NCBI GenBank assembly: GCA_003168375.1
Contig: PMSI01000003.1
Coordinates: 372,001 to 436,000, forward strand
Length of the DNA: 64,000 nt
Direction of reading: 5' to 3'
DNA from: Vulcanimicrobiota bacterium
Lineage (GTDB): Bacteria > Vulcanimicrobiota > Vulcanimicrobiia > Vulcanimicrobiales > Vulcanimicrobiaceae
Shown here: piece by piece, positions 1-64,000 of the stretch
How positions within the stretch are numbered: position 1 is the first letter of the stretch
Layout of the letters: the number at the start of each line of letters is the position of its first letter
Notes under the pieces: generated by a model
The model's input: only the letters and a program-made list of their open reading frames with translations
The model's database searches: none
What the model was told of the DNA's origin: nothing
Position numbers and translations under genes: made by a program

Positions 1-2
1 CG

Positions 3-1373
3 ACGATCGACGCGAACTCTACCCTACGCCTCCAGGTCGGGATGTCGGCTATGCTGCAGGGGATCTTGGCGTCCTACGACCTTCAGAACGAAACCACGCT
101 TGACACCCATCTCGGTACAGTGATCTCGGGCACCGCCCCGTCGCCGGCGACGGGATTGTTTACAGGTCCACAACTCTCGTCGTTCCTCTCGACGCTGTAC
201 CAGGCGTACAACCGCTCGATCACGGTCTCGACCACAGGTTCCTCTAATCCCGCCCTCGCTACAGTCGTCTTCAACTACGCGGACAACGGTGAAAAGAGCT
301 ACGTCTATAACGCGTCGCAGACCAACGCGCTGAACACGGATTTCGCTCAGCAGGGGAGCCCGCAAGCCTCATCCGGCAGCGTATCACTTCTGGTCGTCGG
401 AAATCCATTCAGCGGCTTGCTCCAGGCGAACCTTCATACCCCCACCACGACGCCTGCAGTGACGAGCGTGGACGTACGCGCTAAGGGTATTTCTGCGTCG
501 ACAGGTTCGTTGCAGATACAGCACGTCTATGGCGGAGCGCTCTATGTCGGGATGAAAAACGCTTCGGCGTCGGCCTTGAATGCCGGGGCGTACACCGGTG
601 GAACACAGACCGTACCGGGGCGCCCCCCTGCAGACTCGACGACTGTATCGATTCCTCTCGTCGCGACGCAAGCGTCGATGACCATGCAGGATCCGCAAGC
701 CGCCGCGTTTGTCTCCGCTCCGTACTACACGATTTCTCCGACGACCGGACAATCGTTTGTGCTGGACTGCGACTACTCGAATGCAGGAGATTGCCGCTAC
801 GGGGATAGCGTCGTCACAAACGTGGCTTCGCCCAATGTTACCGTGGTTTTCAATACCTTCAATCCGTTTGCTCTCGCGACTACGGCGTTCCAAGTCTGCA
901 CCGGCCTCGACTGTTTTCCGCTGGTGAGCGGATCGACGAGTGTCGTCCGGGCGCCGTTCTACGACGGGGCGAACAGCCTGAGCTATTACGGGTGGGCGCC
1001 CGGCGCGGGCACTGCGGTCACGGGCGTCACACAACCTCTGACCGGTGGTTACGCGATCGCTTACTCGGGAGGAACCTCGGGATCGATTCAATCCGCCACC
1101 GCGGCCTACTTTTATCCGCAGCAAGATCTTCAGGTGCTGTCGGACGCGCCCGCAGGAACGACGTGGACTGCGACGGTCACATGCTCGGGACAAGCGTTGC
1201 AAAACTCGGGAATCCAGCAACCGGCGGGCTTCGCCGACATCTACATGATGAACGTTCCCGGCCCGGTCCAATGCAGTCCGATAAACCTGGCGTTTAGTCT
1301 CCCCGTCGGCTCGGCCTCGTCAGGGACGGTGACGATCACTTCGCTCGGAATTCCGCCGATAACGAGGTTCTAG
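3..1373 (+). CDS. Exported beta-rich protein of unknown function, 5' end outside window
   Basis: The reading frame is open from the first bases of the window to a TAG at 1371-1373, so the N-terminus lies outside; the first internal ATG (42) is probably not the real start. The visible ~456 residues are rich in Ser, Thr, Gly, Ala and Val, poor in Lys, and contain paired cysteines (CDYSNAGDC, CTGLDC), which is typical of secreted or cell-surface beta-sandwich proteins. I recognise no catalytic motif. The C-terminus ends in a plain beta-like stretch with no membrane anchor or sorting signal. Function unknown; the extracellular location is inferred from composition only. Confidence 0.7.
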   Translation, partial: TIDANSTLRLQVGMSAMLQGILASYDLQNETTLDTHLGTVISGTAPSPATGLFTGPQLSSFLSTLYQAYNRSITVSTTGSSNPALATVVFNYADNGEKSYVYNASQTNALNTDFAQQGSPQASSGSVSLLVVGNPFSGLLQANLHTPTTTPAVTSVDVRAKGISASTGSLQIQHVYGGALYVGMKNASASALNAGAYTGGTQTVPGRPPADSTTVSIPLVATQASMTMQDPQAAAFVSAPYYTISPTTGQSFVLDCDYSNAGDCRYGDSVVTNVASPNVTVVFNTFNPFALATTAFQVCTGLDCFPLVSGSTSVVRAPFYDGANSLSYYGWAPGAGTAVTGVTQPLTGGYAIAYSGGTSGSIQSATAAYFYPQQDLQVLSDAPAGTTWTATVTCSGQALQNSGIQQPAGFADIYMMNVPGPVQCSPINLAFSLPVGSASSGTVTITSLGIPPITRF

Positions 1374-1433
1374 CGCCTTCCTAGCGCCACTCGCCAGCGA
1401 CGCTACCGTTGCTTGCGTGTGGCGTTCCCGGAT

Positions 1434-1868
1434 TCAGACGCCGGCAGGGCCGCCTTTATGCAGGCCGCCGTCCGGGGACATCCAGCTTTCGGTATGATTA
1501 TTCGGGTCGTTAAGGTAAAAAAGACCGGGTTTTGCGGCGTCTCGCTCTTTCGCGGAATACGTCTTCGGGTGCCCGAGCGTTTCGTGCTCGAACACGGCCC
1601 TCGATATCGGTGACGAAAAGGCGAACAGATATAGGCATTTCGACGCGTCGTGGCGGTTCGTCGTATACCAGCGGCGGAAGGTCTCCTCGAGGTCAGTTAC
1701 ACGGTGGGAACGTACGATCACGTATTCACCGAGGCCGCCGCGCCCTGAGCACGGTACGCTGTAATGCTTGACCACGTCGTACGCGCCGCGATCGAGCGCG
1801 CTGTGACCGCTGCAGCCTGTAGCTAGCATAGCGGCGACGAACCCGCCTAGGAGCACTCGCTTTACCAT
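1434..1868 (-). CDS. Small lipoprotein of unknown function
   Basis: This 144-residue protein starts at the ATG at 1868, which follows GGGAGG by eight bases. The N-terminus is a classical lipoprotein signal: MVKR, a hydrophobic run, then the lipobox LATGC, so the mature protein would begin at Cys18 and be lipid-anchored. The mature part contains two further cysteines (VPCSG, SKCLY) that could pair. The frame is open upstream of the ATG, but the lipobox position decides the start. I do not recognise the family. It converges on the exported protein ending at 1373, with a short non-coding gap. Confidence 0.75.
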   Translation of the reverse strand: MVKRVLLGGFVAAMLATGCSGHSALDRGAYDVVKHYSVPCSGRGGLGEYVIVRSHRVTDLEETFRRWYTTNRHDASKCLYLFAFSSPISRAVFEHETLGHPKTYSAKERDAAKPGLFYLNDPNNHTESWMSPDGGLHKGGPAGV

Positions 1869-2059
1869 GTGCTTGCCTCCCGACCTCATGCCTCTATGTT
1901 CGGCACGGGATGTCTGACGGCGGAGTTCGCGCTGCAAACGCTGGTCTTCCTCGAAGCGTGACGGCCGCTGCATGAGCGCGAAACTCGGCGCCAGAAGGTT
2001 CGGGCCCGATCGGCGTTTGCCCGTGCCGTCTCGAACCGACAGGCGCTATCGCCCTTGGC

Positions 2060-2344
2060 CTATCGACTGGAATCTCTGTTCCGGATCCACCAGGTGGCCT
2101 CGGCGCGATAGCTCTCCGCCGCAAGGTGGCATACGACCGCGAACGCGGTGCGCGAGGCGGCCGTCTCGTTTCGGGCCCGGAAAGCGACGGCCGTCGCGTC
2201 GTCTATAGCTGACGCTTCGACGCCGTTCGATCGCAGAAAGGCGGCGAGCGCTTCGGGAGTGCGAGCATCGGCCGGGATCATATCGTCCTGGTTGACGTGT
2301 CCTTCGGGGTCGAAGTTTTGGAGTGGAACGACGTAACGCCTCAC
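2060..2344 (-). CDS. Small hypothetical protein (94 aa)
   Basis: A GTG-started frame of 94 codons with balanced composition (MRRYVVPLQNFDPEGH...), no signal peptide and no membrane segment. No strong Shine-Dalgarno site is visible and I recognise no family. The region overlaps several other open frames on both strands, as expected at this GC content, so the gene call rests on the protein-like composition alone. Confidence 0.35.
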   Translation of the reverse strand: MRRYVVPLQNFDPEGHVNQDDMIPADARTPEALAAFLRSNGVEASAIDDATAVAFRARNETAASRTAFAVVCHLAAESYRAEATWWIRNRDSSR

Positions 2345-2407
2345 CGTTCGCTATCGTAACGCGCCCGCAAGGGGCGAACTTCACACTCGCGCGCCATCAC
2401 GCGATTC

Positions 2408-2714
2408 GTGGAGCATCTCCTTTCGAGCGGATTCAGCGAGGAGTATTTGTGGCGAAGCCTGGTGTTCGACCGGCTGCGCTTCCGCTGCTCGACCCGTTCG
2501 GCACTAGCGGTGCAGGCGGTACTCTTCGGAGCCTGGCACCTTCCCGGCACCCGGCGCGCGGGACCGCAACCTCGGGACCGCTCTATCCGAGATAATCGTC
2601 GCGCAAGGGCTCTTCGGATACGCCATGGGATGGCTCGTTCTCGCTACCGCCGACCTTGCGGTGGCCGCGGCGTTTCACGCCGCCGTGAACACCGCGCTCC
2701 ACCCAGCCGATTGA
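2408..2714 (+). pseudogene. CPBP-family intramembrane metalloprotease relic
   Basis: Two frames together give the C-terminal half of a CPBP (Abi/Rce1-type) membrane protease. Frame 1 contains the EExxxR motif (SEEYLWRS) and the FGxxH motif (LFGAWHLPG). A frameshift near 2550-2570 then moves into a frame ending AAAFHAAVNTALHPAD, the HxxxN-like third motif, with a stop at 2712-2714. The N-terminal helices of a normal protein of about 220-280 residues are missing. So it is both 5'-truncated and frameshifted. It sits just left of the first HATPase repeat copy, at the island edge. Confidence 0.7.
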
Positions 2715-2890
2715 ACCCCCGGCCGCCCGGCGCTCCATGGGAGAGGCGGCCCTCAACACCGTCTCGCGGTCGGCACGATCGATCACAAAGGGCGGAACGA
2801 TCGATGCAGGACCAAAAACATCGGCTGGATCTAGCACGAGAGGACGCCTGGACTTCCGGGGTAGACGTCGAAGGGACGATGTACGATCCG

Positions 2891-3380
2891 GTGCTTTGTG
2901 AAGCGGTTTGGCTGCTCGACATGCGCGCCGCGCTACCCGCACCGGCGGCCGGATCGCTCTTGCGGGCGATCGAGGCTGCGCGAGACGCGTGCGCAGCCGG
3001 CGCGCGGCGTTTCTGTCTAGTTCGACGACGCGCCCGCGTTGCGCGTCGGCATCGATGCGGACCGGCTGACGCTCGTGCTCGTCAACCTGATCGACAATGC
3101 CGTGAAGCACGGCAAGCCGGGCGGCGGGGTCTTCGTCGGCATGCACGTGGACGATTCGCGCTTCGTTCGGCTCACCGTCGACGACGACGGCCCCGGGATC
3201 GCCTCCGCCGACCGCGAGCGCGTCTTCGCGTTCGGCGACCGAGGCGATACCGAGGCGAACGGCACCGGGATCGGTCTGGCCTTCGTGCGGCTGATCCTCG
3301 AGCGTGCTGGCGGCCGGGTCGATCTCGGCGACTCGCCGCTCGGCGGTGCGCGCTTCTCGATCACTGTACCCCGTACTTGA
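2891..3380 (+). pseudogene. HATPase_c repeat copy A (frameshifted)
   Basis: First of ten dispersed copies of a histidine-kinase-type ATP-binding domain gene. It begins at the conserved GTGCTTTGTGAA start and reads LCEAVWLLDMRAALPAPA. A short deletion near 3005-3015 shifts the frame and exposes a TAG. The second half (from about 3039) is intact in the other frame: N-box LVNLIDNAVKHG, G1 box DDDGPGI, F-box VFAFGDRG, G2 box GTGIGLAFVRL. It ends at a TGA at 3378-3380. It belongs to the sequence subgroup with the FAFGDRGDTEA signature, with D, E, F, G and H. Confidence 0.85.
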
Positions 3381-3493
3381 GTCGGCTCTGCGACGATACG
3401 TCCGATGGAATTTGCATAGGCGGCTCGAGTTTGCAACAGCTTGATTGGCTGGCGCGGCCCTAATTGCGACTCGCACTACCGAACCACTCCGCT

Positions 3494-3537
3494 GGGGCTC
3501 GGAGAGCCCAGAACAATGCGCGCCGGCTCGCATTGTT
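3494..3537. repeat. Two adjacent stem-loops downstream of copy A
   Basis: GGGCTC-GGA-GAGCCC forms a 6-bp stem near 3495-3509. AACAATGCG (3512-3520) pairs perfectly with CGCATTGTT (3529-3537) across an 8-base loop. There is no T-tract, so a simple rho-independent terminator is unlikely. A further segment at 3556-3620 (TGATGATAGCTTAGATGTGG and following) is partly shared downstream of copies E (33882-33920) and J (52090-52140), so this 3' flank may belong to the original repeat unit. Confidence 0.45.
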
Positions 3538-3651
3538 GACTCGAGAGTTCTGCCGTGATGATAGCTTAGATGTGGAGCGTGGCTCTTGTGCTTGAATGCC
3601 CTGGCCATTCGTCAGGCTGAAAGCGCCGCCGTTCCGCTCCGAGGGGACTCC

Positions 3652-4419
3652 TCAGGAAACAAGCCGTGTCGCTCCGTTATGCACGGCGTTCAAGAACGCA
3701 AGGGGCAAACGCCGACGCAAAGTGTCGAATACAATCTTGTGGCAAGAAACGTACTGACGGCCCTCGCCGCACGGGCACGGTGCTCGCCGGGGCGGCTTCG
3801 GACCTCCTCGCAAAATGGCTTCGAACAGCGCGATCATGTTTCGATCCCGCAGTGTCTCTCGCACGTCTTCGGCGTACCCCTCGTTACCGTGTGCATATTC
3901 CGGTCCGGCCCAGCGACCCAGCACATCGTAAATGAGCTGGCGTTCGAAGAAGACCACGACTTGCCGCAGGAAGTGAGCCAAGGCATCCGGATCGCGCGGG
4001 TCCCACTCCGATCTCGACCGTAGCCACAAGCAACAGCAGCCGTCCTCCGCCAGATGACGATCGGCTAGCGGTTTGCCGTCGTGCGCCTTGAAACGGTGGG
4101 TGATGTCGTAAGCTGCCGGCTCCTCGCGCGGATACGTTGGCGGAAACCGAATCTCGATGGCGATCCGATGTGTCACCCGAGACGCTCCCGTGACGAGGGG
4201 GATTGTACCGACAATCGCCACGGTACCGTCTCGCATCTCGTGCGTCAGCTCGTCAAACCCGAGTTTTGCCAGGAGGGTCGCATCGTGCGCAAGGCGGGAG
4301 CCGTTGTCAACGTCGAACCAATGGCGCCCTTTCAAGCCGCGTAGCTCTAAACGCTTGATACCGCGCGCATATGCTCGCTGGAGCCGCGCTGCCCGTCGCT
4401 GCTCAGGTGCAGATCCCAC
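3652..4419 (-). CDS. E2 (UBC-fold)-like protein with C-terminal SEC-C zinc motif
   Basis: This 255-residue protein starts at GTG 4419, inside the 3' end of the cyclase gene (17-bp overlap), so the two are almost certainly co-translated. Residues ~60-165 resemble prokaryotic E2-like proteins: strands with RFPPTYPREEP, then HLAEDGCCCLWL, where Cys130-Leu131 occupies the place of the catalytic 'CL' of E2 enzymes, followed by a Trp-Asp-Pro (SEWDPRD) like the conserved E2 W-P segment. The C-terminus has PCPCG-x6-CH, a SEC-C zinc-binding motif. No E1 or JAB gene is adjacent. Short type II CBASS operons pair an E2-like protein alone with a nucleotidyltransferase. Here the partner is a class III-type cyclase, so a role in modifying or priming that cyclase is my inference. 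Confidence 0.7.
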   Translation of the reverse strand: MGSAPEQRRAARLQRAYARGIKRLELRGLKGRHWFDVDNGSRLAHDATLLAKLGFDELTHEMRDGTVAIVGTIPLVTGASRVTHRIAIEIRFPPTYPREEPAAYDITHRFKAHDGKPLADRHLAEDGCCCLWLRSRSEWDPRDPDALAHFLRQVVVFFERQLIYDVLGRWAGPEYAHGNEGYAEDVRETLRDRNMIALFEAILRGGPKPPRRAPCPCGEGRQYVSCHKIVFDTLRRRLPLAFLNAVHNGATRLVS

Positions 4420-5983
4420 CGTGCGTCCGCGAAGGGGTGAACGTCTGGTCGAGTCGAGGTTTGTCGCGGCGTTGTTCCTCAGCGCGAGCAGCCGCGGCGG
4501 CCGCTGCGACGATCCCCAGCCCGACGACGGCAGCCCCGAGAACAGACGCCACGGCGACCTTGGCTCCGGAGTCGTAGACCTTGGCCTTTTGCGCGAGCTC
4601 GATGCTGTCGACGGTCAAGCCGTTTGCGACGAAAGCGTCCTTGCGCGACGTGAAGAGCACCTGGACGTCCTCGGGTAGTTCGTCATACACCGCTGGCGAG
4701 ACCGCAATGTCGCGGGGACCGTAGGCGTCCTCAAGCGCCGCGGCATGCTCAACGGGTACGCCCAGACAGATCCGATCGCGCTGTCCCCGCAGGCCGAGAG
4801 ACGATGCCAACGTCGTACCGAGATCAACGCCCACCGCGATGCCGAGCGCTGCGGCCTCGGGTAAATGCTCCTTGAGGGTGATTTCCATCGAGGACTGCAG
4901 CGCGACGGCCGCATCAAAGGCTTCTCGAGCGATTGCCTGCCGATCTCCCTTCGGGAGATGGAAGATGGCCTGGATGCGGTCCCCCTGATACTGAACGCGC
5001 ACGCCCTCGAAGTCTTCTTTGACGACCTTTGCGAATTCGCGGCGCAGCGCAGCGAAGACCCGCAAGGCCTCTTCGCGGGCTTCGTCATCCTCAGCCTCGT
5101 CGATGTACTTGGTGAACCCACACACATCAGCAAAGACCGAGGCTGCAACGACCCGCTTGTTCTTGCGGATGCTAAGGTCCTCAAATTTGATCTTGGTCGT
5201 CGCGTCGCTGTAGTCGATCTCCGCCAGCGTAACCGCATCGCGGTCGTCGTTAACCCGCTCCATACTCTTTTCGCGGCTCCACGCGATGCCGTGCTCTTTC
5301 AGTAGACCGTCGAGGCCGGCTTGCGTACACGAGATGCTATAGATGTCGCCGCGGACGACGCAGCGGTCCTGAAGATCGGCGGGTAGTTCCGCAAAGATCT
5401 TGGAGGACAAACGGGCGCCACTGATGATCATCTTCGCCGCATAGTTCGCCGGCGCCCCGACGAAGAGCAGTTCTCGATCACCGTGGGAACCATTCTTCGT
5501 CCCGACGACATCGCCGATGTCGGAGCCGCTGGCGAGTTCAAAATCCGCGTAGGCTGGAAACGCCTCGTTGAAGATGTGCTCCATGAAGTCGGCGAGAACG
5601 AGCTGGAGCAGAACAGCGCGCGCTGCGAGCTCTGGCCCGTCCCCGATGGGCCGATAGAAGAGCGCGTGCAGCTTTGGTCCTTGGAAGTGGACCCGCACAC
5701 CGTCGAAGGTGTTCTCGACGATCCGGGAGACTTCGCGCTGGTAGCAGTGCACGCAGCGGATCAACCGTGCGTAGCCATCGCGCGAGAGCGTAGTGTCCGA
5801 AGATAGATCCGCAAAGTTGGGGATCGTCGCGTAGACATGCGCTCCGTAGATCTGCCGGCAAACGGTCTCGCTGAGTAGCGCGTCCAGGTCTGCCTCGCGG
5901 ACGAGTGGCTTGATCTCGATCGGACCAAGGCTCGCGAGGTGGGCGGCAATCCGTTCGGAGCTCTTGGGTTGGGTCCAACTCAT
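4403..5983 (-). CDS. Two-domain nucleotide cyclase, Pycsar-like, with C-terminal membrane helix
   Basis: The 526-residue protein starts at ATG 5983 (a TTG lies two codons upstream). Residues ~280-440 are an adenylate/guanylate-cyclase homology domain with both metal-binding aspartates, D286 in SVFADVCGFTKY and D335 in QYQGDRIQAIF. The N-terminal half (residues ~45-205) is a second cyclase-like domain in which both positions are changed (Asn in IPNFAD, Pro in QGPKLHALF), so it is probably a catalytically dead partner. A hydrophobic Ala/Val/Gly-rich segment at ~475-500 suggests a membrane anchor; the last residues are HGGICT. It is divergent from a cNMP-binding/TIR gene, the arrangement of Pycsar antiphage systems, in which cCMP or cUMP made by the cyclase activates the effector. 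Which nucleotide this enzyme makes cannot be read from the sequence. Confidence 0.8.
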   Translation of the reverse strand: MSWTQPKSSERIAAHLASLGPIEIKPLVREADLDALLSETVCRQIYGAHVYATIPNFADLSSDTTLSRDGYARLIRCVHCYQREVSRIVENTFDGVRVHFQGPKLHALFYRPIGDGPELAARAVLLQLVLADFMEHIFNEAFPAYADFELASGSDIGDVVGTKNGSHGDRELLFVGAPANYAAKMIISGARLSSKIFAELPADLQDRCVVRGDIYSISCTQAGLDGLLKEHGIAWSREKSMERVNDDRDAVTLAEIDYSDATTKIKFEDLSIRKNKRVVAASVFADVCGFTKYIDEAEDDEAREEALRVFAALRREFAKVVKEDFEGVRVQYQGDRIQAIFHLPKGDRQAIAREAFDAAVALQSSMEITLKEHLPEAAALGIAVGVDLGTTLASSLGLRGQRDRICLGVPVEHAAALEDAYGPRDIAVSPAVYDELPEDVQVLFTSRKDAFVANGLTVDSIELAQKAKVYDSGAKVAVASVLGAAVVGLGIVAAAAAAARAEEQRRDKPRLDQTFTPSRTHGGICT

Positions 5984-6080
5984 GGTCAATGCTCGCTTCT
6001 TTTACCGTACAAGACAGACGCTCGGAGCAGAAGCAGCGGGGCCATATGGGGCGCTGCCGGCTCTATCGCGGCGGGGAACG

Positions 6081-6109
6081 ATTATACCGCCGCCGACCGG
6101 AAGACACAA
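6081..6109 (-). promoter_or_regulatory. Sigma70-type promoter for the cyclase/E2 operon
   Basis: On the minus strand TTGTGT (6109-6104) is followed by 17 bases and a perfect TATAAT (6086-6081). This gives a leader of roughly 90 bases to the cyclase start at 5983. The -10 box lies in the loop of a perfect 7-bp inverted repeat, GCGGCGG (6068-6074) and CCGCCGC (6087-6093), which could be an operator. Confidence 0.6.
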
Positions 6110-6240
6110 TATAGCCTACCGAACAGGTGTTCACGTACGAAATACCTGAAGTATGGCCGACTCTGGGCGTTTAGCCGCAAGGGTCGCTGAGCCAGTGCGG
6201 CGGTTCGGCACGGGTCAACACGCCGGCAAGGAGGTCACCG

Positions 6241-7158
6241 ATGAAGGAACGCTTCGAGGGCGATTCGGGCCGCCGACGGCTCATCGATGCCCTCGCCGCC
6301 CAAGATTTGGTCCAGGGCGATCGGGAGCTGGCCGCGGCGATTGCCGACGTGGCCGTGATCCGCGACCTCCAGCCCGGTGCGCGGCTCATCCTCCAGGAGG
6401 CTGAGGATACCGACGTCTACCTGATCATCGCCGGCTCGTTCTCGATCGTCGTAAACGGCAAGGCGATCGCCATTCGACGTCCTGGCAATCACGTCGGTGA
6501 GATGGCGGCTGCTGAGCCTTCTCAGCGCCGCTCGGCGACCGTCGTCGCCACGGAACTATCCGTCGTCGCGGGCGTCAGCGAGGAGCAGTTCGCCGCACTC
6601 GGCGATCGATTTCCTCGCATCTGGCGTGTCGTTGCGAAGACGTTATCCCGCCGCCTCAATCAGCGCAACCGGCTCATCGCAGTTCCGCGAGCGATACCCC
6701 ACGTTTTCATGATGTCGTCCACCGAAGGACTGGCGATCGCAGAAGCCCTGCACACGCTGCTCGCCGGCGATTCGATGACGATCGAGAAGTGGACGGACGA
6801 TCAGGTTTTCACCGCCTCGCACTATACTCTCGAAAGCCTGGAAGAGGTCCTCGACCGAAGTGACTTTGCCATTGCGATTGCGTCCAGCGATGACATGATT
6901 ACTTCTCGCAGGAAACGCCTTCCGGCGCCGCGCGACAACGTCATCTTCGAAACGGGCCTCTTCATGGGACGTTTGGGGCGCAAGCGCACGCTCGTACTCG
7001 AACCGCGCAAAGCGCGCATCAAGCTACCCTCGGATCTCTACGGCCTGACCACACTGCGTTACGACTGGTCCCAAGATCATGGTGACAAGCGCGCGCTGCT
7101 AACTCCGACGTCCCAAAAGATTCGCGCGATCATTGCCGATCTTGGCCCCATGACGTAG
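6241..7158 (+). CDS. Cyclic-nucleotide-binding / TIR-like effector (PycTIR-like)
   Basis: The ATG at 6241 is preceded by AAGGAGG at good spacing. The 305-residue protein has an N-terminal cNMP-binding domain (residues ~30-145) with a phosphate-binding cassette of the CRP/PKA type: HVGEMAA with Glu87, then RRSAT with Arg96/97. The C-terminal domain (~155-290) is the TIR-like nucleotide-binding type: PHVFMMSST at the start, then DNVIFETGLFMG with the Glu expected for NAD hydrolysis. This two-domain layout is that of Pycsar TIR effectors, which destroy NAD+ when they bind the cyclic pyrimidine nucleotide. The neighbouring divergent cyclase supports the assignment. The reaction is inferred from family knowledge. 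Confidence 0.82.
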   Translation: MKERFEGDSGRRRLIDALAAQDLVQGDRELAAAIADVAVIRDLQPGARLILQEAEDTDVYLIIAGSFSIVVNGKAIAIRRPGNHVGEMAAAEPSQRRSATVVATELSVVAGVSEEQFAALGDRFPRIWRVVAKTLSRRLNQRNRLIAVPRAIPHVFMMSSTEGLAIAEALHTLLAGDSMTIEKWTDDQVFTASHYTLESLEEVLDRSDFAIAIASSDDMITSRRKRLPAPRDNVIFETGLFMGRLGRKRTLVLEPRKARIKLPSDLYGLTTLRYDWSQDHGDKRALLTPTSQKIRAIIADLGPMT

Positions 7159-7231
7159 CGCCATAGGGCGGCCGCGACACTAGCTTGTTAGATTGCGTCA
7201 ACTACAGACACCGAGCCAACTGCAAGGGTAC

Positions 7232-7972
7232 CTAATCGACGTGAACGACATACTGAAGATAGCACGGCTCGTTCAGAGGCGGGCCGGAACCGTTCTCGGA
7301 CAACAAAGCATAGCGAATAAAATAGCGCTGGCTTACTGCTCTCACGTTCAATTCGAGCGACGTTAGCGAAACGATGCTACCGGAAGGAAGAATTGCGTCG
7401 GGAAAGTGTCGCCGATACTCGACTTGGTAGAAATTGCCGCCCGGGTCCTTGACGTCTGGAGTGTACATTTCGGGGAATTGACTATACGCCTCTCGGTAGT
7501 ATTCACCATCGGGGTCCTGAATAAAATTCACCTCACCCTTTAGCCATCGATCGTCGGCGGGAGAAAGGCTAGGGCGGGAGCCTTCATACTGGTTCAGCCA
7601 AATCGCCACGACCACGCCGCGTGTGCCCTTACCGTCGTTTTCAACCGTAAGGAGTAGGGAGCGCACAGAAACACGGCCATGAGGCCTCCAGGTATCGTCA
7701 AAGCGCAGTGTCAAATTGTGAAAAACTAAGCGAAGGGATTCTTTGCGCTGCGCGAGAGCGTGCTGGCTTTCGAAGAGTTTTGTCTGCCGCTCTACAATCC
7801 GTAACTCCTCGGCTGCGAGTGTCAGTTGGTCCTTCCCAATAGAGATTTGCCTGCTCACCAAACGGAGCGTTACTAGCCCAACCAAAACGCTCAATGCTGC
7901 CAAGGCGGCAGCGACGGCGGCTATTGTCTGGTCCGTCGTCAATGTTGCCAAGAACGGGTGAACAATGTTCAT
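7232..7972 (-). CDS. Single-span membrane protein with coiled coil and beta-rich domain
   Basis: A 246-residue protein taken from ATG 7972; a TTG at 7984 with AGGGGG just upstream is an alternative start. A hydrophobic helix (residues ~15-40, AAVAAALAALSVLVGLVTL) is followed by a charged, probably coiled-coil stretch (~45-85) and a soluble beta-rich domain (~90-246). I recognise no family motif. It converges on the cNMP/TIR gene and is the last cargo gene before HATPase copy B. Whether it belongs to the Pycsar-like system or is a separate passenger cannot be told. Confidence 0.65.
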   Translation of the reverse strand: MNIVHPFLATLTTDQTIAAVAAALAALSVLVGLVTLRLVSRQISIGKDQLTLAAEELRIVERQTKLFESQHALAQRKESLRLVFHNLTLRFDDTWRPHGRVSVRSLLLTVENDGKGTRGVVVAIWLNQYEGSRPSLSPADDRWLKGEVNFIQDPDGEYYREAYSQFPEMYTPDVKDPGGNFYQVEYRRHFPDAILPSGSIVSLTSLELNVRAVSQRYFIRYALLSENGSGPPLNEPCYLQYVVHVD

Positions 7973-8287
7973 CACAGCACGCAAGCGCCCCCTAAAGTCT
8001 GATCGAGGTCATTCTCCGGGCTCCCTTTGAGTTAATGTAGGACGCGCCGACGGCTCGGAGCGTAGACCCAGCGGCTCAGAACTTGACGGCGTGATGCCCT
8101 ATGCCTTCCTGTCGCCGCACCGTAGATGAGAGGTTGTCGTTGGATCGGTCGGGGCCACCGTGCCCGGCACGTGGCGCTCCACTCGCTACAAGAGTTGAGC
8201 CGGCGGGTCGATCCCGACCGCCATCTCTGCCGGATGCCCCGCCACGGAAATGCGAGCCGCGCCGTAGAAGGACTTCAACCGCAACCG

Positions 8288-8785
8288 GTGCTTTGTGAGT
8301 CGGTTTGCCTTTTGGATATGCGCGACACCGGCAGGCCTGCCGCGATCGGTTCGCTTCCGCGAGCGCTCGAGGCCGCACACGACGCATGCGCCGCGAACGC
8401 GGCCGCTCGGCAGGTCGGGATCGTCGTCGACGACGTTCCCGCCCTCGAGATCGCGATCGACACCGACCGCCTCACGCTCGTGCTCGTGAACTTGATCGAC
8501 AACGCCATCAAGCACGGCAGGCCGGGAGGCGGCGTCTTCGTCGGCGTTGATATCGCCGACCACCGCTTCGTGCGCATCACGGTCGATGACGACGGACCGG
8601 GAATCGCCACCGCGGACCGCGAGCACATCTTCGCTCTCGGCGAACGCGCCACGACCGCGGCGAACGGCAGCGGCATCGGCCTGGCCCTTGTGCGGCTGAT
8701 GCTCGAGCGAACAGGCGGCCGCGTCGATCTCGTGGACTCGCCGCTCGGCGGCGCGCGTTTTTCGATCACCGTACCGCGCGTCTGA
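8288..8785 (+). CDS. HATPase_c repeat copy B (intact, 165 aa)
   Basis: Intact repeat gene starting at GTG 8288 (LCESVCLLDMRDTGRPAAIG). All ATP-binding motifs of a histidine-kinase CA domain are present: N-box DRLTLVLVNLIDNAIKHG with the Mg-binding Asn, G1 DDDGPGI, F-box IFALGERA, G2 ANGSGIGLALVRLM. The N-terminal ~45 residues match the linker that normally joins the DHp helices to the CA domain, but there is no HisKA, sensor or receiver part, so it could not phosphorylate itself in the usual way. It belongs to the subgroup with the ALGERATTAANGS signature, with C and I. The frame is open upstream, but similarity between copies begins at this GTG. No Shine-Dalgarno site is conserved. Confidence 0.85.
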   Translation: MLCESVCLLDMRDTGRPAAIGSLPRALEAAHDACAANAAARQVGIVVDDVPALEIAIDTDRLTLVLVNLIDNAIKHGRPGGGVFVGVDIADHRFVRITVDDDGPGIATADREHIFALGERATTAANGSGIGLALVRLMLERTGGRVDLVDSPLGGARFSITVPRV

Positions 8786-8904
8786 GCCGCAACGCGGCGG
8801 ACCGATGTCACGCTTCTTGTCGGACGGTGAGGATTCTGAATCGGCCCTCTTGAACTGTCCCCCCGGGCTGGTTCCTGACTATCTGTTCCTTCCGTTTTGC
8901 AACT

Positions 8905-9492
8905 ATGATCGCTTGCCTAGGTTGGGGCTCGTTGATATGGGATCCGCGTGAACTCCGTCTGCGCGATCCTGACTGCGCGTGGCATCGAGACGGTCCGGAG
9001 ATTCCGCTCGAGTTCGGCCGGCAATCGCGTGACGGTAGAATAACTCTAGTTGTCACAGACTCAGGCCGGCGGCTTCCTACGCTGTGGGCGTATCTCGACT
9101 GCACTAGCATTGAAGCGGCTCGGGGAAACCTCACTGAACGAGAATGGCCAAACGGCGACCCTGCAGCTGTCGTAGACGTGTGGACGAAAAACGGAGGCGA
9201 CGATGCTCCGCATGAGTCTTGCGTACGCGACTGGGGTCTAAAGAAAGGGTTTGATGGCGTAGTCTGGACGAAGCTGCCGCCTAAGTTTGACGGCGTCGAC
9301 GGCCGTATGCCATCATGCTCCGAGGTCGTAAACTATTTGCGAAGCCTTTCGGGATCACAAGCTCGCCTCGCCGAGGACTACGTTCGTCGTACGCCCCTGC
9401 AGGTCGCTACGCCGTATCGAAGGACAATTGAGAGCAGCCTTGGCTGGACATATGAGGATTCATTGACCGACAATAGGATCGTCGATGCTTGA
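8905..9492 (+). CDS. Gamma-glutamylcyclotransferase-like fold protein (tentative)
   Basis: 195 residues beginning MIACLGWGSLIWDPREL. The 'GWGSL-W' segment at the very N-terminus resembles the substrate-binding 'YGSN/YGSL' loop of gamma-glutamylcyclotransferase-like proteins. The rest, including EFGRQSRDGRITLVV, is compatible with that beta-barrel fold, but I cannot confirm the catalytic Glu. It is separated from copy B by 119 bases and followed, after 110 bases, by a P-loop kinase frame. Function uncertain. Confidence 0.55.
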   Translation: MIACLGWGSLIWDPRELRLRDPDCAWHRDGPEIPLEFGRQSRDGRITLVVTDSGRRLPTLWAYLDCTSIEAARGNLTEREWPNGDPAAVVDVWTKNGGDDAPHESCVRDWGLKKGFDGVVWTKLPPKFDGVDGRMPSCSEVVNYLRSLSGSQARLAEDYVRRTPLQVATPYRRTIESSLGWTYEDSLTDNRIVDA

Positions 9493-9602
9493 CCTCGGTC
9501 GCGCTTGGCGGTTTAGGGCATCCGGTACCGCTGGTCGCGCAAAAAACAGAAGCCGAGAACGTCACAACTTTCAGAAGCCGGCGAAGAACATTCAGAGCAT
9601 AA

Positions 9603-10204
9603 GTGTCGCGTGGTCAGGGCGATAGCGGGCGGCAAGAATTGTCGAGCCTCGCTCCTGGCTTTATAGCAGTCATCGGCCCATCCGGAGCGGGAAAGAGTAC
9701 CTGTTGTTGCGCGGCTGCCAAGAGCCTGCTTTGCGGGTACATCGACCTTGATACCGCGATGCGAGAGGCGTCGGGGAGCCCGTCTTTCGATGAGTTTCGG
9801 AGCGGCCTTTTTAGGCTGGTGGGCTCGGACGGAGGTTTTTCAACTTCGCCGTCCAGCTGTGCGACGCCGCGCGCGCCGTCGCCGTCGGTCGACAAGTCCT
9901 TGTCGCGATCGGGTCCGGGGTCCAGAATTTCGTCAAGACGGATCCGCAGGCCGTTAATGACTGGCTCCTGGGTGCCTTTGACGGAATCGTAACGGTTAGG
10001 GCAGCGCCTGAAGAGGCACATGCGCGCCGGGCTGACTCTCGTACGCTCGATGAGTTTCGGCTAGCCGAATACTCGACCGAGCATGAAGAATTGTATGCTC
10101 GCGGATCTGTGCGTCTCGATTCCACAAACCTGGTCGAAGCGGAGTCCTGCGACGCGTTCGTCGCGCAAGTTGCGGCGACGTTTAGCATTGCACCGCGATT
10201 GTGA
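9603..10204 (+). pseudogene. P-loop kinase-like gene with one frameshift
   Basis: The first frame starts at GTG 9603 and gives a Walker A (IAVIGPSGAGKST) followed by YIDLDTAMREASG, like small-molecule kinases of the shikimate-kinase/AAA_33 type. At the T5 run 9836-9840 the sense frame moves by one base and continues FNFAVQLCDAARAVAVG... to APRL and a TGA at 10202-10204, giving about 200 residues in all, close to the normal size for such kinases. The break is a single-base change in a homopolymer, so it may be a sequencing error rather than true decay. Confidence 0.6.
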
Positions 10205-10427
10205 AAAACGCTGGGCGCGCATATTAGCACTTCCCCCAAGGCGAGACCGGGATGAGAAGCAGCGAGAGTAGTCCGCGAAACCGTCGTGCTTCGGACGTCC
10301 GTCGCCCCGTTTCGGCGTACTGGTTTCGGAGCCTATCGTCAGCGTTGTCAGCGGCTCGGTAAGAGGCTAGCGCGCGCTTCGAGAACACTCAGGAGATCCG
10401 GGCTTCCCGAGAAAGCAGCTAAGGACA

Positions 10428-10846
10428 ATGGCTTTGGCCCTCACGCCAATCCAACGGCAAATACTAGAACGACTCCGCGCCTTAGGGCCCGATGGCAATC
10501 CTTCCAGCGCGAAAGACAACTCCGGGTTAGCGCGCCTCCTGTCAAGCCAGCTAGGCGTCCACCCGAGCGATCTTCTGGAGCCAATCCAATCCTTGCGGGA
10601 GCGCGGCCTCATCAACGTTTGGTATCGGACCGCCTACGGCTACGTTTCGAGCATATCCGGCGTCGCCAGCAGCTCGTCAACTTCGTCACCAAGTGCGAGG
10701 TGAAAGCGGCGGCATCATCGGAAACGGCGTTCGTCGTCGAGTGGACCGATGCGTTGGACGCCTCCTTCGCGCTCGAAGTCGACGACCGTCCGGCGACGCA
10801 TTCGCTGCTGCGGCTCTTGAGCTTCAAACCGTCAGCGCAGCGGTAG
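10428..10846 (+). pseudogene. Winged-helix-like DNA-binding protein, apparently frameshifted
   Basis: ATG 10428 opens a frame whose first ~65 residues look like a winged helix (LTPIQRQILERLRALG ... LLEPIQSLRERGLINVWY). Near 10632 the better frame becomes the one giving FEHIRRRQQLVNFVTKCE and ending FKPSAQR with a TAG at 10846. Together they would form a protein of about 140 residues. If the frameshift is real the gene is broken. It sits upstream of the TIR/SLOG operon on the same strand and could have been its regulator, but that is speculative. Confidence 0.4.
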
Positions 10847-11200
10847 TCGTTTCGCGTCCGCGCCACGCCCGCAACAACGCTTTGCATTAGCGCAGTACGC
10901 GGAACGCCGAGTCTACCCAACGGCTTCACGCCTCCAGCCCTCCACGTTCAACCTCGATACCGTGAAGAGATCAATCACCGCCTCCCTCAGTCCGAGCAAG
11001 CACGGCTGCAGAGCCCGAACCCGCACGCCGCTATGGCTGCGGAGACACCGGCCGGGAACTGAGGGGCAACCAGGACCGCACGTGAGTCGAGTCGCACCTA
11101 TCACGCGTACGATCTCGCGTTGCTGCGCGACGCGCTTTCGCGTAAGGATGCGGTTGCCCTTTTGGGTCAGGTGCCTAGTAAGGGAAGGGAGAAAAAGGAA
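10847..11200. other. Non-coding stretch before the TIR/SLOG operon
   Basis: 354 bases in which I see no convincing gene. Open frames here have low-complexity arginine-rich translations. The last bases (GGGAGAAAAAGGAA) provide the ribosome-binding region of the TIR gene at 11201. No clear -10/-35 pair was found. Confidence 0.4.
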
Positions 11201-11698
11201 ATGCCACGACCGGTCTTCTTTAGCTTTCACTTTGCCAACGATTTCTGGCGTACGCAACAGGTCCGTAATATCAATGCGCTTGAGGGGCAGGCACTCTGTT
11301 CCGCCAACGACTGGGAAGAAGTGAAACGCAAAGGTGACGCTTCGATCGAGAAGTGGGTACAGGACCAAATGTCTGGTAAGTCCTGCGTCGTGGTCCTCGT
11401 CGGGGCCGATACGGCTAGCCGGCCTTGGGTACTTTACGAAATATCGAAAGGCTGGAATGACAAAAAGGGCGTCCTTGGAATACGAGCCAATGGTCTGAAG
11501 GACGTCAACGGGCAAACCTCCACGGCTGGAATAAACCCTTTGAGCAAAGTGTCCTTCAGCGGCACGACGCGAACTCTAGCAGATGTCGCTTTGCTCAAGA
11601 CGCCATCGGGTGCGGACAGTAAGGCCGTCTATGCCTCGATCGCCGACAACATTGAGGGTTGGATAGAGGAAGCGATTCGCATCCGAAATAGCAACTAA
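11201..11698 (+). CDS. ThsB-like TIR protein (DUF1863 / MTH538 TIR-like)
   Basis: 165 residues from ATG 11201. The opening MPRPVFFSFHFANDFWRTQQ is the hallmark of the MTH538/DUF1863 TIR-like family that includes Thoeris ThsB: the beta1 strand VFFSFH, a 'D-WR-QVRN' helix, then SCVVVLVGADTASRPWVLYEI, in which the Glu of YEI is the probable catalytic residue. Family members make NAD-derived signals such as cyclic ADP-ribose isomers when phage is sensed. Eighteen bases separate it from a second TIR gene, and the four genes 11201-14264 read as one operon. Confidence 0.8.
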   Translation: MPRPVFFSFHFANDFWRTQQVRNINALEGQALCSANDWEEVKRKGDASIEKWVQDQMSGKSCVVVLVGADTASRPWVLYEISKGWNDKKGVLGIRANGLKDVNGQTSTAGINPLSKVSFSGTTRTLADVALLKTPSGADSKAVYASIADNIEGWIEEAIRIRNSN

Positions 11699-11716
11699 GT
11701 ATTAGGCCTAGCTGGC

Positions 11717-12883
11717 ATGAGCGTCTACGAGATCGGCCTTCTTGGCGATGTCACTAATGAGGAGCAGGGCACACTAACGGCGACGCTCGGCGGCCTGGTG
11801 GCTGAATTTAATCTTTCAATCGGCGGTGACGTGATGCTGCGCGTCCATGACGCTCTGAAAGAGCGCGACCGGCATGCTGCTTGTGCAGTCGCATACTTCG
11901 GCGGCGCTGAGCAAGCCGATCAGTCTTTGGCGCGGGAGGCGCTCGCGTCAAGCTTGCCCGTCATTCCTACAATCCCCGCCGAGCGGGATTTCGTGTCGCT
12001 CGTTCCGACGTTCTTACACGCTGCGAACGGGTTGCGCCGACGGCGAGACGACTATGACATGCGAGAACTCGCAATCGCGCTCCTCGAGTGCGTCGGCTTG
12101 CTTCGTCGGCAACGGCGCGTGTTTGTCAGCTACAGGCGCGTCGAATCGCGCAACGCCGCCATACAGCTCCACGATCTTCTGAGCGGGCGCGGGTTCGATG
12201 TGTTTCTTGACACCCACGATATTCGGCCTGGGGAGCCTTTTCAAGAGGTCTTGTGGCACCGGCTCTGCGATTCCGACGTCATGGTGATGTTGGATACTCC
12301 GACGTACTTTGAGAACAAGTGGACCCGTCAGGAACTCGGTCGTGCCCGCGCCAAGGAAATCCATGTGTTGCGCATTGTCTGGCCCGATCACACGCCGAGC
12401 CGACACACGGACTTTGCAGAGACGATCTTTCTGGATCGGGCGGACTTGAGAGGGCGCGATGGCCCGATCGTCGACGCAGTAGTTGATCAGATCGCGCTGG
12501 CGATCGAGAGCCTGCGCAGCCGCAGCATCGCGTCGCGCTATATGTCCATCACAGGCAAGCTTAGGTCGGAGGTGGAACGAATCGGTGGCGCTGTCGACGG
12601 CGTTGGGGCGCATCGCGCCATCGCTTTGCGATTGCCCGACGGCAGCAGGCTTTGGGCTTATCCCGTCGTCGGCATACCGGCTGCAGAGATGCTCAACGAT
12701 GTCGCCGATAAGGCGAGACGCGCAGAGCAGCGGGGGATGCCGGTCCTCGTCTACGATCACATCGGCATCCGCGATCAATGGATCGCGCATCTCAAGTGGT
12801 TAGACGACAACATCAAAACGGTGCGTGCGATCAAAGTGGCTGAAGCGGCATGGTCATTGGTGGCTTTAGAGGGACAAGCATGA
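11717..12883 (+). CDS. Second TIR-domain protein of the operon
   Basis: 388 residues. The TIR domain occupies about residues 134-250: RRVFVSYRRVESRNAAIQL, FDVFLDTHDIRPGE, SDVMVMLDTPTYFE, and WTRQELGRA with the putative catalytic Glu. The N-terminal ~130 residues look like a second, degenerate flavodoxin-like domain (YEIGLLGDVTNEE ... ACAVAYFGGAE); the C-terminal ~110 residues are unassigned. It overlaps the next gene by ATGA at 12880-12883. Probably a second NADase or signal-producing enzyme with a different trigger; inferred from context. Confidence 0.8.
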   Translation: MSVYEIGLLGDVTNEEQGTLTATLGGLVAEFNLSIGGDVMLRVHDALKERDRHAACAVAYFGGAEQADQSLAREALASSLPVIPTIPAERDFVSLVPTFLHAANGLRRRRDDYDMRELAIALLECVGLLRRQRRVFVSYRRVESRNAAIQLHDLLSGRGFDVFLDTHDIRPGEPFQEVLWHRLCDSDVMVMLDTPTYFENKWTRQELGRARAKEIHVLRIVWPDHTPSRHTDFAETIFLDRADLRGRDGPIVDAVVDQIALAIESLRSRSIASRYMSITGKLRSEVERIGGAVDGVGAHRAIALRLPDGSRLWAYPVVGIPAAEMLNDVADKARRAEQRGMPVLVYDHIGIRDQWIAHLKWLDDNIKTVRAIKVAEAAWSLVALEGQA

Positions 12884-13545
12884 CGGATGCTATCTTCCTG
12901 TCGGCCGGGGTGCCAGATCCGAAGCGCGGCCCACAGTACGCCAAGACCGCGGACGCGGTCGCAATTGCGGCCGCCGTTTCGGCGCTAGTCTACGTGACCC
13001 TCGGCCGACGGCTGGTGGTGTGGGGCGGTCAGCCCGCAATTACTCCCATGATTTGGGCGATTGCAGCAGGGCTCGACACGGACTATGGAAAGTGGGTTAG
13101 ACTCTACCAGAGCAAACATTTCGAGGAAGAGTTTCCAGAGGATAATCAGCGCTTCAACAACGTTGTTTATACCGACGATGTTGGCCGCGACCGGGAGAAG
13201 AGCTTGAGATTGATGCGCGAGAAAATGTTCTCGGACTTCAGCTTTACTGCGGTCGTTCTCATCGGAGGAATGGATGGTATCGTAGACGAGTTTGAGATGT
13301 TGCGCACGATGCAGCCAACAGCGACGTTTCTCCCCGTAGCCTCGACTGGCGGCGGCGCCGAAGTTGTTGCCAAGCGCTTAGACGGCGTCCCCGACGACCT
13401 GTGGAACGATCTCGACTACGTTTCCCTATTCCATCGCTACCTCAAGGTGTCGGCCAAGGAGTCGCGCTATCGAGAACCGGTTCAGCAGCCCAACGCGATT
13501 GCCGATCGACTGTGGCGGCCGGGAGAACCGAAGAATGGCTCGTGA
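12880..13545 (+). CDS. SLOG-domain sensor protein
   Basis: Starts at ATG 12880, overlapping the TIR stop by four bases (221 aa). The single domain has the SLOG pattern: IFLSAGVPDP at strand 1, then LVVWGGQPAITPM, then VVLIGGMDGIVDE, the glycine-rich loop plus Glu, closest in style to the SLOG class described next to TIR proteins in conflict systems. In Thoeris ThsA a SLOG domain binds the TIR-made cyclic ADP-ribose isomer and switches on a SIR2 NADase. Here the SLOG protein stands alone and the gene after it encodes a membrane protein, so signal sensing and killing may be split between two chains. Confidence 0.78.
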   Translation: MTDAIFLSAGVPDPKRGPQYAKTADAVAIAAAVSALVYVTLGRRLVVWGGQPAITPMIWAIAAGLDTDYGKWVRLYQSKHFEEEFPEDNQRFNNVVYTDDVGRDREKSLRLMREKMFSDFSFTAVVLIGGMDGIVDEFEMLRTMQPTATFLPVASTGGGAEVVAKRLDGVPDDLWNDLDYVSLFHRYLKVSAKESRYREPVQQPNAIADRLWRPGEPKNGS

Positions 13546-13586
13546 TCATCATTTTAATTGCAGGGTCCGTAAGCGAGGTGTAAGCG

Positions 13587-14264
13587 ATGGTTAGTCCTCC
13601 GCCCCGAACTCCGGAAATGATGAAAGCGTATAAGAAACAAGGCGGGGGTCGGCGAAACGGCTCAATTTTGATCACCTATCTGTTGGGCGCCTTGCTAATA
13701 GCCTTAGCACCGGTCCTGTCGATTTACGCTCACAGCAAGCACCGAGGGTTTTCGACAGTCCTCGATCCGTTAATCTTTGTATTCCTTGGGGTCGTCTGTC
13801 TCTGGTGGGTATATTCGCCTGACAGCGCTTGGAAGAGAGGGTTTCTCACTCCTGACTCCCTGCCCGACCCAATTACGGACAAAGAAGGCTATGCCGAGGC
13901 CATTTATCGGATCCGGTACGCGCCGGACCTCCGCCGTGTTAATTTCTTTCGTTGGCCCTTCTTCAAATACCGAAATTGGGGACTGGGGAACGAGACGATT
14001 GTTATGACCGTTACCGTAGTCACCGCTGCGGTTGCTATTGCAACTCTGCTTAATGAGTTCGACAAGGTCGATACAACCGTCGGCGGACGCGCAGTCCAGG
14101 TAACGCCCGAGCGGTCCATAGGTTGTGCACTTCCGAGCACGGCGACTCCGCCGCCGAGTTCCGCTACGGTCAGCACGAGAGGTAACGCTACTCGTGGATC
14201 ACTTGTCTGCGTATCGTCGGCGCTCCACCAAGGCGAACGACCCGCCAGCGAGGTCATTGCTTAG
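13587..14264 (+). CDS. Membrane protein, candidate effector of the TIR/SLOG operon
   Basis: Begins at ATG 13587 after GAGGTG, 41 bases past the SLOG gene (225 aa). Helices at ~28-48 (ILITYLLGALLIALAPVLSIY) and ~58-76 (LIFVFLGVVCLWWVY), a cytosolic stretch, and a third helix near 138-158 (TIVMTVTVVTAAVAIATLL). The last ~45 residues (from about PERSIGCALPST) are read from sequence homologous to an antisense DoxX relic that is also present at 43.9-44.1 kb, so the natural C-terminus was probably lost and replaced by this tail. A pore-forming role is inferred only from its place after a SLOG sensor. Confidence 0.65.
   Translation: MVSPPPRTPEMMKAYKKQGGGRRNGSILITYLLGALLIALAPVLSIYAHSKHRGFSTVLDPLIFVFLGVVCLWWVYSPDSAWKRGFLTPDSLPDPITDKEGYAEAIYRIRYAPDLRRVNFFRWPFFKYRNWGLGNETIVMTVTVVTAAVAIATLLNEFDKVDTTVGGRAVQVTPERSIGCALPSTATPPPSSATVSTRGNATRGSLVCVSSALHQGERPASEVIA
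14123..14253 (-). pseudogene. DoxX-family C-terminal relic (copy 1)
   Basis: On the minus strand, directly after the stop of the 589-residue gene, a fragment reads PLVLTVAELGGGVAVLG, the conserved glycine-rich segment of DoxX-type membrane proteins. It runs out near 14123. The same fragment, longer, lies at 43754-44062. Here it overlaps the 3' end of the membrane-protein gene on the other strand. Confidence 0.55.
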
Positions 14265-14741
14265 GCGCGGAGCCGCGTACTGAAAGCCGCGTGGCGGAGG
14301 CGACAATTGCTTCGGAGATGACCTCGATCGACGCGACCACGGCATCCACGAGCGCATCCCAGGCCGAACGTGGGTCGGGACGATCGTACCGGATCCCTGC
14401 CTTCTTGAGCGCGGCTTCGATGTCGCCGCTGAGCGCATGCGCACTCGTGACGCGCAACTCGTTCATCAGGCGCAGCGGCCCCATGACGCTCCGTACTTCG
14501 TCGTCGGGCAGCGCGACGACGTCGTCCAGGACACGACGCAGAAGTCCCAGCGATTTCTCGTCCTTGTCGAACTCGATGCCGGCGGACCTCAGGGCGGCGC
14601 GGAGCGAACCCACATTGAGCGGCTCCACGAGCGCTTCGTAGAGGGCCTTCACCAGCGCCGGAATCTCACCGAACTGTCCGGTCACCGGGCCGACGCTCAA
14701 ACGCCGGCGATCCCGCTCACGAGCCTTCTCTTCTTCAGGCT
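14123..14741. repeat. Segmental duplication, copy 1 (mate at 43945-44547)
   Basis: About 600 bases carrying the DoxX relic and the last ~165 codons of the gene on the minus strand are repeated at 43945-44547 with the same gene order and high similarity; for example TACTGAAAGCCGCGTGGCGG occurs in both. In the mate the gene is truncated and ends at a scrap of the HATPase repeat. The duplication shows that material has moved between distant parts of the island. Confidence 0.75.
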
Positions 14742-16023
14742 CTTTCGCGCGGGAGATCTCGCTGCCGAACCGCTGGTCCCATGCCGACCGTAAACGTTTG
14801 GACGCGCGCTCGAGCAGTTCGATCACGCCCGGCGAGTGCACCGGTCGCTGCTGCATGCGGGCCATGAACCAGTCGTAGCACGCCCCTCCGTCCGGTGTAA
14901 CGGAGTGATGCGCCCAGTACATCTGCTCGGAGGCGCTCAGTTTCGCAAGGTCCGGAGCGAACGCGGTAAGGAGCCCTTTCTCGTTGATGCCGACCTCGAC
15001 GTGGGTATCTCGAGGCCCCGAGGCGCCGCCCCACGTGCGCGTGATGAACCCGACTCTGTACGCCTCGCCGTTGAGGTACCGCTCAAGGACGGTCGGCTTG
15101 AAGTACAGCACCATTTTGTTGCATTTCGCAACCGTATCTCGTGTGCCGTCGACGTCCACGATAAATGTGGGTGCATCGGCGTCGCCGAGCTGCTGGCGGA
15201 TACGTTCGAAGACGGGCCATGGCGTACGGTTGTAGTCCGGAGCGTCCGCAGGCCCGATGACGAGCGTCCAGTACAGCGACGACCGTGCCCTCACCGCGTC
15301 CGGCCCGAGTGGATACACGTCGATCTGGCAAGAGACGCCCGGTGCGAGTTGGATCTCCCCATCTTCCGAGATCCCGAGATGGTCGTGACTCGACGCGATG
15401 ACGAACCGGTCAGCGACGATGCTAATCAGCAGCGCGGCGTTCCGCGCGGCCAGATAGTCGCGCAAGTACGACCGATGAACCGTCACGTACGGCGTCGGAT
15501 TGTAGAACGCGACCTCTTCGACGGCCACCGAGAGCACGGGCACTTCGTCCAGCGGGTGGCGATATTCACGTGAGGCGGACGGCCCCCGCTCGCGCAACAG
15601 ATGATACCGCATGAAGTCAGTACGCGGCTCGACGCGCAGCTCGCTCGTCACGGCATCCTGCCAAATCTGGACCCACGGCTGGATCTCGATGCCGGCGATG
15701 GTCTCCCGCTCTCCGAAGTCGAACGCCGGACCGTTCCAGAACGGTCCGAAACGCATATCCAAGGTCTGTCCGAAGAATGACGGGTCGTCCAGCAGCGCTT
15801 CCGCCCTCTCACCTTGATCGAGCGGAACGATGTACGCGTTGACGCTCCACTCCTCGGATTCCCACCCGACGTCGTCGTGCTCGCCGATGGAGACATGCGA
15901 AAGGCGCTGCGTCACGAGGGACGACCCGACCGGGTCGAACACCGACTCCCGGTCGACGTACCGTAGCCAATCGTCGAAGGTCAGGCCCTGGCGTCGGAGG
16001 GTGTCCCGCTCTCCAGTGTTCAT
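14254..16023 (-). CDS. Large cytosolic protein of unknown function (589 aa)
   Basis: I take ATG 16023 (MNTGERDTLRRQG) as the start; a GTG at 16056 is in frame. The protein has no signal peptide or membrane helix. The N-terminal ~400 residues look like a globular alpha/beta domain rich in aromatic residues, followed by a charged linker (EPEEEKARERDRRR, ~435) and a helical C-terminal domain of about 150 residues. Only the C-terminal domain is present in the second copy at 44063-44509. I do not recognise the family. It is convergent with the TIR/SLOG operon and divergent from a ribbon-helix-helix gene. Confidence 0.7.
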   Translation of the reverse strand: MNTGERDTLRRQGLTFDDWLRYVDRESVFDPVGSSLVTQRLSHVSIGEHDDVGWESEEWSVNAYIVPLDQGERAEALLDDPSFFGQTLDMRFGPFWNGPAFDFGERETIAGIEIQPWVQIWQDAVTSELRVEPRTDFMRYHLLRERGPSASREYRHPLDEVPVLSVAVEEVAFYNPTPYVTVHRSYLRDYLAARNAALLISIVADRFVIASSHDHLGISEDGEIQLAPGVSCQIDVYPLGPDAVRARSSLYWTLVIGPADAPDYNRTPWPVFERIRQQLGDADAPTFIVDVDGTRDTVAKCNKMVLYFKPTVLERYLNGEAYRVGFITRTWGGASGPRDTHVEVGINEKGLLTAFAPDLAKLSASEQMYWAHHSVTPDGGACYDWFMARMQQRPVHSPGVIELLERASKRLRSAWDQRFGSEISRAKEPEEEKARERDRRRLSVGPVTGQFGEIPALVKALYEALVEPLNVGSLRAALRSAGIEFDKDEKSLGLLRRVLDDVVALPDDEVRSVMGPLRLMNELRVTSAHALSGDIEAALKKAGIRYDRPDPRSAWDALVDAVVASIEVISEAIVASATRLSVRGSAPKQ

Positions 16024-16421
16024 AGGCTCTATGATACGCGACGAGGATGTGGGCACTCAACGCTGATTGGAAATCGGTTCTACCTGCGCCCGGTGAGGTT
16101 GCGGTAACCGCGGTACTCCGCACTGACGTCGACCAGCACGGCGAGGACGCGTCGCAATTCCGATGCGGCGACGAACACGGGTTTTTCAACTCGACGAGGG
16201 CGCTCGACGCCCGCACCGACAGGTTCGCAGTACACCCTCGCGTTCACAGTGGATTACCGCGTACAACGCACTACGCTTCCTCCTAGGCCCAACCGCTCGT
16301 ACATTGGGTCCCCGACTCGTCCGGCAGACGGCCGCCACGTACGGCCAAATGCCCGCAGCGGACCCGAGCTCTTGGGGCGCTTTGCGGCGTCCTGGTCACG
16401 GGCTCGGAAGTTATATAGGGA

Positions 16422-16450
16422 TTGACGACTCAAGAGTGATCTTATATAGT
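16422..16450 (+). promoter_or_regulatory. Sigma70-type promoter giving a near-leaderless transcript
   Basis: TTGACG (16422-16427), 17 bases, TATAGT (16445-16450). The ATG of the RHH gene lies only nine bases after the -10 box, so transcription would start at or within a few bases of the start codon. The rest of the 400-base gap between the divergent genes (16024-16421) holds no convincing gene. Confidence 0.6.
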
Positions 16451-16459
16451 TTAGCCAGG

Positions 16460-17542
16460 ATGCAGCGTCAACAGCGCAGGCGGTTAGGGGCAAAGCCGCT
16501 GCTCGTGCCGATCTCCCTCTACCCCGAGACACTTGCCTTACTCAATGAAATCGCTCGCGCTTCGGGGGACTCACGTGCGCGCGTGGTGCGCAGGCTCGTG
16601 GAGGCCGAAGCCACCCGCGTTCGAGCGAGGGGAATCGAGCGCGCCCCCGTCTGGATCTTCCCCGGCTACCAGGCGACCGGCGGACGGATCCCGGTTCGGA
16701 TCGTCTATCGATCCTGGGAAGGCAACGAGCGCGTCTTTGACACCGACAGTACCCGTGTTCTTCCGGAGCCGCCGATTGGCAGCTATGTGCTCGTGGGTGA
16801 AGGACCTGAGCAACTCCGCGGGCAGGTTGAAGCAATGGAGGTCACGATGATCGATGGAGATTCTTCGCTTTTGATTACCGTGCGCGGGCTCGCGTCACCC
16901 CAAAGCAGCGACGTCCATCCGGTTCTCCTAGAGTATGTCCGCAAACTAGACAACGAGATCAGAGCCCGATCGAATTCGGATATCGCATTCGACCCCTACC
17001 GGACCACGCCGTCGTGGAAGCTCGGAACCGCCGAGGTGCGCGCCCTTCTAGTCGGCATCCCAGGCTGCGCGGAAATGAGCGTGCGATTTCTCCCGTTTTC
17101 GGGTCCGTCGTTTCAAGATCACCTGATCCCCGTCAGCGACCACTTTCCAATCGTCGCTGTTGATGACATTTCAGCACGTGAACGAGCGGCAGAGAAGATC
17201 ATCTCGTTCCTTGAACGAGGCGTTTCGGAGCCGATCGGTGCGGCTGCCACCGACGCATATGAGCGATTCTTCGAGGCCGTCTACATCTTAATTCACGCCG
17301 AACTGGGGGGCGACGAGTCACAGGTCGGGGCTCCTCGCCGGTTTGGCGATGCGGTTTTCGGCCACGGCATGGATTACAAGCCGAGAGGCGACGCGGGGAT
17401 CACGCAGTTCGTGGTGACGATTGCGCGGGGACCGACGCGAGGGCGGCGCTGGTCAGGTCGCTATCCGTGGCGGACGACGCCGGCAACTACGGTCGCCTAC
17501 GATGCACTTCGCGCCTATAAACGATTGCTTGACGACCAGTAA
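16460..17542 (+). CDS. Ribbon-helix-helix N-terminal protein of unknown function
   Basis: The frame is open from 16163, but the promoter at 16422-16450 and a clear domain start argue for ATG 16460 (360 aa). Residues ~10-50 (LLVPISLYPETLALLNEIARASG, then ARVVRRLVEAEATR) have the strand-helix-helix pattern of a ribbon-helix-helix DNA-binding domain. The following ~300 residues are unassigned; a central part (~35-130) looks beta-rich and the end (YDALRAYKRLLDDQ) helical. It may be an autoregulator, but no operator was identified. Confidence 0.6.
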   Translation: MQRQQRRRLGAKPLLVPISLYPETLALLNEIARASGDSRARVVRRLVEAEATRVRARGIERAPVWIFPGYQATGGRIPVRIVYRSWEGNERVFDTDSTRVLPEPPIGSYVLVGEGPEQLRGQVEAMEVTMIDGDSSLLITVRGLASPQSSDVHPVLLEYVRKLDNEIRARSNSDIAFDPYRTTPSWKLGTAEVRALLVGIPGCAEMSVRFLPFSGPSFQDHLIPVSDHFPIVAVDDISARERAAEKIISFLERGVSEPIGAAATDAYERFFEAVYILIHAELGGDESQVGAPRRFGDAVFGHGMDYKPRGDAGITQFVVTIARGPTRGRRWSGRYPWRTTPATTVAYDALRAYKRLLDDQ

Positions 17543-17673
17543 GAGTTCATGTTCGCTGTCGACACGCGACCTGTAATCAGAGCACTGGCATCGGAGACGT
17601 GGAGCGTAGGAGGCGCGGCCGTCGTCTCAAATAGAGTCGCCACCTTGCCCAGGGCTGAGAAAGGGAAGTCGCG

Positions 17674-18549
17674 ATGAAGCCGTTGCCTCTATCGGATCAC
17701 CGGGCCGTGCGGGTCTATCTGACGGATGACGACTACGCGCTAAACGAAGGTCCTCCGTACGATCCAAAGGGCAATATCGACCCTAAAGCGTGGCGTGATC
17801 TGACGGTTCTTCCCGATTCCGTCGCTTTGATGACGACTGACGCTTTTACACTGGCCATTCCCGTACTCCAGGAAATTGCGTGGGCATGGCTTGAGATTTG
17901 CGATGCAATGCCGGCAGACTCGCCCATGAGAATACAAGCGATGGCCGCTCTCGAATCCTTTCAAGGCGCAACATTCAACGCTGTGCATGGTTGGTATCGG
18001 ATTGCTGGCATCGCCTTACGCAATGCAGTGGAAGATATCCTCGTAGGTCTTTACTATCAAAATCAAGCCACAAAGCGCAGTGAATTCGACAACGTGACGT
18101 CAGGGAAGGCGAGAACACCTCGACGCGGAGAAATTGACGGCGAGTTGTTGAAATTCGCGTCACGGGAATTGGTCGATGAGGTGAACGCGCTGTATCAGGA
18201 CGAACTTTCGGTATATGTCCACCGGATGTCCGATGGGACCCTTTGGAAAAGTAACGGCCCTGTTTTCGCGCCGGAGCAGTTCAATGTGTGGATAGGTCAA
18301 TACGATAGAGCTTTTCGGCTACTCGCGCGACTAATCGATGCCGTCGTTTCTGGCGCTTGCGTCGAAGGATGGCAGGCCGAATCCAGTTTAAGCGTTCTTA
18401 GGACTCGCTCGTCCCGTATTTTTCTAGAAGGGGGAGGTGACAGGCAGGCGGTTAGGGGCATTGATCGCGCGCGTCAACGCCCATGTCCAGCCGGGAAAGG
18501 CTGCGCGGCCTTTGCCCCGAAGTTGTCAAGCGGGACCGGTGCATTGTGA
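17674..18549 (+). CDS. Helical protein of unknown function, 3' end altered by the HATPase repeat
   Basis: ATG 17674 follows AAAGGGAAG at good spacing (291 aa). The middle (residues ~60-240) is strongly helical, with AGIALRNAVEDILVGLYYQ and YVHRMSDGTLWKS; it recalls HEPN-like or ApeA-type C-terminal helical domains, but no RxxxxH motif is clear. The last ~30 residues are low-complexity, and the stop codon (TGA 18547-18549) is supplied by the first codons of HATPase copy C, which begins at 18539. The original end was probably removed when copy C arrived. Confidence 0.6.
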   Translation: MKPLPLSDHRAVRVYLTDDDYALNEGPPYDPKGNIDPKAWRDLTVLPDSVALMTTDAFTLAIPVLQEIAWAWLEICDAMPADSPMRIQAMAALESFQGATFNAVHGWYRIAGIALRNAVEDILVGLYYQNQATKRSEFDNVTSGKARTPRRGEIDGELLKFASRELVDEVNALYQDELSVYVHRMSDGTLWKSNGPVFAPEQFNVWIGQYDRAFRLLARLIDAVVSGACVEGWQAESSLSVLRTRSSRIFLEGGGDRQAVRGIDRARQRPCPAGKGCAAFAPKLSSGTGAL

Positions 18550-19038
18550 ATCGGTTTGATTTCTGGACATGCGCGATGCGCGATCGCAGGCCACCACGGG
18601 ATCGCTGGCGCACGCGCTTTCAGCTGCGCACGACGCCTGCGCCGCGAATGCGGTGGCTCGCGGGGTCGGGATCGTTATCGACAATGCTCCGCCGATCCAA
18701 GTTGCATTCGATACCGATCGACTGACGCTCGTCCTGGTTTAACCTGATCGACAACGCCGTCAAACACGGACGTCCCGGCGGAGGGGGGTTCCTCGGAATC
18801 GAGGTTACCGACCGGCGCTTCGTAAGAATCACCGTTGACGACGACGGTCCCGGGATCGCGACCACGGATCGTGAGCGCGTATTCGCCCTGGGCGAACGCG
18901 CCTCGATGACGCCGAATGGAAGCGGCCTTGGGCTGGCGCTTGTGCGGCTAATGCTCGAACGCGCGGGCGGCCGCGTCGCCCTCGAAGAATCGCCGCTCGG
19001 CGGTGCGCGGTTCATCGCTGTGATTCCCCGGGTTTTGA
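18539..19038 (+). pseudogene. HATPase_c repeat copy C (stop and frameshift)
   Basis: Starts at GTGCATTGTGAATCGG (18539). The seventh codon is TGA, and an extra base in the GGTTTAACC stretch near 18738 shifts the frame before the N-box LIDNAVKHG. The rest is well preserved: DDDGPGI, VFALGERAS, PNGSGLGLALVRLM, GGARFIAVIPRV. It resembles copies B and I most. The initiating GTG is followed by a stop within seven codons, so no product is expected. Confidence 0.8.
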
Positions 19039-19188
19039 GCTCGACGTCGTCGGGGCAGGTGATCGCAGCAACCTGAAGTCGCCACATGCGCGTTACGCCG
19101 GTGCACGAGTGACGTTCGTGTTCGGCAGCGTTGATCTTCGGGGCTACTCCTCGGCTCGCGCGCGGGCGGCCGAACCGCTCCGCTTGAG

Positions 19189-22100
19189 TCAAGAACGTTT
19201 TGCCACCGCCTCTGTTCGTTTCCGCCCGAGCTCACGCAGCGCCCCATACATCGTTTCCAACTCCAAAATGACGTCTGGCCGTGCAACAAGGTCGCAACCA
19301 GTGAAAGTAGCTGGTTCAGCTTCCGGATCTCCGCGAACGACGCGCCACGTCCTGATGGCAATCGCGACGCGACCAAGGTCGTCGTACCAGCGGAGCGGTT
19401 CACCCGCCGCCGAATCCCGCAGGCGCCGTTCGTGTACGAACACGACCGGTGGCCGTAACCGCCACCATCCGCAAAGCCAATCGTCCGGCATTTCAATGCC
19501 GACGAGCGGGCCTCCGCCCAGAGACACCGTGCTAGCATCACAGAAGGGATAGACATCTTCCGGGATCACGTAGTCCCCGGGCTCGGTCACGACGCCCGCG
19601 TATGCTGACACCGTACGGTCTGGTCCACCGAAGCTGTCGTCGCCTTCTGGCAGTGAGCATTCGAGCTCGACATAGCCGAGACGAGTCCACCCTTCGAATG
19701 CCGGATCGTCTGAACCGACGATGGTCAGGTCCTCGGCGAGCCGAACAACCATCTCGGACGGACTCGGCCACGCTGGCCGTCGGCACCGGCTCGCTGCGTA
19801 TCCAAGGTGAAACGCGAGATCGAACGCCAGCGACCCCTCGAGTATGGCCGGATCCGGTCCGGTCGCGTCGTCTTGCACGTCTACCATGAACGTCGAGAGC
19901 GTGTCGTCGAGCGCTTCAAATAGCTTTTCGCGCTCCCAAAGGATCGTCGGCGTCGGTGGATATGCATCGAGGCGCATCCCGTGCATAAGCTCCGCACGCT
20001 CTCTGCGCGCGCTCGGGTCCGGCAGCATCGCGTACGCGCGGCGCTGTACTGTGTCGATTGCGACTGGAAAAAGATCGGTGACGTCCAATAGCGCGTTCCA
20101 GGCGCCAACGCTCATGAGGAACCGGCCGTCGGCTTTTCCGTACCGCTCGTCGTCTTCCGCCTGCGGCGGGGCAATGACCGCGGCCGGCGGAGCAATGAAA
20201 AGTCGTTCCAGGAGCGTGCGTGCCAGGCGACGCGTCGACCACGACCTAGAGGCGCAAAGCGTCCGTAGGACCGGCACGAGCTTCTGCGTCACCGCATAGG
20301 GTGCGGATTCGATTTCAGCCAATGCCCCAAGCACGAGAACGCGCGACGTTCGCGCGACGTCAAGGCCGAGCCACCACTCGAGCGGCCGAGGCACTCCGCT
20401 CGTGCGCCGACGCAAGGCATTCACAAAGCCACCGAGCGCCGCAATCTTGTAGTGTACCCGCGGATCCGAAACACGCGCGAGCAGAAGCGCGACTACAACC
20501 TCGTCGCCAGACCAATCACTTTTCAGTAACTGCTCCGATATTCGGGGGATCCATAAATGGTTGCGCAGACGAGGCGCACGACCGCGTATCACCGCGAGCA
20601 TCTCTTCCCAGGCGGCTTCGACGGTGGCGGTGTCGTCCAAATCCGCTAGGCGAGCCAGTACGTCATTCGATGTGCCACTTGGATAAGCGCTTGCGCTTAT
20701 CGTAGCAAGAACCTGATCGGCGTAGACCTCGCGCGCGACACGCGGGTCAAGCTCAATCGCGCGCGTCATCATCTGACGATGCTTACTGCCGCCGAAGGGC
20801 TCGAACCAAGGGCCGCGCGTAGAGGTGTACGCCAAGGCGTAAGCCATAGCGGCTTCTTGAGCGTGGCCACGATCCGCCAGTCGATCCGCCAGCGCAGCAA
20901 GGGGGTGCGTGTTCGATGAGCTTTCGACGCCCGCATCACGCGCGAAAAAGTAGAGGACGCGCGCGACGTCATCGTCCTTGCCGTCCGAGAGCATCTTGTG
21001 CAACCGGGTGCCGAGCGCGGTCACGATACCCAACCAGATTGCCGGGCGGGACGAAGCGAACGTCTCGCCGCGGGCCACGGTCCGAATCGCGCGATAAAGG
21101 TCAGGAAGACTCGTACCCAGCGAAGGCACTGGCTGCTGCGCTCCCGAGGGCGCTAGATCTTCCGCGGCGGTGGCGCGCGACATAGTTGTTTCATCGTCCG
21201 GCTCGTTGATATCCGGCGGAACGTTGGGAACGCCGGCTGCGGCGGCAAGGTGGCGAGAACGCGCACGGGGGCTGGCTCCCGCACACGCGTCGTCTGAGAG
21301 AACAGCATAGGCCACACGGAATGCGGCCGCCGCCTCGTCCGGTTCCTCAGCCGCGACCGCGCAGATGGGCGCGAACCGTCGGTCGACGTCCCGCACGTCC
21401 GTGGAGCCCGTGTATTCGCGTAATGGGATCGTGCGGAGGACGTCTTCGAGCAGCCGTGGGTCCGCCGCGGCGGCGTAGGTCTGCACAAGGTGTCGAAGGG
21501 CGTCCGCCGTCATCCAACCGGCCTCGCCCGTACTTTCCGCATTTCCGTGGGCGACCAGAATCCCAGCGGCTTCCGAGGCTATGCCGGACAACGACCGCAA
21601 GAACGCGTTGAGCGCCTGTTTGGTACCCTTTCCATCGGTGTGCGCGACGACAGCATCGACAACGTCCTGCACTTCGGGCGCCGCGGCGCGCGCACTTGTT
21701 GGCGCGACCCTTGCGAGGACGTCGAACCCCTCCAATAACTCGTACACGGTGCCGTCCTTGCGTTCGCCATACGCTGAAATGTACAGCGCCGCGTCGTCCC
21801 ACGCGCGAAGGGCAGCCGCATGATCCCGGGCAGTTGCGCGCCCCCGTGCCACGGAGATCGCAAAACATGCTAATATCGGATAGTGCGTCGCGGTGTGCGC
21901 GGCAACGTGATCCTCGAGGGCGCGAAGCGCGACATCTGCCAGGGACGTGTTCGAGACGTAGGGAAGCAGCAGACGGGCGAACATCGCAGTTGATATTGGG
22001 ATGACGTCCTCTCGGCTCAGGGAAGAACTTGTGTCACGCGCGACGCGTGAAAGCAGCGGAAGCACCTCCGCGAAGCTCTCAGGACTTCGCAGCAAGGACA

Positions 22101-25100
22101 AGCCGCGCGCCAAAGACTCCTCGATCAAGTTTCGCACCGGCCAGAGGTCGCATGCCCGAGGGTCGCCCGAGAACGGGCGCGCGTCGATTTCGAGAACGTG
22201 GAAAGCGGCGACAACATCGTTCACGTCGGCTAACTGCGCCGCTTCGAGGGTCGCGATGTCAATGACGTAGCGTAGCCACGATCGGTACCAGCCGGTGCCC
22301 GTCACGCGCTTTCGTTCGAACCGCAGTGTCGCGTCGTCGCCGCCAGCGCGGCGCGCATGCAGGCGCACCGCCGTAACCCATTCGCGGACGGGCTCTGCTT
22401 CGTGCAGGAATCCACCGAGGCCGATGCCACCCGCCACCTCGGCCGGCTGAATATCGTGAGCCGAAGGTACGCTCAGGGGCGCACCAAGTTCCAGGCAACG
22501 CACGAACATCTGGGCGTCATCTGCAAGAGCCGCCGCTTTGGTCGCAAGATCGCGCGTCAGCGTCTCCTCGTCGCGGGACCGCGCCGCCTCTGCGGCACCC
22601 ATCAACAGCGCACAGACGGCGTCCTCAGGAAGCCCGGCTCGACTCATCGCCGTTAGGGAATCGCCAAAGACCTTCGGCCCCAACACCTCTGCGGCGGTTG
22701 CCCCCATCTCCCGAAGGAACAGCGGCTTTGTGCGCTGTTCTCGAGCCAGGATGGCGTCCCAAAACGAAGACAATGCGCGATCCGGATCGAGCCGTAGTTC
22801 GCCTCGAAATTCGTCCACACCGATGCGCTCGTCAGCTTCGAGCTCTGCGCCACGGTCGGATAGAGAACCGACGCTCGACAGCTCCGAATCCTCAAGCTCC
22901 ACGTACTCACGCCAGGGCGGGACAGCGCCGCCGCGGTCAACGAGCGTGCACGCATAAAGCCCAATACCACGCTCCAAGGTAGGACGCCCATCGAATAGGA
23001 GCCGTTCTGCGAGCGCTGGGGCGCCGAAGACGTCGACATAGCCGCGAAGAAACTCGTCCCATCGGCCTTGCAACGAATCAAAGGCGGTCAGGGCACCGCG
23101 TTGGAGTTCCAGGCAGCGAACCATCCGCGGAAAGTCATCGGTCCGTCGCGCGAGGCCGGCGGCGAGTCCAATGTTCGCGAGGATCGGCTCTCGAGGATGT
23201 CCTGCGGCGATCGCGCTGCGTACGAACGCAGCGTCGACGAGAGACCACAGCTGCTGGCGGTCAACGGCGCGCACTAGCGCAGGCACAAGGAAGCGGAAGC
23301 TCCGCGCGTCCGCGAAGGCGCCATTGGAGCGAAGCCAGTCGATCACTGGGCCGAGGACGTCGGCGACAGAACGCCCGTCCGCGACGATTTGGTCCCCGAT
23401 AAAGCGGCGGAAACTCTCGTGAAAGACGCGAAAGCCTCCTTGTGCACTGGCTTCGACAAGAACCGGCTGCAGCATACGCAGCGCGCGCGGTACATAGCCG
23501 CGCTCGATGCTGCCCACAATGCTCTGAAGTTCGTGTTCGGTCACCGCGAAATCAATCACACCCAGAACGTCCGCGGTACCGCGGCCGGCACTCACCTCAA
23601 GGTACAAATGGCGGTAGTAGTCCTGCAGGGTCTTACCGTGCTTGCGCGACGAAAGCCAAGCACTCGGACTGACGATGGCACCTACCTCGGCGCCGAGCCG
23701 CAGTTCGACGCTGAGCGCTCGAGCGTAGAGCGGATTGCCGTCCGCTCGATCTGCAAGACGTTGCAGAGTCGTCTGTATCTCATGTTCCGAAAGACCAAGA
23801 GTTTGCAAAGCCTTCTCGACGCCGTGCAGACGTGCAAGAGAGGAAAGGTCGTCGGCGCTCCACAGCGGCAGCTCCTGAGAAATGACGCGATCTACCCAAG
23901 CCTCGCGCAGCGGCTGCAGATGCGCGCCAGGTTGAGATCCGACGATTACCGCGACGCCGGACGGGATGTCCAGCGCCGCGAGCTTTTCAATGATGTCGGC
24001 CTGTCCAGGTGCTACGTCGCCGGAATCCGCGAGCACGCGCGCGATGTGGTCGAGGCCGTCAACGACGAGCACCAAGGGTTGCTCCAAAGCCTCCGCGGCG
24101 GTAAACAATCGCTCCAGCGAAGCAATGTCAGCCGCAAATCCGATCGACACCTTCGCTAATTCGGAGGATTCACGCGTTAGCTCGTAGACGAGATTGCCAA
24201 AGAACGCGTTCGAGGTTATACGACGCGAGACGTGCTCATCGGACGGATCGAGATAGCAATAATGGCGGGCTACGATGGCGCCACGCGAACGTAGGTCTTC
24301 GGCGACCTGTGTGAGTTCCCAAGACTTTCCCGCGCCTGGCGGACCCGTCACGATCTGTAAGCGGCCGGCGAGGGCCCCCTCAACGAGGGAGCTATGCGCC
24401 TGCGAGCGCGCCACAAGCACCGACCGGTCGAGCGGATATGCCTGCGACACGTGACCGAAGTCCGTCTCTAGTCGAAGGCGGCTCGCGATCGTCGCTGGTG
24501 TTAATTCGGCACCCTGGGAACGCGCGGTCGTCGCCATGCTGACGGCCAGGGCCGCGACGTCGCTCGATCGTCTGTCCTGGTTGGGATAGCGTCCGACACC
24601 AACGCGACGTGACAGCAAATCGATTAGCGCTCGCTCCGCCGTACCCGGTGCCGAAAGGTCGAGCGATGCGTGCGGCATCTCGAGCTCGATGAAGAAGGCG
24701 TCGCAGAAGTCCACGAACTCACCGCGAGTAATCCCTCCGTCGGTCAACCGCTTCCATGCAGGCGCCCCGCCGTCAGGCCAGGCCGCGCGCGGATCGATTT
24801 TGAAAATCCGTGTGGTCGTCCCGGGGATCGTCGGCGCTGCGTCGATACGGCGCAGGTATTTCACAAGATCGTCGCCGTCGAGCGGTGGTGACCACGTGGC
24901 GCAGAGCCGATACTCATCCGCGGGAGTCCGCTCGGCGCTGCGCGTTCGCACTAATGCGTCGATGCGTAGGCTACTCCGTGAACCGGTAAAATCCGTCGCA
25001 AGAAGGCGCCTGCCCAGGTCGCCGCTCCACTTTATTTGCCGACGCACGCGTCGCGATGCAACGACGACCTCCAGATCGTCAACGCGATCGTCCGGTACAA

Positions 25101-25296
25101 TTTTTCGATCAACGACGACACGGTCGACGCCGTCAGCGAGCGCCTCGACCAGGGAATAGGCCGCAAGAAGATCCTGATAGATGTATCCGCGATGGGCGGC
25201 GCGCAATCTGTCCCCATCCGAGACCGCTTCGTGTTCGTGTTCGAAGGGCAGCACGAGCTGACTGGATACGGCGCGGGATGCCGAAATCTTCTTCAC
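19189..25296 (-). CDS. Avs-like nuclease-STAND NTPase (2035 aa)
   Basis: GTG 25296, preceded by AAGAGGA, is the best start although the frame is open further upstream. Residues ~30-200 form a Cap4/DUF4297-like PD-(D/E)xK nuclease: RGYIYQD, then D74 in VDDLEVV, then Q87-x-K89 in RRQIKWS. Residues ~300-560 are a STAND NTPase with Walker A GPPGAGKSW (~317-325) and Walker B LVLVVDGLDH (~406). The remaining ~1450 residues are a long helical repeat region, as expected for a sensor that binds phage protein. Avs proteins have this nuclease-STAND-repeat layout but are usually nearer 1200-1700 residues. It faces the small nuclease-like gene at 25461. Confidence 0.8.
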   Translation of the reverse strand: MKKISASRAVSSQLVLPFEHEHEAVSDGDRLRAAHRGYIYQDLLAAYSLVEALADGVDRVVVDRKIVPDDRVDDLEVVVASRRVRRQIKWSGDLGRRLLATDFTGSRSSLRIDALVRTRSAERTPADEYRLCATWSPPLDGDDLVKYLRRIDAAPTIPGTTTRIFKIDPRAAWPDGGAPAWKRLTDGGITRGEFVDFCDAFFIELEMPHASLDLSAPGTAERALIDLLSRRVGVGRYPNQDRRSSDVAALAVSMATTARSQGAELTPATIASRLRLETDFGHVSQAYPLDRSVLVARSQAHSSLVEGALAGRLQIVTGPPGAGKSWELTQVAEDLRSRGAIVARHYCYLDPSDEHVSRRITSNAFFGNLVYELTRESSELAKVSIGFAADIASLERLFTAAEALEQPLVLVVDGLDHIARVLADSGDVAPGQADIIEKLAALDIPSGVAVIVGSQPGAHLQPLREAWVDRVISQELPLWSADDLSSLARLHGVEKALQTLGLSEHEIQTTLQRLADRADGNPLYARALSVELRLGAEVGAIVSPSAWLSSRKHGKTLQDYYRHLYLEVSAGRGTADVLGVIDFAVTEHELQSIVGSIERGYVPRALRMLQPVLVEASAQGGFRVFHESFRRFIGDQIVADGRSVADVLGPVIDWLRSNGAFADARSFRFLVPALVRAVDRQQLWSLVDAAFVRSAIAAGHPREPILANIGLAAGLARRTDDFPRMVRCLELQRGALTAFDSLQGRWDEFLRGYVDVFGAPALAERLLFDGRPTLERGIGLYACTLVDRGGAVPPWREYVELEDSELSSVGSLSDRGAELEADERIGVDEFRGELRLDPDRALSSFWDAILAREQRTKPLFLREMGATAAEVLGPKVFGDSLTAMSRAGLPEDAVCALLMGAAEAARSRDEETLTRDLATKAAALADDAQMFVRCLELGAPLSVPSAHDIQPAEVAGGIGLGGFLHEAEPVREWVTAVRLHARRAGGDDATLRFERKRVTGTGWYRSWLRYVIDIATLEAAQLADVNDVVAAFHVLEIDARPFSGDPRACDLWPVRNLIEESLARGLSLLRSPESFAEVLPLLSRVARDTSSSLSREDVIPISTAMFARLLLPYVSNTSLADVALRALEDHVAAHTATHYPILACFAISVARGRATARDHAAALRAWDDAALYISAYGERKDGTVYELLEGFDVLARVAPTSARAAAPEVQDVVDAVVAHTDGKGTKQALNAFLRSLSGIASEAAGILVAHGNAESTGEAGWMTADALRHLVQTYAAAADPRLLEDVLRTIPLREYTGSTDVRDVDRRFAPICAVAAEEPDEAAAAFRVAYAVLSDDACAGASPRARSRHLAAAAGVPNVPPDINEPDDETTMSRATAAEDLAPSGAQQPVPSLGTSLPDLYRAIRTVARGETFASSRPAIWLGIVTALGTRLHKMLSDGKDDDVARVLYFFARDAGVESSSNTHPLAALADRLADRGHAQEAAMAYALAYTSTRGPWFEPFGGSKHRQMMTRAIELDPRVAREVYADQVLATISASAYPSGTSNDVLARLADLDDTATVEAAWEEMLAVIRGRAPRLRNHLWIPRISEQLLKSDWSGDEVVVALLLARVSDPRVHYKIAALGGFVNALRRRTSGVPRPLEWWLGLDVARTSRVLVLGALAEIESAPYAVTQKLVPVLRTLCASRSWSTRRLARTLLERLFIAPPAAVIAPPQAEDDERYGKADGRFLMSVGAWNALLDVTDLFPVAIDTVQRRAYAMLPDPSARRERAELMHGMRLDAYPPTPTILWEREKLFEALDDTLSTFMVDVQDDATGPDPAILEGSLAFDLAFHLGYAASRCRRPAWPSPSEMVVRLAEDLTIVGSDDPAFEGWTRLGYVELECSLPEGDDSFGGPDRTVSAYAGVVTEPGDYVIPEDVYPFCDASTVSLGGGPLVGIEMPDDWLCGWWRLRPPVVFVHERRLRDSAAGEPLRWYDDLGRVAIAIRTWRVVRGDPEAEPATFTGCDLVARPDVILELETMYGALRELGRKRTEAVAKRS

Positions 25297-25460
25297 CGAA
25301 CGTCCTCTTACGAGCGGAACGACGGCTAAGATCAGGCTTCGAGCCCGGCCGCGATCGAACGCGAATTTGGTGCAACGACAGCGTCCGGCAAGGTCCTCGC
25401 TTTCGAGGGCGTCGTGCCAGGGGGCGGGAGGAATGGGTAGGCCCTGCGGAAGCGGGCGGG

Positions 25461-25949
25461 ATGCCGTACTTTTTCGAGCAGCTCGTCGCGGAGTGGTACG
25501 AGTACCGGGGATACTTTGTGCGGCGAAATATCCGTGTGGGGAAGCGGCAGAACGGTGGCCACGACTTCGAACTCGATATTGTGGCGCTTCACGCACGTGA
25601 CCGGCACTTGGTCCACGTCGAAGCAACGATGGACACCAATACGTGGGATCGCCGTCGCGGGAAGATGGAGCGCACATTCATCGCGGCGCGGCACTACATT
25701 CCCAGCTTGTTTCCCGGTTTTAGCGAGTTACCGGAGCCCGAACATATTGCGCTCTTGGGTTTCGGCTCGAATACGAAGGTACAGACGATTGGCCTCGGTC
25801 GTGTTCAGACGCTCAACGAGCTGATGGCGGACATTCGGAGATCCGACATCATGGAAAAGTATGGGAAGAAGGCCATCCCCGAGCAATGCGTCATCTTACG
25901 TGCGATGCAATTTGCCGCAACGTGTTGGAGCGTTCCGCGACTTGGTTGA
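25461..25949 (+). CDS. Small PD-(D/E)xK-like protein
   Basis: 162 residues from ATG 25461 (MPYFFEQLVAEWYEYRGYFV), divergent from the Avs-like gene with 164 bases between. It has the core of a restriction-endonuclease-like fold: early Glu in FEQLVAEW, FELDIVALHARDRHLVHVEA with Asp and Glu as candidate metal ligands, then a basic TW-RRRGKMERTF helix. The third position reads Thr (EAT) instead of the usual Lys, so activity is uncertain. It may be a nuclease or an accessory protein of the Avs-like system; only its position suggests the latter. Confidence 0.55.
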   Translation: MPYFFEQLVAEWYEYRGYFVRRNIRVGKRQNGGHDFELDIVALHARDRHLVHVEATMDTNTWDRRRGKMERTFIAARHYIPSLFPGFSELPEPEHIALLGFGSNTKVQTIGLGRVQTLNELMADIRRSDIMEKYGKKAIPEQCVILRAMQFAATCWSVPRLG

Positions 25950-26204
25950 CGGACTCGGGTTTGGGCTGACATCCTATCGCAACCGCCTTTCGCGCCGCGT
26001 CATTTTTGAGCACGCGGGCACAGTGGTTCCAGTCGGGCGATAGACTCCGAGATCGTCGTCACGCTCGATTCGTGACGGATGGCGTCTACTGCGCCTTGGG
26101 GGTGGTCCCGTCGAGCTCATGCTTAGGCGAACAACGTCTTTAGCTAGGGTGATGCTTCGAGCCAGGCAGGAGCGTCCTTCCCACCGTCACAAACGTATGT
26201 TCGC

Positions 26205-27122
26205 ATGGCACCGATGCGGGCGGCGCGGCCAGCCAGCCTGCGGGAAGCTTACGGTCTCCTGGACGCTCTGAGCGGGTCCACGCCTGCCGCCGAGATATCC
26301 CGCCGGCGCATGCTCGACATACGCTACGAGGGCAAGCCGCTTGGTGACCACTCGTTGCGGATGCGCTCTGCTGCACCTGGGGAAACCTACTACGCGAAGG
26401 AGTTTGGGGAAGCGGTCTCGTTCGCGCACCTCGCCGTCGGCGCCGATATCGATGGTCAGATCGTCGACGTGGTTAGCAGGCTGCCGCCCGAGCCGGATCT
26501 CCTCGTCGCGCTGGTCAACGGTTCGGAGGTCTACGTTGAGGTCGCGCAAGTCACCGAGGAGCACTCGGCGCGCGCCTCGAGCACGATGAGCGCCATCAAC
26601 AAGCATATCCACAACAGGGACGCCGCGGACCCGGCCTTCGCGGCGGCGCGGCAGGGCCGCCACATTGACTTCCGCTTCCCAGCTATCCCTACGAGCCGCG
26701 AGACGAAGGCGGTCGCCGATGAAATGGTCACCGTTCTCTATACGACCGACTTCACAACCGTCAGGCGGCGCACGCTTCTCAGGCCATTGGCTACGATCAC
26801 GCCCGTTTTGCACCGACTCGGCGTCAGCTACTATATCGGCGCTGGAACATCGACGGCGCTCTCGGCGCAACTCGATGGCAACACGTTCGATCCGGACGAC
26901 GCGGCCGACGACCTAGATGCGCGACTCGCTGACAAGATGAGTAAAAGCTACGCGCGGGGCCATCCGATCTGGCTCGCGCTAGCCCTGAATGACCACATGC
27001 ACGTCTCCTCGCTTTCAATGGAAGCCATTCGGCGACGGCTGCCATCGACGATTGGTCAATTCGATCGCGTCATCATCGGCACGATGGAAGAGGCCGTAAT
27101 TCTGCAGAACCGCTACGCCTGA
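26205..27122 (+). CDS. Protein of unknown function with possible degenerate nuclease core
   Basis: 305 residues from ATG 26205. A central segment, PDLLVALVNGSEVYVEVAQV (residues ~102-121), has the spacing of PD-x(n)-ExA seen in divergent PD-(D/E)xK proteins, and the C-terminal half is predicted helical. No signal peptide or membrane helix. It is the last cargo gene before the truncated HATPase copy D, 65 bases downstream. I do not recognise the family; the nuclease suggestion is weak. Confidence 0.5.
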   Translation: MAPMRAARPASLREAYGLLDALSGSTPAAEISRRRMLDIRYEGKPLGDHSLRMRSAAPGETYYAKEFGEAVSFAHLAVGADIDGQIVDVVSRLPPEPDLLVALVNGSEVYVEVAQVTEEHSARASSTMSAINKHIHNRDAADPAFAAARQGRHIDFRFPAIPTSRETKAVADEMVTVLYTTDFTTVRRRTLLRPLATITPVLHRLGVSYYIGAGTSTALSAQLDGNTFDPDDAADDLDARLADKMSKSYARGHPIWLALALNDHMHVSSLSMEAIRRRLPSTIGQFDRVIIGTMEEAVILQNRYA

Positions 27123-27186
27123 CGAGGGGTGAGTCGCGCCTTGAATGCGCCTGCATCATCCAAGTCAACGGGGTGCTCGATGTCAC

Positions 27187-27333
27187 GGCGACCGCGGCGA
27201 TACGGAAGCGGACGGCAACGGGATCGGCCTCGCGCTCGTGCGTCTCATGATCGAACGCGCCGGCGGCCGGGTCGACCTCGAGTCCTCGCCGTTCAGCGGC
27301 GCGCGGTCTATTTTAACCGCCCCGCGCGTCTGA
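27187..27333 (+). pseudogene. HATPase_c repeat copy D (3' fragment only)
   Basis: 147 bases matching only the last third of the repeat gene, from the F-box/G2 region (GDRGDTEADGNGIGLALVRLM) through GGRVDLESSPFSGARS to the terminal PRV and TGA at 27331-27333. The similarity starts abruptly at about 27187. Together with complete-length copy C on the left, it brackets the Avs-like/nuclease cargo. Confidence 0.85.
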
Positions 27334-27861
27334 AACCATTCCGCGGCGTTTCGCTCGTCCATCATTCTGGTGGCCAGCCGCACGGATTTCCTCATCATTG
27401 CTGCGCCGCACAGCAGGGCAATCGAGCCTGTGCAACAAAAGGTACATTTAGGAGAAGCGACGGGCAAACTTCTGTGTTCGGTTTGGGCGCGTCTCGGACG
27501 GCTCGCTTTCAGACGTGGCCTGACAACCGGATGCGGATCGAGGACGTGGCAGAGGTGTAGCGTTGCAAACGTTTCGCACGAAATACAGCGGCCGACGAAC
27601 AGCACCCTGCGGGCTGTATCGGGCATTTCCGGTCGCGCACAAAAAAATCCGGAAATGTTCGCAGCGCCGAGGAAACGTGATATCTTCGCCGCGGCTAAAG
27701 GCCGATTTCGCAGGGCCAGGTCCTGAGATCGGGCCAAGCGTGACGATGGTAACGGCTCTTCGCGAGTTATTGTTTGGTACATTGAAAGTTGCCGCCGCCC
27801 TTTATCAGAACCTGGCGACATTCGCGATGGTGGATCCGTGAACAGCGGGAAGGTCGTCAGC
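27334..27861. other. Gene-free stretch with a perfect inverted repeat
   Basis: No convincing gene in about 530 bases; the open frames have no recognisable composition. At 27624-27632 CATTTCCGG is mirrored by CCGGAAATG at 27649-27657 with a 16-base A-rich spacer. It could be a protein-binding site or a relic of mobile DNA. Confidence 0.45.
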
Positions 27862-28683
27862 GTGTCCTACGAACTGCGCGAGCTACTCCGATACGAGTAC
27901 GCCGCTCCGATCGAGCATTTGCGGCACCGGCTCATGATCGCACCGCGGACCGTCGATAACGCTCAGCAGCGCATTCGTCACGAACTGCGAGTCAGCCCTG
28001 GTTTGTCGCACAAATGGGAGACAGACGCATTCGGGAACCTAGTCGTCACCATCGAAGCACAGCAAGTCGAGTCCGAGATCCAGCTCGACTATCGCGCCAC
28101 GATACGCCGGCGCGACGGGCCGTCGCGCGGTCCTGAACAGTTCTGGATCGACGACGACCGCTTCCGGTCACCCTCGCAGCTGACGAAACCGAGCGAGATG
28201 CTCCGCAGCACGGCCGAGAGGCTGCTGATCGCGGACGACGGCGGCGGTAAACTCGCCTCGCTCATTAACGAGTTCGTCTTCCAGCACATGCGCTACGTGA
28301 CCATGGCGACGACCGTCGAGACGACCGCCGCAGAGGCGTTCGCCCAAGGGACCGGCGTCTGCCGAGACTTCGCGCACGTGGTGATTGCGCTGTGCCGCTT
28401 GTGCGGCATCCCCGCGCGCTACGTGGTGGGCTACGTCGTCGGCGAAGTCGGGACGCACCAGTGGATCGAGGTGATCGAGCCGGCGCTGGGTACCGGCGTC
28501 GCACTGGCCGTCGGCTACGACCCAATGCATGAGCGGCGCATAGCTTTGGACCACATCTCCATCGCGGCCGGTCGCGATTACGCCGATGTCGCGCTTGCAT
28601 CGGCAAAGGCCGTCGCCCCGCACGCTAGCCGCTACACAATGACGCGCCGCGTCGATGTCTTCGACGTGGAATATTCGGCGTGA
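27862..28683 (+). CDS. Transglutaminase-like cysteine peptidase-fold protein
   Basis: I choose GTG 27862 (VSYELRELLRYEYAAPIEHL), which has GGGAAGG eight bases upstream and matches the usual start of this family; the frame also allows GTG 27838. The 273-residue protein has an N-terminal beta domain (~1-125) and a transglutaminase core with the full triad: Cys in GTGVCRDFAHV, His in GTHQWIEV and Asp in VGYDPMH. Family members are peptidases or amidotransferases, often encoded next to peptide-ligase-type genes, which are absent here. No signal peptide, so probably cytosolic. Confidence 0.8.
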   Translation: MSYELRELLRYEYAAPIEHLRHRLMIAPRTVDNAQQRIRHELRVSPGLSHKWETDAFGNLVVTIEAQQVESEIQLDYRATIRRRDGPSRGPEQFWIDDDRFRSPSQLTKPSEMLRSTAERLLIADDGGGKLASLINEFVFQHMRYVTMATTVETTAAEAFAQGTGVCRDFAHVVIALCRLCGIPARYVVGYVVGEVGTHQWIEVIEPALGTGVALAVGYDPMHERRIALDHISIAAGRDYADVALASAKAVAPHASRYTMTRRVDVFDVEYSA

Positions 28684-29076
28684 CCTTGCCTTGCGCTCCG
28701 CTAGCAAGCAAATTACGCCACGCATTGACTAGCCACGGTTGGACGTTCGTAAGGGAAGAGTCGCGCATCATTGCCAGCCCTGGTCAACAACGGCCTTCGC
28801 GTGGCCGGCCAAGATCCGGGGAGTCGCGCGCGAGCCGGATCAAACGCTTGCGCCTCCGACCCAGATCTACCGAGTTTCTCACAAAAGGTATACAATTGCT
28901 TGAACGTCGCAACGAACGGTCACCATGACAGTGTCTTCTCGGACGCGGCGTCACATCGTAATGATGCGAGCAATATTGCAGCATCAAATTGCTACTGTTT
29001 CGGTAGACGAGAAAGGCGGTCCGAGTAGTGATACGGTCTCACCTTTACCGACGATGTGCGATCCGTCGTCCGCCTG
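28684..29076. promoter_or_regulatory. Upstream region of the TIR/MoxR/vWA operon with palindromic operator candidate
   Basis: About 390 bases without a convincing gene. At 28963-28985 GATGC-GA-GCAAT is followed directly by ATTGC-A-GCATC, a near-perfect dyad of about 23 bases, typical of a dimeric repressor site. It lies about 90 bases upstream of the TIR start. No good -10/-35 pair was found around it. Confidence 0.4.
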
Positions 29077-30375
29077 ATGGAGCCACGCATCCGAGTATTT
29101 ATCAGTCACAGCAGCCACACTCAGGAGGCAATTGCTTATCGTGAGGAGGTAGTCCGCACTCTCAAGACGTGCGGCGATGACCTTGAGGTTCTTATCGATG
29201 TGGAGGGCCTCAAATTCGGCGATGAGTGGCGGCGATTGATCTATACGTGGCTCGATCAAGCGCACGTTGCGGTTATCCTATTGTCGGAAGACGCCGCTCA
29301 CTCGCATTGGGTGGACATAGAACTCTCGATTTTGGCGTTCCGCTTTTTTCGAGGCCAACTTTTTAGGCTCTACATCGTCCTCTTAACCAGTGACGAAACC
29401 ATGAGAGCATCCATAAGTGGATGCCTTCAATTCAAGGAGACGTTTCAGCTGATCGAGCCACGGACACCGGCAGAAGCGGCGGCCCGACTCGTTGAGGCAT
29501 TACGCGACCCAGAGCTGCGCGCGAAAGTAAAACAACTTTCGCCACCTCGGCCGGGCCTCGCCACAAATATTGCTGCAAAACTACAAGTGCTTGGCTTTAA
29601 TGCTGCTCTGCTCGCCGAAATCCGATCCACCATCCCTTCGTGGCCAAGCGAATCGTCCGCGGGGCTCGTCCACGAGGCGTCCTTAGTCTTTGCCGATGAG
29701 CTTATTGGGGTTGACTTTGCCACGGCGTGCGCCGCGATCAAACTCTTAGATAAGTTACTGATCGGTCGCGATGACTGCGCGCCGGTGCTCCTTACGATAG
29801 TTCACTATATCAAGCCCGCATGGATAACGCAGGAGGACGCGACGACGGTTGCAATCGGCGCAAGCGCCGAGCCTGGAACACGGCCACGTCAGCTCGCGAT
29901 TCCCGATGATGATGCGTTTGGGCTCGATTGCTTAATCCGGCGGGCGCGTGGTCGGCCTCTCAAACTGGATGCACCGGTAATTCGGCTACATGCGCCTGAG
30001 TCTGAGGACACAATGGCGAGCTTTAAACGACAGGTGCATGCATACTTTGAGGATGCGTTAGAAAGAAGCGGCTTTCCGAGACGTCGCGCGACTTCCATCG
30101 ACGAAAGACTTAAGAGGCGTTTGCAGCAGCGCGAAGCCGATAGGATCCCTGTGTTTATAGTCTTTACGGCTGAGTGGCCGCTCGATTCTAACTTCATCGA
30201 TAGCGTTCGGACCGAGTTCGGAACACTGACGTTAATGTTTGTCGCGAGCAGAGGAACCTCACGAGTCGGGGCCGTTGTTCCATCGCTTAAAGACTTCACC
30301 TTAGAAGCCATCGAGCAGGCGTTCAACGAATGGGATGATGTGGTACAAGCTATTAGCCCAGCAGGTGTGTTGTGA
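29077..30375 (+). CDS. TIR-domain protein heading a MoxR/vWA operon
   Basis: ATG 29077 (MEPRIRVFISHSSHTQ) puts the TIR strand right at the N-terminus; a GTG seven codons upstream is possible. 432 residues: TIR at ~4-135 with VFISHSS, IDVEGLKFGDEWRR, HVAVILLSEDAAHSHW and VDIELSIL, the Glu being the candidate catalytic residue. Residues ~160-245 form a small helical domain that could be an effector-associated adaptor. The C-terminal ~180 residues are unassigned. The stop overlaps the next start in TGATG. Known vWA-MoxR conflict operons couple such modules to toxic effectors, so TIR is probably the killing enzyme here. Confidence 0.75.
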   Translation: MEPRIRVFISHSSHTQEAIAYREEVVRTLKTCGDDLEVLIDVEGLKFGDEWRRLIYTWLDQAHVAVILLSEDAAHSHWVDIELSILAFRFFRGQLFRLYIVLLTSDETMRASISGCLQFKETFQLIEPRTPAEAAARLVEALRDPELRAKVKQLSPPRPGLATNIAAKLQVLGFNAALLAEIRSTIPSWPSESSAGLVHEASLVFADELIGVDFATACAAIKLLDKLLIGRDDCAPVLLTIVHYIKPAWITQEDATTVAIGASAEPGTRPRQLAIPDDDAFGLDCLIRRARGRPLKLDAPVIRLHAPESEDTMASFKRQVHAYFEDALERSGFPRRRATSIDERLKRRLQQREADRIPVFIVFTAEWPLDSNFIDSVRTEFGTLTLMFVASRGTSRVGAVVPSLKDFTLEAIEQAFNEWDDVVQAISPAGVL

Positions 30376-31343
30376 TGCCGGATGAAAATCGCGAGGTGAT
30401 GAACGCGCGACGATTTTTCAACCCCGCGCGCCGGCAAGACGTCTCGAATGGGGGCGAAGGGCAACCAGATCGCAATGATGGTCAAGTCTATGTATACTTC
30501 GACGAGGACATTGTATTGGCCGTCAACATCGCGTTGGCGACGAAGCGTCCGCTTCTGCTGAGCGGACCGTCAGGCTGCGGGAAGTCTACCCTGGCGCGGA
30601 ATATTGCCCTTACGCTCGGGCGTCGCTATTACGAACATGTTGTAACAGCGCGGACCGAGGCACGCGACCTACTATATCGCTTTGACGCCGTTCACAGACT
30701 GAACGATGCGCAGGTCGGCAGCGAGTCGATGCCACCGATTGAAAAGTATATAGTCCCCGGTGCGCTTTGGTGGGCGCTAAGTCCGGAAACCGCAGCGGAA
30801 CGTGGCTCGAAGGCGGGTCTTGCTAAGGCGTATCGTGCAGCGGACCCTAGCCGCGGCACGAGCAGTTCTGACGCGGTTGTTCTTATTGACGAAATTGACA
30901 AGGCGGATCCTGACGTACCAAACGGTCTACTTGTACCGCTGGGGTCCTTTCGGTTCACCGTCGCGGAAAGCAACGCAGAGGTCGCTAGCGATCGCGAGCC
31001 GCTGATCGTCATTACCAACAACGGTGAGCGTGAGCTTCCTGAAGCCTTTACTCGGCGTTGTGTCGCATTGACAGTACCTAGCCCAACTGAAGAGCAGTTA
31101 ATCGAGATTGCGCGTGCGGTCCTGCCGCAGGCAGAGCGATATGAGGGAATCTTAGGGCCTCTGGCGCGGCGTCTTATAGCACTCGCTGCGGAAAGTGCGT
31201 ACGCACAGCGGTACAGCACGGCCGAGTACCTCGACGCGGTTCGCGCGTGTAGCCTGCTTGGGATAACAGATGAGGCAAATCCGCATTTCGCGATGTTGCT
31301 ACAGATCACGCTGCGGAAGCCGCAAGTTTGGGCGGGCGATTAA
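30375..31343 (+). CDS. MoxR-type AAA+ ATPase
   Basis: ATG 30375 overlaps the TIR stop by one base (322 aa). Walker A LLSGPSGCGKSTLARNIA (residues ~56-73), a MoxR-like VTARTEARDLLYRFD insert, Walker B AVVLIDEIDKADPDV, sensor-1 LIVITNNGERELPEAF and arginine finger TRRCVAL. MoxR ATPases remodel or load partner proteins, typically together with a vWA-domain protein, which is the next gene. The chain ends TLRKPQVWAGD, at the size expected for the family. Confidence 0.85.
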   Translation: MPDENREVMNARRFFNPARRQDVSNGGEGQPDRNDGQVYVYFDEDIVLAVNIALATKRPLLLSGPSGCGKSTLARNIALTLGRRYYEHVVTARTEARDLLYRFDAVHRLNDAQVGSESMPPIEKYIVPGALWWALSPETAAERGSKAGLAKAYRAADPSRGTSSSDAVVLIDEIDKADPDVPNGLLVPLGSFRFTVAESNAEVASDREPLIVITNNGERELPEAFTRRCVALTVPSPTEEQLIEIARAVLPQAERYEGILGPLARRLIALAAESAYAQRYSTAEYLDAVRACSLLGITDEANPHFAMLLQITLRKPQVWAGD

Positions 31344-31348
31344 AGGGA

Positions 31349-32338
31349 GTGCGTGGCGCGATCAGTATTGCGGATGCTGTTTGGGCGCTGCGTGCGTTCG
31401 GTGTCGAGAGGGATTGCGCTGCGGCAGTCCAGGTCGATCGCGCCACGTTAGGCCGAGCATTGCGCATGCTGTCATTCGACTTAGCCGACAGTGGCGCACC
31501 GAACGTCACAGCGGCCGCGGCGGACGGGGCAGTTTATCATTACGATAGTACTAGTCCGTCTGGTAGCCGGTCTTTGGTTAGCGTCGAACGTGCGCGTTAT
31601 GAAGGGCAATTTTACAATGTCGGCTTCGTCCAAGATGTATCCGCCCGTGTTAAGCTGCCTCGATGGTTCCACGAAGTTGACTCACTGCCGCTCGAAGAAT
31701 CAGGCGTTATAATTGGAGAGCCGCCAATCGAGCCGTTGTTCACGCCGTCATGGCAACGAATGATACTCGTGAGTGCGCTCGGTGGCCGAATGGCGTCTCT
31801 AGAGATTATCGTCGAGGCGATAATCGAACGTATTGCGCGCAAGGAGGTAATCGCGGACCTGCCGCGCGCAACGCGGCGGTCGCTTTATGCGGGCGCTCAG
31901 ATTCTCGTCGATTCGAGCGATTCAATGCGGCCATTCGTTGAGGACCAGGCACGAATTATCGACGCAGTCGCAAAGTTGCTGCCGCGGGAACGACTTGAGG
32001 TGGTACTCTGTCGCAACGGTCCTCCGCGAACTGGGTGCGCGGGCGCCGATTTGATTTACGAGCTGCCAGCGGCCAGCGCGACAGTGCTGATTCTTGGGAA
32101 CTTCGGGATTGCGACGAACCTCGATGCCGCGACAGGCGGCGATATGCGGGCTTGGGAAGCGTTTGTGCAACGCGTTCGGCTTAGAGGTTGCCCAGTCGTG
32201 TGTTTCGCACCTATGGACGTGAGGCGCCTGCCGAAGAGGAGCCGCCAGGCGTTATCGGTTGTGCCTTGGGATCGGCGAACCGGTACCGGGCGTGTCAACA
32301 GGGCGCGGAGCCGAGCCTTAGGCACCGTTCGCCGGTGA
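31349..32338 (+). CDS. vWA-domain partner of the MoxR ATPase
   Basis: GTG 31349 lies just after the MoxR stop with AAAGGGA overlapping it; a TTG at 31328 is the longer alternative. About 329 residues. The C-terminal half is a von Willebrand A domain with the MIDAS motif DxSxS in AGAQILVDSSDSMRPF and a following hydrophobic strand RLEVVLC. The N-terminal ~170 residues are unassigned. It overlaps the next gene by GTGA at 32335-32338. Confidence 0.75.
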   Translation: MRGAISIADAVWALRAFGVERDCAAAVQVDRATLGRALRMLSFDLADSGAPNVTAAAADGAVYHYDSTSPSGSRSLVSVERARYEGQFYNVGFVQDVSARVKLPRWFHEVDSLPLEESGVIIGEPPIEPLFTPSWQRMILVSALGGRMASLEIIVEAIIERIARKEVIADLPRATRRSLYAGAQILVDSSDSMRPFVEDQARIIDAVAKLLPRERLEVVLCRNGPPRTGCAGADLIYELPAASATVLILGNFGIATNLDAATGGDMRAWEAFVQRVRLRGCPVVCFAPMDVRRLPKRSRQALSVVPWDRRTGTGRVNRARSRALGTVRR

Positions 32339-33267
32339 AGGAAAACCTGGGTCAATGGATTCGAAGCGTAGCGTCAGCAGAGAGTATTGAGTTGGCGCGG
32401 TCGCTCAGTCTCGCAATGCGCGTTTCTCCGGCTCTGCTTCGAGCGGCACGACTACATTGTATGCGCGGCGCTGGCGTGCAGGTCGAGGCTGATCTGTGGT
32501 TTGGAAGACTGGTAACCCCATTCGGCGGCGGCGAGGTTATGCTGCGACCGGCGATCGCGCGTGAACTGCGTTCCGAGCTCGCGCGAAACGCGGCGGACCT
32601 AAGACTTGCGAAGGAACTTGTTGACCGGTTTCAATCGACACGCCCTTTACTGGTGCGGCTTGAGGAAGAATTGGTCTGGAGGTCCCTGAAGGCGGGGCCC
32701 GCGGAGAAACGCTCGGTTCGGAACCTATTACGGCGTATTACGAAGACGATTCTTGATAACGACGATCGCGTGGGTCTCGCTCGCTGGGCTTTCGGCCTGA
32801 GATGCCGGATTCCGGAGATTGCGGAAAATCGGTCGGCGCTCCATCTCGAGCGCGCGGCGACGTTCTGCCTTGGGCTTGATGAAGCAACGACGGATGCCGG
32901 CGCAATGCGCACGCTGGCGGATCGGGAAAAGGCATTTTACCGCAGCTTGCTGCGGGATACCATAGACATAGGGCTCTGGTCTGACGGGACTTCAATGTCA
33001 TTGCGAAAGCCGCCGAAAGAAGGCGATGAAGTCCTTACAATCACGGCGGAGGGCACGCACACTCTTTATGTGCAAGGCAGTGGCAACGATGAGCTCGAGT
33101 CCATACTATCGTTTAGGAACCCTAAGCCGCGGGCTGACGTGCAGCAAATATTTCTGTCATGTCCCGCGAAGCTGCCAGCCGTGTTGAGGACCGCAACTGG
33201 TGAGACTTTTGTTATTCACTCACGAAGCGAGATCATTGGCCAGCCACCTGACGTCCGAAGATCCTGA
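32335..33267 (+). CDS. Unknown fourth component of the TIR/MoxR/vWA operon
   Basis: GTG 32335 overlaps the vWA stop in GTGA, so a 310-residue product beginning VKENLGQWIRSVASAE is expected, although the frame is open further upstream. The protein is mostly helical up to ~230, then beta-rich (GDEVLTITAEGTHTLYVQGSG). No catalytic motif recognised. Its strict coupling suggests a structural part of the complex, perhaps the target-sensing subunit that ternary vWA-MoxR systems require. Confidence 0.65.
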   Translation: MKENLGQWIRSVASAESIELARSLSLAMRVSPALLRAARLHCMRGAGVQVEADLWFGRLVTPFGGGEVMLRPAIARELRSELARNAADLRLAKELVDRFQSTRPLLVRLEEELVWRSLKAGPAEKRSVRNLLRRITKTILDNDDRVGLARWAFGLRCRIPEIAENRSALHLERAATFCLGLDEATTDAGAMRTLADREKAFYRSLLRDTIDIGLWSDGTSMSLRKPPKEGDEVLTITAEGTHTLYVQGSGNDELESILSFRNPKPRADVQQIFLSCPAKLPAVLRTATGETFVIHSRSEIIGQPPDVRRS

Positions 33268-33379
33268 CTGGGGGAGCGGGAGCAATGGGAGACGGCATAT
33301 TCGCGTAGATCTGAGGCGCCGTAGGTCGGGAGCCTAAGCTAGGCGGCGTCCCGTGTGCGTCGAATGGCTGTTAAAGCCG

Positions 33380-33877
33380 GTGCTTTGTGAGGCGGTTTGG
33401 CTGCTGGACATGCGCGCGGCACTGCCGGCGCCGGCGAGCGGTTCGCTCGTGCACGCCGTCGATGCCGCGCTGGACGCGTGTGCGGCTGCGGCGTCGGCGC
33501 GCGGCGTCTCGATCGTCCGCGACGACGTGCCCGCGCTGCGCGTGGCGATCGACGCGGATCGGCTGACGCTCGTGCTCGTGAACCTGATCGACAACGCCGT
33601 GAAGCACGGCAAGCCGGGCGGCGGCGTGTTCGTCGGCATCCACGTGGACGAGGCGCGTTTCGTGCAGCTCACCGTCGACGACGACGGTCCCGGGATCGCG
33701 TCGGCCGATCGCGAGCGCGTCTTCGCGTTCGGCGACCGCGGCGACACCGAAGCGAAGGGTACCGGGATCGGCCTGGCGCTCGTCCGGCTCATGATCGAGC
33801 GCGTCGGCGGCCGCGTCGAGCTGGAGAGATCCCCGCTCGGCGGAGCGCGTTTCATCTTAGCGGTGCCGCGCGCGTGA
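33380..33877 (+). CDS. HATPase_c repeat copy E (intact, 165 aa)
   Basis: Complete copy: VLCEAVWLLDMRAALPAPASG to LAVPRA and TGA. All motifs are present (LVNLIDNAVKHGKPGGG, DDDGPGIA, VFAFGDRGDTEA, KGTGIGLALVRL). Directly after the stop comes GTGATGATGGCTTAGC and TGTGGAGCGTGGCTCCTG, a flank shared with copy A, so the repeat unit here is longer than the gene. Confidence 0.88.
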   Translation: MLCEAVWLLDMRAALPAPASGSLVHAVDAALDACAAAASARGVSIVRDDVPALRVAIDADRLTLVLVNLIDNAVKHGKPGGGVFVGIHVDEARFVQLTVDDDGPGIASADRERVFAFGDRGDTEAKGTGIGLALVRLMIERVGGRVELERSPLGGARFILAVPRA

Positions 33878-33990
33878 CGCCGTGATGATGGCTTAGCTTG
33901 TGGAGCGTGGCTCCTGCCGGGAGGGCGCGGCGGTCTCGATGAGTCGTCGCTCGGCGGGCCACGCCTCGTGGTTAGCCTTCACGATCCGCT

Positions 33991-34995
33991 TTAAAGGTGA
34001 ACCTCCGCCGCGAGCTTCGCACATCCGGTACTATTGGGCGGCCAATAGTCCGTGCCGGTCTCTCGCTCTGAACGGCGTGCGACCTGGAAGCGAACGAACG
34101 GAAATCCGGGCACGTAGCGGTACAGTGCAACGCCGTGGAAAACTGTGTTGTAGTAACCCCATTCGCGACCTTCGCACGAAACCCCAGGCCGGATTTGCGC
34201 TGCGTAGAGCGGCGCCTGAAGATAATCGTCCGCGCCAAAGACGAGGAAGGACACGGAGACCATCGGAACGATCAGCGAAGCCAATGCGACCGTACCGGCC
34301 GCGATACCCACGATGCGCGGACGGATCGACCACGCAGCTGTTGCGAGAATACCGTACGCAACGAACGCGGCAGCCGAGAAGAGAAGGTTCAGCAGCGGCG
34401 ACGACGTTTGCAGTTCGGTCAGCGTCATCAGCGCATTGAGCAAGAGTAGCGCGCCGGCAAGAGCGCACACGGGGATAAACCAGACCCGAGTACCACGCCT
34501 AATACTCCGCGCGACCACTGCGAGCGCGATAGCTCCGGCGCTGACCTGAAAGCATACTTGGAGCACGATGAGGTGCTCTATCATCCACCTAGCGGCAAAC
34601 GCCTGAAGATCATCGCCCATTACTGCGCCAAGGACGAGGAAGGACACGGCGAACGTCGGAACGATCAGCGAAGCCAATGCGACCGTACCGGCCGCGATAC
34701 CCACCATGCGCGGACGGATCGACCACGCAGCTGTTGCGAGAATACCGTACGCAACGAACGCGGCAGCCGAGAAGAGAAGGTTCAGCAGCGGCGACGACGT
34801 TTGCAGTTCGGTCAGCGTCATCAGCGCATTGAGCAAGAGTAGCGCGCCGGCAAGAGCGCACACGGGGATAAACCAGACCCGAGTACCACGCCTAATACTC
34901 CGCGCGACCACCGCGAGCGCGATCGCTCCGGCGCCGACCTCAAAGCATACTTGGAGCACGAACAGGTTGTAGTACATCCACATAAGGGCGGCCAT
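33991..34995 (-). CDS. Membrane protein made of two near-identical four-helix repeats
   Basis: 334 residues with two copies of a ~131-residue unit, each carrying four helices: QVCFEVGAGAIALAVVARS; VWFIPVCALAGALLLLNAL; LLFSAAAFVAYGILATAAW; GTVALASLIVP. A soluble tail of ~80 residues follows with two cysteines and several aromatic residues. The halves are nearly identical at DNA level, so the duplication is recent. No motif tells a function. It lies alone between intact HATPase copies E and F. Confidence 0.7.
   Translation of the reverse strand: MAALMWMYYNLFVLQVCFEVGAGAIALAVVARSIRRGTRVWFIPVCALAGALLLLNALMTLTELQTSSPLLNLLFSAAAFVAYGILATAAWSIRPRMVGIAAGTVALASLIVPTFAVSFLVLGAVMGDDLQAFAARWMIEHLIVLQVCFQVSAGAIALAVVARSIRRGTRVWFIPVCALAGALLLLNALMTLTELQTSSPLLNLLFSAAAFVAYGILATAAWSIRPRIVGIAAGTVALASLIVPMVSVSFLVFGADDYLQAPLYAAQIRPGVSCEGREWGYYNTVFHGVALYRYVPGFPFVRFQVARRSERETGTDYWPPNSTGCAKLAAEVHL
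34232..34965. repeat. In-frame tandem duplication, period 393 bp
   Basis: The segment starting GCGCCAAAGACGAGGAAGG at 34232 recurs at 34625. Similarity runs to about 34570 and 34965. The period, 393, is divisible by three (131 codons), so the reading frame is preserved and the encoded helix bundle is doubled. Differences are few (for example CACGGAGACC against CACGGCGAAC). Confidence 0.9.
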
Positions 34996-35154
34996 GGTAA
35001 CTTCGTATCACAAAGTATCGGTGACCGCAAGCCATCCTTAGCGAGGATGATGACGATCGGTACGGCCGTCGGCGGATGGAGGCGGAGGGTGTCAATAACT
35101 ACGGCACATGGCGGAGCCGGACATGTCGCATCGAATAGATCTCGCACTGGTTCG

Positions 35155-35652
35155 GTGCTTTGTGAATCGGTTTGCCTTATGGACATGCGCGCCGCACTGC
35201 CCGCGCCGGCGAGTGGTTCGCTCGTACACGCTGTCGATGCCGCGCTGGACGCGTGCGCTGCCGCCGCGACGGCGAGCGGTGTCTCGGTCGTCCGCGACGA
35301 TGTACCGGCGCTGCGCGTCGCGATCGACGCCGACCGGCTGACGCTCGTCCTGGTAAACCTGATCGACAACGCCGTGAAGCACGGCCAGCCCGGCGGCGGC
35401 GTGTTCGTCGGGATCCACGTGGACGACTCGCGTTTCGTGCAGGTCACGGTTGACGACGACGGTCCGGGGATTGCCGCCATCGATCGCGAGCGCGTTTTCG
35501 CGTTCGGCGACCGCGGCGACACGGAAGCGCAGGGCACGGGAATCGGCCTCGCACTCGTGCGTCTCATGATCGAGCGCGCCGGCGGCCGGGTCGACCTGGA
35601 GTCGTCGCCGTTTGGCGGAGCGCGATTCGTCTTAACGGTGCCGCGCGTCTGA
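35155..35652 (+). CDS. HATPase_c repeat copy F (intact, 165 aa)
   Basis: Complete copy from GTG 35155 (LCESVCLMDMRAALPAPASG) to LTVPRV and TGA at 35650-35652. Motifs: LVNLIDNAVKHGQPGGG, DDDGPGIAAID, VFAFGDRGDTEAQGTGIGL. It shares many silent positions with copies E and H. Immediately downstream, unrelated gene relics begin within 12 bases of the stop. Confidence 0.88.
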   Translation: MLCESVCLMDMRAALPAPASGSLVHAVDAALDACAAAATASGVSVVRDDVPALRVAIDADRLTLVLVNLIDNAVKHGQPGGGVFVGIHVDDSRFVQVTVDDDGPGIAAIDRERVFAFGDRGDTEAQGTGIGLALVRLMIERAGGRVDLESSPFGGARFVLTVPRV

Positions 35653-35663
35653 GGCGGATCACG

Positions 35664-35885
35664 TCATTCGAACGCCCAGTAGTTGAGCGTCTCGCGTGGC
35701 GGTGCGGCGTTCTTTGACAACCCGGCACGAGCTCTGCGTAGCTGGAGCCAATCCGGAGCGATGCGGAGCGCTTGATCATACTTTACCCGCGCCTGTGCCC
35801 ACTGCCCTCGTTGCGCCAGCGCATCACCCCAAGCTTTCAGCGGGTCGGCGAATTGCGGGGCAGCCCGGTTCGCCTGCGCAAAGCG
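35664..35885 (-). pseudogene. C-terminal relic of a TPR protein
   Basis: The last ~73 codons of a minus-strand gene are recognisable: NRAAPQFADPLKAWGDALAQ, then RGQWAQARVKYDQALRIAPDW, the wording of tetratricopeptide repeats, ending NYWAFE and TGA at 35666-35664. Upstream of 35885 the frame loses TPR character where a different relic begins. Confidence 0.6.
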
Positions 35886-35910
35886 CCGACTTGAGCTCGA
35901 TCGGCCCAGC

Positions 35911-36051
35911 GAGCGCATCTTGGGCGCCGGCGAGGCGACGACGACGGTGATTGCGTCGGCGATCGCCAACGCGATCTTCGCGCGGACCGGCGCGCGGCTG
36001 CGTTCGGTCCCGTTCACGCCGGAGCGCGTGCTGGCCGCATTGCGAACGTAG
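35911..36051 (+). pseudogene. C-terminal relic of a xanthine dehydrogenase/aldehyde oxidase-family molybdoenzyme
   Basis: 47 codons reading ERILGAGEATTTVIASAIAN, AIFARTGARLRSVPFTPERV and LAALRT with TAG at 36049-36051. This matches the very end of molybdopterin-binding subunits (G-GE ... P-ai-NAi---tG-R-r-lP-tpe-v). Nothing of the enzyme is seen before 35911. It abuts the TPR relic head to head, which points to a recombination junction. Confidence 0.65.
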
Positions 36052-36084
36052 CTGTACGGCGCGATCAGAACCTGCGGCGGACGA

Positions 36085-37626
36085 TCAGACTTTCGCCGAG
36101 CACACCCGAGTCGCCCACCCGGCGGAACCGGAATATTCGCCGCACAACCACACGTCGGTGATGTTCTGCGGGTCTCGGCAAGCGGAGAAGTAGTCACCCC
36201 AGCGCCCTCCGCCGTACGTGCTCGCGCCTGCCTGCACGAGGGTACTGCTCCGCAACGTATTGACCGGATCCGTCGCGCTTCGCGCCGTGGCGCGAAGCGC
36301 GCCGTACTCGGTTGCGCTGCAGCGTCCGAACACCATGAACGCGTCCCCGTTCTGCGCGGTCTGCATCGCGGGATAGAAGAAATATGCTCCCGGCGTTCCG
36401 TAGCGCCCTTGCTGTACGACGGCGCTGCCGCCGACGTCGAGCTGATACCACTGTGCAACCGACCGCGCGACGCTTTCACCCTGCCAGGTGAACTTCGAGG
36501 TGTGCGCCGTCCAGAGGCCGTCCGCCGCCGCGCCATCACCGTGGTAGATCGCGTTGAGCAGCCGCGAATCGCCGGTGTTGAGTTTGGGCGACCCGCCGAG
36601 TTGATCGGCCGACGGTGGCAAATCGTACGACTGGCACGCGATCGCCGCGGCGGTGAGCGTAGGAGATCCAGGCGGGTTTTGCCATGCGGCGAGCGGGTCG
36701 GTCAACGTCCATGCGGTAAGCGCCGCTCCGCCCGGCCAGAGCGCATTGACCAGATATGCCGGACCGGGCGCCGTCCGATGATGAACGGCGGGCTGCAGCG
36801 AGAACGCGGGACTCCCGTCGGGATTCGCCAGCTGCACGATGTCGTGCCACCGCAGAACGGGCGTCGCCGCCCCTGGAGGTGCGAAGACCTCGCTCTTATT
36901 GAGGATGCGCAGCTTCGCGTATTGAAAGCCGCCGCCGAAGCGGAACATGTTGAGCCCGATGTAGATCGCCTGCTCGTCGAATCCCAGAGTCGGATAGTCC
37001 GCCCAGTTTTGCGTCGGCGTGTCACCGTCGAGCGCAGCATCCAGCGCCCACGTGTAGTACGCGCCGCGCGGATTCGGCGTCTGCGACGCGCCGAGCATGA
37101 TCCATGACCCGGGCGGGCTCTCTCGTTTCGCGACGACGATCACGATCCAGCGCTGCGCGAAGTGGTCGTACGCGAGCTTCGGGTCGAACACCGACGTGGC
37201 TCCGGGCGGCATCGCTGCGCCGAACAGCGCGGAAAACGGAAGCGAGCCCGGCAGCGGACGAGTTTTGGGCGCGACGGCGAACTCCGCATTGACGGCCGTC
37301 ATAACGTCGTTGGGGCCGGCGGCGAGCGCAGGATCGGGCGGCTCCAGCGCGGTCGCCCCGATGGCATCGAAGTTGTCGACCAGGACCGGGCCGGGCGCGG
37401 CCGGCGCTTGCGCGTCGATGACGGCCGCGACCGCTTCCAAGGCGAACATGTCGGGTGCGCGCGCGGCTTCGACGAGGCGCTCGTATTCATCGCGCGAGAC
37501 GGGCCAACGCGTAACCTGCCAGGTCGGACGCGGTCCGGAGGTTTGCTGTGCGGCAAGGGCGCCCGGCGGTAAATTCCACGGATTGCGCGTCGCTCCGGCG
37601 ATCGGAGCGCTCGATTTCATCTCCAT
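36085..37626 (-). CDS. Beta-propeller-like protein of unknown function (513 aa)
   Basis: ATG 37626 (MEMKSSAPIAG). No signal peptide is evident. Segments such as SVFDPKLAYDHFAQRWIVIV, GAYYTWALDAALDGDTPTQNW and YPTLGFDEQAIYIGLNMFR recur in sialidase-like propeller proteins, where each blade records a 'data' strand. The C-terminus has four scattered cysteines (FGRCSA, SACRDP, WLCGEY, RVCSAK). No catalytic Asp-box was identified. The start is overlapped by the small membrane-protein gene upstream. Confidence 0.65.
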   Translation of the reverse strand: MEMKSSAPIAGATRNPWNLPPGALAAQQTSGPRPTWQVTRWPVSRDEYERLVEAARAPDMFALEAVAAVIDAQAPAAPGPVLVDNFDAIGATALEPPDPALAAGPNDVMTAVNAEFAVAPKTRPLPGSLPFSALFGAAMPPGATSVFDPKLAYDHFAQRWIVIVVAKRESPPGSWIMLGASQTPNPRGAYYTWALDAALDGDTPTQNWADYPTLGFDEQAIYIGLNMFRFGGGFQYAKLRILNKSEVFAPPGAATPVLRWHDIVQLANPDGSPAFSLQPAVHHRTAPGPAYLVNALWPGGAALTAWTLTDPLAAWQNPPGSPTLTAAAIACQSYDLPPSADQLGGSPKLNTGDSRLLNAIYHGDGAAADGLWTAHTSKFTWQGESVARSVAQWYQLDVGGSAVVQQGRYGTPGAYFFYPAMQTAQNGDAFMVFGRCSATEYGALRATARSATDPVNTLRSSTLVQAGASTYGGGRWGDYFSACRDPQNITDVWLCGEYSGSAGWATRVCSAKV

Positions 37627-37787
37627 AAAAACCTCAGCTCCGAAAGCCGCTTGCGCACGAACGCCACGATCGAGCGCCGCCTAAGAAGGGCGGTCACGAC
37701 GGTGACGCCGAGCCCGACGTAGACCAGTTCGAGAAGTCCGCTCCCGCCGTCGGGCGCCACACCAAACCAATGCTCGAAGTAGTCCAT
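37617..37787 (-). CDS. Small single-span membrane protein (56 aa)
   Basis: ATG 37787 is preceded by GGAGGA at ideal spacing, the best ribosome-binding site in this part of the window. The product starts MDYFEHWFGVAPDGGSG, has one hydrophobic helix (LLELVYVGLGVTVVTALL) and a basic tail (RRRSIVAFVRKRLSELRFLWR). Its last codons overlap the start of the 513-residue gene (ATGGAGATGA), so the pair is translationally coupled. Function unknown. Confidence 0.6.
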   Translation of the reverse strand: MDYFEHWFGVAPDGGSGLLELVYVGLGVTVVTALLRRRSIVAFVRKRLSELRFLWR

Positions 37788-37939
37788 GCGCGGTCCTCCG
37801 ATCGCTGCTTGGGGCTGCCAGCGTAGCGCAAAACGCTGTGGTTGTCTAGTAGGATAAGGCTAGCCTTGCTCGGGCGCCGCCGGCGCTTTGGAGCGAACCC
37901 CTATCCGCCCGCCCTCCGAGGCGTTTATACTGGGCACCC

Positions 37940-38158
37940 ATGGGCGAGCGAGAGCAGTCACGCGGCCCACACAGCGAAGGGCGCGCAGCCGATCCGTTCG
38001 GACAGCCGGAACCGGATGAGGAGCGGCCGCGCCCCGGCCCCCCGTACCGGGAAGTTCCGATCGGCAGCCCCGTCAGCTCCGACGCGTTCGAAGAGCTGAA
38101 GCGCTCGGCCGAAACACCGGAGCCCGGCCCGGGCGAGGCACAGATCGACGACGGCTGA
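37940..38158 (+). CDS. Small Pro/Glu-rich hydrophilic protein (72 aa)
   Basis: 72 residues, very hydrophilic (MGEREQSRGPHSEGRAADPF), with many Pro, Glu, Gly and Arg; probably disordered. No Shine-Dalgarno site, but TATACT at 37926-37931 could be a -10 box ending eight bases before the ATG, like two other near-leaderless genes in this window; no -35 box is clear. Divergent from the small membrane protein gene. Confidence 0.45.
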   Translation: MGEREQSRGPHSEGRAADPFGQPEPDEERPRPGPPYREVPIGSPVSSDAFEELKRSAETPEPGPGEAQIDDG

Positions 38159-38249
38159 GGCGGGGCGAGGCGCTCACACAAGCTGCGGGAACTCCGGCGG
38201 ATCGCAAATTGCGTCGGCCTGCGGTGAGGCGCAAAGGCCTACACGTTCT

Positions 38250-38516
38250 TCAAGGGCGTCGGGGCTTCGCCGAGCGGCCGAAGCCGCGCAGATCGAGCGC
38301 GATCACGCGATGGCGCTTCGCCAGGATGGGGATCGTGTCGCGCCACACGCCGAGGTCGTCCGCTAGTCCGTGCACGAGAACCACCGGCGGGCCGCTGCCG
38401 GAGTCGACGTACGCAATCCGTTCGCACAGCACGTCGGCGCTTCGAACCTCGGTTCGCGCAACGGCCGGAGCGATCGCGACCAGCAACGCCAGGGCGCAGG
38501 CAATCGTCGCCCTCAT
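38250..38516 (-). pseudogene. Truncated exported alpha/beta hydrolase
   Basis: 88 residues from ATG 38516: a signal peptide (MRATIACALALLVAIAPAVA) and the start of an alpha/beta hydrolase core, VVLVHGLADDLGVWRD and HRVIALDLRGFGRSAKP, after which the frame stops. The family needs ~250-300 residues including the nucleophile elbow, so this is a 3'-truncated gene. It overlaps the upstream gene by ATGA. Confidence 0.7.
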
Positions 38517-39283
38517 AGGCAGTTCGGGATCGGCCGGCTGAGATCGAGCTTCTTGACGCGATCGTCCGCATCGTACGTGATCGTGATGCGATACCGGAAA
38601 CTGCAGCCCGGTTCGAACGCGCCCGGCAGCCTCACGTACGCGAGCCCGCTGGGCGGCTTCGTCACCCGCTCGCTCTCATCGGTAGCGACCAGCCCGCGCG
38701 TGCCGAGCGCCGCGTACACCGCTTCCCGCGGCAGCCCGGCGTGCACGTTCGCAAACATCCACTGCCGGTCGGCCGTCGCGCGCGCAACCTGCCAGGCCGA
38801 TGCTGCTCTGAACGCTTCGATGGTCTGACCGGCGAACGTGTTGCGCGCCGCGGGATCGTCGGGCAGGGCATGATAGAGCCGCTGCCACGTCGGCCCACCG
38901 CCGCCGAGCTCGAGTCCGAAGAGAATCGCCGCAGCCTGTTGCTCGCGCCGGACCTCGGCGCGGACGGTCTCCGGCAGACGTTGCGCGGGACCAGGCGGCG
39001 CGGCAGTCCACACCGCCGGCTTGCCGGCCGGGTCGCGTCCCGCGTACCACACGTAGGGCGCGAACGCGGGCATCCGGCTGCGGTCCTTCGGGACCGCTTC
39101 CATGCGGCTGCCTGCGAATGCGAGCTGCATGGCGTGGACGATATCGTCCAAGGTCACGGGTTGGCCGCTTACGGTAATCGACCACGGCGGCGGGGTCTGC
39201 GCGCGCGCGACCGTGGCGGCGGAAAACAGCCAGAACGTTGCCGCGACGGTGAACGCGAGAAACCGCCAGGGTGCGCGATGCAT
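38513..39283 (-). CDS. Exported protein of unknown function (256 aa)
   Basis: ATG 39283 gives a clear signal peptide (MHRAPWRFLAFTVAATFWLF, cleavage after VARAQ). The mature part contains PPWSITVSGQPVTLDDIVHA and two conserved-looking cysteines near the end (PGCSFRYRI, PIPNCL). The family is not recognised. It overlaps the hydrolase relic by four bases and its start overlaps the divergent TPR gene by six. Confidence 0.65.
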   Translation of the reverse strand: MHRAPWRFLAFTVAATFWLFSAATVARAQTPPPWSITVSGQPVTLDDIVHAMQLAFAGSRMEAVPKDRSRMPAFAPYVWYAGRDPAGKPAVWTAAPPGPAQRLPETVRAEVRREQQAAAILFGLELGGGGPTWQRLYHALPDDPAARNTFAGQTIEAFRAASAWQVARATADRQWMFANVHAGLPREAVYAALGTRGLVATDESERVTKPPSGLAYVRLPGAFEPGCSFRYRITITYDADDRVKKLDLSRPIPNCL

Positions 39284-40672
39284 CACGAAGTACAGTCTCG
39301 GCACGTGCTTGCAAGCATCCTGTTGGCCGCGTGCATGGTTCCCGAGCGGTTGCACCTGACCGGCATCGCGACCGGCGACGGTCCCGCCGGTCGCGCGATC
39401 GCGGCGCGCCTCAAACACCAGAGCTTCGCCAAGGTTGCCGGGTCGATCCGTGACGGCGGCGAGGTGAGCTTCTCGGATCTCGGGTGGATCGCGCGCGACC
39501 GGCTCGACGCAGCGCGGCACAGCGCGTTCGAACGGCTGCTGGGAGGACCAACGTCCGATATCGCCGTCGCGGCATCGCTGCACGTGGGTCAGACCGCTGA
39601 GGCTCGTCTCGGCACGCTCCGGCAGTTCGTTCACCTCGAAGAGGTTCGCCCGAGCATGGCCTGCGATCGCGCGATCGCTCGCTACCCGAACGATCGGCTC
39701 GCGCTGACCGCGCGCGCAACGTGGGAGAGGACGGCCGGGAACTACCGTGCCGCACTGGCCGACTACTCGGCCGTCATTCGCCTCGATCCGACCTCATATG
39801 CGGCCCGCTACGAGCGCGCCCTCACGTACTACGTCATGGGCGATTCCGCGCGCGCTTTCGATGACATCACTGCGGCGTTTGAAGCGAATTCCCCCGACGC
39901 GAACGGATATACGCTGCGCGGTCTCATCGAGGAGGCGCGCGGCGAGGACGATCTCGCAACCGCCGATGAAGGGTATGCCATCGCGCAATATCAGGCCGCG
40001 GGAAGCGACGACTCCGGAGCGCGCTACGCGCTGGGCGTCGCCTACGCAAACCTCGGCTACTTCGAGGCCGCGATCGATGAGCTCGACCCGGCGTTGAAGA
40101 AGAACCCGGACAACGCGTTCGCGTACCAATCGCGAGGTTTCGCCTGGTTCTCGCGCGGTGTGTTGGAAAAGGCGGCGGCCGACTTCACGGCAGCCTCGCG
40201 CGCCAAGCCGAAGGCGGTTCGTCCGTACCTCGGCCTGGCGATGCTGAGCTTTTCGAAGGGTGATGCAGCCGCGGCGCTCGAGCATGCCCGCGAAGCATCG
40301 ACGGCCGATCCCGGCGATGCGTATGCCGCCTTGTGGATTCTGGTCGCGGGGCGCGCCCTTCAGCGCGCGGTACCGCTCGCCGGTCAGGAAGCCTTTGCCG
40401 CGTCAGCGGCGTGGCCGGCTCCGATCATCAGGGTCTACCTCGGGCGCACGCCGGTCGAATCGCTCGAAGCGGCAGCGTCTTCTCCCGATCCGTTCACCCA
40501 GCGCCGTCAGCTGTGCGAAGCCCGCTTTTATCGTGCCGCGTACACGGGTGCCGCGGGCGAGGGCGCGAGCGCTCTAGCCCTCTATCAGGACGCGGTCCGA
40601 GACTGCCCGTATCGCGAGTATGAACGCGCGGCGGCGGCGCAGGTCGTGCGTGGTCGCGAACCCGCCCGATGA
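39278..40672 (+). CDS. Exported tetratricopeptide-repeat protein
   Basis: 464 residues from ATG 39278; GTG 39305 (VLASILLAACM) is a second possible start and would put a lipoprotein-like signal at the N-terminus. From about residue 130 to 400 there are at least six TPR units, for example NYRAALADYSAVIRLDPTSY, YFEAAIDELDPALKKNPDNA and VLEKAAADFTAASRAKPKAV. It shares a 5' end with the divergent exported protein, so the two probably have back-to-back promoters within their coding starts. Likely a scaffold in the periplasm or at the membrane. Confidence 0.7.
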   Translation: MHHEVQSRHVLASILLAACMVPERLHLTGIATGDGPAGRAIAARLKHQSFAKVAGSIRDGGEVSFSDLGWIARDRLDAARHSAFERLLGGPTSDIAVAASLHVGQTAEARLGTLRQFVHLEEVRPSMACDRAIARYPNDRLALTARATWERTAGNYRAALADYSAVIRLDPTSYAARYERALTYYVMGDSARAFDDITAAFEANSPDANGYTLRGLIEEARGEDDLATADEGYAIAQYQAAGSDDSGARYALGVAYANLGYFEAAIDELDPALKKNPDNAFAYQSRGFAWFSRGVLEKAAADFTAASRAKPKAVRPYLGLAMLSFSKGDAAAALEHAREASTADPGDAYAALWILVAGRALQRAVPLAGQEAFAASAAWPAPIIRVYLGRTPVESLEAAASSPDPFTQRRQLCEARFYRAAYTGAAGEGASALALYQDAVRDCPYREYERAAAAQVVRGREPAR

Positions 40673-40684
40673 GACGTGCCGGCC

Positions 40685-40900
40685 TCACACGTTCTGCAGC
40701 CAAGCCGCGCGGACGTTCTTCAGCAAGGCCGGGTAGATGATCCGGCGCCGGAACGGGTCGATCAACGCCACGTAGAGCGGCGTGATCCAGCCGACGGCCT
40801 CGACGTAGATCGCGAAGTAGTAGCGATAACCGTCCAGCGTTTGCGCGAGCGCGCTGAGCGCGGCCAGGGGAATGACACTAGCGCTGCGATTCAGTCGCAT
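40685..40900 (-). CDS. Small hydrophobic protein (71 aa)
   Basis: ATG 40900, MRLNRSASVIPLAALSALAQ, followed by an aromatic-rich stretch (YRYYFAIYVEAVGWITPLYV) and a basic end (FRRRIIYPALLKNVRAAW). It might span the membrane once or twice. No ribosome-binding site is obvious and I recognise no family. Confidence 0.4.
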   Translation of the reverse strand: MRLNRSASVIPLAALSALAQTLDGYRYYFAIYVEAVGWITPLYVALIDPFRRRIIYPALLKNVRAAWLQNV

Positions 40901-41025
40901 CCGCGATTTCGCTCACCGCGTGCCCGTCTGCCAGGAGTATGGGAGTTCGGTGGAGGTGGAGCGGGCGCGGCCCCGACCACCCGACACTGGCGTTTCATTT
41001 GCGAGTGCTGGCTTATGGGTGCCCT

Positions 41026-41296
41026 GTGCTTTGTGAATCGGGTTTGGCTGCTGGAGATGCGCGCGTCGCTTGCCCGCGACGGCGAGCGGTTCGCTCGCGC
41101 ATGCGGTCGATGCTGCGCTGGACGCGCGCGCGGCCTCAGCGGCGGCGCGCGGGGGTCTCGATCGTCAGAGACGACGCGCCGGCACTGCGCGTCGCGATCG
41201 ATGCCGACGGGCTGACGCTCGTCCTCGTCAATCTCATCCGTGAAGCACGGTCGCCCGGGCGGAGGAGTCTTCATCGGCATTCGTATGGACGACTCG
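41026..41296 (+). pseudogene. HATPase_c repeat copy G (frameshifted, 3'-truncated)
   Basis: Starts at the conserved GTGCTTTGTGAATCGG (41026), followed by an extra G that shifts the frame at the sixth codon. The N-box has lost nine bases (CTCATCcgtgaag instead of LIDNAVK), and similarity ends at ~41296 in GGGVFIGIRMDDSS. The whole ATP lid and G2 box are missing. The TIR-like gene starts 33 bases later, so its arrival may have removed the 3' half. Confidence 0.8.
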
Positions 41297-41328
41297 AGCG
41301 AATTGTGTACATTTGGCATCCCGAAGAG

Positions 41329-41862
41329 ATGGTCGCAAGGCCATCGGATATCTTGGCGTTGGCGATTCGAGCGTACAAGGCGCCGCTCAAAGCAGAATTC
41401 GCAAAGCCCGACACCATCCCGATCTTCGTTTCGCATCGATTTTCGGACGCCACGCTACGCAGCCTGACCCTCGAAAACATTAGGAAGTCTTTGCTCGAGA
41501 ACAATTGTTATCCGGTCGAGGCGGCGTCGACCTTGATGAAGGAACCCTTTACGATCTACATGGACGTTTCGACGAAGCTTTGGACCGCACCGGCTGGGAT
41601 CGTTCTGGTCACCAAGGAACTCGACAGCAGGCACATTACCATCAATCTTGCTCACGAGCTGGGTTTTCTGATGGGCCAAGGGAAGCCGATCCTGATCTTA
41701 GTGGAAGACGAACCCGAGTGCGAAGATATGATGAGCCGTTTTGTGAACCTGGCCGGTGTGCTCTACAAACGCTTTCACGCAGGCGCGGCGAGCGAGGACC
41801 GCAGCTCCGTCCAAGCTATCGTCAGTTCGTGGATTCAACAAAACGTCAAGAGCACTCGCTAG
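41329..41862 (+). CDS. Short TIR-like / nucleotide-binding protein
   Basis: I take ATG 41329 (MVARPSDILALAIRAYKAPL) although the frame extends upstream into copy G. In the 177 residues, TIPIFVSHRFSDATLRSLTL is a TIR-type first strand and helix, and ITINLAHELGFLMGQGKPIL has the 'N-aHElG-a-g-gkp' pattern of TIR-like and deoxyribosyltransferase-like nucleotide-binding folds, with Glu as candidate catalytic residue; LVEDEPECED follows. Probably an NAD-targeting effector; no cyclase or sensor gene is next to it. Confidence 0.6.
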   Translation: MVARPSDILALAIRAYKAPLKAEFAKPDTIPIFVSHRFSDATLRSLTLENIRKSLLENNCYPVEAASTLMKEPFTIYMDVSTKLWTAPAGIVLVTKELDSRHITINLAHELGFLMGQGKPILILVEDEPECEDMMSRFVNLAGVLYKRFHAGAASEDRSSVQAIVSSWIQQNVKSTR

Positions 41863-42084
41863 ACGCCGGCCCACCGAAGCGCGGCTGTACATCGCCGGCG
41901 GCGTTGCGTACGCATCGCCGCCTTGATCACGGCCCCGGTGATCCTCGGCGACGACCGCGCACCGTGTACCAAATGGAGTTCGTACGGCCTGGCGGGCGTG
42001 CCTGAGAGGCGTGTCTGGCACCGCCAAGTTCCGGCGATACAAAGATAGGAGTCCCAAGCGGGCGTCCCGGCGAAGGCTATATCA

Positions 42085-42308
42085 GTGGCGGTGGGTTTCT
42101 TCTCGTCCGCGCACGCGACGAAGCGTACCGAGACCGCCCAGAGACAGCACTCGCAATCCTGGAGTACCAGGGGCTAATCGAGACGTGGCACGATCGTCGC
42201 GTCGAGCCAGGTGAGGCCTTTGGTGGCGCCATCGACGCTAATCTGGAGCGGTTGACCCGCAATCCGATTGCTGGCTCGATGGTGCCGCACGTTCCCCTCT
42301 CCGCCTAG
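42085..42308 (+). pseudogene. TIR-domain gene relic
   Basis: A frame-2 fragment reads YRDRPETALAILEYQGLIET, then WHDRRVEPGEAFGGAIDANL and ERLTRN, matching the helix A to loop region of bacterial TIR domains ('l-ali--W-D-ri-pG--w---i---l--a'). Just upstream in another frame FFSSAHAT supplies the first strand, so one frameshift near 42115 is present. After ~42265 similarity ends and TAG follows at 42306-42308. The gene has lost its C-terminal half. Confidence 0.65.
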
Positions 42309-42390
42309 CTCCAAAAAGAAGTTAGTCGATGCGTACCGAAGCAGGCTCGCCGTCGACGCGGAACGCGGACATCCGAGCTGAGAGTTTGGC

Positions 42391-42418
42391 TTGGCTCCAA
42401 TATGCCCACGTCTATAGT
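42391..42418 (+). promoter_or_regulatory. Promoter inside a perfect 9-bp inverted repeat
   Basis: TTGGCT (42391-42396), 16 bases, TATAGT (42413-42418), followed by ATG at 42430. TGGCTCCAA (42392-42400) is mirrored exactly by TTGGAGCCA (42418-42426) with a 17-base spacer, so both promoter boxes lie in the arms of the dyad. A repressor bound here would block RNA polymerase directly. Confidence 0.55.
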
Positions 42419-42429
42419 TGGAGCCACCT

Positions 42430-43126
42430 ATGATGCAGAAGCGCATAGGTGAAGCGTTAAGGAAGCCGTTTATGAGTACTCGGTTCGTTTCACAGGTTGC
42501 GTTCGCGTTGGTGATTCTGGTAGTCGTAGCCTCCGTCGCGGTCGGATTTGCACGCTTTATGCCTCCAGGCATCACAGAGTACTGGACCATGGTCCAGGCC
42601 GTTGCTGTAACAGTCACGCTCGCGTTCATCGCGTTACAGGCACACCTTGCCCTTCGTCAACTGGATCAAAACGACCGAACCGCAAAGGTAGAGCGCACGA
42701 TTGCATTGATCGATCGGGCGTCGACGCTACGCCTCGGCCAAGTCATTCGTAGGCTTCGCCGACAACAGAGTTACGTTGAGTCGGGCAAAGCGCTTGGCGA
42801 AGCCTTAAAGTCGGACGACAACCCCGCCGTGAATCGACAAGGCGAGCGCTGGGAAGACGCGATGGCCCTCTTTAGCTACTTTCTCGGCGTAGAAAAACTA
42901 CTGCAAAGCTGAAGTCATTGATCAAAAACTCCTTCTAAGGGACCTCTGCGGCGACATAATTCGCTCTTACTTGCTGCTGTATCCATTTTTGAACGAGATG
43001 CGGCCGTGGGCGCTCGACGACTTCCGGACACTGGCGCAGAATGCGAGGTCGTATATGAGGAACAACTACCCGCATTCTGAACCAGAACTGTTAGAAGCCG
43101 ACCTGACGTGCAGCGCCCATCCTTAG
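42430..43126 (+). pseudogene. Two-helix membrane protein with one frameshift (DUF4760-like)
   Basis: Start ATG 42430, 11 bases after a -10 box. The N-terminus has two helices (FVSQVAFALVILVVVASVAV and AVAVTVTLAFIALQAHLAL) and a coiled, basic cytosolic part. At an A5 run (42894-42898) the frame breaks; removing one A continues as VENYCKAEVIDQKLLLRDLC and on to LEADLTCSAHP with TAG at 43124-43126, giving ~230 residues, typical of DUF4760-like proteins. It may be a sequencing error rather than a dead gene. Confidence 0.6.
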
Positions 43127-43259
43127 CACAATCGATCCCGAAAGAGGCTGCGGTCCCGGTGAGGCTAGCAAGCTGACGCCGTCAGGCGAAGGTACGCCTG
43201 TGCCGGATCTCGCGGGCGGGGTTGCTAGCTCGATGTCAAACTAGACATGTCACGGACCG

Positions 43260-43757
43260 GTGCTTTGTGAATCGGTTTGGCTGCTCGACATGCGCGCCTC
43301 GCTACCCGCGCCGGCGAGCGGGTCGCTCGCGCATGCCGTCGACGCGGCGCTCGACGCGTGTGCGGCCGCGGCGGCAGCGTGGGGCGTCTCGATCGTCCGC
43401 GACGACGTCCCGGCGCTGCGCGTCGCAATCGACGCCGACCGGCTCACCCTCGTCCTGGTGAACCTGATCGACAACGCCGTCAAGCACGGCCGGCCGGGCG
43501 GCGGCGTGTTCGTCGGCGTCCACGTCGGCGACTCTCGCTTCGTGCAGCTCACGGTCGACGACGACGGTCCGGGGATCGCGTCCGCCGACCGCGAGCGCGT
43601 CTTCGCGTTCGGCGACCGCGGCGACACGGAGGCCAAGGGTACCGGGATCGGCCTCGCGCTCGTGCGGCTCATGATCGAACGCGCCGGCGGACGCGTCGAT
43701 CTCGAGACCTCGCCGCTCGGCGGCGCCCGCTTTGTGCTCGGGATTCCGCGCGCCTAA
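43260..43757 (+). CDS. HATPase_c repeat copy H (intact, 165 aa)
   Basis: Complete copy: VLCESVWLLDMRASLPAPAS to VLGIPRA and TAA. Motifs intact (LVNLIDNAVKHGRPGGG, DDDGPGIA, VFAFGDRGDTEA, GTGIGLALVRLM). Its last 17 bases before the final codons, GTGCTCGGGATTCCGCG (43734-43750), recur exactly at 44550-44566, on the far side of the DoxX/truncated-gene segment. Confidence 0.88.
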   Translation: MLCESVWLLDMRASLPAPASGSLAHAVDAALDACAAAAAAWGVSIVRDDVPALRVAIDADRLTLVLVNLIDNAVKHGRPGGGVFVGVHVGDSRFVQLTVDDDGPGIASADRERVFAFGDRGDTEAKGTGIGLALVRLMIERAGGRVDLETSPLGGARFVLGIPRA

Positions 43758-44062
43758 CCCACCAGGACGAGGCGGCCGCCGTTCGTCGTCAGGATGACCA
43801 GCAGCATCGAGATCAGCATGAGGTCGTACGACCAGCCGGGGCCATCTTTAGCAGAAGCCGGTTTTCCAGACGAAGACCTTCTCTTGAATCGCCGAGCACG
43901 ATAAGGATCAAGCCGATCGCGGCCAACTGTTGGGAAAGGCCCACGACCACGGCGACTCCGCCGGCGAGCTCCGCTACTGCCAGCACGGGAGGTGTTGCTA
44001 CTCGCGAAACTGTCTGCGCATCGTCGAGCGCTCCACCGAGGCGAACGAGCTCGCCAGCGAGG
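43754..44062 (-). pseudogene. DoxX-family C-terminal relic (copy 2)
   Basis: Minus-strand fragments read PPVLAVAELAGGVAVVVGLS, QQLAAIGLILIVLG and, after a small frameshift, WSYDLMLISMLLVILTTNGG ending LVLVG and TAG at 43756-43754. This is the last two-helix part of a DoxX-type inner-membrane protein. Its stop overlaps the TAA of copy H on the other strand. The N-terminal half is missing. Confidence 0.65.
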
Positions 44063-44547
44063 TCATTGCTTTGACGCGGGACCGCGTACTGAAAGCCGCG
44101 TGGCGGAGGCGACAATGGCTTCGGAGATGGCCTCGATTGACGCGACCACAACATCCACGAGCGCATCCCAAGCCGAACGCGGGTCGGGACGATCGTACCG
44201 GATGCCGGCCTTCTTGAGCGCGGCCTCGATGTCGGCACTCAGCGTATGCGCGCTCGTGACGCGCAACTCGCTCAGCAGGCGCAGCGACCCCGTGAGGGTC
44301 CGTACCTCGTCCTCGGGCAGGCCGACGACGTCGTCCAGAACACGACGGAGAAGTCCCAGCGATTTCTCGTCCTTGTCGAACTCGATGCGGGCGGCCCCCA
44401 GGGCGGCGCGAAGCGAACGCACGTTGAGCGGCTCCACGAGCGTTTCGTAGAGGGCCTTCGCCAGCGCCGGAATCTCGCCGAACTGTCCAGTCACCGGGCC
44501 GACGCTCATGCGCCGGCGATCCCGCTCCTGAGCCTTTTCTTCGTCAG
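44063..44547 (-). pseudogene. Truncated duplicate of the 589-residue gene's C-terminus
   Basis: Closely matches the last ~150-165 codons of 14254-16023 (SVGPVTGQFGEIPALAKALY, DKDEKSLGLLRRVLDDVVGL, YDRPDPRSAWDALVDVVVAS), including the stop. The match runs to about 44547, where it meets the HATPase 3' scrap. An internal ATG (44509) could still start a 148-residue protein, but the N-terminal domain is gone. Confidence 0.75.
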
Positions 44548-44549
44548 GC

Positions 44550-44573
44550 GTGCTCGGGATTCCGCGGGTCTAG
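44550..44573 (+). repeat. Orphan 3' scrap of the HATPase repeat
   Basis: GTGCTCGGGATTCCGCG followed by GGTCTAG encodes VLGIPRV and a stop, the exact end of a HATPase repeat gene, with nothing of the gene before it. The first 17 bases are identical to the end of copy H, 816 bases to the left. It closes the duplicated DoxX segment. Confidence 0.7.
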
Positions 44574-44753
44574 GCTTGCCGTTTGACTTTCATTGCAGAT
44601 CCGTACGTTAACGTTAATGGAAGGATAGCCGAGGCGGCGTTTCCAGACTTCAAAGATGCCGTGGCGGCCCTCCTCCCTACGTCCTAGCCTACTCGCGTGG
44701 AAAGCCGCGATAGGCGTCAGCTGCAAGGCGTCGAAACTCGTACGGCGACGGCG

Positions 44754-45240
44754 GTGCTTTGTGAAGCGGTTTGACTTTTTAGATCTCACTGGCGATGCCG
44801 CGCCCGCGATCGGATCACTCTCGCATGCCATCAGAGCCGCGTACGACGCGTGTACCGCAATTGCGGCGGCGCGGACGGTCGGGATTGTCCTCGATGACGT
44901 TCCGAACCTGGAGATCGCGATCGCCACCGACCGCCTTGCGCTGGTCCTCGTCAACCTGATCGATAACGCCGTCAAGCACGGCCGGCCCGGGGGCGGCGTC
45001 GACGTCGCCGACGACCGCTGCGTGCGCATCAGCGTCGACGACGACGGACCGGGTATTTGCCGCCGCCGACCGCGAGCGCATCTTTGCGCTCGGCGAACGC
45101 GCCACGACCGCGCCGAACGGCAGCGGTATCGGCCCTCGCGTTGATGCGGCTGATTCTCGAGCGCACGGGCGGGCGCGTCGAGCTCGTCAGACTCGCCACT
45201 CAGAGGTGCACGTTTTTCGATTACCGTACCGCGGGTTTGA
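44754..45240 (+). pseudogene. HATPase_c repeat copy I (stops and frameshifts)
   Basis: Starts GTGCTTTGTGAAGCGG (44754); the seventh codon is TGA and other frames are needed for the rest. LVNLIDNAVKHGRPGGG is intact, a 'VFVG' codon stretch is deleted before DVADDRCVRISVDDDGPG, and at least two later single-base shifts occur around 45055 and 45130. It ends ITVPRV-like with TGA at 45238-45240. It belongs with copies B and C. Confidence 0.8.
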
Positions 45241-45386
45241 GTCGCGGGCCGCAACTGGCGGCACCGCCAGCACGGCGGTTGGCAAGCAGCCGCTTGTAGT
45301 CTTGGTTTGCTTCACCCTACCCCAATGCTATTATTATGGCTCGGTGCAATCATGACCGAATAGGACAGTGGCGGAGGCAGTGGGGT

Positions 45387-46367
45387 GTGACGTTTGTATG
45401 GCGTACCGCGCGGTCGGTTGACCTGGCGCAATGCTTGGAGATCGCCGCCGACCGTTTCCTGTACGACGAGCGCTCGCTGGTCGCGCTCAAGGCGATGTGG
45501 TCTGAGGTTCTCGTTCGCGACATCGGGCGGGCTAGCGTCGTGGTGATGGACTGCGCGCGAGAGCGCATTCTCGGATTCGGGATCAGTGCGTTCGTCTCTC
45601 CGGCGTTGTTCGGATCGATCATTGGAGACGGCGAACCGTTCGTAACGCGCCAGTTGCTAGAACGCTGGCGCATCGGCGATCCACCGTTTCTCCACGAAAC
45701 CGGGATCGCTACGGCAAATGCCACGCGCGGTGTAAACGTTTTCGTCATGAACAGCGGCGCGACGTGCACCGGCGTAGAGTGTTCGGAGGAACGGCTTTTT
45801 CAATTGCTGGCAGACGCGTTCTTTGCCCAGCACGCCGGCCTGAACATCAGCGGGCTTGCGCACGAGTGCTTCGGCTCGTTTCACGAGAGCTGCAGCGAGC
45901 TTGGGATGCGGACGCGATTCTACGCGCATGACGCGACGCGAGTGCAAAGCATACCCGGCGACAGGCGCCCCTGCATCTCGTGGATGACGCGCGAGGAAGC
46001 GCTGCGCCCTCCTCGCTGCGCGGTCGATCAGGTCTTCACGCTCGCGACGAAACCACAACTCAATCTTGACGCAGGCGTACGTCGGGTGCTGCGGTTAGCG
46101 CTCGAAGGCGAGTCCGATGAGTACATCGCGGACGCTGTGGAGCTTTCCGTTGCAACAATCAAAAAACGATGGCTCCAAATATACGAGACATTCCGCTCCA
46201 GCACCGGACTCGTAGCGTACCAATGGCCCAAGGACCGTACGCTCGGCGACGGTCGAGGACCCGAGATGCGCCGGCACGTTCTCCGCTATATCCGCGAACA
46301 TCCCGAAGAACTCCACGCATGCGAGCTCCCATCAGGCAAGTCGCCCATTAGGAGTTACAGTGGGTGA
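45387..46367 (+). CDS. LuxR-type helix-turn-helix regulator
   Basis: A promoter (TTGCTT 45307-45312, 16 bases, TATTAT 45329-45334) would start transcription after the ATG at 45336, so I choose GTG 45387, which has GGAGG nine bases upstream (326 aa). The N-terminal ~220 residues look like an acyltransferase-type or ligand-binding fold. Residues ~240-290 (VRRVLRLALEGESDEYIADA, VELSVATIKKRWLQIYETF) form a LuxR/GerE-like helix-turn-helix. It overlaps the 2OG-fold gene by eight bases and probably controls the cluster. Confidence 0.7.
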   Translation: MTFVWRTARSVDLAQCLEIAADRFLYDERSLVALKAMWSEVLVRDIGRASVVVMDCARERILGFGISAFVSPALFGSIIGDGEPFVTRQLLERWRIGDPPFLHETGIATANATRGVNVFVMNSGATCTGVECSEERLFQLLADAFFAQHAGLNISGLAHECFGSFHESCSELGMRTRFYAHDATRVQSIPGDRRPCISWMTREEALRPPRCAVDQVFTLATKPQLNLDAGVRRVLRLALEGESDEYIADAVELSVATIKKRWLQIYETFRSSTGLVAYQWPKDRTLGDGRGPEMRRHVLRYIREHPEELHACELPSGKSPIRSYSG

Positions 46368-47094
46368 GTTCGAGATCAACACCGACGTCAACCTCGACCA
46401 GCTGTGCGAGACATTTCGCAATGACCGCCGCTTGCGCATCACGGAGTTTCTCGACCCGGCAAGCGCCGAGGCGCTCTATCACTACCTTGACAAGCGGGCG
46501 GAGTGGAGCTCGTTTCTGACCGACAAGGGTCGGATGTTCGAATTGCCTCCTGAAATACGACGGAACTGCAGCGCCGGCGGAGAGCAACGTTTGATCGATC
46601 TCGCTCATGCTAGCGCGCGAGACGGAGGAGTCGCGTATATCTACGATGCAACTCGCTGTTTCGCGGGCGATGCCGTCGCGTATGTCAAAGACGAATCAAT
46701 CCTCGCGCGCTTTGCCGATTTCGTGAATTCTCCCATGTTTCTGGACTTTGTGCGCCGCGTGAGTGGCGTAGAGGAACTCGACATGGCCGATGCTCAGGCG
46801 ATGCGCTTTCGTGCGGGTAACTTCATGACGTTCCATGGCGGCACGAGCTCGCTGGAGTACACTAAAACGCAGCGTGCATTCTATTCATACCAACTGACGC
46901 CGGAATGGAAGGCGGAGTGGGGTGGTTTGCTCGAGTTCAGAGGCACTGCTGCGCGCTCCGTTGAGGCATATGTCCCATGTTTCAACTGCCTGGACATGTT
47001 TGCGTTTCCGCAGGGACACTGGGTGAGTGCCGTGTCTCCATTTGCCGGTGGGTCGACCTATTCAGTACGCGGAGGTATTTTCGCGCATCCGTGA
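46360..47094 (+). CDS. Fe(II)/2-oxoglutarate-dioxygenase-fold protein with HxG instead of HxD
   Basis: GTG 46360 with AGGAG six bases upstream; 244 residues, exactly the length of its paralogue at 49811-50545. The prolyl-hydroxylase-type core is clear (WKAEWGGLLEF, CLDMFAFPQGHWVSAVSP). The iron motif reads H159-G160-G161, so the Asp of HxD is Gly; the distal His220 is kept. The Arg that binds 2-oxoglutarate (R234 in the paralogue) is Thr233, with an Arg four residues later. Loss of the Asp is what distinguishes Fe/2OG halogenases, where chloride takes its place, but the lost Arg makes a dead or non-enzymatic protein equally possible. Confidence 0.75.
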   Translation: MGEFEINTDVNLDQLCETFRNDRRLRITEFLDPASAEALYHYLDKRAEWSSFLTDKGRMFELPPEIRRNCSAGGEQRLIDLAHASARDGGVAYIYDATRCFAGDAVAYVKDESILARFADFVNSPMFLDFVRRVSGVEELDMADAQAMRFRAGNFMTFHGGTSSLEYTKTQRAFYSYQLTPEWKAEWGGLLEFRGTAARSVEAYVPCFNCLDMFAFPQGHWVSAVSPFAGGSTYSVRGGIFAHP

Positions 47095-47130
47095 GGACTT
47101 GCGTCTCGTGACCGCGCGGCGTCACAGGGA

Positions 47131-48237
47131 ATGACCATCATGTCGGAGTCGGCTGCGGTGCTGCGCGACGCCAAGCTGGCATATCGCGACGGAGGCATTG
47201 TCGAGGCTGAGGCGCTATGCCGGCGCCTCCTGCGCAGGCATCCCACCAGTGCCGGAGCGCTGCACCTATTGGGCATGCTTCATGCTGCCCGCGGCGATGC
47301 TGCGGAGGCCGTTCGATTGTACGCGCAATCACTCGCGTACTCGCCAGAGCAGTCCGAGGTCTGGTGCGATCTGGCGACGGCGTACCAGCAGTGTGGGATG
47401 TCGACGAAGGCTATTGGCGTTTTGGTCCGGGCGATCTCGATCTACCCGCGTCGCTATCGTGCCTACGGACTGCTCGGAGCGCTGTATTATCAGCTTGGGC
47501 GCATCGGCGACGCAGCCGACCTCTACAGAGAGTGGTTTCGCAGAGATCCGACCAATGTCGAAGTTCATCACATGGTTCTGTCCACGCGAGCCGGGAGCGA
47601 TTCACCGCCGCGCTGTTCAGATGCCTTCGTGAGAGCTCATTTTGATAATTGCGCCGACGTCTTCGACGAGCGCCTGATCAAGCGCCTCGGCTACAGGGGC
47701 CATCAGATTGTCGCCGGAGCGTACAAAAGGAGCACGCCGACACTTCGAGGCGGCGTCCTGGACGCAGGGTGCGGGACCGGCCTGTGCGGGCCTTTAGTGC
47801 GCCCCTATTGCGGTCACTTGGTCGGTGTTGATCTGTCGGAGAACATGATCGAGCGCGCTCGCGCTCGAGGTGTCTACGACGAACTCATCGTTGGCGAGCT
47901 GTGCGCTTTCATGGCTTCAAGGCCGGACGCATTTGCTGCGATCATAGCGGCAGATGTTCTCATCTATTTTGGCACCCTGGAGCCGGTGATGAAAGCAGCA
48001 TACCGTGCGCTTCAGCCCGAGGGCATTCTGGCGGTTACCTTCGAGCTGCTCGCGGGTTCTGGTCCGCAATCGTATCGGCTGGAAGTCCACGGCCGATACT
48101 GCCACACAGAGGCGTACGTGAGGAATGTACTCTCCCAGGCCGGGTTCGAGTCGCTGCACATCCGGCAGGAAACAATTCGATTGGAGCTTGGCAAGGAAGC
48201 CATCGGGATCGTAGCTGTCGCCCGCAAGGTATCGTGA
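47131..48237 (+). CDS. TPR-SAM methyltransferase fusion
   Basis: 368 residues. The first ~150 are four tetratricopeptide repeats (IVEAEALCRRLLRRHPTSAG, DAAEAVRLYAQSLAYSPEQS, and others). Residues ~170-360 are a class I methyltransferase: motif I GGVLDAGCGTGLCG, acidic loop VGVDLSENMIERARA, and IIAADVLIYFG as motif II/III. Such fusions occur beside 2OG oxygenases in peptide- or protein-tailoring clusters; the substrate is unknown. Thirty-six bases separate it from the 2OG-fold gene. Confidence 0.8.
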   Translation: MTIMSESAAVLRDAKLAYRDGGIVEAEALCRRLLRRHPTSAGALHLLGMLHAARGDAAEAVRLYAQSLAYSPEQSEVWCDLATAYQQCGMSTKAIGVLVRAISIYPRRYRAYGLLGALYYQLGRIGDAADLYREWFRRDPTNVEVHHMVLSTRAGSDSPPRCSDAFVRAHFDNCADVFDERLIKRLGYRGHQIVAGAYKRSTPTLRGGVLDAGCGTGLCGPLVRPYCGHLVGVDLSENMIERARARGVYDELIVGELCAFMASRPDAFAAIIAADVLIYFGTLEPVMKAAYRALQPEGILAVTFELLAGSGPQSYRLEVHGRYCHTEAYVRNVLSQAGFESLHIRQETIRLELGKEAIGIVAVARKVS

Positions 48238-48272
48238 CGTCTCGAGCCGGGCGAGCATACGGACGAAAGCCG

Positions 48273-49829
48273 TCACCCGTCCACCGAGTCGTCCGATGGC
48301 TGTGCAAACGCCTCGTCCCGGCCCTGCCGAATGAATTCATAAACCCGCTCGGCGCAACGTTGCAATTGATCCTCATGCGTCAGGACCAGCGCATTTGCCA
48401 CGCGTATCGGATCACCTCGGGAAAACCGCTCGTATAGCACCTGCCGCGATGCAAACGCGGACACCGAGGCGTCCCAGGCTAGACGAAACATGGGAATACG
48501 ATCAAAAGCTTCAGCCCGAGCGGCCTGATAGAACTTCTTGATGTCTTCTGCAAGCGGTCCCCTAACGTCAGCTTCCGTTGGCATCGCGACGAGGCCGCTG
48601 GCGCCGATCTGCTGAATGATCTCGACCATACGGGGATACATGCGAGAGAAAAGAATGCATGCTGCAACCAAGGGATCCTCGGCCGGTCGCATGATTTGCC
48701 ATTCATCGAGCGCCGCGTCGGCTTCGGCCGCACGCAGGCACGCTTTCATTGTCTCTGCGTTGAGCCACAGCTCAGCCAGTTTCTCATAAATGTGCTGAAA
48801 CACCTCAGCTCCGATGCTGTTCACCAGGAGCGAAGCGAGGCCCAGCATGAACTCGGCCTTGACGATGTTCTTTACAACAGTCTGGTGGTCCATGTGCACC
48901 GCGGCGCCGGTACGACTGAAGGCGCTGTTGCACCGCGGTACGTCATGAGAGACGAATATATTCTCCCACGGCACCAGAACATCGTCGAAGATTACTACTG
49001 CATCAAGCTCTTCAAACCGCGAGGCCAGAGGATGGTCGTAGTGGGAGCGACCGTAGTCGACGCTCTCTCGGCATATGAATCTGATTCCCTGTGTGTCACT
49101 TGGAATCGAGAACACGAACGCATACGGGGCTTCCTGCTCGGGGTTGCGGAGCGGTGCGCCGGAATACACCAAGAGTTCATCAGCGATCGGAAGAGTAGCT
49201 AACATTCGGCAGCCGCGGACAATGAGCCCGGCATTCGTTTCCTCCTTGATGCGCGCGGCGAGAAAAGGATCGGCCTGATTCGCGACCGACGCCGCACGGT
49301 TAGCCTGCGGGGAACTCAGCGTTGCAGTCATACAGAGATCGTGTTCGCGTAGATACTCGTACCGCCGCAGTGCGTTCGCTCCAAATCGCGAGTCTGCTTC
49401 GGAAAAGTACGCAGCGCCTGCCGCTAACCCCATTGCGCCCCTGTTGAGATAGGTCGGCAGGCGCCCCATCATGCCGTGAGTGTGTTCTTCCCAGATGCGC
49501 ATCGCATCGCTGACGACCCGAAGATCTTCTAGTGTTCGGGGCATCATGAACGACCGACCGACTTTATGGCCGGACGTTGGGGAGTCGTAGAGGGTGACGT
49601 CAGGCCTCTCCCACTGCACGTCGTATAGGCGGGCCAACGTGTGTACGACGCCCCTGAAGGCCGGATGCGTTGTGACATCCGTAACGAGCTCACCGCGATG
49701 CCAAATACAGCGGGGATGCTCGCGGAGCCGCCGTAGGAAGTCTTGTCCCTGGCGCGCGCCACTCGATGCGGCATCAGTTCGCGCAGCCTTGCGAGTCGTG
49801 CCTATTGTGTTTATTCGCCGTGAAGCCAA
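48273..49829 (-). CDS. HpaB-family FADH2-dependent monooxygenase
   Basis: 518 residues, the normal size for 4-hydroxyphenylacetate 3-hydroxylase-type oxygenases. Family features include DFLRRLREHPRCIWHRGELV at the N-terminus, the acyl-CoA-dehydrogenase-like middle (TNAGLIVRGCRMLATLPIAD, AVVIFDDVLVPWENIFVSHD) and the helical C-terminus (SGLVAMPTEADVRGPLAEDI). HpaB enzymes hydroxylate phenols using FADH2 from a separate reductase (HpaC), which is absent here. Its start overlaps the 3' end of the 2OG-oxygenase gene by 19 bases, so the two are co-expressed. Substrate unknown; a tyrosine-like residue on a peptide or carrier is possible. Confidence 0.85.
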   Translation of the reverse strand: MASRRINTIGTTRKAARTDAASSGARQGQDFLRRLREHPRCIWHRGELVTDVTTHPAFRGVVHTLARLYDVQWERPDVTLYDSPTSGHKVGRSFMMPRTLEDLRVVSDAMRIWEEHTHGMMGRLPTYLNRGAMGLAAGAAYFSEADSRFGANALRRYEYLREHDLCMTATLSSPQANRAASVANQADPFLAARIKEETNAGLIVRGCRMLATLPIADELLVYSGAPLRNPEQEAPYAFVFSIPSDTQGIRFICRESVDYGRSHYDHPLASRFEELDAVVIFDDVLVPWENIFVSHDVPRCNSAFSRTGAAVHMDHQTVVKNIVKAEFMLGLASLLVNSIGAEVFQHIYEKLAELWLNAETMKACLRAAEADAALDEWQIMRPAEDPLVAACILFSRMYPRMVEIIQQIGASGLVAMPTEADVRGPLAEDIKKFYQAARAEAFDRIPMFRLAWDASVSAFASRQVLYERFSRGDPIRVANALVLTHEDQLQRCAERVYEFIRQGRDEAFAQPSDDSVDG

Positions 49830-50545
49830 CCCGAGATTGCCAGGCGCGGTCCGCCGGCGGATGGCGAGACGCAGCTTACTGCGTGAGCCATCGGTACCTG
49901 GAAGATATTGAGCGAGTTGAACCGAGGAACATAGGCCTCAGCGATATGTCCAGTTGAACTCATGAATTCGAGTAGGCCGCCCCACTCGGGTCTCCATTCT
50001 CGAGTGAGATTAATGACGTACGCGATGCGCCTGCTTCCTGTACACGAGTCGTCGTGGAACGCGAGAAAGTGTCCCTCGCGAAAGCGAGTAGCTGTTGCTT
50101 CCACCCATTCAATGTCGCCGGCAGCGGTGAGGCGGCGGACAAAGTCTATGAAGGACGGCGAGTTCAGAAAGGCGCCGAACGTCTTGAGCAGACCGTCAGG
50201 TTGGGCGCGCTGCAGCGCACCGTCGTCTCGGCGCGTGGTGAGCCTATTGGTCTCATACAGAAAGGCGTACCCCTCACGGCCGGCCGAATGCGCAAGTTCA
50301 GCCAGTGCGCGGTCTTGCTCCGGGCTATACAGACTGCGCTTCTCGGGAGGAACTTCCCAGAGATGGTTGCGGCTGAATAAAAAGTAGCTCCACTCGACTT
50401 CTTGCAGAAGATGGTGGTGCAATGCCTCGGCGCCTTCAGGGTCGAGAAAGTCTGGTATGTGCAATCGTCCGGCTGTACGAAACGCAGAACGTAGCGTATC
50501 CGGGTCGAGATCGGAATTGATTCGAAACGGTATTGTCAGGTTCAT
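49811..50545 (-). CDS. Fe(II)/2-oxoglutarate-dependent dioxygenase with complete metal triad
   Basis: 244 residues. Iron ligands H164-x-D166 (LAFHDDSCT) and H221 (PMAHAVSCVSP), and R234 for the 2-oxoglutarate carboxylate (GGPRLAISGWLH), are all present, so this is probably an active prolyl-4-hydroxylase-type oxygenase. It shares overall length and the REWRPEWGGLLEF core with the HxG protein at 46360, so the two are paralogues that have diverged. It lies between the 65-residue peptide gene and the HpaB gene on the minus strand. Confidence 0.85.
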   Translation of the reverse strand: MNLTIPFRINSDLDPDTLRSAFRTAGRLHIPDFLDPEGAEALHHHLLQEVEWSYFLFSRNHLWEVPPEKRSLYSPEQDRALAELAHSAGREGYAFLYETNRLTTRRDDGALQRAQPDGLLKTFGAFLNSPSFIDFVRRLTAAGDIEWVEATATRFREGHFLAFHDDSCTGSRRIAYVINLTREWRPEWGGLLEFMSSTGHIAEAYVPRFNSLNIFQVPMAHAVSCVSPSAGGPRLAISGWLHGE

Positions 50546-50674
50546 TTCGGGGCCTGCCGTTGTGACGAGTGTTCGTGTTTGTGACGCTCGAGAACACGAT
50601 GAGGCAAAGCTTCGCTTACGCGACTCGGCTGCAGCCCTGTCCGTTCCAGAAATGCTCGGTGGTCGGAACGACCG

Positions 50675-50872
50675 CTACTCGGTCTGCTTACGAACCCGTA
50701 CCAGAATCTCGAACTTCCCGGTAGAGATCGTAAGCGCCGTATCTTGTGAGACTTGACCGAGATCGACGAGGTGAAGCTCTGGGCTACCGACCGTCTCTTT
50801 TGCTGGCCTTGCAGGATCGTACCCTTGGCCGCTTGCTCGCTTCTGGGAAGGATCGTTCCGCTCGTTACCCAT
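50675..50872 (-). CDS. Small peptide gene heading the oxygenase operon (65 aa)
   Basis: ATG 50872 has GAGGA seven bases upstream. MGNERNDPSQKRASGQGYDP is hydrophilic and probably disordered; the C-terminal third (LTISTGKFEILVRVRKQTE) is beta-prone and basic. It is followed, 129 bases downstream on the same strand, by the active 2OG oxygenase and the HpaB monooxygenase. By position it could be a peptide substrate or a regulator. It has no Cys and no known leader motif, so a RiPP precursor is only a possibility. Confidence 0.5.
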   Translation of the reverse strand: MGNERNDPSQKRASGQGYDPARPAKETVGSPELHLVDLGQVSQDTALTISTGKFEILVRVRKQTE

Positions 50873-51368
50873 GGCCGAATCCTCATCTTCCTATCGCTTG
50901 AGTAGGGTAGGCGCTGTGCAAGGGCAGCGCGTGCTCCGGCGCGCAGCGGGCCGTCACGCAAGTACTGCGCCGCGCGAATAGCCGACGACTGCACACTCTC
51001 GAACGCCGGTACTTCTCGCTTGCTTGCCCCTCTTCCAATCCTATGATGGGGCCCCTGTGCAAATCAATGACCTAATAGGATATTGCGTATGCATAGGAGG
51101 GCGACGATCAGCCCGAAATCGTGCGCGGCAGCTACGACGGGCTCCTGGCATGCGGAACGTCTTTGTTCAGCGAGGATAAAGGGGCAAGGTCTCACGGCGG
51201 GGGGCGAGGGTACGATTCCTTTAGTCCGGAGGGTCCTCTTGCCGCCGACCTCGTGGTGCTCTAGAGCGTTTTCGTTTTAGACCGCTGCTCGGCTTGAGCA
51301 TCGGCTGGCAGCGGGATGTCGCTCGAGGCGGCATTCGGTAGGCGTCGAATAAACTAGGTGTATCGCCG
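50873..51368. other. Gene-free stretch between the peptide gene and copy J
   Basis: About 500 bases in which I find no convincing gene. It contains AGGAGGG at about 51096-51102, which is not followed by a useful start codon. The upstream control region of the minus-strand oxygenase operon must be here, but no clear promoter was found. Confidence 0.4.
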
Positions 51369-51866
51369 GTGCTTTATGAATCGGTTTGGCTCTTGGATAT
51401 GCGTGATGCAGAGGCGTTGCCCACGATGGGCTCGCTCGAACTCGCGCTGGCGGCCGCACGAGACGCGTGTGCGGCGTCTGCTGCTTCACGTGGGGTCGGA
51501 ATCGAGATAGCCGACATTCAGTCGATCCAGATCGGCCTCGACACAGATCGGCTGACGCTCGTGCTTGTCAATCTGATCGACAACGCGGTGAAGCATGGGC
51601 GCCCGGGTGGTGGTGTATTCGTCACCGTCGACGCAAGTGACCGCCGCATGGCGCGCGTGATCGTCGACGACGACGGGCCGGGGATCGCCGATGCCGACAG
51701 CCAGCGCGTTTTCGCGCTCGGCAAACGTGCTTCGACGACTGCCGATGGGAGCGGAATTGGACTCGCGCTCGTGCGACTGCTCGTCGAGCGCGCCGGTGGG
51801 CGCGTCGACGTATCCGCTTCGCCGCTCGGCGGCGCGCGCTTTGTTATCACCATGTCGCAGTTGTGA
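51369..51866 (+). CDS. HATPase_c repeat copy J (intact, most divergent)
   Basis: GTG 51369, VLYESVWLLDMRDAEALPTM, to ITMSQL and TGA. The start motif has drifted (GTGCTTTATGAATCGG) and the end is SQL instead of PR[VA]. Catalytic motifs stay intact: LVNLIDNAVKHGRPGGG, DDDGPGIADAD, VFALGKRASTTADGSGIGL, which is midway between the two subgroups. Intact motifs in such a diverged copy argue for selection on the protein. Confidence 0.88.
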   Translation: MLYESVWLLDMRDAEALPTMGSLELALAAARDACAASAASRGVGIEIADIQSIQIGLDTDRLTLVLVNLIDNAVKHGRPGGGVFVTVDASDRRMARVIVDDDGPGIADADSQRVFALGKRASTTADGSGIGLALVRLLVERAGGRVDVSASPLGGARFVITMSQL

Positions 51867-52235
51867 CCCGCAGGCTCCGTAGGGCAGCCGAAGAAGTCGC
51901 GCTACCTAGGGCATCGCCGTGGACCTTTCCAGCTATGCGGTGCTCGCCCTTGCGGCAGGGTGGCGTCAGGTTCTGCCGCGGCCTCACGAACGCCTCAGAC
52001 GAATTCTGCTGGTGACCGCGCGCCACGGTTTGCGCTCGTTCCTCAAGCGGAACACGCGACGGATACTCTTGCCCTGTTCATGGCCTCTAGATTGTGGAGC
52101 GTAGCTTTTGTCCTTGATGCCCAGGCCCTTCGTCAGCCCAGCTGAAAAGGGACTACTACCGACGATTGGGGCTTTGTTGACTAACCTCGTAGCGTGATGT
52201 ATCCTGTCGTGGCTTAGTCAAGAAGCGAGGGTGGG
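51867..52235. other. Gene-free stretch containing the copy-A/E/J shared flank
   Basis: No supported gene. At 52091-52140 TTGTGGAGCGTAGCTTTTG and CTTGATGCCC-AGGCCCTTCG match the segment downstream of copy A (3572-3617) and partly that of copy E (33900-33917). The conserved stretch is about 50 bases and lies 225 bases from the end of copy J. Confidence 0.5.
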
Positions 52236-53357
52236 GTGTTAAAGCGTATCGCGGGCGTCGTCACGGCGCTGTCTTTCGTGCTGCTCGCCGGGTGCGGCGG
52301 AGCATCGTCGCCGCAACCTTCGGCGCCGCGCGTCGTGCCCACCGCTCAGCCCTCGTCGTCGTCTACGTCCGAGCGGCCGTTCACGTCGCCGCGCAGCGAT
52401 GGGTGGAGCGTGCAAACCGACGGCCCGACGTTCTATTTCGGACCGACAATCGGGATGCGTTTGAAGGGCACGCTGCAAACGGGGACATTTCAATTCCGGT
52501 CCGACGGCAAGGTGATTTCCGTCAGCGCATCGCGCGTGCGAAGCATCGCTCGCGTCGTGAACGGGACCGCGCACCTGCTGTCGTTCGCGCGCTTCAAGCC
52601 ATCGGCCGCTACGACGACGCGCTCGGCAGGAAAACGGCCGCAGTACTACGTTGACACTATCTGCACTCAGCCGATCGGCCGCAGCTTCGAGGACGATCAG
52701 TGGAATTATCTGTGCTATTGTCCCGACGGAAGCATCGCTGATCTAGGCGGGATCTGCTTCTACTGGGTCGACGATCCCATTTACTACTATTATCCGCCGC
52801 CGTCGTACACTTACGCGAACAATCCCGAAGTCCCGGACGATCCCGACGGTCCAGGGCACGGCCCGCAACCCGACATGACGCTTCCGGAAAGTCAAGCGTG
52901 TCCTAACGGCTACAGCTTGTCGTACAGCAACGGCGACGGCGGCAATCCGGCGGGCGGCGCATATTGCGGTCTAGAACCGTTCGTAGGCGATCCGGGCCAA
53001 GTCGCGAGCCTTTCGGAGGTGAACCTGTTGACGTTCTCCACCAGCCACTACTGGAACAGGCACCTTGGATGCTACGTGCACAACACGTACGCGAGCCAGC
53101 AGTGGAATGACCAGATCTTTCTCGATTTTCTGCCGCACCCGGACAAGCCAACCGTGCTGAAAATATCTACCGAATATACTGGTCTCATCCCACCGACAGT
53201 CATGGATACTATCGGCGTGCCGACGCAGTGGGCCTACAGAGTCGCCCTGATTGAGAGCACCCCAGGAGTGTTGGTAACGACGAACCTTTACAACGTTGGG
53301 ACGTCGTTCTTGACGCCGCGACGGATCGACTGTCCGAAATCGCCGACGTACCCCTAG
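52236..53357 (+). CDS. Lipoprotein of unknown function (373 aa)
   Basis: GTG 52236 after GAGGGTGG. Signal MLKRIAGVVTALSFVLLAGC with lipobox LLAGC (Cys20), then a Ser/Pro/Thr-rich linker (~25-50) and a beta-rich domain. Unusual tracts include WVDDPIYYYYPPPSYTYANN and EVPDDPDGPGHGPQPD, likely flexible. Several cysteines (CTQP, CYCPDG, CFYW, CGLEP, CYVH, CPKS) could form disulfides. No catalytic motif recognised; likely a surface or periplasmic structural protein. Confidence 0.7.
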   Translation: MLKRIAGVVTALSFVLLAGCGGASSPQPSAPRVVPTAQPSSSSTSERPFTSPRSDGWSVQTDGPTFYFGPTIGMRLKGTLQTGTFQFRSDGKVISVSASRVRSIARVVNGTAHLLSFARFKPSAATTTRSAGKRPQYYVDTICTQPIGRSFEDDQWNYLCYCPDGSIADLGGICFYWVDDPIYYYYPPPSYTYANNPEVPDDPDGPGHGPQPDMTLPESQACPNGYSLSYSNGDGGNPAGGAYCGLEPFVGDPGQVASLSEVNLLTFSTSHYWNRHLGCYVHNTYASQQWNDQIFLDFLPHPDKPTVLKISTEYTGLIPPTVMDTIGVPTQWAYRVALIESTPGVLVTTNLYNVGTSFLTPRRIDCPKSPTYP

Positions 53358-53476
53358 CGGGCGAGGGTCGGTTCGTTCTCGGCGGACAATCCGGCGCGCT
53401 GAGGAATGAAGTGTTTGCGCGAATTTATCCGGCCTCAATGGCCGACGCCGACGGAGGGACGGCTCGGGGATCGCTG

Positions 53477-53842
53477 ATGGCAGACCCAGAGTACCATACG
53501 CCGACGGCGGAAGAACTCTCGTTTCTTCGAATCGTAACGCGCGGCTATCCGGAGCTAGAAGCGCAGGTCGAGTCGTGCGAGGTTAGTGCATATGATCCAG
53601 CGGGGTACTGCGACGTTCGAGTCGGATCAGGGCCGCCTTTCAGGCGGGAACGAGTCGACGGGCCGTCGCTCGGAATCCAGGACTCCGGGCCACGATTTGT
53701 CGAAACCCTCCTGTGGATGAATGAGGATGGATTCCTCAATACTATCGAGGTGATAGAGTATCCCGATTTCATGGGAAATGTTTACGAGCGATACATCGAG
53801 TCTGCGCGCGATGCGCATCTGACATACAGGATCAGCCCCTAG
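53477..53842 (+). CDS. Small cytosolic protein of unknown function (121 aa)
   Basis: ATG 53477 with GGGGA eight bases upstream: MADPEYHTPTAEELSFLRIV. Compact alpha/beta composition without signal peptide or membrane helix; the end (EVIEYPDFMGNVYERYIESA) is well structured. It resembles small immunity- or SMI1-like proteins only in size and composition, which is not enough to name it. Confidence 0.5.
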   Translation: MADPEYHTPTAEELSFLRIVTRGYPELEAQVESCEVSAYDPAGYCDVRVGSGPPFRRERVDGPSLGIQDSGPRFVETLLWMNEDGFLNTIEVIEYPDFMGNVYERYIESARDAHLTYRISP

Positions 53843-54116
53843 CACTGCGGGTAGTGGTCCTATTTGCACCCGCGCAGTATTGACATTGGCTGACCGCAGG
53901 GCCGACCCATGAGGTATGCCTAAAGATACCAGGCGGTATCGTTGCCGAAAACAATCCAAGTTGTAAATACGCCCACACGGTTGCGCGGCCTTCAGCACCG
54001 CGTCCGTCGCCCCAGTCACAGTGTTATACGACGCGCTTTGGTACGTCGCGTGCGGGAGATCGTAAATTGATGCCGTCTCCGCTCACGGGAGAAATCCACG
54101 CGGAGAAGAATTCGCA

Positions 54117-54833
54117 TTGCCAAGCCAAGCGCGCGAGCAGGCGTCGGTTACCCGAAACGCACAATCCCTTGGGCCCCCGCCATGCCCGCCCCCACCCTCG
54201 TTCAGTACAGGTGAGTACGTCCGAGGATATCTTTGCAATTCGACTTCCAGAACGTTCACTGGAATCGTCGACGCGAGCGACGTGTGTGGCCTGCCGGGTC
54301 CATCCTGGTGCATGACCTTCAATCCGATTTACGACGATACTGGCGATATCTACGTGGGAGCCTGGTCGGGTGAATCGGTAAATGGCTCGGCGGAAGCGGG
54401 CCTTTTGTGGAGCAAGAAATACATGATATACGAGATGTTCGGCCGGGATCAGGGCGACACTGAACCCGACGGGATCCCGACATCCATGTCCTTCTTGCCG
54501 GGGGTATTCAGCGAACAGTTCGGAACCGCTGGCACCTCGCTATGGTATTTCACCGTAACCCCACTACTCGGAGCGCCGGTTACCTGGACTCATCCGGGGA
54601 GCAGCAATGTTGCTCACGGCACCTCGTGGACCTACAAACAAGCGACAAGTATCGCGCAGAACATTCTTAATCCGAGCAATGGCTCGTATTTCGGAGTGAA
54701 TTCGTTTGGCGACCCTCTCTTTGGCTGGGCGGCGACGGTCCCGCCCGGCGTACCGCTGACGGGATCCGACTTCTTCCCAGACTCGACGCGAGCACTGCAT
54801 GTGGGCGATAGCTACGGGATAAACCTCTATTGA
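54117..54833 (+). CDS. Hypothetical protein, probably exported (238 aa)
   Basis: The best frame runs from 54117, but the N-terminus (MPSQAREQASVTRNAQSLGP, PPCPPPPS) is not a typical signal, so the true start may lie elsewhere or the 5' end may be damaged. The body is Gly/Ser/Thr/aromatic-rich (GDIYVGAWSGESVNGSAEAG, WTHPGSSNVAHGTSWTYKQA) and resembles secreted proteins. It overlaps the next frame by four bases (TTGA). Confidence 0.5.
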   Translation: MPSQAREQASVTRNAQSLGPPPCPPPPSFSTGEYVRGYLCNSTSRTFTGIVDASDVCGLPGPSWCMTFNPIYDDTGDIYVGAWSGESVNGSAEAGLLWSKKYMIYEMFGRDQGDTEPDGIPTSMSFLPGVFSEQFGTAGTSLWYFTVTPLLGAPVTWTHPGSSNVAHGTSWTYKQATSIAQNILNPSNGSYFGVNSFGDPLFGWAATVPPGVPLTGSDFFPDSTRALHVGDSYGINLY

Positions 54834-55180
54834 TTGCCGCGCTTACGCTATCCGCCCTCGTCGGACGATGGCTTTGTACGTCGCCGGAGGAACCGGGAGT
54901 GCGCTTCCAATACGTGTTCGCGCCTGACCGTACCGGTAGCTTATCCGTCGTCGATGGGCGACACCACGCGACGGTGATGGGTACGTTTACTTATGCACTT
55001 AGTTCCGACGGAGAATACGTCTTGAAGAGGGCTGGCCCGTATCTCGTAAGGGATAATGTCGACATTCGCGGGCGAGTTCTTGAGGACCGCGGTTACGCTT
55101 ATTGGCATGAGGGCGGATGGACCGCACCGTCCGGCCAAAACCACTACACCTGCATTCGCAGTTTGCCGTCAGGATCGTAA
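54830..55180 (+). CDS. Small exported protein with lipocalin-like strands (116 aa)
   Basis: Begins at TTG 54830, overlapping the previous stop. A short hydrophobic start (LIAALTLSALVGRWLCTSPE) is followed by alternating strands: VRFQYVFAPDRTGSLSV, ATVMGTFTYALSSDGEYVLK, GRVLEDRGYAYWHEGGW. The pattern 'GRW-C ... Y-F--dgt' recalls lipocalin-like/META-type proteins that report turnover. One cysteine pair (C16, C110) is possible. Confidence 0.5.
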   Translation: MIAALTLSALVGRWLCTSPEEPGVRFQYVFAPDRTGSLSVVDGRHHATVMGTFTYALSSDGEYVLKRAGPYLVRDNVDIRGRVLEDRGYAYWHEGGWTAPSGQNHYTCIRSLPSGS

Positions 55181-55248
55181 GCCAGAACTGCGCCAGAAAT
55201 ACGTCGCATTCGGAGCGATGCATCGAGACCCCGCACCCATAGCACGCA

Positions 55249-55266
55249 CGGTACCGCGCGTCTGAG
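55249..55266 (+). repeat. Orphan 3' scrap of the HATPase repeat (right island edge)
   Basis: CGGTACCGCGCGTCTGAG encodes VPRV and stop as in copies B and F; GTACCGCGCGTCTGAG is identical to the end of copy B (8771-8786). The preceding bases show no repeat similarity. Beyond it the island character ends. Confidence 0.65.
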
Positions 55267-55293
55267 GCAAAAGGCCGAACCGATCCGCGCGGA

Positions 55294-55683
55294 CTACCCG
55301 CCGGGGCAGGGGCTCGGGCAAAGCTTGGCTTGGAACTGCTTCGCGACGGAGAGCGGGATGCCGTAACGCTTCACCATCATCGATGCGTAGGTGACGCCGC
55401 CATCCGTTCCCAAGAAGCGCCACGCGCCGTTCTTCAGGTGCAGCCACGCGTTACCCTCAGCATTGCCGCCGCCCGTTCCAAAGGAGCATTGCGCCCACGT
55501 CTGTACGAGGAAGCAAGAAGGCTGCTCGATATCCGTGTTTCCCACCGACCGGAAGTGCGCGACCAGCGCCGACACGGCCGCCTTCTGCGCCGGCGTCGCG
55601 GCGTAGACCGGGACCGTTGCCAACAGGGTCAGCGTCGCGATGAATGCGAGTACCTGTCTGACGAAAGACGCGCGGTTTGACAT
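55294..55683 (-). CDS. Small exported protein (129 aa)
   Basis: ATG 55683 with AGGAG seven bases upstream. Signal peptide MSNRASFVRQVLAFIATLTL, cleavage near VYAATPAQK. The mature ~100 residues contain four cysteines (PSCFLVQTWAQCSFG, KLCPSPCPGG), compatible with two disulfides, and WLHLKNGAWRFLGTDGG. Family unknown. It is divergent from the flavin monooxygenase gene. Confidence 0.65.
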   Translation of the reverse strand: MSNRASFVRQVLAFIATLTLLATVPVYAATPAQKAAVSALVAHFRSVGNTDIEQPSCFLVQTWAQCSFGTGGGNAEGNAWLHLKNGAWRFLGTDGGVTYASMMVKRYGIPLSVAKQFQAKLCPSPCPGG

Positions 55684-55815
55684 AGGGTAACTCCTGTTCT
55701 TGACCTCGTCGCCGGTTCGGGATCGCTTTGCCTTCGCCTTCGATTGACCGGCGCGCACGACCCGCGGGCGCCGTGCGCTGACGGAGGTACCGGCCGGATC
55801 GCGAAGTGACCGGCC

Positions 55816-57147
55816 TTGTCGTCTGCCGCCCTTTCCGGCTCGCCTGCCGAACGCACAGAAGATCGATTTGCCCTGGTCGGCGCCGGGCCGATCGGCCTGG
55901 CGGTCGCGCGAGCCCTGAAGCAGCACGGGGTTCCGTACGTGCAGTTCGAGCGCGCCAGCGAACTCGGCGGCAATTGGCGCGACGGGGTGTACGAGACCGC
56001 CCACATCATCTCGTCGCGGAGGACGACCGAGTTCACCGATTACCCGATGCCGGCGGACTATCCGGACTTCCCGAGCGCCGCCCAGATGCTTGCCTACCTT
56101 CAGGAATACGCGCGGCACTACGACCTCGCCCCGCAGATCGCTTTCGAGACGAGCGTGAGCGACGCGCGACCCGTCGTGCGCGGTGGCGAGGAACGCTGGG
56201 AGCTAGCATTCGGCGACGGCACGCGCGGCGTCTACAAGGGGGTGATCGCGTGCATCGGCCATCATTGGGACCGGCGCTGGCCCTCGTATCCGGGGACGTT
56301 CGCCGGCGAGCTGATGCATTCCAAGGACTACCGCACGCCGGAGCAGCTCCGCGGCAAGCGCGTGCTCACGATCGGCGGCGGCAACTCCGCCTGCGACATC
56401 GCTTCAGAAGCGGCCCGGGTCGGTGCGTCCTCGCACATCAGCAATCGGCGCGGCTACTGGTTCTTGCCCAAGACGCTGTTCGGCGTCCCGCTGGTCGAGC
56501 TCATCCGGCCCTGGATGCCGCTGTGGCTGCAGCGGATCTTCCTGCGCACGGCCCTGGCCGTTTCGGTCGGCGACTACCAGCGGTACGGCTTGCAGAAGCC
56601 GGACCACGCGATCTTCGAGCACCATCCGACGCTCAACAGCGAGCTGCTGCACTACATCAAGCACGGCCGCATCACGCCGCACCCCGACGTGGCGCGCTAC
56701 GACGGCGACTTCGTCGAGTTCGTCGACGGGAAGCGCGAGCGCTTCGACGTGATCGTCGCCGCGACCGGATTCCACCAGACGATCCCGTTCCTCTCGGCCG
56801 ACCTCGTGCCGATCGAGGGGCCGATCGTGAAGCTGTACGGTTCGATGATGAGCGATCGCTTCCGGAACATGTACGTGTTCGGCTGGTCGCAAGCACGCTA
56901 CGGCTTCGGTCCGATTGTCTCGCCCGGCGCCGACCTGCTGGCCGAGGTGATTCTGGCGCAGGCGAGGATGCGCCATCCGATCGGCGCCGTGCTGAAGAAG
57001 ATGGGCGCGAAGCTGCCCCGCACGCACCTGGTCGATCCGCACGCCGCGATCCGCCAGATCCGGCGCGCGCGCAAGCGTTTGCCGATGCTGGCGAAGATGG
57101 AGAAGGTCGTGATGCGCGACCGGCCGGCGCCCGGCACCGCTGCGTGA
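55816..57147 (+). CDS. Flavin-containing monooxygenase (FMO/Baeyer-Villiger type)
   Basis: 443 residues. FAD-binding Rossmann motif FALVGAGPIGLAVARA (~18-33), the FMO-type segment CIGHHWDRRWPSYPG, NADPH-binding motif VLTIGGGNSACDIASEA (~183-199) and an ATG-like VAATGFHQTIPF near the end. The length matches class B flavoprotein monooxygenases. The stop overlaps the dehydrogenase start (GTGA). Oxidation by this enzyme and carbonyl/alcohol interconversion by the neighbour would form a two-step pathway on a lipid or ketone substrate; which one is unknown. Confidence 0.85.
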   Translation: MSSAALSGSPAERTEDRFALVGAGPIGLAVARALKQHGVPYVQFERASELGGNWRDGVYETAHIISSRRTTEFTDYPMPADYPDFPSAAQMLAYLQEYARHYDLAPQIAFETSVSDARPVVRGGEERWELAFGDGTRGVYKGVIACIGHHWDRRWPSYPGTFAGELMHSKDYRTPEQLRGKRVLTIGGGNSACDIASEAARVGASSHISNRRGYWFLPKTLFGVPLVELIRPWMPLWLQRIFLRTALAVSVGDYQRYGLQKPDHAIFEHHPTLNSELLHYIKHGRITPHPDVARYDGDFVEFVDGKRERFDVIVAATGFHQTIPFLSADLVPIEGPIVKLYGSMMSDRFRNMYVFGWSQARYGFGPIVSPGADLLAEVILAQARMRHPIGAVLKKMGAKLPRTHLVDPHAAIRQIRRARKRLPMLAKMEKVVMRDRPAPGTAA

Positions 57148-57962
57148 AACAGCTCGCGGGTGGGGTCGCCGTCGTCACCGGCGCGGCCTCGGGGATCGGG
57201 CGCGCGGTCGCGCTCGCGCTGGCGCACGAGGGGATGAGGCTGGCGCTCGCCGACCGCGACGAGCACGGCCTGCTCGAGACGGTGGCCCTCGTTGCGGGCG
57301 CCGGCGGCGCTGCCACCGCGCACGTCGTCGACGTCGCCGACGAGGCTGCGGTGAACGCGTTCGCGCAGGACGTGCTGCGCGAGCACGGTCGTGTCAGCGT
57401 CCTGGTGAACAACGCCGGCGTCTCGATCTTCGGCACCGTTCAGGAGGTCGCGAGCGACGAGATCGCGTGGCTGATGAACGTCAACTTCTGGGGTGTCGTC
57501 TACGGCACGAAGGCGTTTCTGCCGGTCCTGCTGGCGCAGCCCGAGGCGTGCATCGTCAACGTCTCGAGCGTGTTCGGGCTGTGGGCTCCGCCAGGGCAGG
57601 CGGCCTACGCCGCCAGCAAGTTCGCCGTCCGCGGCTTCACCGAATCCTTGCGTGCCGAGCTAGAAGCGACGAACGTGCACGTCGTCACGGTGCATCCCGG
57701 CGGGATCAAGACCGCGATCGCGCGCAACGCGCGGGTCGCGCGTGCCGCCGATCCCGTGCTCGCCGCGACCCTGACGAAGACGTTCGACGAGCGGCTCTTG
57801 ACGACGCCGCCCGAGGAGATGGCGGCGGCGATCGTGCGCGGGATCAAGCAGCGCCGCGACCGCGTCGTCGCCGGCAAGGACGCGCATCGCATCGAGATGC
57901 TGATCCGGATGTTCCCGACCCGAGCGCCGCGCTGGTTCACCCGCCGCGTGCGCCGCAGCTAG
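57144..57962 (+). CDS. Short-chain dehydrogenase/reductase
   Basis: Starts at GTG 57144 inside the FMO stop (272 aa). Classical SDR motifs: TGAASGIG nucleotide-binding loop near residue 13, NNAG, catalytic Ser in NVSSVFG and Tyr-x3-Lys in YAASK, then PGGIKT. The basic C-terminus (RFPTRAPRWFTRRVRRS-like) suggests membrane association. NAD(P) preference is not decided by eye, although the Asp after the second strand (ALADRDE) favours NAD. Confidence 0.9.
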   Translation: MKQLAGGVAVVTGAASGIGRAVALALAHEGMRLALADRDEHGLLETVALVAGAGGAATAHVVDVADEAAVNAFAQDVLREHGRVSVLVNNAGVSIFGTVQEVASDEIAWLMNVNFWGVVYGTKAFLPVLLAQPEACIVNVSSVFGLWAPPGQAAYAASKFAVRGFTESLRAELEATNVHVVTVHPGGIKTAIARNARVARAADPVLAATLTKTFDERLLTTPPEEMAAAIVRGIKQRRDRVVAGKDAHRIEMLIRMFPTRAPRWFTRRVRRS

Positions 57963-57966
57963 CGCA

Positions 57967-60900
57967 CTAGTCAGGGATCGAGAGGCGTACCGGGTCGCTG
58001 CCGTCGTGGAAGTGCAGGACGATCTCGCCGTCCGCGTTGCGCACGACCGAGGCGGGGACCGTTCCCGGCGGCGCGTGACCGTTCGCGGGCGTGGGGCGTT
58101 TGCGGCTGGCGAGCCGCTCGCGCAGGCCCGCGATCGCGACGTAGACGACGGGGACGACGAACAGGTTCAGCACGGTCGAGAGAATCATCCCGCCGAACAC
58201 GGCCGTGCCCAGCGAACGCCGGCTGGCCGCGCCTGCGCCGCTCGCGAGGACCAGCGGCACCGTCGCGAGGATGAACGCCAGCGAGGTCATCAGGATCGGA
58301 CGCAGCCGCGTTTGCGCGGCGTCGCGGACCGCGTCCGCGGCGCTGAGACCAGCCCGACGGCGCTGGTTCGCGAACTCGACGATCAAGATCGCGTTCTTGC
58401 TCGCCAGCGCGATCAGCATCAAGTAGCCGACCTGCGCGTAGAGATCGCTCGGCAGCGAGCGCAGGTCGAGCGCGAGGATCGCCCCCAGGATCGCGAGCGG
58501 CACTGAGACCAGGATGATGATCGGGTCGGCGTAGTTCTCGTAGTTGGCCGACAGCACGAGGAACACGCACAGCAAGCCGAGGCCGAAGATCACCAGCGCC
58601 TGGCTGCCGAACTCGATCTGCTCGAGCGAGATCCCGGTCCACTCATAGCCCGTACCGGGCGGGAGGCTCTGCGCGGCGCTCGTCATCGCCGCGAGCGCCT
58701 GACCCGAACCGAAGCCGGGCCCCGGCACGCCGTTGATCTCGATCGATCGCAGCAGGTTGTAATGCGTGATGATCGGCGCGACGCGGTCGATGTGCGTGTG
58801 CACCAGCGACGAGAGCGGGACGGTCGCGAGCTCCGGCCCGGTTCCTGCGGTTCGTACGTAGATGCGGTCGAGCGCCGCGAGCCGGTCGCGGAACGGCGTG
58901 TCGGCCTGCACGTACACGCGATACGAGCGGTTCAAATAGTCGAAGTCGTTGACGTACTGCGAGCCAAGGTAGACCTGCATCGCCGAGACGACGTCCTGCA
59001 GCGGGACGCCGAGCGCGGCGACCTTCGACCGGTCGATCTCGACCACCAGCTGCGGCGCGTCGTCGCGGAACGTGGTCGAAACCTTCCGCAGCACCGGATC
59101 CTGGCCAGCGGCGCGGATGAGGTTGCCGGCGGCCTTCGTCAGTGGAGGGATTCCGACGTTGTCCTGATCCTGGAGCTCGAACTGAAAGCCGGCGAGGTTA
59201 CCGATCCCGCGGATCGCGGGCGGATTGAAGGCGAGGACCTTGGCGGCCGTGATCGCTCGGAACTGCGGTCCGAGCCGCTGGATCACGCCGTCGGCGGACG
59301 CGCTTGCCGTCTTGCGTTCATCCCATGGCTTCAGCGAGACGAACATCAGCGCGCGGTTTGGGGCGTTGATGCCGAACTGCGTTCCGTTCGGCTCGAAGAC
59401 GATCGAAATCTCCGGATACTTGTTCAGAATCCCTTCGATGCCGCGAGTGACGCGCTCGGTGTCGGCGAGCGACGACCCTTCCGGAAGTTGGATCGTGACG
59501 TAGAAATAGCCGACGTCCTCGTCTGGGAGAAAACCGGTCGGAATCGTCTGGTACGCGAAGTACGTCCCCACCAGCCCGAGCGCGAACAGCGCCAGCACGA
59601 GAACGCGCCATCGCATCAGCGCCGGCAGGATCGCGTGGTAGCCGTTCCGCGACGCGTCGATCACCCGGTTGATCGCACCGTAGAACCCCGTCCGGTGAAT
59701 GGTGTGCTCGCCGAGCAGCAGGGCCGAAAGCGTCGGCGTAAGCGTCAGTGCAACGAACAGCGAGATCGAGATCGAGCACGCGATGGTGAGCGCGAACTGC
59801 TTGTAGAGCTGGCCGGTCGTCCCCGAGAAGAACGCGACCGGGATGAACACCGCCAATAGCACGAGTGAGCTGGCGACGACCGCGCTCGTGATCTCGCGCA
59901 TCGCCGCGGCCGCGCCGGCGAACGGTTCCATCCGCTTCTCGTTGACGAACCGGGCGATGTTCTCGATGACGACGATCGCGTCGTCGACGACCAGCCCCGT
60001 CGCGAGCGTCAGGCCGAACAGCGTCAGCGTGTTGATCGAGAACCCCAGCGCCTTCATCAGCGCGAAGGTGCCGATCAGCGAGACGGGGATCGTGATCGCC
60101 GGGATCAGGGTCGTGCGCCACGACTGCAGGAACAAAAAGACGACCGCGATGACGAGCACGATCGAGATCGCGAGCGTCTTGAGGACCTCGCGGATCGACT
60201 CGCCGACGAACGGCGTGGCGTCGAAGCCGAACTGGTACGTGAGGCCGGGCGGAAAGTGCTGCTCCAGCTTGTTCATCGCCGCGCGCACATCGCTCGCGAC
60301 CTGCAGCGCGTTCGCGCTCGGCAGCGTGAGGACCGCGACCCCGATAGCGTCCTTGTCGTTGAGGCGGAGATCCGTCGCGTAGCTTTCGGCACCGAGCTCG
60401 ACGCGGCCGACGTCGCGCAGCCGGACGAAGCCCGCGTCCGGGTTCGCGCGCAGGATCAGATCGCCGAACTCGGACGCCGTGCGCATCCGCCCGATCGCCC
60501 GTATCGAGATCTGGTAGGGCTGGTCGGCCGCGATCGGAGCTGCCCCGATCGCGCCCGCAGCAATCGTGACGTTCTGGACTTGCAGCGCCGCGACGACGTC
60601 GGAGGCAGTGAGGTGGCTCTGGTTCAGCCGGGTGGGATCGAGCCAGAGGCGCATCGCATACCGGCGCTCGCCGAAGATGCGCACGTCGTTGACGCCGCGG
60701 ATCCGCTTGAGGACGTCGACGATGTTGTTCGCGGCGTAGTTGCTGATGAAGATCCGGTCGTAGCGTGCGCCGCTGGACGTGAGGCCCATCGCGAGGACGA
60801 ACGTGCCGCTGTTCTTCGTCACGGTCACGCCGGTCGCGCGGACCTCGGCCGGGAGCCGCCCGATCGTGTTGTTGACTTGGTTTTGGACGTCGTTTGCGGC

Positions 60901-61206
60901 GAGGTCGATGTTGCGGTCGAGCTGGAACGTGCACACGATCGTGCTGGTCCCGTCGCTGGTCGTGGTCGACGTGATGTAGCGCAGGCCGTCGACGCCGTTG
61001 ATCGCCTCTTCCAGCGGGGTCGTGACCGACGCCTCGGCGGCCTGCGCGTTCGCGCCGATGAAGGTCGTGGTCACCGTGACGACCGGCGGTGCGACCTGCG
61101 GGAACTGGGCGACCGGGAGGGTCGGGATCGAGATCAGACCGGCCAGAATGATGAAGAGCGCACAAACCGAGGCAAACACCGGCCGGTGCAGGAAGAAATC
61201 GATCAC
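57967..61206 (-). CDS. HAE1-family RND efflux permease (AcrB/MexB type)
   Basis: 1079 residues from GTG 61206 (VIDFFLHRPVFASVCALFII), the normal start and length of hydrophobe/amphiphile RND pumps. Proton-relay aspartates are present in GLVVDDAIVVIENI (TM4). Other family blocks: IPTLPVAQFPQVAPPVVTVT, YAGANAQ-like GANAQAAEASVTTPLE, and the conserved second half (ALASKNAILIVEFANQRRRA, RRSLGTAVFGGMILSTVLNL). It works in the inner membrane with a membrane-fusion protein and an outer-membrane channel, neither of which is adjacent. The C-terminal tail after RKRPTPANG is longer than usual. Confidence 0.92.
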   Translation of the reverse strand: MIDFFLHRPVFASVCALFIILAGLISIPTLPVAQFPQVAPPVVTVTTTFIGANAQAAEASVTTPLEEAINGVDGLRYITSTTTSDGTSTIVCTFQLDRNIDLAANDVQNQVNNTIGRLPAEVRATGVTVTKNSGTFVLAMGLTSSGARYDRIFISNYAANNIVDVLKRIRGVNDVRIFGERRYAMRLWLDPTRLNQSHLTASDVVAALQVQNVTIAAGAIGAAPIAADQPYQISIRAIGRMRTASEFGDLILRANPDAGFVRLRDVGRVELGAESYATDLRLNDKDAIGVAVLTLPSANALQVASDVRAAMNKLEQHFPPGLTYQFGFDATPFVGESIREVLKTLAISIVLVIAVVFLFLQSWRTTLIPAITIPVSLIGTFALMKALGFSINTLTLFGLTLATGLVVDDAIVVIENIARFVNEKRMEPFAGAAAAMREITSAVVASSLVLLAVFIPVAFFSGTTGQLYKQFALTIACSISISLFVALTLTPTLSALLLGEHTIHRTGFYGAINRVIDASRNGYHAILPALMRWRVLVLALFALGLVGTYFAYQTIPTGFLPDEDVGYFYVTIQLPEGSSLADTERVTRGIEGILNKYPEISIVFEPNGTQFGINAPNRALMFVSLKPWDERKTASASADGVIQRLGPQFRAITAAKVLAFNPPAIRGIGNLAGFQFELQDQDNVGIPPLTKAAGNLIRAAGQDPVLRKVSTTFRDDAPQLVVEIDRSKVAALGVPLQDVVSAMQVYLGSQYVNDFDYLNRSYRVYVQADTPFRDRLAALDRIYVRTAGTGPELATVPLSSLVHTHIDRVAPIITHYNLLRSIEINGVPGPGFGSGQALAAMTSAAQSLPPGTGYEWTGISLEQIEFGSQALVIFGLGLLCVFLVLSANYENYADPIIILVSVPLAILGAILALDLRSLPSDLYAQVGYLMLIALASKNAILIVEFANQRRRAGLSAADAVRDAAQTRLRPILMTSLAFILATVPLVLASGAGAASRRSLGTAVFGGMILSTVLNLFVVPVVYVAIAGLRERLASRKRPTPANGHAPPGTVPASVVRNADGEIVLHFHDGSDPVRLSIPD

Positions 61207-61281
61207 GGGCCGCTCTTTTCGACCTCTTCGCTGTGATTGCCGCCTGGAGCCCACCGCCCGGCCGTCGAAAGGTCGGCGCCG

Positions 61282-61836
61282 ATGGAAAGCAAGCGGCTGG
61301 GGAGGCGGACGGCGGCGGTGGTGTTCGCGATCCTGGCGGCGCGGCCGCACGGTGTGATCTTCACCGAGCGCGCCGCGCATCTCCGCGACCACCCCGGCCA
61401 GATCGCGCTCCCCGGCGGGTCGGTCGATCCTGCGGACGGCGGAGACCTGCGCCGCACCGCGTTGCGCGAGCTGCGCGAGGAGGTCGGGATCGCCGCGGAA
61501 CGCGTCACGATCCTGGGCGAGCTGCCGATGGTGCAGCAGAGGCGCGCGAACAACTTCGACGTGACCCCGTTTGTGGCCACAGTCGCGCCCGGTCCGCTGA
61601 CGATCGACGGGTCCGAGACCGCCGCGGTCTTCACCATCCCGCTCGCGGTGATCATCGAGGAGCTCACGCACGGCACGGTCGCCGTCGGCGAAGTCAGCGT
61701 CGAGACGTATCTGCTCGACTACGAGAGCCGCCGCGTCTGGGGACTCACCGGGCAGATCCTGCGCAAGTTCATCGAAGCATGGAACGATCCGGTGAACCCG
61801 CTGCGTGCCGCGGTCGAAGCGACGCTGATCGCGTGA
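61282..61836 (+). CDS. Nudix hydrolase, CoA-pyrophosphatase type
   Basis: I choose ATG 61282 (MESKRLGRRTAAVVFAILAA, 184 aa); ORF extension upstream is possible. The Nudix box GGSVDPADGGDLRRTALREL REEVGI has all catalytic glutamates, and the preceding HPGQIALPGG is the signature of CoA-hydrolysing Nudix enzymes (NudL/PCD1). It probably hydrolyses CoA or acyl-CoA to phosphopantetheine and ADP. It overlaps the protease gene by GTGA and is divergent from the RND pump. Confidence 0.85.
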   Translation: MESKRLGRRTAAVVFAILAARPHGVIFTERAAHLRDHPGQIALPGGSVDPADGGDLRRTALRELREEVGIAAERVTILGELPMVQQRRANNFDVTPFVATVAPGPLTIDGSETAAVFTIPLAVIIEELTHGTVAVGEVSVETYLLDYESRRVWGLTGQILRKFIEAWNDPVNPLRAAVEATLIA

Positions 61837-63368
61837 ACCTGCTCCGCTGCGCCTTGGCGGCGAGCGCCTTCGTCATCGTGTCGGGCACGCATGCATCCGC
61901 CGAATGGCGTCCACCCGACCTGCGTCCCACGTCGGCGTCGCAAACCGAGGTCCTGGCGACGTACGCCAAGGCCGCCGGTGTTGTCGAGCGGCGTTTTGCG
62001 GAGCGCCGCGAGCGCTGGACGTACGTGAACGGATCGCGCCGTCTCCCGGTGCAGGTGACCGTTCGAGGCGCGGACTTCCGCGCCGCGCTCGCGCTCGGGA
62101 CGGCCCAGTATTCCGCGGGACGGTCTGACGGCGTGCGCTGGCGCGCCGACGCCAACGGGATCACGCACGCGACGCTCTCCGACGATCAGGGTGATGCGGT
62201 GGACCGGTTGCCGCAAAGCATCTTTCCGTTCCCGACAACCGATTGCGAGCTGGCGGGAGAATCGAACCGTTTCGGCGCGGCCTGGGTGCTGGCCGACCGC
62301 GCGCCGCGCGACAAGCCCCACTGGTTTTACGTCGACAAAGCGAACGGCACGATCGAACACGAGATCACGCGCGAGGGGGCGCGCACGGTCGTCACCACGT
62401 TCGATCGGTTCGAGCCGGTCGGCGGAGCGCGTCGCCCGCAGCATTGGCGCGTCTCCAACGGCGACGCCGCGAACGACCTCGACGTGACGGTCGATTCTAT
62501 CGTGCCGGAAGCGCTCGGCGAGGTCGACGTCGCGATCCCGCAGCTGCGGCGGACGTTCGCCGCGATTCCTCTGGAGAGCGGCGCCGTGCGCCTCCCGGCG
62601 TTTTTCATGCGGTCGAGAATCGTCGTCGACGTCGACCTCGACGGGCAGCACGCGCCCTTCATCCTCGACACGGGGACCGCGAGCATCACGCTCGACCGCA
62701 GGGTAGCGGAGCGTCGCGGCTGGAGTCCGGTGCTGGAACATGCGACCGTCCCGCAGATGAGGGTCGGCGCACTGACGCTCTCCGATGTATCGACGCTCGC
62801 GATCCCGATGGGCCCGCCCGGAATTCTCGGCTACGATTTCTTCGCGGGTCACGTCGTGCACATCGACTACGCGCATGGCACGGTCGAAGTCTTGACGCCG
62901 GAGGCCGCCCGATCCGCGTTCGCCGACCCGGGAAACGCCGTCATGGCGGCGTACTTCGATGAAGGCATTCCGCTCGTCCGCGCAGCGTTCGGATCGGCCT
63001 CCGGCGACCGGTTCGTGCTCGATTCAGGATCGCCGAGCCTGTACGTGCTGGAACCGTTCGCGCGCAAGTACGCGGGCGAGATCGCCGCGCATTGGAGCCC
63101 CGCCACGTTCCCCGGCGGCCGCACCCAGCTCGAGTCGCAATATCTGGAAGGATCGATCGTCGTCAACGCGCGGCGGGCCGCGCTGTTCGGGTTCGGCCCC
63201 TGGCTATTCGAAAACGTCGTCGTAGGAGTCCAGGATCAGAACTCGCGGCCTGACGGTCTCGACATGCTGTTCGACGGGATCGTCGGGACCGACGAGATGG
63301 CCGCGTTCGAGTGGTGGTTCGACTACGACGGCGGCCGGATCGCGATGCGGCGGAACAGCGTCCGCTAG
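61833..63368 (+). CDS. Exported aspartyl protease-like protein with two catalytic motifs
   Basis: GTG 61833 overlapping the Nudix stop (511 aa). Signal peptide VNLLRCALAASAFVIVSGTH. The N-terminal ~240 residues resemble lipoprotein-sorting or outer-membrane chaperone-like beta domains. Residues ~265-360 form a retropepsin-like unit with DTG (APFILDTGTASITLDRRVAE); a second unit contains DSG (GDRFVLDSGSPSLYVL, ~390-410). Both halves needed for a one-chain aspartyl protease are therefore present. It would act in the periplasm. Confidence 0.75.
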   Translation: MNLLRCALAASAFVIVSGTHASAEWRPPDLRPTSASQTEVLATYAKAAGVVERRFAERRERWTYVNGSRRLPVQVTVRGADFRAALALGTAQYSAGRSDGVRWRADANGITHATLSDDQGDAVDRLPQSIFPFPTTDCELAGESNRFGAAWVLADRAPRDKPHWFYVDKANGTIEHEITREGARTVVTTFDRFEPVGGARRPQHWRVSNGDAANDLDVTVDSIVPEALGEVDVAIPQLRRTFAAIPLESGAVRLPAFFMRSRIVVDVDLDGQHAPFILDTGTASITLDRRVAERRGWSPVLEHATVPQMRVGALTLSDVSTLAIPMGPPGILGYDFFAGHVVHIDYAHGTVEVLTPEAARSAFADPGNAVMAAYFDEGIPLVRAAFGSASGDRFVLDSGSPSLYVLEPFARKYAGEIAAHWSPATFPGGRTQLESQYLEGSIVVNARRAALFGFGPWLFENVVVGVQDQNSRPDGLDMLFDGIVGTDEMAAFEWWFDYDGGRIAMRRNSVR

Positions 63369-63392
63369 TCTCGAAGGACGGGGCGGCCGTGT

Positions 63393-64000
63393 ATGAACGA
63401 ACGCTCTCTCCTCCCACGCAGATTGCTGATCGCGGTGACGCTGCTGATCGCCGTCGTCACCGTCGGAACGATCGGCTACGCCCTGCTCGAGCGATGGTCG
63501 CTGTTCGACGCACTCTACATGACCATCACGACGATCACCACGGTCGGCGGCGGCGAGCCGCCGGGTGCGGTCCTCGACGTTGCCGGCAAGGTGTGGACGA
63601 TCGTCGTCGTCGCGTTCGGGTTCGGCGCGCTGACGTATACCGTGCTGGCCGGCTTCGGATTCATCATCGAGGGGCATCTCGGCGCGGAGTTCCTGCAGCG
63701 CCGCATGCGGACGCGCGTCGCTAGGATGCGCGACCACTTCATCCTGTGCGGGTTCGGCCGCGTCGGCCGCGAGATCGCGCGTGACTTCACGACCGAGAAG
63801 ATCGCGTTCGTCGTGATCGACATCAACCCGGACTCGCTCGACCGCGCGGCCGTCGAAGGCTTCACCGTGGTCTCCGGCAACGCCGCGGACGTCGCGACGC
63901 TCCAGGCGGCCGGGATCGAACGCGCACGCGGTCTGGTGACCGCCGTCGACCACGACGCCGACAACATCTACGTCACGCTTTCTGCGCGGGTGCTGAAACC
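63393..64000 (+). CDS. TrkA-N-type potassium channel, 3' end outside window
   Basis: ATG 63393 to the window edge (202 codons). TM1 (LLIAVTLLIAVVTVGTIGYA), pore loop with filter TTITTVGGGEP, TM2 (VWTIVVVAFGFGALTYTVLA), then a RCK domain: FILCGFGRVGREIARDF, with the GxGxxG nucleotide fold, and VVIDINPDSLDRA. It is a two-helix K+ channel whose filter reads TVGGGE instead of the usual TVGYGD. The RCK/ligand domain continues past 64000. Confidence 0.8.
   Translation, partial: MNERSLLPRRLLIAVTLLIAVVTVGTIGYALLERWSLFDALYMTITTITTVGGGEPPGAVLDVAGKVWTIVVVAFGFGALTYTVLAGFGFIIEGHLGAEFLQRRMRTRVARMRDHFILCGFGRVGREIARDFTTEKIAFVVIDINPDSLDRAAVEGFTVVSGNAADVATLQAAGIERARGLVTAVDHDADNIYVTLSARVLK

Follow-up and report, generated by a model that had tools for sequence, protein, structure and literature searches.

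The question raised by this locus is how about 62 kb of DNA, consisting of some ten foreign-looking pieces, several of them with anti-phage genes, apparently came to lie within one sensor-kinase (histidine kinase, HK) gene of a Vulcanimicrobiota bacterium from soil (G000; 4.43 Mb, seven contigs). The window, that is, the whole stretch of 64,000 nucleotides that was analysed, corresponds to C6:372001-436000 of G000, and positions are counted from its first base. The comparison covered the 11 genomes of the genus set (G001, G002 and so on being the congeners), which are MAGs and in part fragmented.

The kinase gene and its displaced 3' parts

When one copy of the repeat was used to query the entire genome, ten pieces turned up in the window region and one full-length gene outside, located just left of the window, ending at C6:365061 and lying directly behind its response regulator (an RR-HK pair). 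The copies correspond to the 3' third of this HK gene, and all of them are found at the same locus and in the same orientation.

2888-3380, + strand: copy A; motif (2888-2911) and displaced HK 3' part containing an internal TAG; marks the close of unit 1
8285-8785, + strand: copy B; motif (8285-8308) and displaced HK 3' part
18536-19038, + strand: copy C; motif (18536-18559) and displaced HK 3' part with frameshift/TAA
27186-27333, + strand: copy D; 148-bp 3' fragment, a truncated displaced copy without motif
33377-33877, + strand: copy E; motif (33377-33400) and displaced HK 3' part
35152-35652, + strand: copy F; motif (35152-35175) and displaced HK 3' part
41023-41312, + strand: copy G; motif variant and frameshifted, truncated HK fragment
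43257-43757, + strand: copy H; motif (43257-43280) and displaced HK 3' part
44751-45240, + strand: copy I; motif (44751-44774) and frameshifted HK 3' part
51366-51866, + strand: copy J; motif (51366-51389) and displaced HK 3' part

Nine of the ten copies open with the 24-bp motif CCGGTGCTTTGTGAATCGGTTTGG, followed by HK sequence starting at CTGCTCGAC; the truncated copy D is without it and copy G has a variant. The copies start at a single point between the DHp- and ATPase-coding parts of the gene, with the CTGCTCGAC core some 480 bp before the stop codon. The intact HK gene is without the motif and has GATGTTCGAGATCTCG ahead of CTGCTCGAC; the left half of the site is unlike between attB and motif, and the short core differs from copy to copy.

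Pairwise identity among eight copies was found to be 0.89 in the motif, as against 0.24-0.31 directly upstream of it, which makes the boundary at the motif a sharp one; windows of 24 bp taken from the HK 3' part gave 0.73. With a motif better conserved than the HK part and unrelated sequence upstream, the cargo changes right up to the motif. These values bear on the main rival of the reading preferred below, namely homologous recombination alone, by which transformed units bearing an HK 3' part would enter through a single crossover anywhere in that part, the left edge being inherited. Such Campbell-type integration would likewise generate copies with one fixed left edge, but the higher conservation of the motif, next to unrelated upstream sequence, speaks against it, and it is considered unlikely.

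An origin by local duplication and decay of the resident HK 3' end, with no horizontal input, would agree with the presence of all copies at one place and in one orientation. However, the copies are only 62-87% identical to each other, unrelated cargo lies between them, and the GC content of the array (61.6%) is 7 points below that of both flanks (69.1% and 68.9%). Moreover, copy B is 92% identical to the 3' part of the HK gene of G010 and less than 80% identical to everything else, so that the copies are not local duplications. Contradicted already by this match and by the presence of one unit in a second species (see below), the duplication scheme is scarcely credible.

The motif is known from two species only, since a search of 84,980 genomes matched a single record, G001, and a search of viral_contigs gave no match. 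With the HK 3' part, no match was obtained in viral contigs and only distant ones (less than 60% identity) in plasmids. As a separate observation, copy J is followed by 143 bp (51908-52050) that share 79% identity with the beginning of a gene for an 1835-aa kinase (L087:5995-6137), which in G010 sits behind HK.

Gene-end scraps, empty sites and unit boundaries

Besides the copies, short remnants of the HK gene end were located, along with the features that adjoin them.

33402-35176, unstranded: unit E, most of which is also found directly behind HK in G001 (L078, about 7650-9033)
33918-33979, + strand: additional HATPase 3' scrap of 62 bp, inside unit E
43944-44549, - strand: truncated cargo gene copy, 89% to 14134-14740, part of the cargo gene at 14254-16056
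44550-44573, + strand: scrap 1, the final 24 bases left of an HK copy
55248-55266, + strand: scrap 2, terminal bases of the native HK gene, where the array meets the chromosome on the right
55286-64000, unstranded: conserved chromosomal right flank, adjoining HK in G002 and G004

The preliminary description had reported orphan gene ends at 44550-44573 (matching the end of copy H at 43734-43750) and 55249-55266, together with D as a longer 3' fragment (27187-27333; 148 bp at 27186-27333 in the present analysis). All three are real, with the scrap coordinates right to within a base or two. Its concern that such matches could be due to chance was also addressed. The sequence GTGCTCGGGATTCCGCG occurs in the window at 43734 and 44550 only, with 0.04 occurrences expected at up to two mismatches. 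Scrap 2 (ACGGTACCGCGCGTCTGA, 55248-55265) matches the family gene end at 17 of 18 positions, which is also its best match to any single known copy or kinase end, and none of 14,736 control windows of 81 bp reached 16/18 (best, 15/18).

The homology of scrap 1 to the intact HK end (TCTAG-GCTTGCC and TCTAGTGCTTGCC) runs about 25 bp beyond the stop codon. A protein of 600 aa is encoded by the cargo gene at 14254-16056, and the truncated copy of this gene stops at 44549, where scrap 1 starts (44550); by reason of this fusion, scrap 1 is a deletion remnant. Loss of the first part of a displaced copy along with the end of the cargo, in one deletion, explains it, and copy D and scrap 2 may, by inference, be leftovers of the same kind. 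The 62-bp scrap in unit E (E = 0.018) has a counterpart in G001 (E = 1.9e-7), and more scraps of the HK end were found at C6:365181-365317 and in the congeners G001 and G010.

A single HK gene is present in nine of the 11 genomes of the genus, copies being restricted to the other two, and the empty site sought by the preliminary description was found in two congeners, each with one uninterrupted HK gene beside the same downstream gene. The downstream gene, which in G000 starts beyond scrap 2 (55286), is separated from the stop codon of the intact HK gene by about 20 bp in G002 and by about 230 bp in G004; the flank at 55286-61836 (about 6.5 kb) is 94% identical to G004. In G001, two displaced copies come after HK, and the latter of them stands directly ahead of the same downstream gene. 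Scrap 2 is therefore the remainder of the native HK end, this junction being common to the G002 and G004 empty sites and the displaced copy of G001. Downstream order varies within the genus, as another gene is found behind HK in G005, G006 and G009. In these three (L080, L081 and L088) the gene matches C6:447.8k, so that a chromosomal stretch of some 20 kb is not placed alike throughout the genus.

Of the three cargo blocks initially thought to be closed on the right by a 3' end, that from J to 55266 does end at the native junction, whereas the grouping is not right for C to D and H to 44573, the general boundary of a unit being the 24-bp motif. Insertion into the 3' end of the gene with its regeneration was likewise right as to the kind of event, given the congeners with an empty site (3' part replaced, old one displaced), but not as to its place. 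The exchange site is the mid-gene motif and CTGCTCGAC core, and not the last 20 bases of HK; the gene ends of 16-20 bp proposed as an attachment core are rather deletion leftovers of displaced copies.

The HK gene of G000 was found to be 91% identical to that of G004 before the core and 76% after it, with the drop at the core, and, conversely, 76% and 92% identical to that of G001, so that it is chimeric at the core. The G000 and G001 genes share a tract of 99-100% identity from about +37 to about +340, then fall to about 85%, where G001 turns E-like. This tract starts about 30 bp inside the HK part and ends before the stop codon, and its edges within the HK part indicate homologous recombination as well. 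The overall pattern suggests site-specific entry followed by homologous exchange between copies, which would also delete intervening units. With respect to homologous recombination alone, the tract, its internal breakpoints and the E-like tail of G001 demonstrate that such exchange occurs, but the G000/G004 breakpoint is at the core, and so is the boundary of unit E in two species.

Unit E lies at different array positions in G000 and G001, and the alignment continues to the right-hand motif and core, diverging exactly after them. In G000 it is longer because of an internal tandem duplication (34213-34574 and 34600-34967, 94.8% identical) that is absent in G001. Short att-like direct repeats at both ends were detected in two cases, namely CCTTTTGGAC (10 bp) in unit E of G001 and CTGCTCGACATGCGCGC in unit 1 of G000, which spans the HK core at C6:364588 to 2912; the cores of the older units vary.

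Cargo and proposed assembly of the array

Profile matches identified clustered anti-phage genes in the array (Pycsar, Thoeris-like, and other TIR and STAND genes), along with units of other content.

3652-7158: unit A cargo, three genes
3652-4419, - strand: E2-like gene, unit A
4403-5989, - strand: Pycsar cyclase, unit A (E 3.7e-118)
6241-7158, + strand: cNMP-binding/TIR effector, unit A (E 1e-119)
11120-13545, + strand: unit B cargo, two ThsB-like TIR proteins and a SLOG cluster-3 protein; Thoeris-like
19189-25677, - strand: unit C cargo, 2162-aa protein with a STAND-type NTPase domain
27838-33267, + strand: cargo after D, transglutaminase, TIR protein, MoxR-type AAA and two more ORFs
46360-50545, unstranded: unit I cargo, 2OG-Fe(II) oxygenases, TPR-methyltransferase and HpaB-type hydroxylase; not defence

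The 2162-aa protein gave no PADLOC or NCBIfam match and may be an unrecognized defence protein; ten ORFs that had no assignment gave no PHROG match. In unit 1, left of the window (L028:16507-19451), an SMI1/KNR4-type protein is encoded beside a 788-aa ORF that has no Pfam match and an HNH-like C-terminus, by appearance a toxin/immunity-like pair.

In line with the preliminary description, no integrase was found in the array. The array gave no PF00589 or PF00239 hit, no recombinase was present among the ORFs scanned with Pfam, and none was recognized in the array or in the units of G001, an IS3-type transposase aside. Neither serine recombinases near the array, nor tRNA genes in the window, nor an excised circle or other mobile form were found.

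Taken together, these data are probably best accounted for by serial site-specific insertion into HK of units that carry its 3' third, by means of a recombinase acting in trans, with loss through homologous recombination and deletion. Weighing against this reading are the lack of a recognized recombinase in the array, the unlike left halves of the site, the short and variable core, the limits of the G000/G001 tract, the occurrence of the motif in two species only, and the failure to find a circle or mobile form. The unit would consist of the HK 3' third (from the CTGCTCGAC core to the stop codon), the cargo and the 24-bp motif CCGGTGCTTTGTGAATCGGTTTGG, in this order. A circular or otherwise mobile unit would recombine with HK at the core, which separates the stretches coding for DHp and ATPase, so that the reading frame would be restored with the catalytic domain of the newcomer and the old 3' part pushed beyond the cargo, to follow the motif at the distal end of the unit. 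Repeated insertion would generate a stack, whose oldest end, on the chromosomal side, would be scrap 2, while homologous recombination between HK repeats and deletions would remove or truncate units, leaving scraps 1 and 2 and copy D. Action of the enzyme in trans is to be expected from unit E, which occurs in both species although it has no recognizable recombinase; the circular intermediates and the order and direction of insertion are likewise deduced.

More tentatively, and with greater doubt than confidence, the kinase gene may be viewed as a cassette platform, into which a trans-acting recombinase would insert non-autonomous anti-phage units, each bringing a new catalytic domain, so that integron-like growth would re-tune signalling. 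If so, the growth of the island and the re-tuning of a signalling protein would happen together. A different role for the copies, with the array storing alternative catalytic domains for swapping into the expressed kinase and the cargo being secondary, would draw on the combination of a single unvarying 5' part with some ten different 3' parts, and recombining out the DNA between two cores would leave a whole kinase whose catalytic domain is a different one. However, stops, frameshifts or truncation have disrupted five of the ten copies, the units carry kilobases of unrelated cargo, and only two of the 11 congeners have copies, making such storage very improbable.

Serial insertion may be compared with known systems. 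Gene-restoring islands and prophages (SGI1, dusA elements and e14, the last a gene-targeting element that restores its target, icd) each bring along an integrase and exchange a short terminal stretch of the gene. For SGI1, a single target gene (trmE), a new gene end supplied by the element, displacement of the old end and possible tandem copies are described (PMC2297512, PMC8409611). The array resembles SGI1/trmE, dusA elements and e14/icd in its single target gene, unit-supplied gene end and displaced old end, but differs in that the exchanged stretch amounts to about 480 bp, encoding the whole catalytic domain, that the units form a stack of about ten, and that an integrase is missing. Of the hallmarks of gene-targeting islands, the empty site, the target restored with element sequence, the displaced native end at the distal junction (scrap 2; the third HK copy of G001) and the short direct repeats at both ends were seen, whereas no site-specific recombinase is encoded in the array. 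As in integron cassette arrays, modular cargo is gathered at one platform with the integrase outside the cassettes; unlike in integrons, no intI or other integrase adjoins the platform gene, the junctions fold no better than shuffles and contain no stably folding attC-like site, and the repeat belongs to a gene. Helper-embedded PICIs are satellites using an integrase clade that targets coding genes (PMC10111431); insertion inside a coding gene and, by inference here, helper dependence are similar, but no phage or PICI genes were recognized in the array units, the PHROG comparison having covered ten unassigned ORFs. With defence islands and hotspots (PMC10121019, PMC10250203) the array has in common its Pycsar, Thoeris-like and other TIR/STAND cargo, but its build-up can be read unit by unit from the displaced gene ends, and some units carry other genes. 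No description of such an arrangement was found in the open-access literature.

The construction of defence islands is mostly inferred from gene lists, whereas here displaced kinase ends mark separate arrivals, and units, one of them common to two species, can be delimited to a few bases. Horizontal swap of a kinase catalytic domain would be a by-product of island growth, and motif and core offer a precise site for tracing the missing recombinase and mining further units.

Recombinase genes outside the array

The search of the genome for tyrosine recombinases called for in the preliminary description yielded four, all outside the array, the nearest at C6:502953, about 138 kb from HK. One candidate helper is a tyrosine recombinase encoded behind a ribonucleotide reductase gene, whose G000 and G001 versions are 48% identical. 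Among 99 genomes of the family only these two have it at that level, with one more match of 31% in G021. This distribution fits the two array-bearing genomes, but the link is weak, as accessory integrases of the genus often occur in genome pairs and no motif-like site lies nearby.

Two minor observations concern recombinase genes. In G000 and G001 the ribonucleotide reductase genes (L159:66-2123 and L162:27-1691) have ends with intein-like sequence, ..NGFISHN-T and ..NGIVNHN-T, whose positions differ between the two; behind each lie genes for a tyrosine recombinase, a small HTH protein and a Cys-rich protein of about 735 aa. In three species, contigs (G000:C5, G001:C5 and G002:C6; L154, L155 and L156, bases 1-40) start at the palindrome-like GATAATTCTCAGTTATC or a variant of it, right behind an Xer-like recombinase gene, possibly a dif-type site at which the assemblies break.

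Follow-up and report, generated by a model that had tools for sequence, protein, structure and literature searches.

A probable pseudoenzyme of the 2OG-oxygenase fold within a 62-kb array of displaced sensor-kinase gene ends

Introduction

The solved structures that most resemble the protein described here include the uS12 prolyl hydroxylases OGFOD1 and Tpa1. In OGFOD1, Arg230 and Tyr169 are described as holding the far carboxylate of a 2OG mimic, with Arg230 belonging to an RXS motif that also contains Ser232; Ser234, which is equated with PHD2 Thr387, is placed near the metal waters, and Trp236 lines the active-site groove (PMC4396695). The effect of replacing the metal Asp has been reported for a P4H, for which the D414A and D414G variants had neither hydroxylase nor halogenase activity and were nonetheless produced like the wild type and retained poly(proline) binding (PMC2767507). 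For the Fe/2OG halogenase BesD, R218 is reported to contact the C5 carboxylate of succinate (PMC13244439).

We analyzed a 64,000-nucleotide stretch of a Vulcanimicrobiota genome, here called the window, which encodes both an intact 2OG oxygenase of the P4H-like type and a degenerate paralogue of it (Table 1). An initial annotation had proposed that the degenerate protein was either the founder of a new halogenase lineage or a non-catalytic partner. Here we compare this protein with its relatives and with known enzymes and describe the array of repeated kinase gene ends in which it lies.

Results

The reading frame of the degenerate protein is unbroken across its 244 codons, its start overlaps the stop of the ORF upstream by 8 bp, and its GC content by codon position resembles that of the neighboring genes. 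The protein scored above the Pfam cut-offs for both PF13661 (31.2 bits, cut-off 27) and PF10637 (32.2 bits), and a BLASTP comparison with the paralogue gave 41% identity over 240 columns (186 bits). Its description in the initial annotation as a 2OG-oxygenase paralogue in which HxD is changed to HxG was confirmed, the altered motif being H159-G-G161, and every residue number given there was correct (H159, G161, H220, T233, and R237, and H164, D166, H221, and R234 of the paralogue). The annotation was also right that the 2OG-binding Arg is gone (T233) and that another Arg lies four residues on (R237); it had missed the loss of the Trp (G239) and the fact that R237 occupies a Thr/Ser column. Sequencing error was judged an unlikely source of these changes; the altered codons (GGC, ACC, CGC, and GGT) fall in two separate stretches.

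Table 1. Features of the window, with positions counted from its first nucleotide
Feature	Position	Strand	Remarks
Displaced kinase 3' ends	2890, 8287, 18538, 27187, 33379, 35154, 41025, 43259, 44753, 51368	+	
Pycsar-type pair	3652-7158		Cyclase PycC, 394 bits; cyclic-nucleotide/TIR effector, 397 bits; E2-like gene adjoining
Two adjacent ThsB-type TIR proteins	11120-12883		222 and 254 bits
2162-aa protein	19189-25677	-	AAA/NACHT-type ATPase region
Island left flank	44753-45237	+	21-bp motif at 44753-44773; decayed sensor-kinase 3' fragment
343-aa protein	45336-46367	+	C-terminal helix-turn-helix (below Pfam cut-offs); stop overlaps start of degenerate protein gene
Shine-Dalgarno-like AGGAG	46350-46354	+	5 bases ahead of GTG
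Degenerate 2OG-oxygenase-fold protein	46360-47094	+	244 aa; GTG start
Codons of H159-G160-G161	46834-46842	+	CAT GGC GGC; H-D-D in paralogue
Codon of H220	47017-47019	+	Retained second metal His
Strand with T233, S235, R237, G238, G239	47056-47076	+	T233, family Arg; R237, family Thr/Ser; G239, family Trp
TPR repeats and class I methyltransferase domain	47131-48237	+	Downstream of degenerate protein gene
HpaB-type flavin-dependent monooxygenase	48273-49829	-	TIGR02309 equivalog, 565.8 bits (cut-off 480.2)
Paralogue	49811-50545	-	Intact H164, D166, H221, R234, W240; PF13661, 75 bits
Island right flank	51368-51866	+	21-bp motif at 51368-51388 (1 mismatch); open sensor-kinase 3' fragment, 165 codons

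The 2-His-1-Asp metal triad of the degenerate protein is incomplete, with H159 and H220 present and the Asp replaced by G161, and the Arg for the C5 carboxylate of 2OG is replaced by T233. Further changes are the replacement of the family Trp by G239 and, in the same barrel, A174F and V176S. Homologous ORFs were drawn from 80 genome contigs, 16 viral contigs, two plasmids, and one phage-labelled record, giving an alignment of 121 ORFs that included the degenerate protein and its paralogue; counts were made on the 119 others. Both His residues, the Asp, the Arg, and the Trp were kept in all 119, and G161, T233, and G239 occurred in the degenerate protein alone. At the column of R237, 118 of the 119 had either Thr or Ser, and the paralogue had Ser. 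Since the Asp is present in the paralogue as well as in every other homologous ORF, the alignment indicates that it was not lost through random change at an unconstrained position, and since all of the others keep it, G161 would mark a lone degenerate copy and not a lineage. The initial annotation had looked to conservation of G161 among homologues for support, which was found in none of the 119, and to random substitutions at this position as evidence against its proposal, which were not seen either; apart from this one deviating protein, the position is invariably Asp.

The genome contigs were scanned with two peptide patterns taken from an alignment that included the degenerate protein, one of them permitting H[DG][DG]. 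The scan retained 80 of 86 confirmed stretches and would leave relatives carrying neither pattern undetected, so further relatives are possible given its reliance on two short patterns. Searches of 59 other genomes near the source genome found no relative of the degenerate protein at E <= 1e-10, and at E <= 1e-6 there was none in the 148 other genomes of the phylum (149 in total), the paralogue in the same genome being the only match.

Among 113 distinct homologues, 28 columns were near-invariant (at least 93% conservation). The degenerate protein kept 20 of these, structural ones above all, and lost eight (T148, L156, D161, A174, V176, R233, T237, and W239), which sit on or beside barrel-core strands in the predicted model; the paralogue lost three. 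Losses fell on 4 of 6 active-site columns and on 4 of 22 others (Fisher p = 0.038, a value barely below 0.05 for active-site columns that we picked ourselves), a skew that is statistically weak but one-directional. In a tree made by a quick method from 115 rows, after short and identical ones were removed, the degenerate protein grouped with the paralogue as its sister (SH-aLRT 97), with an end branch of 1.09 compared to 0.65 for the paralogue.

The longer branch of this sole sequence of its kind also fits plain decay. According to this main rival explanation the gene is on its way out, a duplicate freed from selection once it had reached the island and drifting without function, and the single known copy and the plain decay of other parts of the array, such as the frameshifted kinase fragments described below, are consistent with it. 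Such drift has to be set against the 244 open codons, the Shine-Dalgarno-like AGGAG and the overlap with the preceding ORF, both preserved, the 20 near-invariant family columns that were kept, and the confident predicted fold, and we consider it rather unlikely.

AlphaFold2, run on a 67-row alignment, gave a model of the degenerate protein with a pLDDT of 92.7 and a pTM of 0.90. The best matches of this model among solved structures were Tpa1 (Z 20.7, 194 residues), OGFOD1 (Z 20.0), and P. putida P4H (Z 19.9), followed by PHD2 (Z 18.9) and PolD (Z 18.8), and the predicted fold is the double-stranded beta-helix of the P4H-like Fe(II)/2OG oxygenases (PF13661/PF13640). The halogenases WelO5, SyrB2, and BesD were absent among the 50 structure matches listed, which has no bearing on fold membership. 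OGFOD1 was the sole clear PDB sequence match of the paralogue, and the paralogue strand RLAISGW aligns without gaps on RLSISGW of OGFOD1, so that T233, S235, R237, and G239 of the degenerate protein correspond to Arg230, Ser232, Ser234, and Trp236. Use of R237 as a substitute for the 2OG-binding Arg, which the initial annotation had suggested, was rejected on the alignment, since in this register R237 aligns with OGFOD1 Ser234 and, by the published equivalence, PHD2 Thr387 instead of with Arg230. R237 would lie beside the former metal site, where its charge would oppose Fe(II) binding.

Two-His sites can hold metal in other families. Both His residues are retained in the degenerate protein, and the loop after G161 is longer than in relatives, contains E166, and is among the regions modelled with less confidence (mean pLDDT of 73 for residues 161 to 170). 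A rewired site might thus be imagined in which H159, H220, and another ligand, for example E166, bind a metal different from that of the Fe(II)/2OG site and support some other catalysis. The positive charge of R237 would adjoin that metal, and the arrangement occurs in no aligned relative; we regard it as highly improbable.

The proposal of a new halogenase lineage would require chloride to substitute for the Asp, with 2OG held by R237 or some other residue. The degenerate protein does show the halogenase pattern, HxG with both His residues kept (H159-G-G161 and H220), and the nearby HpaB and methyltransferase genes could be part of a natural-product pathway. However, the 2OG-binding Arg and the active-site Trp are gone, R237 stands at the Thr387/Ser234 position, and the Gly is shared by none of the 119 relatives, so that HxG is not conserved within a lineage among them; no extra copy was found in the 149 phylum genomes at the threshold given above. 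In addition, P4H D414A and D414G are reported not to have become halogenases (PMC2767507), and BesD is reported to retain R218 (PMC13244439). A halogenase is, on this evidence, very improbable, and we abandoned the proposal.

The closest relatives outside the source genome were alphaproteobacterial PF13661 oxygenases, mostly from Sphingomonadales and in one locus (L003) encoded beside TonB receptors, with approximately 29 to 38% identity over nearly the full length. All of these keep the H..D, H, R, and W residues, unlike the degenerate protein, and in the flanks examined none of their genes had a gene for HpaB, the 343-aa regulator, or a TPR-methyltransferase nearby. The viral contigs yielded 16 distant relatives, and the seven of their ORFs that entered the alignment all had the Asp and the Arg. 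A phage search gave a single match, to a 6.8-kb unverified scaffold labelled 'Bacteriophage sp.' (L005, MT838130.1), which contains an ORF resembling a TonB receptor, a 2OG gene that is almost the same as one from Sphingomonas, and a ClpB-like end and is probably mislabelled bacterial DNA. On a Blastomonas plasmid (L004:1334-3698), the surroundings of a 2OG homologue include an ABC exporter with a peptidase domain and two small ORFs whose leaders resemble each other and are double-Gly-like (MRDL..FE..HVSGAG). This context suggests that some family members may modify peptides; the gene upstream did not match the 343-aa protein (E 0.86). When the paralogue and the degenerate protein were compared to the PADLOC models, the former matched a CRISPR-associated 2OG model (51 bits) and the latter matched none at E <= 0.1.

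The HpaB and paralogue genes likely form one operon, because the start of the HpaB gene overlaps the end of the paralogue gene. A 65-aa ORF (50675-50872, minus strand) lies upstream of the paralogue, with no support for a role as a RiPP precursor. The five-gene set was seen in the source genome only, between two displaced sensor-kinase 3' ends. At E <= 1e-5, homologues of the HpaB, TPR-methyltransferase, and 343-aa proteins were found in none of 99 loci from other organisms, searched with flanks of up to 8 kb, many of them shorter. This absence indicates that the genes are not a conserved set, and the cluster with oxygenase, HpaB, and methyltransferase pointed out in the initial annotation is accordingly real in the source genome and not conserved beyond it. 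In 60-genome samples of the phylum, which included the source genome, the 343-aa protein (E <= 1e-5) and HpaB (E <= 1e-20) each had a relative in one other genome, and the TPR-methyltransferase had none (E <= 1e-20).

The sensor kinase whose ends flank this set is intact at C6:363874-365058, after a response regulator and ahead of the window (C6:372001-436000), and is present in all 11 genomes of the genus. Ten displaced copies of its last approximately 165 codons follow within the window in the same orientation, some open and others frameshifted or cut. Nine of the ten are led by the 21-bp motif GGTGCTTTGTGAAKCGGTTTG with zero to three mismatches, where none would be expected by chance. The motif was not found in the 20 kb upstream, and a search of the whole genome with up to two mismatches gave eight occurrences, all within the array, and none of the reversed pattern. 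Upstream of the motif, no similarity among the copies was visible. Six open-frame copies or kinase ends of the source genome and two sequences from the sister genome G001 were compared, decayed copies being excluded, and gave pairwise dN values of 0.06 to 0.32 and dS values of 0.42 to 1.53, which indicates that the open fragments evolved largely as coding sequence. The motif is nearly unchanged even at third codon positions.

In the sister genomes G004 and G002, DNA matching window positions 55286-56497 and 55295-55614, respectively, lies no more than approximately 300 bases after the kinase end, and these junctions indicate that approximately 62 kb were inserted in the source genome. Sister genome G001 has two displaced fragments, and between its kinase and the first of them lies DNA matching the small cassette at 33.4 to 35.6 kb of the window. 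The array is most simply read as the product of insertions that recurred at a single site of the kinase gene, with every cassette supplying a kinase end and displacing the older ones, and the result looks like serial island insertion that replaced the ATPase end of the kinase each time. A parallel for insertion that brings its own gene end is the icd gene of E. coli, into which phage 21 and e14 insert. The array contains neither a tyrosine recombinase (PF00589; four in the genome) nor a resolvase (PF00239; five matches in the genome), and a rival explanation is homologous recombination through the 500-bp fragments instead of site insertion.

The array also carries defense genes. In addition to the Pycsar-type pair and the ThsB-type proteins, the 2162-aa protein is possibly a large STAND-type defense protein, and an SMI1/KNR4 immunity-type gene upstream of the window is also array cargo. 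By eye, a 148-aa ORF (44063-44509, minus strand) repeats nearly the whole C-terminal part of a 600-aa protein (14254-16056, minus strand) in a different cassette, which hints at exchange or duplication between cassettes.

Discussion

We consider it likely that the degenerate protein is a pseudoenzyme, non-catalytic and most likely acting by binding. The predicted fold is retained and the catalytic residues are lost, and the signs of translation are the open frame and the Shine-Dalgarno-like AGGAG; together with the confidently predicted fold, these speak for a protein in use. In the course of events that we propose, an ancestral P4H-like 2OG oxygenase would have been duplicated, the copies now lying in opposite orientations within a single mobile island. 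One of them, the paralogue, would have retained its Fe(II)/2OG site, and the other would have retained the double-stranded beta-helix and both metal His residues, lost the metal Asp, the 2OG-binding Arg, and the active-site Trp, and gained an Arg (R237) beside the former metal water site. This degenerate copy would bind neither Fe(II) nor 2OG in the normal way, and we take it to be non-catalytic because P4H variants with the Asp changed to Ala or Gly are reported to be inactive (PMC2767507) and the halogenase BesD is reported to retain its 2OG-binding Arg (PMC13244439). Its translation apparently continues, with coupling to the regulator gene upstream, and the protein may hold the substrate or partner enzymes or regulate the intact paralogue. 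The alternative raised in the initial annotation, a non-catalytic partner, fits the evidence, and we infer that the protein probably has a binding or regulatory partner role. If that role is true, the protein offers a natural test case for a 2OG fold working without metal and cofactor.

A more specific arrangement can be imagined, in which the dead 2OG-fold subunit, with an Arg in its former metal site, and the live paralogue form a two-part oxygenase, and the pair travels with HpaB as one cassette of a new type of serial island array, each cassette giving a core sensor kinase a different ATPase end; taken as a whole, this seems to us quite unlikely. The array itself is more unusual than the degenerate protein, and it is this wider locus that matters more: a 62-kb array apparently built by serial insertion at one sensor-kinase gene, with defense cargo and no recombinase of PF00589 or PF00239. 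Among literature on genomic islands and on mobile elements of Eremiobacterota, no similar array was found by title, a result that cannot prove its absence from print.

The degenerate protein resembles the N-terminal domain of the OGFOD1/Tpa1 uS12 prolyl hydroxylases, its best fold match (Z 20.0 to 20.7). Conversely, those enzymes include an additional domain at the C terminus, their metal and 2OG sites are intact, and their chains have 457 to 647 residues, whereas the degenerate protein has one domain of 244 aa and neither site. With the Fe/2OG halogenases SyrB2 and BesD it shares the replacement of the metal Asp by Gly or Ala and the two retained His residues. Halogenases are described as having a chloride site (PMC2767507), and BesD as having the 2OG-binding R218 (PMC13244439), in place of which the degenerate protein has a Thr, plus an Arg by the metal site. 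For genome mining, HxG alone is thus an unreliable indicator of halogenases, occurring here with loss of the 2OG-binding Arg in one lone sequence. The P4H D414A and D414G variants carry the same change of the metal Asp but were made by mutation, whereas the protein described here is natural and has additional losses in its active site.
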